Virus record (IMG/VR): IMGVR_UViG_3300002488_000057
Span: 2,897-27,277 of that record
Direction: 5' to 3' (one strand)
Length of the DNA: 24,381 nt
Source: a virus
The position numbers and the translations under genes were made by a program. The notes beneath the pieces are model-generated. The model was not told where the DNA came from, did not search any database, and saw only the letters and a program-made list of their open reading frames with translations. Positions 1 through 24,381 of this stretch are shown here, piece after piece (positions within the stretch are counted from its first letter, which is position 1; every line of letters begins with the position of its first letter).

Positions 1-368
1 TATTCAGTCCCATATCCATTTGATCTGGCTGATATAATAATTGCATTTCTATCGCAAACCAAAAGACTATTGGCATCGATTGCTTTATTGCAAATTACAC
101 TTGATATAAGTCTATCAAGGGCTTTACCATTCTTTAGTAATGTTCTTGATGATAAAATATCTTCTTCTTTTGCTGTCATGTGTTTAATTTCGATCATTTC
201 TTGATCACAAAGGGGATGACCTGCCGGGTATCCTTTTCCCTTTGATGGTAATTCTACAAAATCTGTTGGCGTAACAAATTGTAGAACGCTAGCAGGATCA
301 GCCGCCGCCGGACTCTCGTCAGACGAATTAGTTCTTGGCCCGAACCTGTCTTCGTTTTTACGTATCAT
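1..368 (-). CDS. 26: gp26-like baseplate protein, partial (C-terminus outside window)
   Basis: The first 122 codons of a gene that runs off the low end of the window. After a polar N-terminus of about 30 residues comes FVELPSKGKGYPAGHPL, then IEIKHMTAKEEDIL, LLKNGKALDRLI and LLVCDRNAIIISAR. This series of motifs is typical of the T4 baseplate protein family (T4 gp26/gp51-like, Pfam T4_baseplate), whose members take part in baseplate hub or wedge assembly. The start ATG at 368 is preceded by GGAGAAACA, a good ribosome binding site, and lies 18 bases after the previous stop. Its place after the tail-tube genes suits a tail gene. The family call comes from recalled motifs, and which T4 baseplate gene is the true counterpart is inferred. 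Confidence 0.8.
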   Translation of the reverse strand, partial: MIRKNEDRFGPRTNSSDESPAAADPASVLQFVTPTDFVELPSKGKGYPAGHPLCDQEMIEIKHMTAKEEDILSSRTLLKNGKALDRLISSVICNKAIDANSLLVCDRNAIIISARSNGYGTE

Positions 369-386
369 TGTTTCTCCTGTGGGTTA

Positions 387-980
387 TTAATCAGCAATCG
401 ATGACTCTGTTGCCTTAGCTGCGGCTTTCTTTTCAGCATCAGTAGTTGGCTTGCTGTTTTCGTTTAATGTTTTTTCGTATTCTCGCACTTCTTTCTCTTT
501 TGCCTCTCGATACTTATCACTAGTAGCATCATCTAATATATCTTTTCCACCATACTTCTCTACATCAAAGGGAACTTCGTGGCTACCAACTTTTATATAA
601 AACTGAAGTTTGCCTTTTATTTTTCTAAAGCCTATCTGATTGTCTTTTTCGCCTTGCTTTGTTGGGTTCTTTATTTGTTCTTCTAAGCTAAGTGCCTTCT
701 TTTCCTTTATAGCAGAGTTTTTCTTCTCTGGTGGGATTTGTTTTGCTTTGGCTTTTGCGATCATTTCCTGAGTTTCAGCCGCCTCAATTTCAGCATTAGC
801 CTTTGATTTAAAAGCCTTAGTGGCCATCCTCGCAGCCTCTGGAATGTTTTCTTTATCATAAACAAACTGTTGATATTGAGTTGCATCTGTTGGAACATCA
901 AATAATTTTGCTTTTTTCTTTTTTGCAAACGTTTGGTAGTCATTAGACTGAATTGCAGAAGGAAGTTTTTCTTTTTTCAT
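387..980 (-). CDS. Uncharacterised charged protein next to the tail-tube genes
   Basis: A 197-residue protein I do not recognise. It is very rich in Lys, Glu and Ala. Residues about 45-110 (AARMATKAFKSKANAEIEAA onward) and 150-197 look like long charged helices, possibly coiled coil. A short more globular stretch, IGFRKIKGKLQFYIKVGSHEVPFDVEKYGG (about 115-145), could be a small beta domain. No signal peptide or membrane segment is seen. It starts 8 bases after the stop of the second tail-tube gene and is followed by the gp26-like gene, so it is probably co-expressed with tail genes. A role as tail chaperone, tape-measure partner or baseplate assembly factor is possible but is guesswork from position. 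Confidence 0.75.
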   Translation of the reverse strand: MKKEKLPSAIQSNDYQTFAKKKKAKLFDVPTDATQYQQFVYDKENIPEAARMATKAFKSKANAEIEAAETQEMIAKAKAKQIPPEKKNSAIKEKKALSLEEQIKNPTKQGEKDNQIGFRKIKGKLQFYIKVGSHEVPFDVEKYGGKDILDDATSDKYREAKEKEVREYEKTLNENSKPTTDAEKKAAAKATESSIAD

Positions 981-988
981 TATAGCCT

Positions 989-1582
989 CTAACCATAAGT
1001 AGCAAAGTCATAAACAATTTCTATTTCGTATTCCACTGGCTCGTCGGAATCATATGCAAGTTCGCCGAATTTCATAGATTTTATTAATGGATTAACTAAG
1101 GTCCATCTCTCATTTACCTTACCATCCGGAGTCAGCATTTGAATATGCACATTTTGTCTTCTTGGGCTTGCTGGCTCGTTATCCTCTTCGCCGATCAGGC
1201 CACCCCCAAAAGCATTGGCTATTGTTGAGGATTTCTCTGGTGAGCTAATTTTTGATGCTGTTCCACCACCAGTTCCCAATTTATGACTAGCACTATTTGG
1301 AAAGTCATACCCTGTGTTGTTCAGCATTTGTGCTAAAAACCCAGCAGTGTCAAATTGGTCTCCGTTAGCGTTAAAGTCAACAAAAACAATTCTTATTGGA
1401 TTCCACTTAACAATCCCGGGATAATTAAAATTGTGATTGAGAAGCTTATATTCTTTTGTATTGATCTCAAGACTTGGCTTGCTACAAGACTTAACATTTG
1501 GAAGAAAAAAGTTTTCAGCAAAAGAAACAATAAACTTGCTCTTCTGCTTCAACTCAAATTTGGCATCGTTCCAAAAAGGCAC
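989..1582 (-). CDS. Second tail-tube-like protein (gp19 paralogue)
   Basis: A 197-residue protein that aligns by eye with the preceding tail-tube gene. Both begin M-x-FWN, both carry LLNHNFNYPGIVKW / FLNHTYYWPGRVEW, and both end with a GEL-Y-D motif followed by an acidic YD-rich strand (FGELAYDSDEPVEYEIEIVYDFATYG here). Between them lies a Gly/Ser/Ala-rich stretch (about 100-140, including GGGTASKISSPEKSS) that the first copy lacks. It starts 11 bases after the first tube gene stops. T4 tube-fold proteins include gp19 (the tube) and the initiators gp48 and gp54, so this copy could be a minor tube component such as a tube initiator or a tail-end protein. Which one is not decidable here. Confidence 0.82.
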   Translation of the reverse strand: MPFWNDAKFELKQKSKFIVSFAENFFLPNVKSCSKPSLEINTKEYKLLNHNFNYPGIVKWNPIRIVFVDFNANGDQFDTAGFLAQMLNNTGYDFPNSASHKLGTGGGTASKISSPEKSSTIANAFGGGLIGEEDNEPASPRRQNVHIQMLTPDGKVNERWTLVNPLIKSMKFGELAYDSDEPVEYEIEIVYDFATYG

Positions 1583-1593
1583 TTAATCACCTA

Positions 1594-2157
1594 TTATGCT
1601 TTGAAATTAGCATCGCCTTCGGCTTGACCAGCGACATGACAGTAAGCATAATCGTAGCGCAATTCAACTTCCATTTGGGTTAAATCGTCATTCTCATAAT
1701 CTAGCTCACCATAAGTAATCTTCTTGATCCAAGCATTGTGGAGCTTCCAAGTTTCAACAGCGTTGCCATCTGCATCAATTTGTTCAATCTGTACATATTG
1801 TAATTGAGCAACTGATTTAGACTTACTCTGTGTAACGAGATCCTCATTAGCTGCTGCTAACGGCTTATATCCAGACTCTTGAAAAATATTGTTAAGTCTT
1901 CTAACAGTACCTTCGTTCTCTGTAATATCAATTGGATCAACAAGAGTCATGGTGACAGTTTGCCACTCAACACGTCCCGGCCAGTAATATGTATGATTTA
2001 GGAAACTATGCTTAGATTCTGTGACTGTAAAATTAGGCTTTCCAACCTTCTTCGCCCACCACACAAGATCCTGTGTTTTTTGTAGACCACCAATCATAAT
2101 TCTAAATCTAAAATTTCTTTTTGGGTCCTTACCCGTTGATTCATTCCAAAATGCCAT
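1594..2157 (-). CDS. 19: Tail tube protein, gp19-like
   Basis: A 187-residue protein with the pattern of the T4 gp19 tail-tube family (T4_gp19, Pfam PF06841; T4 gp19 is 163 residues). Seen are FRFRIMIGGLQ near the N-terminus, FLNHTYYWPGRVEWQTVTMTLVDP in the middle, and an IKKITYGELDYENDD end followed by MEVELRYDYA. Subunits stack as hexameric rings to form the inner tube through which DNA passes, surrounded by the sheath encoded just upstream. The start at 2157 has TAGGAGAAACTAAGA in front. Its position directly after the sheath gene matches the 18-19 order of T4. Confidence 0.92.
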   Translation of the reverse strand: MAFWNESTGKDPKRNFRFRIMIGGLQKTQDLVWWAKKVGKPNFTVTESKHSFLNHTYYWPGRVEWQTVTMTLVDPIDITENEGTVRRLNNIFQESGYKPLAAANEDLVTQSKSKSVAQLQYVQIEQIDADGNAVETWKLHNAWIKKITYGELDYENDDLTQMEVELRYDYAYCHVAGQAEGDANFKA

Positions 2158-2190
2158 TCTTAGTTTCTCCTATATGTTTTAATTAGTGGC

Positions 2191-5109
2191 TTATGCGAAA
2201 GATGCACCAGTTCTAGTCACAATAAAGTCGATTGCGATGTACTCAATAGCTCTTGCTGGCTTAAGATAAACCTGAGCATAAAGGATGTTCTTATCAATCA
2301 ATTCAGCAGTAGTTGTAGTCTCATCAAGAACCAATCTATAATCGGTTAATCCAAATCTAGCTTTAACGTCTGCCAAGATAGGTTCGGCTTGACCAACAAA
2401 CCTTGCCCATGTTGATGGAACATTTTGGTCAAAGATAAGATTTCTAGCAACAGCAGAGATTCTTGTCTTAAGATAGATAAGAAGTCTTCTTACATTGATT
2501 CTGCTAAGTGCAGAGTCAGATCCCGCTTGAAGTGTTTTTTGTCCGAAGATTACTACACCTTCATTAGGGAATGTCGCAATAGGATTAATATTTGACTCAT
2601 ATAATTCATCTCTATCGTCTGAATCTAGTCGCTGTCTAGCTTGAGTAACAACTGGTCCGGAAGAACCACCAAGCGCCCCAAGGCCACCTCGGTTGAACCC
2701 AGCAGGTGCAAACCAAGCAGCAGACGCCGCTTCAGACTGAGCAATTCCACCAAGTCCGGCAACAGAAGCTGGTAACCAAACCCTTTGGTTGCTATTTAGT
2801 GGATCCATAGCCTGAACAGCAGGATAGAAAGCGCATGCAAATGTGTTGTCGATATTTCTAGCATCTATCGAAGTAACAGCAGAAGTAACAGAACCTCTTC
2901 TGGTAGAAATGCCATCTTTGGATTCATATACTGATTTATAGTCGTTTTCAATATCAATGATAGCCAAAACATCTTGTCTGGTCTGGGCTGTTGTCATCAA
3001 TTTGTTGGTAATATCAGTTTGATAGAATCCGGGAGCGAGTAATAAATTAGCAGGCACAACCTCTGGGTCTGATGCTGCATCAATAGCTTTTTGGACTGCG
3101 AACAACTGTGCGTTCTTTGTACCATCAGCCGAACCAGCGCCGTCTCTGATGTCTTGAATCAACTGGTTTCTAAATGGTTCTGGTTCAGTAATATCTAAAC
3201 CATGACGACCGCCGAAAAGTGGCATAACAAACTGGCGAACTTTCTTGTCTAATAGCTCAGAGGAGCCATTCTTAGCAGTGTAAGAAGTAGAAGTCTTTCT
3301 AGAGCCAGATAAATAATAGACATCAGTGTCGCCACTTCCAGTAATAACAATATCATCTAGCGTGAAAATGAATGAAGGCTCAAAACCTTCTGCTGCCAAG
3401 GTCCCAGCCGCTTTATGCATTTGGCCCGCATAGTTACTTGGAACTGCCCTTAGATAATCAACATAATCAACATCATTAATATTTGTTGATGTGTTCAATT
3501 TCGGTCTAATACCCCAATATACTTTAAATGGGTTTGGAGCATTTCCATCGGAGCCTGATTTTCTCAAAGCGATTGAGGGGAATACAAAAGAAGCAGAAAG
3601 GTCATGTTTAAGACCATCAGCAAAACTATCGCCCCCGGCAACTTCAGTAGAAGGAACCGAACCAGAGCCTTTAACAAAAGCTTTGGCAAAAGCAGCAGCA
3701 TCTAGATCACGAACAACACTCGCACGCTTACCCTCGATTATGAAGCCTCTTGGTCTTGCTGGTCCAACAAACCCGAAAGGAACCTCGTTGGTTTCATAAC
3801 CATTGGTCTCTCTTGTTCCGGGTAATTCAACTCTTATGTAATTCGAGTGATTTGGCTCATTACCAGCATATTCGTACTTCTTGTCAGTTTCATTCCAGCT
3901 TTCAGCATAATAATCACCAATCTTAGTTACAATAAAGTTGGTGCTTGTAATGTCTAAATTACATTTTGTAAATTGTTCTAGAACATTTCCTGATCTGTCC
4001 AAGACAGAAACAGTAAAACTAGCGTATGCATTCACATTTGTATTCTTCGGCAATCTAATATCTTCGATTGCGATCATAATTTCTTTTTGAAGTTCATCAC
4101 CGCCATGAAGAGAGCAGAATCTGAACAATGGGCTTTTCGCTAATTCTAGAATATCGTAATCAGAAGCAGCCCCTTCGTCTTTGCTGATAACCCATCCTGT
4201 TTTTGCAGGAGAGTGATTTACTCTATGATACGACCAGTTACCTATATTTGTAGCCGCATCGGCTCTTTGCAGAGGAAGAAGAATAGCAGCTTGTTTTCCA
4301 GCACCTGTGCTTGTAACATGTGCAGCCAAGTGTCTTTCAAAAGTTTCACCAAGCCAGTATGTTTTGAGATCGCTAGCATCTGTCATATCAGAGTTGACTT
4401 TTTGCGGATTTGTGTTAAATACGTTTCTGATATATTTTGGATTCCCTCTGTCAAAATTGAATGTGTTTGTGGATCCAATTTTATCACCTGCTGTATCATA
4501 AATATCTAATGCAAACGTATTGGTCGCAGTTGATTTGACAAGTGTTGCCGCTTGGTTTTTTGTAGTACCAGAGAGGGCAGTACCATTTAAGGTCATATAG
4601 CCGCTATCAACGTAGAATATGGCAGCAAGGGCGCCCCTTTCTGTGGCAGATGGAGTGAATTTTACACTTCCAGAGTCAATGACAAAGAGTCCATATGCCG
4701 TTGAATTTGCAGCGTCATCAGCACTAGCAACAGATCCGCTCAATTGCCAACCTGCAATGCCATCGCCAGATGCATTGGCCGAGTCGTCTCCAAGTAAGCG
4801 AACAATTGTACAGGGTCCATTTCCTGACGCTAGCCAAGCTTGGGCTGCGTATGATGCGTACGTGGGAGCACTAGCATTAGGGCCATCTCTCCAAACATCG
4901 CTATTGGCTGCTGCGCCACCAGCAACAGGTTTCCCAAAAGTTTTAATAAAAGCATCCAAGCTTTTAACCCTTATTGGTTCCATGGCTGGTCCCTTTCTGG
5001 TTCTTCCAATAATAATAGGACCGTCGTCAGCACTCTCTGCTGGTATCACCGATTCATCAATTTCTCTGATCTTGATACCGGGTGATAGAAAATCGAATTC
5101 GTTAGCCAT
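2191..5109 (-). CDS. 18: Contractile tail sheath protein, gp18-like (large)
   Basis: A 972-residue sheath protein. The N-terminus FLSPGIKIREIDES is the usual sheath PGV-x-x-x-E-x-D type start, followed by IIIGRTRKGPAMEPIRVKS. The conserved C-terminal domain includes INVRRLLIYLKTRISAVARN, FVGQAEPILADVKARFG and an acidic-hydrophobic end (about 850-972). T4 gp18 has 659 residues. The extra length lies in the middle, about 110-700, rich in Ser/Thr/Gly/Asp, and probably forms surface-exposed insert domains. The protein polymerises around the tube and contracts at infection. A separate 97-base leader with a hairpin and a CTATTTAC motif precedes it, and AAAGGAGAT is its ribosome binding site, so it may have its own promoter. 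Confidence 0.95.
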   Translation of the reverse strand: MANEFDFLSPGIKIREIDESVIPAESADDGPIIIGRTRKGPAMEPIRVKSLDAFIKTFGKPVAGGAAANSDVWRDGPNASAPTYASYAAQAWLASGNGPCTIVRLLGDDSANASGDGIAGWQLSGSVASADDAANSTAYGLFVIDSGSVKFTPSATERGALAAIFYVDSGYMTLNGTALSGTTKNQAATLVKSTATNTFALDIYDTAGDKIGSTNTFNFDRGNPKYIRNVFNTNPQKVNSDMTDASDLKTYWLGETFERHLAAHVTSTGAGKQAAILLPLQRADAATNIGNWSYHRVNHSPAKTGWVISKDEGAASDYDILELAKSPLFRFCSLHGGDELQKEIMIAIEDIRLPKNTNVNAYASFTVSVLDRSGNVLEQFTKCNLDITSTNFIVTKIGDYYAESWNETDKKYEYAGNEPNHSNYIRVELPGTRETNGYETNEVPFGFVGPARPRGFIIEGKRASVVRDLDAAAFAKAFVKGSGSVPSTEVAGGDSFADGLKHDLSASFVFPSIALRKSGSDGNAPNPFKVYWGIRPKLNTSTNINDVDYVDYLRAVPSNYAGQMHKAAGTLAAEGFEPSFIFTLDDIVITGSGDTDVYYLSGSRKTSTSYTAKNGSSELLDKKVRQFVMPLFGGRHGLDITEPEPFRNQLIQDIRDGAGSADGTKNAQLFAVQKAIDAASDPEVVPANLLLAPGFYQTDITNKLMTTAQTRQDVLAIIDIENDYKSVYESKDGISTRRGSVTSAVTSIDARNIDNTFACAFYPAVQAMDPLNSNQRVWLPASVAGLGGIAQSEAASAAWFAPAGFNRGGLGALGGSSGPVVTQARQRLDSDDRDELYESNINPIATFPNEGVVIFGQKTLQAGSDSALSRINVRRLLIYLKTRISAVARNLIFDQNVPSTWARFVGQAEPILADVKARFGLTDYRLVLDETTTTAELIDKNILYAQVYLKPARAIEYIAIDFIVTRTGASFA

Positions 5110-5142
5110 TAAACATATCTCCTTTAAATTTTTCCATTCACA

Positions 5143-5150
5143 GTAAATAG
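5143..5150 (-). promoter_or_regulatory. CTATTTAC, variant of the recurrent intergenic octamer, before tail sheath
   Basis: The coding strand reads CTATTTAC, one base from the CTATTTAT octamer found in front of other late genes. It lies 33 bases before the sheath start and just after a small hairpin (5157-5175). It is a candidate promoter element by recurrence only. Confidence 0.35.
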
Positions 5151-5156
5151 TAAGTT

Positions 5157-5175
5157 AGTATCCAAATGGAATACT
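5157..5175. other. Small intergenic hairpin between gp15 and gp18
   Basis: AGTATCC and GGAATACT pair (seven base pairs with one bulged base) around an AAAT loop. On the coding strand no U-tract follows, so it is not a convincing terminator for the genes here. It may protect or process the mRNA between gp15 and the heavily expressed sheath gene. Confidence 0.35.
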
Positions 5176-5206
5176 TTTACATTTTATTGGCGATCTTGTT
5201 AAAAAT

Positions 5207-6298
5207 TTAACAATCATCATCTTCAGTTGCAACGAATTCGTCACTCATTGAAGCGTTTAGTTGAATTTCTCCAAGCCTAAACTTGGTTTCTCTTCCTTTT
5301 CTGACATTATCAATCAAGTCTGTGACGCTTGTAGGTTCGTCATCATTGGAAAATGCCCCATTTGCTCCGGTTGAAGCTTCTGTGGCTGTCTTGTCCTCTT
5401 CGCTAAGAGACACTACTCTTTTTTTGATATAACACTTTCCATTTATTTCAACTGCGTCGATTTCTGTATTGCTATTTGTTATCCCACCAGAATTATCAAA
5501 TAACACAGATTCGATTGGTGCTGATATTTTTGCAATTGTCTCTCTCTTTACAATTTTGGGACGGGGCTCATTTGAGCCTTGGCCAATTAGGTACCCAAGG
5601 ACCTTGATATCTATCTTGGTTTGGAATTTTCTTTCTTCTTCTGACATATTGCTTAAATTATTTGTTCCTGCGAAATCTTGCTGAATAAACGACTCAAATC
5701 TGTGGCCGTCCTTTGTAAACACAAAGTGGTTAAGTTGCCCCGGCTTTGTAATAAAGGGCAAAACCATTTGATTCATTTGTTGCTGGTATTCACATCTTAA
5801 AATCACAGAATATGTTATTGCCATATATACTGGGACTGGCACAAGATATTCGTCATTTACAACCTGCATGCCGTATTCCCTTCTAAACGCTTGGTTTGGG
5901 CCATATTGACCGGCATTTCTAGCGTTTTGTAGTGCTGCTGTTTTTTCTTGGTTAATTTTTGATACAATTCTAAATGCCCCACCTCTGTATGCTCTGGCAC
6001 CATTAGGATTTGGCACTATATCAGCCTGAACGGCCCCTTTGAAGGACGGGTCCTTCTGCATAGAAGTGCGCTCAACTGTAATTACTGGTAAAATTAGCTT
6101 ACCTGATGTATCTCTAAGGCTAGCGTCCGCTTTAGTTTGATAGGCTCTCTCCGATCCTACCCAAATAACTGGTACTTTTCGAAATCCAGAATTAGTGAAC
6201 ACGTGAATATTAAATTCGTTCTGCAAATATTCAACAAAACCAGTGTCAATGGTTTCTATTGTGCATGGCTTTGATGGAAATGTCTCTTTACTCGGCAT
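5207..6298 (-). CDS. 15: Tail terminator / sheath-completion protein, gp15-like
   Basis: A 363-residue protein with the layout of T4 gp15 (272 residues), which caps the tail tube and sheath and joins them to the head neck. Seen are an N-terminal segment on a tube-end protein pattern (TGFVEYLQNEFNIHVFTNSG, then FRKVPVIWVGSERAYQTK), a central PVPVYMAITYSVILRCEYQQQMNQMV segment leading to LPFITKPGQLNHFVF, and KIDIKVLGYLIGQG with a Pro-rich end (EPRPKIVKRE). The last 100 or so residues are extra and low in complexity. It overlaps the gp14-like gene by 11 bases and precedes the sheath. The gene order 13-14-15-18 supports the call. Assignment is from recalled pattern and order, not from a search. 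Confidence 0.78.
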   Translation of the reverse strand: MPSKETFPSKPCTIETIDTGFVEYLQNEFNIHVFTNSGFRKVPVIWVGSERAYQTKADASLRDTSGKLILPVITVERTSMQKDPSFKGAVQADIVPNPNGARAYRGGAFRIVSKINQEKTAALQNARNAGQYGPNQAFRREYGMQVVNDEYLVPVPVYMAITYSVILRCEYQQQMNQMVLPFITKPGQLNHFVFTKDGHRFESFIQQDFAGTNNLSNMSEEERKFQTKIDIKVLGYLIGQGSNEPRPKIVKRETIAKISAPIESVLFDNSGGITNSNTEIDAVEINGKCYIKKRVVSLSEEDKTATEASTGANGAFSNDDEPTSVTDLIDNVRKGRETKFRLGEIQLNASMSDEFVATEDDDC

Positions 6299-6782
6299 TG
6301 AATACTCCGTCTCTTGCTCTTATACATTGGGCTTGTATCTCAAAGCGGTGCTCTGGTTGGCCAAACAAGAGTTTTGGCTCCATTATTTTAACAATCTCAT
6401 AAAATATAGCACCATATCTTACAAAGTCGCCTTCTCTTACAAAAAGGTCTTGATCTTCTGTGATTCTTTTCTTTTGAAATTTAACAGTTATCTTTGTAGT
6501 CTTGTCGATTCCAACGCTCTCCATATATTCCGACTCAATGCCTTGGTATTCAACCATAGCAAAGACTCTAACAGGCGGCAAAAACGTTTTTTCAATCGCT
6601 TCGCCGTAAAGAGGGTGGAAATTGGTGTGATCAATATCAATTGGGAAATATAAGATCTGCTGCCCAACGACCCTCTCAGATATTTCATCATTTACTTGCT
6701 TTACAAGGTTGCGTTCCTTCTCGCCAAGAAACATTGGCGGAGGTGGTTGCTCTGACTTTTCCCATTTATCATCTTTTGACAT
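6288..6782 (-). CDS. 14: Neck protein, gp14-like
   Basis: A 164-residue protein, shorter than T4 gp14 (256 residues). Seen are YFPIDIDHTNFHPLYGEAIE, then FLPPVRVFAMVEYQGIE, and a C-terminal REGDFVRYGAIFYEIVKIMEPKLLFGQ, which resembles the '[29 protein letters not shown]' end of T4 gp14. The neck proteins gp13 and gp14 join a filled head to the tail. It starts 4 bases after the gp13-like stop and overlaps the gp15-like start by 11 bases, so the three are tightly coupled. The call rests on similarity of pattern and on gene order. Confidence 0.75.
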   Translation of the reverse strand: MSKDDKWEKSEQPPPPMFLGEKERNLVKQVNDEISERVVGQQILYFPIDIDHTNFHPLYGEAIEKTFLPPVRVFAMVEYQGIESEYMESVGIDKTTKITVKFQKKRITEDQDLFVREGDFVRYGAIFYEIVKIMEPKLLFGQPEHRFEIQAQCIRARDGVFNAE

Positions 6783-6786
6783 GACG

Positions 6787-8043
6787 TTATCCTACAAATA
6801 TCTTGAGTGGCGCTCTTTCCAAGATGGTAGCAGTATTATCAATTATACTCTTATCTGATTCTGTCAATTTTTGATAAGTCATCTCAGCTAACTGGGTCTT
6901 TAGTTCTTCTCTTAGTGAATTTTGCTCGTCTTTGGCTTGGCTTAACAGGTCTGAGGCGTTAAGAGTTACAGATTCACCCGGTATTGGGACAACTCCTCCA
7001 AATTTGCCTCTGATCTGCCCCAGTGTCTCTTTCGATAAAGCAAGCGCAAATCTTCTAATCCATTGCTTACCAATAGAATTGATGTTTTCATACGGTATGT
7101 TTTCAAATGGAAGAGTGTTCATATTATTAATACCAGCCTCTCCACCGCCATCATCTTCAAAGACACCTGTTTCAACAGAAAACCTAACCCAAAACTTTTC
7201 AGGCGATACAGTATCTGGCGTTGGATATATTCTTAACTGATTGTCATTAATTTCGTATGAATAATGCGACGTTCTTGTATATAGGTGATCTTCGTAAGCA
7301 ATGGCTTGCATTTTGTTTTGCCAAGCGGGAATTACGTTAAAAGAAGAGTCATCTGCATACTGTCCGTATGTGTGAAAATCACCAACAACATTTAAGCCGC
7401 CATAGTAACCATAAAATCTCCACATCTGTCTTGGTGTAACATAATAAACTTGCCTAATTTTAATTCTTTTGTCTCCAACTTTATTATAGAAAGGGAATGA
7501 AGAAGAATTATCAGATTGATTTTTGATAATTGTTTGCAAGTCATAATCTTGCTGCATTGAGACTCTATCAAACGATGCCGAATAAAGAGGCTCAGTGCCT
7601 CCTACAGTCGCTTCTGTGCTAAATGTATCCCCTAACCTAAAGGCGTAATCAAAACGGAATTTTGGGTACTTAGTGGCCACCCCTGTGCCTGTTGTGACCT
7701 CACCCTGATGATTGAAAGAAGCTGTCGCTGCACCCAAAGCAGAACCAAGAGCATTTTTTGCCTGATGAAGATTGACAATGTAAGAATATTCTAGACACGC
7801 CTCTTCGTAATTAGCATAAACACTGCCGCTTGTGATCTCCAAATCAAGAACATCTCCTCCGAGCTTCTTGTAAGTGTATGCGACCTGCGTTGCAGCACCA
7901 GTTAAGAAGCCAACAGAGCCTGTATATGCGCCAATAGCACATGCATCTTTAATGTGGGCAGTAGTAGTTTCCCCAAGAGTTACACTCTCAGGCAGTATTA
8001 TGGCACTAGTATTAGATGCCGGTGTCAGTGTTGGTAAACTCAT
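6787..8043 (-). CDS. 13: Neck / head-completion protein, gp13-like
   Basis: A 418-residue protein. The C-terminal part (about 323-395: IGKQWIRRFALALSKETLGQ, then a KFGG-x-PIPGESVTLNASDLL stretch and a charged helix) matches the conserved end of T4 gp13-type neck proteins. The middle (about 190-290: KIRQVYYVTPRQMWRFYGYY, LRIYPTPD) is aromatic-rich. T4 gp13 is 309 residues. The start at 8043 is preceded by GGAGGTTTC; an overlapping ATG at 8047 is out of frame. A CTATTTAT octamer ends 20 bases in front of the start, so 13-14-15 may be one transcription unit. The N-terminal 120 residues are not recognised. Confidence 0.78.
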   Translation of the reverse strand: MSLPTLTPASNTSAIILPESVTLGETTTAHIKDACAIGAYTGSVGFLTGAATQVAYTYKKLGGDVLDLEITSGSVYANYEEACLEYSYIVNLHQAKNALGSALGAATASFNHQGEVTTGTGVATKYPKFRFDYAFRLGDTFSTEATVGGTEPLYSASFDRVSMQQDYDLQTIIKNQSDNSSSFPFYNKVGDKRIKIRQVYYVTPRQMWRFYGYYGGLNVVGDFHTYGQYADDSSFNVIPAWQNKMQAIAYEDHLYTRTSHYSYEINDNQLRIYPTPDTVSPEKFWVRFSVETGVFEDDGGGEAGINNMNTLPFENIPYENINSIGKQWIRRFALALSKETLGQIRGKFGGVVPIPGESVTLNASDLLSQAKDEQNSLREELKTQLAEMTYQKLTESDKSIIDNTATILERAPLKIFVG

Positions 8044-8063
8044 TCATGAAACCTCCAGTCATC

Positions 8064-8071
8064 ATAAATAG
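8064..8071 (-). promoter_or_regulatory. CTATTTAT octamer before gp13-like gene
   Basis: An exact copy of the recurrent intergenic octamer on the coding strand, 20 bases before the gp13-like start and ahead of the GGAGG ribosome binding site. The same 20-21 base spacing occurs before the genes starting at 16067 and 21842. Confidence 0.45.
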
Positions 8072-8089
8072 TTTGCCAAATGAGAAAGA

Positions 8090-8482
8090 TTACTGTGCTT
8101 CGTTGATGGCTTTTACAATAGTTGCTTTTGTTGAAGTTCTTTTGATATTGCAACCAAGATCATTGGCAATTATAAGAAGCTCTTTCTTTGTTAATTTAGA
8201 CAAATCCTTTTTCTCTTCTTCTTGCTCTGGTTCTTCGTTCAACTCTGGTGTTGGCTCAAGTGATAAGAACTGTGGTTCTATGATCGCTGGCTTGACTTCT
8301 GGTTCTTTTTTAATGCTGTTAAGTTTTTGCAAAACTTTATCGCATGCACTTGATGCGCTTTTCATGCGCTCAAGGACAACTGAGTTGTCTTCAACTACTT
8401 TGGTAATTTTCGCTTCTTGCTCTCTTGCTTTTGCTCGCTCGATTCTTTTCTTTCTTCTCAAGCGTTGTGATCTTCTAGCCAT
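8090..8482 (-). CDS. Basic protein with SAP/Rho-N-like C-terminal domain
   Basis: A 130-residue protein in three parts. Residues 1-30 are strongly basic (MARRSQRLRRKKRIERAKAR). Residues 55-92 are a Pro/Glu-rich linker. Residues 92-130 (KDLSKLTKKELLIIANDLGC, then IKRTSTKATIVKAINEAQ) have the helix-extended-helix pattern of SAP or Rho-N-terminal-like nucleic-acid-binding domains. It follows a strong terminator, so it probably has its own promoter, and it precedes the neck genes. Such proteins occur beside head genes in several phages. A role in binding DNA or RNA during packaging or as an internal head protein is inferred, not shown. Confidence 0.8.
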   Translation of the reverse strand: MARRSQRLRRKKRIERAKAREQEAKITKVVEDNSVVLERMKSASSACDKVLQKLNSIKKEPEVKPAIIEPQFLSLEPTPELNEEPEQEEEKKDLSKLTKKELLIIANDLGCNIKRTSTKATIVKAINEAQ

Positions 8483-8514
8483 TATAACTCCTGTTTATAT
8501 AATTAGCATTTCAA

Positions 8515-8544
8515 ATAAAAAAGCCTTGGCGATTGCCAAGGCTT
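8515..8544 (-). terminator. Rho-independent terminator after the Lys/Ala-rich peptide gene
   Basis: A perfect 10-base-pair stem (8521-8530 with 8535-8544) closed by a four-base loop, followed on the coding strand by a run of T (8515-8520). It lies 21 bases after the stop of the 57-residue peptide and 38 bases before the SAP-like gene. This is the strongest terminator shape in the window and ends the capsid transcript. Confidence 0.9.
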
Positions 8545-8565
8545 GGATTATATCAGGCTCAAAAA

Positions 8566-8739
8566 CTATTCAGATTTTGCGGCCTGTGCTTTCTTTTTCT
8601 TTGCTTCCGCAGCTTTTCGTTTCTTCGCAGCATCTGCTGCTTTTCGTTTCTTTTCTGCTTCGGCCTTAGCGGCAAGAGCTTTTTTCTCTTGCTTTACTTT
8701 TTCAGAAGCTTTTGATAAAACTTGATTTCTAAAACTCAT
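8566..8739 (-). CDS. 57-residue Lys/Ala-rich peptide (possible histone-like or internal head peptide)
   Basis: A small gene starting MSFRNQVLSKASEKVKQEKK and continuing with a KKRKAADAAKKRKAAEAKKKK repeat of the KKRKAA type, ending AQAAKSE. About half the residues are Lys or Ala, so it should be one long, strongly positive helix, like histone H1 tails or the linker regions of bacterial histone-like proteins. Its start at 8739 has AGGAGCTAAAAA in front and lies 13 bases after the head-accessory gene. It is the last cistron before a strong terminator. Packaging with DNA in the head, or scaffold-like use and proteolysis, is plausible from position and charge; no family was recognised. Confidence 0.75.
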   Translation of the reverse strand: MSFRNQVLSKASEKVKQEKKALAAKAEAEKKRKAADAAKKRKAAEAKKKKAQAAKSE

Positions 8740-8752
8740 TTTTTAGCTCCTA

Positions 8753-9331
8753 TTATGCATCTGGAACAGCATCAATAGCAATACCCTCTAAAGTGATAAG
8801 TAGTTTCCCGGTGCTATATGTCCCGGTAGTTCCGGACTTGCCACTAACAAGATAAAGATATTTATTAGTTTCAGAGTCATAATCTGCCTCAGTTACTGCT
8901 CCACCGACACGAGATCCCTTAGTAAGATCAGCATTGCAATCAACAAGAGTTACAGTACCAGTTACAGTAGCCCCTTGATTATCATCACTGGCGCTGCCGA
9001 GTACCAAATCAATGTCAACTACTCCAGTAGCCGGAACTTCCAAACAAGCTATTTCAGCATAAGTGATAAGTCCGTGAGTAGCCTGATTGATTACTGCAAT
9101 AAAGCAATCCTCAGTGGCACTACTTTTACCAATGATTCTCGGCGTGTTTGTATCACTAGCATTAGTGTTAGATGCTAAATCAACACTAATTTCAGTAATG
9201 ATTTTGTTACCAATTCTCATAGTTGTTTGACGTGTTACAGTTGCGGAGTTTGATCCCGCTGTTACTGAATCGGTTGCGCCTCTTTTCATAAGAGACTTGA
9301 GTCTTTTACGACCTAATCTTCTACTTCCCAT
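8753..9331 (-). CDS. Probable head accessory / decoration protein after the capsid gene
   Basis: A 192-residue protein with a basic N-terminus (MGSRRLGRKRLKSLMKRG) followed by a Thr/Val/Gly/Asp-rich beta-type body and a KLLITLEGIAIDAVPDA end. I do not recognise a named family. The basic 'RRLGRKRL-SL' N-terminus next to a gp23-like gene is a pattern I recall from other marine myovirus structural genes, but this is memory and not a search. Its place, one gene after the major capsid gene, and its beta-rich composition fit a capsid decoration or head-binding protein. It has a long leader of about 130 bases with a candidate promoter (9463-9470), so it may be expressed separately from the capsid gene. 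TAAGGAGAAAATATT precedes the start. Confidence 0.75.
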   Translation of the reverse strand: MGSRRLGRKRLKSLMKRGATDSVTAGSNSATVTRQTTMRIGNKIITEISVDLASNTNASDTNTPRIIGKSSATEDCFIAVINQATHGLITYAEIACLEVPATGVVDIDLVLGSASDDNQGATVTGTVTLVDCNADLTKGSRVGGAVTEADYDSETNKYLYLVSGKSGTTGTYSTGKLLITLEGIAIDAVPDA

Positions 9332-9462
9332 AATATTTTCTCCTTATAAATTTAATATTATTGCAATAACTTGATCTTAATCAATGACATATACCAGCGG
9401 CCTCGGTACATATCTTTCTAGGAGCAGCCGCCCCGCCCCAAGGAGAATAAAACCTAGTCAAT
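9332..9462 (-). other. Long untranslated leader with GC-rich tract
   Basis: About 131 bases with no gene lie between the octamer at 9463-9470 and the start of the 192-residue protein. On the coding strand it holds GGGGCGGGGCGG (9428-9439), strikingly GC-rich against this AT-rich genome, and a GAGGCCGCT core flanked by short pairing arms near 9390-9412. No terminator or second ribosome binding site is seen. It may fold into a structured 5' leader. Confidence 0.4.
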
Positions 9463-9470
9463 ATAAATAG
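9463..9470 (-). promoter_or_regulatory. CTATTTAT octamer downstream of the capsid terminator
   Basis: An exact octamer lying directly after the capsid-gene terminator hairpin (9481-9515) and 131 bases ahead of the next start. A terminator immediately followed by this motif is the best single argument that it marks a transcription start. On the opposite strand the same bases include an exact TATAAATA. Confidence 0.5.
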
Positions 9471-9480
9471 TTTTCAAATT

Positions 9481-9515
9481 AAGAAACCCCCAAGTCCGAA
9501 GACAAGGGGGTTCTT
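9481..9515 (-). terminator. Terminator-like hairpin after the major capsid gene
   Basis: The coding strand reads AAGAACCCCC-TT-GTC-TTCG-GAC-TT-GGGGG-T-TTCTT: a long stem with a TT/TT internal mismatch and one bulge, closed by a C(UUCG)G tetraloop. It lies 19 bases after the capsid stop. The U-tract is short, so termination may be partial; it could also protect the capsid mRNA. Confidence 0.75.
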
Positions 9516-9534
9516 AGTACTAAAGACTTAGCTA

Positions 9535-11274
9535 CTAGCTAGAGCCTTCTTCTCCGAGGAGACCACGAACGATAACTAATCCGTACATATCAGGACGAAC
9601 CATCTTCTTTCCGTAACGGGTCATTACCCCTTTACGTGGAACGAAGTCTTCAGGTCCGAAGATTGTAGGTGTTGTTTGTAGTGGTACGTATGGAGCATAA
9701 ACGTAACCAGACTCAAGGAAGCTGTTTCCTTTACGTCCTACAAGAACAACATTACGTGGGAAGTAAGGATCAACCATAACGTCGAACTTACGACTTAATG
9801 AACCAACATTAACAGCGCCAATGTCGCCTTTGTCAGCGTCAGCAGTAACGTTAGCACGGAAACCAGAGGTAAACTCAAGGATGTTAGCAACTTCTGGAGA
9901 ACAAACTACGAAGTTAGCACCACCACGAAGAGTCTTTCTGTGGATTTGAGCGGAAACGTCATTAATGGTTTCGATCAAGGTCTCATACCATTCGCTAACA
10001 GTACCGGTGAAGTCAGGAGCAGCAGAGCTAGCACCTTGCTCAGCACCAGTGGTACGATTTACGAAAAGACCGGGAGAACGAGACCAGTAATAAGTACCAG
10101 CAGTGGCACCATTAACAAGATCAGCAAGGATCTCACGATCGATTTCCAAAGCAATCTGCTCAGAAAGAATAGAAGTTAATTCAACTTCAGCATCCAAGTT
10201 GTGGTAAGCGTTCAAGTCTTGGCCCAATTCTGGAGTCCACTTAGCTTTCAACTTCTTGGTAGCTGCGGTGATAGCAATACTATCTACCTTGATGTCAATC
10301 TCTGGGATTTGCTCTACGTTTTCAAGTCCCCAGAAATCACCACCAACAACGGCACCTACACCATTAGAGACTTCGCCAATCGTGTCAAGTGCTGGATAAG
10401 AGCCAGCAGCACTGTGGAAGTCACCGGCAACAGCAGCGTCCGACAATTTGCCACTCAACAGATAAACGAAAGATAGGATTGTTCCAGCTTGATTGATTGT
10501 GGTCAATCGACGAACCTGAGTTAGCGACTTGCTATCAATGGTATCAGCAGGAAGAACAACCTGTGTAACGTGCTTTTTGTTTAAAGAGTAACCAGTCGTT
10601 TCGAGGTCAGAAACTAATGCAGTAAATTTAACAACATACTTTCCATCATGCTCATTCAAAAGGTCTGGATCAAATTGAACTTCCTTAGCATCAAAGTCTG
10701 CATGTCCAATCAAAGCAGTATTATTAAATCCATCTAGGACCATAGTACAGGTACCACTATCAGTAGCTGCGTCTGCGATAGAACCAGTTGGAGAAGAGTA
10801 AGCTGAGCTAAAGCCATAAGGCTGAAGGTCCATGTTGGCACTATTAAGTGTAACACCATCAGCAAGCTGCTTTGCGATTGCTCCTTGACCGTAAATAGAT
10901 TCACCTGCTTGTCCGGCTCTACTAGAGTGAACATCAGTACTGAAAGTGAAGTCAAGGAAGAAAATGAGCCCACTTGGCAAACTCATTGGTTGTACGCTAA
11001 CAAGGTCGTTAGCAATAAGTCCGGCGAATACACGTCGAACGATTGGGAATGCAACAGCGGCGAATCCTTCAACATCGCCTGCACCCATAGAAGAACTCTC
11101 ACGAAGTAGTTCTTTAGCTTGGTTTTCGAGCAGTCTAGCCATATTTTGCTTTGCTGTCTCACCATTAAGGCCTTCTAATAAACCGGTTTGTGTCCATTTG
11201 TTAAGAAGAGCTTCCCCTTCTTGTTTCATGTCACGGTTTACGATGCCTTCAGTTAATTTCTGAATAATAGACAT
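9535..11274 (-). CDS. 23: Major capsid protein, gp23-like
   Basis: A 579-residue protein (T4 gp23 is 521). Clear gp23 signatures are AVAFPIVRRVFAGLIANDLV and VQPMSLPSGLIFFLDF (about 73-109), and the LKAKWTPELGQDLNAYHNLD and LTSILSEQIALEIDREIL block (about 342-383). It forms the hexamers of the head shell. The N-terminus to about residue 59 is helical and charged like the T4 propeptide; LLRE at 56-59 fits the (L/I)-x-E cleavage rule of the T4 protease, so maturation after E59 is predicted. Arginine codons are almost all CGT, unlike neighbouring genes that use AGA, which suggests very high expression. GTAGGAGGTATTATA precedes the start; 27 bases separate it from the scaffold gene. Confidence 0.96.
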   Translation of the reverse strand: MSIIQKLTEGIVNRDMKQEGEALLNKWTQTGLLEGLNGETAKQNMARLLENQAKELLRESSSMGAGDVEGFAAVAFPIVRRVFAGLIANDLVSVQPMSLPSGLIFFLDFTFSTDVHSSRAGQAGESIYGQGAIAKQLADGVTLNSANMDLQPYGFSSAYSSPTGSIADAATDSGTCTMVLDGFNNTALIGHADFDAKEVQFDPDLLNEHDGKYVVKFTALVSDLETTGYSLNKKHVTQVVLPADTIDSKSLTQVRRLTTINQAGTILSFVYLLSGKLSDAAVAGDFHSAAGSYPALDTIGEVSNGVGAVVGGDFWGLENVEQIPEIDIKVDSIAITAATKKLKAKWTPELGQDLNAYHNLDAEVELTSILSEQIALEIDREILADLVNGATAGTYYWSRSPGLFVNRTTGAEQGASSAAPDFTGTVSEWYETLIETINDVSAQIHRKTLRGGANFVVCSPEVANILEFTSGFRANVTADADKGDIGAVNVGSLSRKFDVMVDPYFPRNVVLVGRKGNSFLESGYVYAPYVPLQTTPTIFGPEDFVPRKGVMTRYGKKMVRPDMYGLVIVRGLLGEEGSS

Positions 11275-11301
11275 TATAATACCTCCTACAGTTTTTTTGT
11301 C

Positions 11302-12519
11302 TTATTTAATACCAGCCAACTTTTTCATATGATCTGCAAATGTAAATTGTTGTTCTGGTTTTTTGCGTCTTGGTAACATACCTGACAAGTTTGACTTTCT
11401 ATTTACTGACTCGCTAAGTGATTGTGGCCCCTTATTTTTGGTGGTGCCCACTGTAGCTCTAAGAGTCTCTTGGAGAGTCTTTGCTTCATCTGGTGTGTTG
11501 GCTTGTGCGATGGCTTCAACAATCTTGTTTTTTTGTCGCTCATTCAAGGAGGCATCGCTAAGTGTCTTGTTGCAATACAATAATTTTGCATTGCTCAAAA
11601 GTGTTTCGTTGAGAGAGTTATTTAGCTCATCAACAATTTTTAATAAATCTTTAACCTGTGTGGCTTGCTTACGAACAGTTTCGTCGAGTTCTTCGATCTT
11701 CTTGTTATACTCTTCATCTTCTTCTTTATCTTTACTGTCTTCCATTGCAGCTAATTTCTTTTCTTGTTCGTATTTTAAGGTTCCTTCATCTGTGGTGATG
11801 TGACCGGCTTTGGCCTCACCCATATCAACGCTAAGCTCTTCATTTAATGCGTTAAGAAGGTCTTCTAAAAGAGTATCAGGGAGTTCAGCATCTTCTTCAC
11901 CAGCATCAGTATCGCCGGCAAGGTCAAGTGGCTCTTCAGCACCTGTTTCTTCACCACCCAAATCCATGTCAAGGCCCAAATCATCAGCAGGCTCTTCAGC
12001 GGCTGGTTGTTCGGTCGCTTCAGCTTCATCTTGTGATAAGTGCAAGTCGCCTAAGTCAATATCAAAATCTTCTGGTGAGAAATCATATGTATTCATACTA
12101 ACATTCACTTCGCCTTCTGGACTGTGGCCTCCAGCAAGTGGAATATTGTTTATGGCGCTTGGCGCAGGAGCAGCAGTTGCACCGCCTCCCATGGCCATAC
12201 CTTCTTCTTCTTGTAGTAGAGATTCGTCTGCTTCTTGCAAATCATTTTCCATAACTAAATTGGTCTTTTCTTCACCAATATATTGAATACCAACTTTACC
12301 CTGATCAGCTTCTGTTGTTACTCTGGCGAATTTGCCTTCATGTTGTACTAGCTGATTGCGTGTCCATTGGGTTTCATTAACTTCGCTTTCAAGCATGCTA
12401 TCGACCGCTTCTTTGATTTGCGGCGCATACTTTTCAATAATAGCCTGTTCTGCATTCTTTAGAGCCGCTTCCCTTAAAGCCGCAGCATCAACAATGGCTT
12501 GTTCTAACATTGAGGACAT
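11302..12519 (-). CDS. 22: Prohead core scaffold protein, gp22-like
   Basis: A 405-residue protein, longer than T4 gp22 (269). Residues 1-50 are a helical start (LREAALKNAEQAIIEKYAPQ). Residues about 145-235 are very acidic (for example DFDIDLGDLHLSQDEAEATE, EETGAEEPLDLAGDTDAGEE). Residues 250-310 are coiled-coil-like, and 300-360 (LLYCNKTLSDASLNERQKNK, then IVEAIAQANTPDEAKTLQ) resemble the conserved region of marine gp22-type scaffolds. It forms the core inside the prohead and is degraded by the gp21 protease. Glu residues after L/I-x occur throughout and offer cleavage sites. It sits directly before the capsid gene, as in T4. Confidence 0.87.
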   Translation of the reverse strand: MSSMLEQAIVDAAALREAALKNAEQAIIEKYAPQIKEAVDSMLESEVNETQWTRNQLVQHEGKFARVTTEADQGKVGIQYIGEEKTNLVMENDLQEADESLLQEEEGMAMGGGATAAPAPSAINNIPLAGGHSPEGEVNVSMNTYDFSPEDFDIDLGDLHLSQDEAEATEQPAAEEPADDLGLDMDLGGEETGAEEPLDLAGDTDAGEEDAELPDTLLEDLLNALNEELSVDMGEAKAGHITTDEGTLKYEQEKKLAAMEDSKDKEEDEEYNKKIEELDETVRKQATQVKDLLKIVDELNNSLNETLLSNAKLLYCNKTLSDASLNERQKNKIVEAIAQANTPDEAKTLQETLRATVGTTKNKGPQSLSESVNRKSNLSGMLPRRKKPEQQFTFADHMKKLAGIK

Positions 12520-12555
12520 TAAAATTTACTCCTAGGATTAATATATATATCAATC

Positions 12556-12563
12556 ATAAATAG
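12556..12563 (-). promoter_or_regulatory. CTATTTAT octamer before scaffold gene
   Basis: An exact octamer 36 bases before the scaffold start, followed by an AT-rich run (GATTGATATATATATTAAT) and a TAGGAG ribosome binding site. It could drive the scaffold and capsid genes together, as no copy lies between those two. Confidence 0.45.
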
Positions 12564-12584
12564 TCTTGACTTGTGGAAAAGGAA

Positions 12585-15500
12585 TTAAGAGGCCGCCATT
12601 GTTATACCAGAATCATTAAAGTTGATCAATTCTATCATAAATGTTGCATTTGATGATGCACTATCAGAGGTATTGATTGTGAACTGGAGCGTAAACGTTT
12701 GGGTTGCGCTATTTGCACCTGTGTTGCTACTACCAGCCACAGCGATCGAAAAGTTCGGCGTAATCGATGCGTTCTCAGTAGTTGTCACTGACGAGAATGC
12801 TTTGTCTGTCGGGCTCCCAGACGCTCTTGCTATTGAGCCCTCAAAAGAGAACGACTGAGCATACGAGCATCCATCAAAATTTGCAAGCCCAAATACCCTG
12901 ATCGCTGCTGCGTGGTTTGCGTTTGGAACTGTTATTGTGACAACATCGGTGGCTGAGTTGTCGGAGATCGATGTTTTTCTGACGGTTAGTCTTGTATGGG
13001 AACCATTCTGGCCCTCTAGGTTGCCTTGTGAGATGGTCCCACCATTTACAAACTTGCCCCTATTGTAGAATACCCCTGCGTATGAGCTATGATTTTCACC
13101 AGCCAAAAACATTGTTGGGAATCCGTTTCCTTGTTGTTTGGCTTCAAACAAGTATTCATCATTAGAGCCAGATAATGTCAATAAGGCACCACTATCAGCA
13201 GTATCCCCAATACCAATATGCCCATTGGTGCCATCAAAATAAAACGCTCTTGTGTTGGTATCAGACTCAATTCTGAAATTACAATCGATACCGGCTTCAT
13301 TAATGACAACTTCACAAGGTTCTGCTCCGCCAGAGCCAACATCCTCGCCACCAATACTGAATATTTCGCTTAGAGTTGCAGTGCCACCAGTACCACCAGC
13401 CATAACATAAAATCTAAATTCTCCACCTTCATCACCACCAGACTTATCTGATGAGTGCACTGTCATTTGTCCATATGTTGTTGAGTTGTTGCCGGAGTCT
13501 AGTCCTAAGAATTTGATACCGCCAAGAGTATTATTGTCGCTTTCACCAACGTTATCGCTAGGCTGCTTAAAGAAGTTCATAAGAACACCAGCATTTGAAT
13601 CGCTTGGTGTTGTATTTTTGAGTTCAATGGTTGGCTTTTCTGACGTCGCAGACTGAATGACAAATTCAGTAGTGTCAAATGTAGTGGTTGAACCACTGAA
13701 TATGCTGGATCCTGTTAGTATGAGAGTTGTGCCGTCAAAGGTGAAATTGGCCTCTGCGTTCATGCTGTCTGCGTTGACTGCTGTTACAATTCTATTATCT
13801 AGCCCATTCGCCAAGAAGTCAGAAACATCAACAGAAAGCTCGTTGGAGCCATAATCTAAGCCTGCACCTGCAACGTTTGAATTAAGCATAGAGCCCTCGA
13901 CTGCATTGGCCGCTATAGTCAAGGTACCATCGGCCCCAAGTGAGGCATCACCACCTAAAGTACGATAAAGAATATCATCACCATCTGACACTAATAACTG
14001 CCCTGCGCTTCCTAGTGCAAGAGCGCTTGGGTCTCCACTAGAATCTCCAACAATGATTTTTCCTCGTGCCAAGCCTGCCATTTTAGCTAGAGTAACGCCG
14101 TTGTCCTTCAGTCGAAGAGAATCTGAGTTAATCTCAATTGTGGAGTCATCAACACTTACTGAAAGGCCAGATATGCTATCAACACCACCAGCAAATGCCA
14201 ATCCGTCACCAGCGATCGAACCACTAATGCCAACTTTATCAGAAGCGATTTTGACAGCACCAGATACTTGCACGGCAAGCGCAGAACCACCGCCGCCTGT
14301 TAGTCCATCTCCTGCCACCGCAGTTGCAATCTCAGCAATTCCTACAGAGTTGTCAGCTAACTCAATGGCCCCACCAGCGGCAACAGAAACGTCTGTTGAT
14401 GCAGCATTTATATTTGCAAAAATGGCGTCTTCTAAGTTTGAGAACGTAATTGTCTTATGTGTCCCATTATCAGAAAACAAGAATTTATCTTGCGTCTGAT
14501 GTAGGCCTGTTCCACCGAGAGCAGATAATTCGTTGATATCAAGCTCCAATGCAGATATAGAATTAACTCCACCCTGATATCCAAGGCCATTTCCAGCAAT
14601 AGACCCGGAGATACCAACTTTGTCAGATACGACAATGGCCGCTCCGGTGACTTGCACTTCTAATCGCCCAGTTCCACTATTTGCTAATCCGTCTCCGGCA
14701 ATGTTTGTTATGAAAGTGCTTATTGATGTCTTTTTGCTAACACTATCATCAGCATCAATAAAGATCAAATGATCTGCGCTGTAGAGGGGCGTACCCGTAG
14801 TAAGGTTATTCAAGTGTATCATTAACTCGCCACTATCGAATTGTAATCCCGAGTTTAGATCTTTTAAATCAACCGCTAATGTTGAAATAGAATCAACACC
14901 ACCAGCAAAAGATATTCCATCACCAGCGATAGAGCCTGTAATTCCAACTTTGTCTGATGCTAATTTCACCGCACCAGACACCTGTATGTCAAGGGCCCCA
15001 CTATTATCTACTAGGCCAGCCCCTGCCAAATTGCTAGCGTTGGCTAATGTTATTGATTGTACATTAATTGACGAACCCGTAATGTCGCCACCAGCTTGTA
15101 TTGTTCCGGAGCCCGAGATTGTACCATTCACTACCAATGAGCCCAAGCTACCGGGGGCTGCTATGGTGAGTGCCCTTGAAGTACTATTAAAAGTTAGGGC
15201 TGAATATCCTTGAATGTTTCCGGCGCCGTTTGCAACTATAACTTGATGCTGTGTTGATCCGCCGTATGTTGTAACAGCAGCGTTATATAAATTAGCAACT
15301 TGTAATGCTGTTACTTGCTTCAGGGCATTACTAGCATCTGAATCGGCGATAAGGAGAACATCATCATCATGAATTGCCCCATTCTTAACTGTTGCCGTTG
15401 TTGGATCGACAATCAAGCCACTAGAATTGTTAAGCCCACTGTTCAAGGCAATTGTTACACCAACGCCACTCAATGCAGAGCCATCGCCATGAAAAGAGGA

Positions 15501-16067
15501 GCCCGAAATAGCACCAGAACCAGATACAGTGGTGCATGTGATAGCTGAACCAGCTATGTTCCCAATAACATTGATGTTTCCTGAGCCTGAAATGTTTCCA
15601 ACAACAGAAAGTTTTTCGCTGGGGTTTGTCACACCAATACCAACATTATCACCCAAGATGGTCAGCTTGGTGTTACCACCAGTTTTAAATAAAAACCTAT
15701 CAGAACCGTGATCGTAGTCAATTTGTCCTTCATCATTATCAGCCACGGACCCAAAAATAATTGAGCCACCATATGCGTTAGGTGATTGAAAATGTATCTT
15801 AGGCTTTCCACTAGATTCCAGAGTCAAGAGAGCATCTGTGGTTGTTGCGATCGAACCAGCAGAGCCGCTTTTAATATGCATCAGAGTCTCTGGTGAGGTA
15901 GTTCCGACCCCCAAATTATTTTTTACATGCAGATTAGAACCCGTCAGTGTTTGAAAGTCCTTGCTACCAGTTATAGACTGATCGGAGTGTGTATCAACGA
16001 TATCTTCAATCGTGCCTTGTGTCGCCCCTTGAAAGTTGACGTTCTTGTTAAGAATGTTATATGACAT
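12585..16067 (-). CDS. Large fibre/adhesin-like protein with repeats (1160 residues)
   Basis: A fibre-like protein rich in Ser, Gly, Thr, Asn and Asp. Residues about 45-160 carry 'GVGTTSPETLMHIKSG' and 'GIGVTNPSEKLSVVGNISGS', the short beta-strand repeats of many phage fibre shafts. Residues 345-400, 456-510 and 584-640 are three copies of a roughly 55-residue unit (V-x-G-A-x-x-x-x-SDKVGI-x-GSIAG-x-G-x-x-x-x-GGV-x-SIS). Residues 640-685 are nearly identical to a module of the 724-residue protein. The C-terminal 150 residues (from about 1010) are a separate Ser/Thr-rich beta domain, possibly receptor-binding. No peptidase S74 chaperone end is seen. A role as a long tail fibre or head fibre is inferred. 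GAGGATTTTAA precedes the start. Confidence 0.85.
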   Translation of the reverse strand: MSYNILNKNVNFQGATQGTIEDIVDTHSDQSITGSKDFQTLTGSNLHVKNNLGVGTTSPETLMHIKSGSAGSIATTTDALLTLESSGKPKIHFQSPNAYGGSIIFGSVADNDEGQIDYDHGSDRFLFKTGGNTKLTILGDNVGIGVTNPSEKLSVVGNISGSGNINVIGNIAGSAITCTTVSGSGAISGSSFHGDGSALSGVGVTIALNSGLNNSSGLIVDPTTATVKNGAIHDDDVLLIADSDASNALKQVTALQVANLYNAAVTTYGGSTQHQVIVANGAGNIQGYSALTFNSTSRALTIAAPGSLGSLVVNGTISGSGTIQAGGDITGSSINVQSITLANASNLAGAGLVDNSGALDIQVSGAVKLASDKVGITGSIAGDGISFAGGVDSISTLAVDLKDLNSGLQFDSGELMIHLNNLTTGTPLYSADHLIFIDADDSVSKKTSISTFITNIAGDGLANSGTGRLEVQVTGAAIVVSDKVGISGSIAGNGLGYQGGVNSISALELDINELSALGGTGLHQTQDKFLFSDNGTHKTITFSNLEDAIFANINAASTDVSVAAGGAIELADNSVGIAEIATAVAGDGLTGGGGSALAVQVSGAVKIASDKVGISGSIAGDGLAFAGGVDSISGLSVSVDDSTIEINSDSLRLKDNGVTLAKMAGLARGKIIVGDSSGDPSALALGSAGQLLVSDGDDILYRTLGGDASLGADGTLTIAANAVEGSMLNSNVAGAGLDYGSNELSVDVSDFLANGLDNRIVTAVNADSMNAEANFTFDGTTLILTGSSIFSGSTTTFDTTEFVIQSATSEKPTIELKNTTPSDSNAGVLMNFFKQPSDNVGESDNNTLGGIKFLGLDSGNNSTTYGQMTVHSSDKSGGDEGGEFRFYVMAGGTGGTATLSEIFSIGGEDVGSGGAEPCEVVINEAGIDCNFRIESDTNTRAFYFDGTNGHIGIGDTADSGALLTLSGSNDEYLFEAKQQGNGFPTMFLAGENHSSYAGVFYNRGKFVNGGTISQGNLEGQNGSHTRLTVRKTSISDNSATDVVTITVPNANHAAAIRVFGLANFDGCSYAQSFSFEGSIARASGSPTDKAFSSVTTTENASITPNFSIAVAGSSNTGANSATQTFTLQFTINTSDSASSNATFMIELINFNDSGITMAAS
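14148..15035 (-). repeat. Three copies of a ~55-residue coding repeat in the 1160-residue fibre
   Basis: The copies lie at 14868-15035, 14538-14702 and 14148-14318. Each encodes an AGxGL, V-x-G-A, SDKVGI-x-GSIAG, GGV-x-SIS order. The outer copies are more alike than the middle one, which reads AAIVVSDKVG and YQGGVNSIS. Spacers differ in length and content, so the copies are modules in a shaft and not a simple tandem array. Confidence 0.85.
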
Positions 16068-16088
16068 TTAAAATCCTCTGTTTTTGTA

Positions 16089-16096
16089 ATAAATAG
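16089..16096 (-). promoter_or_regulatory. CTATTTAT octamer before the 1160-residue fibre gene
   Basis: An exact octamer 21 bases before the fibre start, between the end of the LamG-like gene and the ribosome binding site. Spacing matches the copies at 8064 and 21863. Confidence 0.45.
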
Positions 16097-16109
16097 ATCA
16101 AAATGCTTA

Positions 16110-17483
16110 TTATGTTACTATATCCCTTAATTTGGATGACGAATTATATATCGCTGAAATCTGATTTGCAGACAACTCTTCAGCCCAGTGTGCAAAATCA
16201 TCAATACCTTCTGAGAATACTTGTGTATCATTGCCGTCATACGCACCTAATTCTTTTACTGAGGTTGTGACGACAGCATTAGCCGTTCCAACTAGTGATC
16301 CATTAATATAGAACTTTGAATTGGTTCCATTCGCAACAACAGCCATGTGAGTCCATGAGGTTGTTCCCTCAAGCGCAGTCATATCATACCCAGACGAATA
16401 AAATTGGCCACCAGACTCAGTATAAACTCCAAGTTCATCAGTAGAGTCTTCTGTTAAAATGGGGTAATCCTGTGTATTAACAGGGGACCCGCCGGATTCT
16501 CGCCTTAAGATAGCACCCCAGTCTGAGCCGGTTCTCTTCGAATAGAACCAAAAAGAAAATGTATAGATACCACCAAGTAGCGGGATCTCAGATTCAAACC
16601 TAGCGGGTGCTGTGTTGCCAGATGAACCAAAGTCAATAAACCCGTTTTCGTATTTTCCGTTGTCTGTGCTGATAGTGGCATTTGTAAATGAATTGTTTCC
16701 TATCTGCGACACAGCAGATATACCTGAGAAATATAGCCTAGGGTAAGGAATTGTGACACTGTTAGAGCCGCCGCTATTGAACACGATGGTTATAAGAGCT
16801 TCTTTATCTGCACCGGCAGATTTACCAACCTTTATATGTATTAGGTCTCCTTCCGACACAGATTGATTTAGACCAGAAAAGATTTTTTGATTACAGTCAG
16901 TAGTCCCACCAGCCATGTTAGACACCTTCTCAGAAAAATCATCTGCACCAACTGTTTGATTTACAATTGTCGACCCATAGTCCGACTGGTTTTTGTATAT
17001 ACTTAGCGTTACGTTTCCATCATTAGCCGTACTGAAATTGTTGCCTTTAACAGAAACTATTACTTTGTCGATGGTAGTTGTTTTTGGTACGATAAACCAA
17101 GATTTTATACCTGATGCTGCTGATATTGATGAAGCGTTAACCCAGTTAACCGGTTTGTTGTTTGTTGTTAAGTCCACATGCCCAGTCGCATATTCCATAC
17201 CTACCCCGGATCCACCACCTCCACCAGACTGTGTTGCCCAACTTAGTTGCCCCGATCCATTTGTTTTTAAAACCTGATCTGCGCTTCCATCTGAAATTGG
17301 AAAGGTAAAAGCTTCATTAAATGTGATTGAGCCATCTGAGCCTGATATTTTCATTCTCAAGGACCCGCTTGTTTCAAATCCAATATAGTCCTCACCAAAA
17401 TCGATTTGTGTATTTCTTTCTGCGTCATCTGCTGCTTTCAGGTCTCCGATGACTTGAGGCCCCTTTGAATACTTATAAGACAT
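16110..17483 (-). CDS. Virion fibre-like protein with LamG-type C-terminal domain
   Basis: A 457-residue protein. Residues 1-87 (YIGFETSGSLRMKISGSDGS, then FTFPISDGSADQVLKTNGSG, ending QLSWATQ) resemble fibre-stem start modules of other marine phages. A Gly-rich hinge (SGGGGGSG, 86-93) leads to a beta-rich middle. Residues about 290-450 have a concanavalin A/LamG-like pattern: FESEIPLLGGIYTFSFWFYS, WTHMAVVANGTNSKFYINGS, LVGTANAVV, and IDDFAHWAEELSANQISAIY. Such jelly-roll domains often bind glycans, so it may attach to host surface polysaccharide. It follows a strong terminator, and CTGGAGATCACA lies before the start, so a nearby promoter is expected. The exact place in the virion is unknown. 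Confidence 0.85.
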   Translation of the reverse strand: MSYKYSKGPQVIGDLKAADDAERNTQIDFGEDYIGFETSGSLRMKISGSDGSITFNEAFTFPISDGSADQVLKTNGSGQLSWATQSGGGGGSGVGMEYATGHVDLTTNNKPVNWVNASSISAASGIKSWFIVPKTTTIDKVIVSVKGNNFSTANDGNVTLSIYKNQSDYGSTIVNQTVGADDFSEKVSNMAGGTTDCNQKIFSGLNQSVSEGDLIHIKVGKSAGADKEALITIVFNSGGSNSVTIPYPRLYFSGISAVSQIGNNSFTNATISTDNGKYENGFIDFGSSGNTAPARFESEIPLLGGIYTFSFWFYSKRTGSDWGAILRRESGGSPVNTQDYPILTEDSTDELGVYTESGGQFYSSGYDMTALEGTTSWTHMAVVANGTNSKFYINGSLVGTANAVVTTSVKELGAYDGNDTQVFSEGIDDFAHWAEELSANQISAIYNSSSKLRDIVT

Positions 17484-17509
17484 TTGTGATCTCCAGCATT
17501 AATTAGCTT

Positions 17510-17547
17510 TAAAATTAAAAAAGGGCTGGTGCCCGAAGGCACCAACC
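17510..17547 (-). terminator. Rho-independent terminator after the 724-residue fibre gene
   Basis: A 10-position stem (17524-17533 with 17538-17547, one C/A mismatch) with a UUCG loop, followed on the coding strand by CCTTTTTTAATTTTAAAG (a T-rich tract, about 17510-17522). It lies 28 bases after the gene end. Shape and tract make this a confident call. Confidence 0.9.
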
Positions 17548-17574
17548 ACAATATATGAGATATAATATTCTATA

Positions 17575-19749
17575 TTAGAATACTCTCCATAAATCATTAG
17601 CAACATATACCAATTCAACAGCAGCAAATGGCGATTCTAAACGAATTGAGGCAGCGCCATCAATTGTTTGAGAACCAGCACGGTCGATTGTGATATAACG
17701 AGCAGCAGAACAGTCAGAAGGAGCCTTAACTTTAACTGATTGTCCTACAGTAGGAGAAGCAGGAAGAGTTACGCTATCTTCACCATCACTACCCATATCA
17801 GCAAAGTAGTTAACGCCAATTACCAATGTATCGCCATCGGCTTTTGCCGCAACAACAGCAGCAGCATCAGACATGTAGACTTTAAGACTATCAAGTCCAA
17901 TCTTCTTTAATGTTCCACCGTCAGAAATTAACATTTCATCAGCATCAACAGCATCACCAGAAGCTAATTCAGTTTGTCCGCTAATAACATTGTCATTAAG
18001 CATTCCAGACTCAACAGCATCAGCAGCAATAGTCAAAGCACCACCGTCAGCAATTGTAGCATCACCAGAAACTTTACCAAAAGCGTGGTTTTGAATACTA
18101 TCAACACCAACTCTTTTAATAACACCGCCATCACTGATCATTAACTCATCAGCATCAAGAATGTCAGCGTGAGCCAACTCATCTTTACCAGAGATAATGT
18201 CATCATTAAGCATAGCATGATGAATAGAAGAAGCAGCAATAGTTAAAACACCAGTGTCAGCGATAGTAGCATCACCACTAACCTTAGCAACGGTGTACTC
18301 AAACATCTTAAGAACATTAGTCTGCTTCATGGTTCCGTTATCATTATGAATGAATCCGTCACCGTCAGCAAGAGTAGAAGTCCCACGAGCATTACCACCA
18401 TCACACACAGTATTTACTTCAGCAGCAGTTGCAGCAATAACTGTGGTTTTGGCGCCTGAATCAGAAAATACAGGCATGTAATAAGTACCAGCCGCACCTT
18501 GGAACAACTCTAGAGTTGCATCCGCAGATGGTGTTCCACAAGACAATACAGTCTCATGAGCATCAGCAGGACCTTCAAAAGTGAAAGAACTAGAAATGTT
18601 GATTGTGGTAGAATTAACAGTAGTTGTTGTTCCGTGAACAGTCAAGTTACCAGCAATGCTAACACCATTGTCATCAATAATCATTTCTTGATTGTTATTA
18701 GCATAGAACTTAATCTCATTAGCAGTTTCGAAATCAATCTTGGTTTCGTCATCCTCACCAATTTTGATGTCAGTTGCAAAAAGAGAAGTAACATTAGTCT
18801 GTGCAGCAGCCAAAGAAACAACACCAGAGTTGCTTACAGTTGCATCTCCGCTTAGTGTCACAGCAGCAGGGTCACCATTAGAATCACCAAGGATGAATTT
18901 ACCAGACGCCAATCCAGCCATTTTAGCCAAAGAGATAGCGTTATCAGCAACGGTAATTGCGCCATTAGCAGCAAGTGTTGCATCTCCGCTTAATGCCACT
19001 TCAGCCGGATCACCGTTTGAATCACCAATGATGATACGACCCGCAGTAATACCAGCCATTTTAGCAAGAGTTACACCGTTGTCTTTCAAACGAAGAGTGT
19101 CAGAGTTGATTTCGATACCAGAATCGTCAACCTTAACTTCCATTCTTCCACCATTGTTACCTAAACCATCACCAGCTACAGCAGCAATAAAGTTACCACC
19201 AGATACACTTTTTAACTTAGAATCGGTTGCATCAAGAAAAGCAACACTATCAGCAGCATAAGCATAAGTTTCGGTACCAAACCCATCAAGATAATTTAAT
19301 TCAGTAGCAGAAGCATCAACAGCAGCCAATTTAGTAAAGTCAGCCTTTACCAAACCAGAAACACCATCAAGCAAGTTTAATTCAGCAGCAGTAGATGTCA
19401 TTGCAACACCGCCAATTTGTAAACCACCAGCCTTTGCAACGTTGAAATCAACATCATTTGCAAGAACAAGAGATTGAGCAGCAAGAGTCATGATGTCTGC
19501 ATCAGAATCACAACCAATTGTCGATGAGTCATCAACTGCTAATGATTTAAGAGCAGTATCACCATCCGCATCAACAGAAAAACCTGTCATGGTAATGGTA
19601 CCCATGGTAAGGTCACCACTACCGTCAATAGAGGTAGCACCGGCAATTGCACCAGCGTCACCTACACCAGCAGTTCCGGCATTAACACCGTCTTCTGCTT
19701 TAATAGAACCGGAAGCGACAAACGCCCCCAATTGAAATTTATAAGCCAT
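17575..19749 (-). CDS. Fibre-like repeat protein (724 residues), highly expressed style codons
   Basis: A fibre-like protein of low sequence complexity with Ala, Asp, Gly, Ser and Thr. It has the 'ELNLLDG' type motif at 123-129, ELNYLDG at 150-156, and AAEVNTVCDG near 442-451, known from fibre proteins of many phages. Two coding repeats sit at residues 223-318 (GVTLAKMAGITAGRIIIGDS type) and 489-622 (KVSGDATIADTGVLTIAA type). Residues 208-253 match the 1160-residue protein. Residues about 628-724 are the C-terminal domain shared with the 308- and 202-residue proteins (ITIDRAGSQTIDGAASIRLE, SPFAAVEL). Many Arg codons are CGT, as in the capsid gene, which suggests an abundant product. It has its own terminator. 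Confidence 0.85.
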   Translation of the reverse strand: MAYKFQLGAFVASGSIKAEDGVNAGTAGVGDAGAIAGATSIDGSGDLTMGTITMTGFSVDADGDTALKSLAVDDSSTIGCDSDADIMTLAAQSLVLANDVDFNVAKAGGLQIGGVAMTSTAAELNLLDGVSGLVKADFTKLAAVDASATELNYLDGFGTETYAYAADSVAFLDATDSKLKSVSGGNFIAAVAGDGLGNNGGRMEVKVDDSGIEINSDTLRLKDNGVTLAKMAGITAGRIIIGDSNGDPAEVALSGDATLAANGAITVADNAISLAKMAGLASGKFILGDSNGDPAAVTLSGDATVSNSGVVSLAAAQTNVTSLFATDIKIGEDDETKIDFETANEIKFYANNNQEMIIDDNGVSIAGNLTVHGTTTTVNSTTINISSSFTFEGPADAHETVLSCGTPSADATLELFQGAAGTYYMPVFSDSGAKTTVIAATAAEVNTVCDGGNARGTSTLADGDGFIHNDNGTMKQTNVLKMFEYTVAKVSGDATIADTGVLTIAASSIHHAMLNDDIISGKDELAHADILDADELMISDGGVIKRVGVDSIQNHAFGKVSGDATIADGGALTIAADAVESGMLNDNVISGQTELASGDAVDADEMLISDGGTLKKIGLDSLKVYMSDAAAVVAAKADGDTLVIGVNYFADMGSDGEDSVTLPASPTVGQSVKVKAPSDCSAARYITIDRAGSQTIDGAASIRLESPFAAVELVYVANDLWRVF
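17884..18285 (-). repeat. Two-copy 64-residue repeat in the 724-residue fibre
   Basis: Residues 489-552 (18094-18285) and 559-622 (17884-18075) both read KVSGDATIAD-x-G-x-LTIAA, then MLND-x-x-ISG, then DADE-x-x-ISDGG, then a K-x-x-G-x-DS end. About two-thirds of positions agree by eye. The spacing is 6 residues. Confidence 0.9.
18796..19083 (-). repeat. Two-copy ~48-residue repeat in the 724-residue fibre
   Basis: Residues 223-270 and 271-318 lie back to back; both contain LAKMAG, then a GDSNGDPA, then LSGDAT motif. A related unit also occurs once in the 1160-residue fibre. Confidence 0.85.
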
Positions 19750-19761
19750 AAAAAATCCTCC

Positions 19762-19792
19762 AATATAGACCTAAAGAGGCACTAGGCCCCTC
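19762..19792 (-). other. Imperfect hairpin in the leader of the 724-residue fibre gene
   Basis: Downstream of the CTATTTAG motif the coding strand reads GAGGGGCCTAGTGCCTCTTT, able to form a short bulged stem (GAGG with CCTC) followed by three T. It is too weak to call a terminator, but could be a leader structure. Confidence 0.3.
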
Positions 19793-19796
19793 GATA

Positions 19797-19804
19797 CTAA
19801 ATAG
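19797..19804 (-). promoter_or_regulatory. CTATTTAG, variant octamer before the 724-residue fibre gene
   Basis: One base from the CTATTTAT octamer, 47 bases before the start and just after the 308-residue gene. With the terminator at 17510-17547 it would bound the 724-residue gene as a single-gene unit. Confidence 0.35.
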
Positions 19805-19825
19805 GAGACCGTGTCCGTTTTCACG

Positions 19826-20752
19826 CTAATATAAGAAGAATTTATCCACCCCATTCGAGTATATATTCACGGCGGCATAGGGGCTTTCTAGGATAACCGA
19901 GGTTGTCCCATCAATTGTTTGAGATCCGCTAGCTTTAATAGTAATATTGTTGGTATTACTATTCCCTCCCTCATCTTTTATAATTAATATTTGGCCACTC
20001 GAAAGAGTCTGGGCACCCGGCATCTGAACAGTTAGTGCTGATGAGGCGGAAACCCCAATAAAATAGCTTGCATTAGAAGCAGTTATTGAGGCTGTGACTA
20101 TTTGTCTTGTGGCCGCTATCCCTCCGGCAACAACCAAAGGCTTATTAAAGGTTATGGCACCGATATTATCATCTGTGCTTATGGTGCTAGCATCTCCCAA
20201 ATGCAGAGATCCAGAGCCTAAAAATATTTCATTCCACCTTTGTGTCAGTGAGCCCAAATTATAAACAGCAGACCCAGATGGTAAAATCGAACCAGTTATT
20301 GCAAATGCACCACTTAGTGCGAGCGTGTTCGACGCATATGATAATTTAGCAGAGCCACTAATTTTACCATTGCCTGTGTGGAATTGTAGTGAATTGGTTG
20401 GCCCCTCTCCTGCGACTGATGAGGTTACAACAATATTTCCATTAGCATCAAGCCCAAGATAACTATCTGCACCCGCCAGAGATCCAGAAACCGGGTTGTC
20501 CAAATTTATACCGGCAGAAGCGGTTAAATCAGGAACAGTTAGCGTAGTTGTTGAAGCATTAAATGTAAAGGTGCTACTAGCATTAAGTCCTAAATCACCA
20601 GCGATTGTTTTGTAGAATGGTATTCTATTGTCTGAACTGTTTTGCAATTCAAATTGCTTTACATTTTCTAGACCGGACCCATCACCTGAAAAGGAGCCAC
20701 TCTGGATTACACCAACAGATGAAACGCTTCCGCTTAAAACATTGTAACCCAT
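19826..20752 (-). CDS. Fibre-like protein with shared C-terminal domain (308 residues)
   Basis: A 308-residue protein. Early residues have the 'FSGDGSGLENV' pattern and 'FYKTIAGDLGLNASSTFTFN'. Residues 119-155 (NSLQFHTGNGKISGSAKLSY) resemble residues 20-55 of the 202-residue protein. Residues 165-190 (NLGSLTQRWNEIFLGSGSLH) are the L-G-S-x-x-x-RW-x-x-x-x-L type motif common in fibre stems. Residues about 212-308 are the shared C-terminal domain, ending in SQTIDGTTSVILESPYAAVN and a YSNGVDKFFLY end. It is part of the fibre cassette, 16 bases after the 202-residue gene. A trimeric short fibre or fibre tip is plausible, not shown. Confidence 0.82.
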   Translation of the reverse strand: MGYNVLSGSVSSVGVIQSGSFSGDGSGLENVKQFELQNSSDNRIPFYKTIAGDLGLNASSTFTFNASTTTLTVPDLTASAGINLDNPVSGSLAGADSYLGLDANGNIVVTSSVAGEGPTNSLQFHTGNGKISGSAKLSYASNTLALSGAFAITGSILPSGSAVYNLGSLTQRWNEIFLGSGSLHLGDASTISTDDNIGAITFNKPLVVAGGIAATRQIVTASITASNASYFIGVSASSALTVQMPGAQTLSSGQILIIKDEGGNSNTNNITIKASGSQTIDGTTSVILESPYAAVNIYSNGVDKFFLY

Positions 20753-20768
20753 ACATCAAGCCCCCCTG

Positions 20769-21377
20769 CTAGTAAATAAACCAGTTATCCACTCCGTTTG
20801 AATAGAGAGTTAATGCCGGATTGTCACCTGTTAGGCTATATGTTGCATCTCGATCAATTTTTTCAGTACCGGATCCGGACACTGCTATTTTCTTTGAATC
20901 TATTCTTGTCGAAGCAGTCTCGTCTTTAATAATTAGCATCTTGCCAAACCCAGCGACTGATGCCGATGGCAGTAGAATAGAAGTGTAGTTGGCATGAGAA
21001 ACGCCGATAATGCTATCACTTGCTTGTACTGTATATGAAGCAACAGATAAGTGATGATAATGCTGCCTTAAGCCACCGGAGACAATTGAAACAGATCCAG
21101 TAAAAATATGTTGATCGCCACTGTCGTCTCCAAAATTGGTTCCACCGCTAGAAGATAGCTCGATCTTGTTTGTGTGTATAACATCAAATGTATGGGCTTG
21201 CAGTGTTCCACTGATAATCATCGTACCAGTTAGGAACATATTATTTGTCGAACTATCAAATGTAAAGTTCTCACTACCAGTCAATTCGCCATTTAGTGTT
21301 TTAATAAATTGAACACTATTGGCCGAACCTTTGCCGGTCTGAGAACCAGATATATATGCCCATCCAAATTCTGCCAT
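20769..21377 (-). CDS. Fibre-like protein with shared C-terminal domain (202 residues)
   Basis: The smallest of the three proteins with the shared C-terminal domain. Residues 20-57 (NSVQFIKTLNGELTGSENFT) look like a module of the 308-residue protein. Residues about 105-202 read QHYHHLSVASYTVQASDSII, then ILLPSASVAGFGKMLIIKDE, then SGSGTEKIDRDATYSL and a LYSNGVDNWFIY end. It lacks the long repeats of the larger copies. It starts 12 bases after the 150-residue gene and is preceded by AATAGGATTGAATT. It could be a short tail-fibre subunit or a homologous adaptor; the role is inferred from context. Confidence 0.82.
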   Translation of the reverse strand: MAEFGWAYISGSQTGKGSANSVQFIKTLNGELTGSENFTFDSSTNNMFLTGTMIISGTLQAHTFDVIHTNKIELSSSGGTNFGDDSGDQHIFTGSVSIVSGGLRQHYHHLSVASYTVQASDSIIGVSHANYTSILLPSASVAGFGKMLIIKDETASTRIDSKKIAVSGSGTEKIDRDATYSLTGDNPALTLYSNGVDNWFIY

Positions 21378-21389
21378 AATTCAATCCTA

Positions 21390-21842
21390 TTAAAATGTGC
21401 TAGTAGCAGCATATACATTAGTACCAGCGGTTGAACCAACAAACGCAACACGATCAATACCAAGTATTTCAAACGTTCGATATTCCCTTTCGTCTGGTGT
21501 AATATCCGCCGCATCTGCATGCCCAGAGTCACTGGGGGCCACGATAGTGACCGGAGTTGGGGCTGCACTAGACCCAACTTGTGTAAACGATTCCGGAAGC
21601 TCAAACCACCTCTGGAAGGCATGACAGTATCCATACACCTTTATGGTTCCGGGCGACGCACCATCATTATCTTCAGTTAATACATGTAGATATCTTTGAT
21701 TCTCAGTGGCGTATCCTGCGGTTGTTGCTGTAATCCCAAGTAGATCGCCGGCGCTATTAAGTGTAGCTGCGGTGCCATTAGAACCTGCTATGTTTTTTGG
21801 GCTCCTTGTTCTACCCCAACTATTATATTTATGTGCTGCCAT
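21390..21842 (-). CDS. Virion-like protein of unknown function (150 residues)
   Basis: A 150-residue protein I do not recognise. It starts MAAHKYNSWGRTRSPKNIAG and ends in an AFVGSTAGTNVYAATSTF stretch; the rest is Ala/Thr/Gly/Ser-rich with predicted beta strands (RYLHVLTED, GTIKVYGYCHAFQRWFELP). No signal or membrane segment is visible. It begins the fibre cassette, with a CTATTTAT octamer 20 bases before the start and a GGAGATTTAATT ribosome binding site. Position and composition suggest a small virion or adaptor protein, perhaps joining fibres to the particle. Confidence 0.75.
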   Translation of the reverse strand: MAAHKYNSWGRTRSPKNIAGSNGTAATLNSAGDLLGITATTAGYATENQRYLHVLTEDNDGASPGTIKVYGYCHAFQRWFELPESFTQVGSSAAPTPVTIVAPSDSGHADAADITPDEREYRTFEILGIDRVAFVGSTAGTNVYAATSTF

Positions 21843-21862
21843 AATTAAATCTCCAATCTTTT

Positions 21863-21870
21863 ATAAATAG
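21863..21870 (-). promoter_or_regulatory. CTATTTAT octamer after bS21, before the fibre cassette
   Basis: An exact octamer, adjoining the TGA stop of bS21 and 20 bases before the 150-residue gene. It would separate the protease-bS21 unit from the fibre cassette. The opposite strand also holds an exact TATAAATA. Confidence 0.45.
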
Positions 21871-22077
21871 TCATTTGTTAGCTTTTGCTAATTCTTTCGC
21901 TCTTCTTCTATCAGATCGCTTTTTCGCTCTTCTTCTCTTTTCGGAAGGCTTTAAGTATCGCTGCTTGTCTTTATATTCTTCGATAATTCCAAGCTTTTTA
22001 ACTTTTTTGTTAAATCTTTTGACTACTCTCTCAATATTTTCATTTCGTCTTGGCTTAACCACTAGATTCGTTGCCAT
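21871..22077 (-). CDS. rpsU: Phage-encoded ribosomal protein bS21
   Basis: A 68-residue, very basic protein, close in length to bacterial bS21. It has VKPRRNENIERVVKRFNKKV (compare the E. coli [20 protein letters not shown] start), KKLGIIEEYKDKQRYLKPSE (compare the Y-x-KP-(S/T)-x-x-(R/K) core) and an RRRAKKRSDRRRAKELAK tail. bS21 sits on the small subunit near the 16S 3' end and the anti-Shine-Dalgarno site and helps initiation. Phage copies are known, including in marine phages. It begins inside the stop of the 137-residue gene (TAATG), so it is translated with the protease operon. It could replace host bS21 on ribosomes late in infection (inferred). Confidence 0.95.
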   Translation of the reverse strand: MATNLVVKPRRNENIERVVKRFNKKVKKLGIIEEYKDKQRYLKPSEKRRRAKKRSDRRRAKELAKANK

Positions 22078-22490
22078 TACTTATTCTCCATTAATCTTTG
22101 GCTCATTGCAAAAGCCTTTGCCCCAAAGAGACCGGATATATCAACACCCGGATCATTCGCTGCTACGCCGCTCAAAGGTCCCTGCGCCTTTCCTTCAACA
22201 GGAGCCGAGGTTGGCGTTGTTCCTTCAAACAAATCAATGCCGTTATAAGCATCTTTTCCAATAGCATCTAATAATTTCTTTTTTTGTTGTTTATAATTTG
22301 TATTTTGCGACTTTGGCTGTTTCGGTGACTGAAACGTTCTTGTCTCTGTTATCTGTTGTTTGCCGGCTGATAGTCCAAAAGCCACCTCTTTGATGACGTG
22401 GGAAAGTGCCCCTTCCTCTTCAAATATAACTTCTTTAATGCATTCCTTAATCAGGGGCTTTAAAATTTTCTTTAATTCGTTCTTATTCAT
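22077..22490 (-). CDS. Unknown protein coupled to protease and bS21 (137 residues)
   Basis: A 137-residue protein I do not recognise. Residues 1-40 are amphipathic and charged (MNKNELKKILKPLIKECIKE, then VIFEEEGALSHVIKEVAFGL). A Gln/Lys/Asn-rich linker (about 43-75) follows. The C-terminal half has DAYNGIDLFEG and DPGVDISGLFGAKAFAMSQR. It overlaps the protease stop and the bS21 start by one base each (TAATG), so expression is tied to both. By position (beside gp21) it may be an assembly or prohead-core protein like T4 gp67 or gp68, but no homology was recognised. Confidence 0.75.
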   Translation of the reverse strand: MNKNELKKILKPLIKECIKEVIFEEEGALSHVIKEVAFGLSAGKQQITETRTFQSPKQPKSQNTNYKQQKKKLLDAIGKDAYNGIDLFEGTTPTSAPVEGKAQGPLSGVAANDPGVDISGLFGAKAFAMSQRLMENK

Positions 22491-23116
22491 TAGTCTCTCA
22501 AAATTTTGTCAAATAAATCATTAATTATCAAATTTTTCTTTTCTTGTAGTTTGCTTTCTCTAATCCTAACTGGCTGGGTTGATGGGCTCTGGTTTGGATA
22601 CATATAAGCATTTGGTGTCGAAGGCTCAGAGACAATATCAAAACAAATTAATTCAAAGTCTTCTTGTACAACAGTGTTGCCCATGCTTTCTTTAACAGAT
22701 CCCATACCACGTGAAGAGATGCCTAGCTTGACTCCGGCATTAATTAAGTCTTTCAAGATACGCCCTGATGGTGTATCTAGAATTTTAATCTTGCCCATGA
22801 CATCATTACCTTCCCACCACATATCTGTAACTATGTGAGAAACGTTTCTAAGGTTGATCACGGAGTCATCTGGATGGTCGAGTTCGCCCAAAGCTCTGTT
22901 ATCCTTGATAACATTTTGGTAATTACTGATCTCTTTTTGCAATACTTTACATGGGTATACTCGCCCATTACCATTCTTCTTTTCACATGTTTGCATACGC
23001 CCGGACAAATACATCATGCCATTCGCCACTTCCTTTTTTTCTCTTTCGGTCAAAAGGTCTTGACAAATGCCATCTTTACATAATTCATAAAATTCAGTTA
23101 AAAGTTGTTTTGGCAT
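22490..23116 (-). CDS. 21: Prohead core protease, gp21-like
   Basis: A 208-residue protein, near T4 gp21 (212). It has the NGNGRVYP motif (48-55), GELDHPDDS with a probable catalytic His81, and GISSRGMGSV (132-141) with a likely nucleophile Ser in the S-S-R-G context, as in herpesvirus- and T4-type prohead proteases. The enzyme cuts scaffold and capsid propeptides at (L/I)-x-E sites during head maturation. The start at 23116 has AGGAGATAGGG. It follows a terminator-like hairpin and shares a TAATG overlap with the next gene. Unlike T4, it is 10 kb away from gp22 and gp23. Confidence 0.94.
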   Translation of the reverse strand: MPKQLLTEFYELCKDGICQDLLTEREKKEVANGMMYLSGRMQTCEKKNGNGRVYPCKVLQKEISNYQNVIKDNRALGELDHPDDSVINLRNVSHIVTDMWWEGNDVMGKIKILDTPSGRILKDLINAGVKLGISSRGMGSVKESMGNTVVQEDFELICFDIVSEPSTPNAYMYPNQSPSTQPVRIRESKLQEKKNLIINDLFDKILRD

Positions 23117-23127
23117 CCCTATCTCCT

Positions 23128-23154
23128 AAAAAAATGTGCCGGCGCTACCGGCAC
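23128..23154 (-). terminator. Terminator-like hairpin right before the protease gene
   Basis: A 7-base-pair stem (GTGCCGG with CCGGCAC, 23136-23142 and 23148-23154) with a TAGCG loop, followed on the coding strand by a T7 tract (23134-23128). The tract runs into the AGGAG ribosome binding site of the protease gene, leaving no room for a promoter between hairpin and gene. It may act as an attenuator for the protease-bS21 unit. Confidence 0.8.
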
Positions 23155-23203
23155 GATTCAGCTACCGCTGCAACAACGTCGAACAGGCTGTAACATCCAT
23201 CTC

Positions 23204-23515
23204 TTAGTCATCATTTGCTCCAATTTGTATGCCGTTATCTTTTACAATCATTGATAGAAAATAAGAGGTTCCGGCAGAAAGCCAACCACAAATAAAAAAA
23301 TTTGCAATTGTATACTCGAAAGTAAATAGTTCGGTACCTCCGTTTATCAAAAAAAGAAGGCAACCAACCCAAAATCCAATACACAAAGGACAGTGAAATA
23401 AAGTGCTCCACTTCTTTGTATAATCCTTAGCAGGTCTAAAATCTTCAAATATTTTACCATAGACAAGAATAAACGTCAAGCCATACGAGGCAAGAACAAA
23501 ATATAATAAATCCAT
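23204..23515 (-). CDS. Small membrane protein, DUF1360-like
   Basis: A 103-residue protein with about three hydrophobic spans: residues 3-20 (LLYFVLASYGLTFILVYG), 45-60 and 65-91. Between the first two is a HCPLCIGFWVG motif (C42, C45), which matches the C-x-x-C-x-G-F-W signature of the DUF1360 family (Pfam PF07098) of small membrane proteins, also seen in phages. The function of the family is unknown to me. It lies 10 bases after the 188-residue gene and ahead of the protease hairpin. Roles in lysis, host envelope modification or head assembly at the membrane are all possible; I favour none. Confidence 0.82.
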   Translation of the reverse strand: MDLLYFVLASYGLTFILVYGKIFEDFRPAKDYTKKWSTLFHCPLCIGFWVGCLLFLINGGTELFTFEYTIANFFICGWLSAGTSYFLSMIVKDNGIQIGANDD

Positions 23516-23525
23516 TTAGTCTCCA

Positions 23526-24092
23526 CTAGTATGTATATTTGCCGTATAGGTAAGGGGCAAATAAGCCTTTTTGTAATATTGAGCCCTTTTCTTGTTCATG
23601 CGGCACTTCACCCAATTCAGTTGACATCTCTTGATCGGGGTGCAACATATGGTCATCAACAGCATCCATATAATCATCTTCCAAGAAAGGCTTTTCAGTT
23701 TCAAGCCACTTGCTAATCTCGTAAAGTGTTATTTTAACATTGTCGATCTCTTTTGATTCTAGAAGAACGCCTTGAAGAGACCCATGCAGACTCCCGCCTT
23801 CAACAGAATCAAACTGTATAATGCCTTTGCGCTTAAGATAATCAAAAAATCTTTTTTCTGCGCCGTAAGTGGACTCAGACACAGAATCTTTTGCAAATGC
23901 GACAACTTTCTTCTTTTCAACAAGAATAATGATATCGATTTCCTTGTGATCGAATACCATGATATCTCCGCTTAATGTTCTTCGCATATCTAAGCGGTAT
24001 TCAAGAACCTGAATCTTTGGACCCTTGATGGTCACTGTCACCGGTTTTGCTTTCGGCTCTAACTTGCTTACTATTTTAACATTAACGGCCAT
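23526..24092 (-). CDS. Conserved-looking unknown protein upstream of the protease (188 residues)
   Basis: A 188-residue protein I do not recognise by name. The N-terminal 90 residues read as a beta-rich fold (VTVTIKGPKIQVLEYRLDMR, then TLSGDIMVFDHKEIDIIILV). A middle helical part has KRFFDYLKRKGIIQFDSVEG. The end is acidic (DDYMDAVDDHMLHPDQEMST). It overlaps the preceding reading frame by 11 bases. It occupies the place of the T4 67/68 genes before gp21, but no similarity to those is visible. I recall similar proteins beside head genes in other marine myoviruses, but this cannot be checked here. Confidence 0.78.
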   Translation of the reverse strand: MAVNVKIVSKLEPKAKPVTVTIKGPKIQVLEYRLDMRRTLSGDIMVFDHKEIDIIILVEKKKVVAFAKDSVSESTYGAEKRFFDYLKRKGIIQFDSVEGGSLHGSLQGVLLESKEIDNVKITLYEISKWLETEKPFLEDDYMDAVDDHMLHPDQEMSTELGEVPHEQEKGSILQKGLFAPYLYGKYTY

Positions 24093-24381
24093 TGCTATTC
24101 ACCTCCGCTACCAAATCTTGTATATAAAATATTTCTTTAACAATCGATTCAGTTATTGGTGTCTTTGCATAACTATTAAGTTGTTTTAAAACACGTTCTG
24201 TTTTGGCCAAAAATGCCTTATTTTCAACTATTTTTGGTTTCTTGGTACATTTATGTACCTCTTCCTTAAGACGTGAAATTTCATCATTTAAGAAAGCTTT
24301 AAGACCTAAGCCATTATCAGAGAATGAAACAATATAATTCGTTAGTAAGTCTCTCTGTTCTGTTCGAAGTGTGTTGCTATA
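24082..24381 (-). CDS. Unknown protein, partial (N-terminus outside window)
   Basis: An open frame of 99 codons from the high end of the window to a TAA at 24084-24082. It reads LRTEQRDLLTNYIVSFSDNG, then LGLKAFLNDEISRLKEEVHK, and ends in an IVKEIFYIQDLVAEVNSNGR helix. It overlaps the next start by 11 bases, the coupling style seen elsewhere here, which supports it as a real gene. No family was recognised. The helical, charged make-up would fit a small assembly factor or the tail of a larger structural protein. Confidence 0.7.
   Translation of the reverse strand, partial: YSNTLRTEQRDLLTNYIVSFSDNGLGLKAFLNDEISRLKEEVHKCTKKPKIVENKAFLAKTERVLKQLNSYAKTPITESIVKEIFYIQDLVAEVNSNGR

Follow-up and report, generated by a model that had tools for sequence, protein, structure and literature searches.

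The octamer CTATTTAT recurs between the late genes of an uncultured virus, and its role is the question raised by this locus. The first-pass annotation offered three readings: a late motif of a different kind, antisense late promoters, or a signal acting in RNA. The window, a stretch of 24,381 nucleotides, makes up most of a 27,277-base virus record, and its main genes all lie on the minus strand. They encode T4-like virion parts, including the tail sheath, head-tail adaptor, major capsid protein and head protease. Among named matches, the capsid protein is closest to those of Flavobacterium phage immuto, an uncultured phage and Microcystis phage Mel-JY01, at 37-39% identity, and megablast of the window against named phages gives no match. 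A capsid scan of IMG/VR produced at least 600 matches, with hundreds of contigs closer than the named phages; the best 80 of these, marine and with capsids 59-71% identical, form the set of relatives used here. No tRNAs were found in the window. A gene for a ribosomal protein S21 homologue (phrog_21469, 21871-22077) adjoins the head protease region, and Mel-JY01 also has an annotated RpsU gene near its protease. At 16110-21377, several adjoining structural or fibre genes match the same proteins of one relative, G001, and look like diverged paralogues sharing domains.

Counting the octamer confirms its first-pass positions. CTATTTAT occurs at 8064, 9463, 12556, 16089 and 21863, always on the minus (coding) strand and never on the plus strand, and the entire 27,277-base record holds the same five copies and no others. 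All five are intergenic, within the 972 nt (4.0%) of DNA between genes, so the exact octamer is indeed absent from genes on the coding strand. This exclusion does not extend to CTATTTAC or the shorter core CTATTTA, which lies twice inside coding-strand genes (10891 and 23322); CTATTTA also has two antisense occurrences in the window. The related words CTATTTAC at 5143 and CTATTTAG at 19797 are present as described, both intergenic. An order-1 model of the intergenic DNA predicts 0.085 copies of CTATTTAT and gave five or more in none of 5000 simulations.

The relatives place this word within a broader pattern. Upstream of genes in the 80 marine genomes, the top 8-mer is ACTATTTA, with 189 sense copies against 0.86 expected from coding sequence and 13 antisense; the variants CTAATTA and ACTACTTA are likewise enriched. 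As a check on the method, T4 counted in the same way gives TATAAATA, with 13 sense copies upstream against 0.20 expected. Mapped by homology, ACTA[TAC]TTA stands at operon heads. It is absent before the operon-internal genes 5207 and 6288 (0 of 42 and 0 of 37 relatives), and the capsid gene, located behind the core gene, has it in only 2 of 72. Antisense ACTA[TAC]TTA appears at none of the orthologous gene starts among the relatives' loci. Judged by position, this distribution over orthologous starts is the behaviour of an operon-head promoter.

Four of the window's sites, all on the minus strand like the others, lie at such operon heads. The core ACTATTTAT at 8064-8071 is 20 nt 5' of the head-tail adaptor (neck, gp13-like) gene (6787-8043), whose ortholog carries ACTA[TAC]TTA in 57 of 59 relatives. 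A second ACTATTTAT, at 12556-12563, is 36 nt 5' of the head-core gene (11302-12519), which precedes the major capsid gene (31 of 49 relatives), while ACTATTTAC at 5143-5150 is 33 nt 5' of the tail-sheath gene (2191-5109; 25 of 34). The variant core (A)CTAATTA at 2180-2186 stands 22 nt 5' of a tail-tube-like gene (1594-2157; 22 of 26). Additionally, the core at 9463-9470 lies 131 nt 5' of gene 8753-9331 and directly 3' of the terminator of the major capsid gene; two long relatives have cores at the equivalent spot after the capsid gene (121273 in G001, 116784 in G003).

The remaining sites are less complete or depart from the exact word. Three lack a clear upstream box: CTATTTAT at 16089-16096, preceded by T rather than A and 21 nt 5' of gene 12585-16067; ACTATTTAT at 21863-21870, 20 nt 5' of gene 21390-21842; and the weak core CTATTTAG at 19797-19804, 47 nt 5' of gene 17575-19749. 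In the stretch equivalent to 21863, G001 and G003 also have cores (109679 and 102554). The five exact copies are thus 20, 131, 36, 21 and 20 nt from their start codons, which agrees with the earlier remark that three stand 20-21 bases from a start. Intergenic CTAATTA variants at 2180, 8500 and 17500, 16-22 nt 5' of starts, were overlooked at first; they belong with the CTATTTAT set because CTAATTA itself is enriched in the relatives (60 against 0.83 expected). The variant at 8500-8506 lies 17 nt 5' of gene 8090-8482 and just 3' of a terminator (8521-8544), and the one at 17500-17506 lies 16 nt 5' of gene 16110-17483 and just 3' of another (17524-17547). With the hairpin at 9487-9510, immediately 5' of the CTATTTAT copy at 9463, these make three compact terminator-promoter junctions.

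An alignment of 166 non-redundant sites from the relatives reveals that the element is bipartite, GGCCTTTT-N12-ACTATTTA. In ten-fold cross-validation, 77 of the 166 sites carry the upstream box at one offset (-21 or -22 from the C of CTATTTA), leaving a box-to-core gap of 12-13 nt. With the register taken from the relatives' aligned sites, the corresponding window boxes, all on the minus strand, are GGGGGTTT at 9484-9491 (the -30 box of the 9463 promoter), TTCCTTTT at 12577-12584 (for 12556) and TTCCATTT at 5164-5171 (for 5143). The 9463 copy does follow a hairpin, as noted early on: CCCCCTTGTCTTCGGACTTGGGGG at 9487-9510 on the minus strand has a UUCG loop and a fold of -18.5 kcal/mol, and the G-run of the box doubles as the 3' arm of its stem. 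This site exemplifies the general case, in which a terminator preceding the core has its G-run and T-tract in the register of the upstream box. Terminators alone were considered as the source of GGGGTTTT enrichment and rejected, since the box persists at hairpin-free sites; of the 126 sites lacking a simple terminator hairpin, 63 still have it at this offset. TTTT stands at the predicted place in 14 of the 37 least-folding sites, against a mean of 0.8 elsewhere, so the GGCCTTTT box is not merely a terminator tail. A clear box is present in only about half of the sites and is lacking at 16089, 21863 and 19797 in the window, which counts against the promoter reading. Downstream, purines are enriched 5-7 nt past the core, and core-to-start-codon distances have a sharp onset at ~15 nt. 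Initiation at that point, with room needed in the leader for a ribosome-binding site, would produce this pattern.

Genome-scale distribution links the motif to the virion genes. In G001 (185 kb), matches to the late model of at least 14 bits lie at 97-131 kb, among virion genes, and every one of the 15 CTTGACA-type sigma70 sites of the gene (+) strand falls outside this block. In G003 (127 kb), the strongest matches (18-29 bits) occupy 101-120 kb, with no sigma70 site past 90 kb. Reversed-sequence controls in these two genomes give 5 and 0 matches. Several weaker matches (11-17 bits) outside the virion-gene block of G003 count against a late promoter. CTTGACA words are enriched in early and middle regions, and the distribution in G001 and G003 supports an early-to-late switch of promoter type, the timing being read from gene function. 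Near the end of G001, GTCCTGGACTATTTATCT repeats occur (L095 ~3491 and ~5092; G001 183491 and 185092); the TGTCCTGGAC portion of these repeats is over-represented away from the virion region, and it may have a regulatory role of its own.

Very probably, the octamer belongs to a gp55-type late promoter that is oriented with the genes, is new in both its core and its -30 box, and is shared across a large, so far uncultured group of T4-like phages from marine waters. Sequence statistics establish the motif, its strand and spacing, its orthologous conservation, its concentration in the late region and the presence of a gp55 homologue in relatives. Strand bias, orthologous operon-head position, a box at fixed distance and complementarity with sigma70-type promoters strongly support the first of the original readings, a different late motif. 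CTATTTAT would then be the core of a promoter with the consensus GGCCTTTT-N12/13-ACTATTTA(T), followed ~6 nt on by a purine that is probably +1. The -10 (melting) element would be ACTATTTA, in the position of T4 TATAAATA, probably recognized by a diverged phage sigma of the gp55 type, and the upstream box, spanning roughly -33 to -26, would add specificity. The reader of that box may be an extra C-terminal helical domain of the sigma or a gp33-like partner. Terminators of preceding operons would often supply the G-run and T-tract in box register.

The candidate sigma is known from relatives: the 27-kb record, a genome fragment, holds no sigma gene, so the promoter-sigma link is made through them. 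Four of the five long relatives (G001, G002, G003 and G005) encode gp55 homologues (phrog_234) of 230-241 residues, against 185 in T4. The Pfam model of sigma70 region 2 finds no match in the relatives, where phrog_234 does; too great a divergence of the factor is the probable reason. In a profile alignment, the region-2 part aligns with T4 gp55, with H95, Y97 and T99 falling on F103, Y105 and S107. Y97, which meets the -12 base in T4, is kept as Y105, while the residues at the -9 and -8 bases, H95 and T99, give way to F103 and S107. If the purine is +1, these residue changes parallel the promoter's differences from T4 at -13, -12, -9 and -8, a correspondence that is suggestive only. We infer the pairing of this sigma with the promoter from their co-occurrence.

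Beyond region 2, the gp55 of this clade carries an additional domain at its C terminus; it is highly conserved and is predicted to form a compact three-helix unit (pLDDT 89.7, pTM 0.77). A model of the full-length homologue has sigma factors as its best structural matches (Foldseek, best E 0.0095). The isolated domain yields nothing significant in Foldseek, with weak mixed matches that include several DNA-binding domains (E 2 or more). Sigma region 4 is not matched significantly either, a point against the gp55-type promoter reading, and identity of the domain with that region is not claimed; a profile search of the sigma alignment against sequences of solved structures also gives no match. 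No hydrophobic clamp-binding motif is visible at the C terminus of the gp55 homologues. The gp45 clamp domain PF09116, detected in T4, is undetected in the five relatives, though a diverged clamp could escape. The sigma gene of Rhodothermus phage RM378 (L193:43330-43929) lies close to the capsid gene; its product matches Pfam region 2, has a weak region 4 match below the curated cut-off, and is possibly intermediate between ordinary sigma factors and gp55. As a motif user, RM378 was rejected: TATTTAA-like AT-rich words occur upstream of its genes, but with no strand preference.

Across 50,697 named phage records, a clearly related gp55 is found only in immuto, Mel-JY01 and one uncultured huge phage. 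The word [ACG]TATTTAT precedes virion genes 20 times in sense and never in antisense in immuto (Flavobacterium), and 8 times against none in Mel-JY01 (Microcystis). Both phages resemble the marine group in having a sense-only TATTTA-type core upstream of virion genes and the same type of gp55. They differ from it in that no GGCCTTTT box is apparent by eye and the first base is more variable. Leaders in immuto have no clear ribosome-binding sites. LR756508, a huge phage with a related gp55, was rejected as a motif user, with no such motif around its capsid gene.

These phages bear on whether the promoter instead serves a host alternative sigma factor, exploited late by a phage without a sigma of its own. 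Although a -30 box with a -10-like core resembles ordinary bacterial promoters, and the record, only a fragment, has no sigma gene, this account is unlikely because hosts of different phyla (Bacteroidota and cyanobacteria) share the TATTTA-type core and the gp55-type sigma travels with it, encoded by both phages. To our knowledge, the consensus fits no known host sigma class. The host sigma70 form, TTGACA-N17-TATAAT, differs from the ACTATTTA/GGCCTTTT motif, and CTTGACA-type sites lie outside the virion blocks of G001 and G003.

A still less probable alternative is an RNA-level signal, a processing or stability element of late mRNA leaders. It would suit an octamer that is strand-specific, located in leaders and often preceded by hairpin terminators, but the conserved GGCCTTTT box 5' of it keeps a fixed DNA spacing even where no hairpin exists. 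Moreover, the variable core-to-start distance fits a promoter, sigma70 promoters serve the early and middle regions instead, and nothing in the window matches an Rfam family. Antisense T4-type late promoters are very improbable. TATAAATA is present on the plus strand at 9462 and 21862, as first reported, yet two copies against 1.5 expected is not above chance, and just two of the five octamers have the extension that creates it. Immuto has 13 antisense TATAAATA in its upstream regions; at orthologous starts, however, there is no antisense ACTA[TAC]TTA, the main genes run the opposite way, and the orientation given by the upstream box, the purine and the ribosome-binding-site spacing is that of the genes. 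The antisense TATAAATA copies are best read as by-products, the other-strand view of TATTTATA. Chance in AT-rich intergenic DNA can be dismissed: a whole-window dinucleotide shuffle (1.29 copies expected) reaches five in 1 of 100 runs, but the intergenic model never does, and the relatives' enrichment, strong strand asymmetry and operon-head conservation refute it.

Comparison with T4 defines the class of the promoter. In T4, gp55 recognizes the late promoters together with gp33 and the clamp gp45 (PMC2988020; PMC7892883), and these promoters show no -35 conservation (PMC2988020). Like T4 late promoters, the element is a short AT-rich octamer of the -10 type on the sense strand before virion operons, and relatives encode a phage sigma of the gp55 family. 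If the conserved purine is the start, it would also share their position at -13 to -6, reading A C T A T T T A against T A T A A A T A. Unlike T4, the core is ACTATTTA and not TATAAATA, which is at chance level in the window and missing from the relatives' top upstream 8-mers, and a conserved GGCCTTTT box stands at a fixed offset. The sigma is ~50 residues longer than T4 gp55 and ends in a helical domain, and no clamp-binding tail can be seen. On this evidence, the ACTATTTA element would work like a T4-type late promoter and is a variant of it, since it lacks the TATAAATA core and has an upstream box.

The late consensus of Aeromonas phage Aeh1 has a/g C at -13/-12, replacing TA (PMC2988020). 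Under the inferred start, the described Aeh1 consensus (A/G)CTAAATA shares 6 of 8 positions with ACTATTTA, which has TT in place of AA at -9/-8; the passage on Aeh1 mentions no upstream box (PMC2988020). Marine cyanophages of the S-PM2 type likewise have gp55-dependent late promoters in a marine T4-like background, and the S-PM2 consensus stays highly T4-like (PMC2988020). Later surveys queried cyanophages and Melnitz with TATAAAT (PMC3037559, PMC9004378), and with this query they would miss a ACTATTTA-type motif. A search of open-licence literature found no published description of CTATTTA/CTATTTAT or TATTTAT late promoters.

A further proposal, possible but rather doubtful, is that this marine T4-like branch has clamp-free late transcription, in which gp55's own C-terminal DNA-binding domain would read the -30 box, a two-box sigma logic would have been regained or kept, and terminators would double as the box. 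Such phages are common in marine virus collections, as the IMG/VR capsid scan indicates. Published annotation of marine T4-like phages sought TATAAAT, so the late genes of this group would lack assigned promoters, and with the motif the operons of uncultured genomes can readily be mapped. A sigma that apparently swapped its clamp tail for an extra domain, taken together with a promoter that has an upstream box, opens a direct way to test how clamp-coupled late transcription evolved, in phages that can be cultured, immuto among them.
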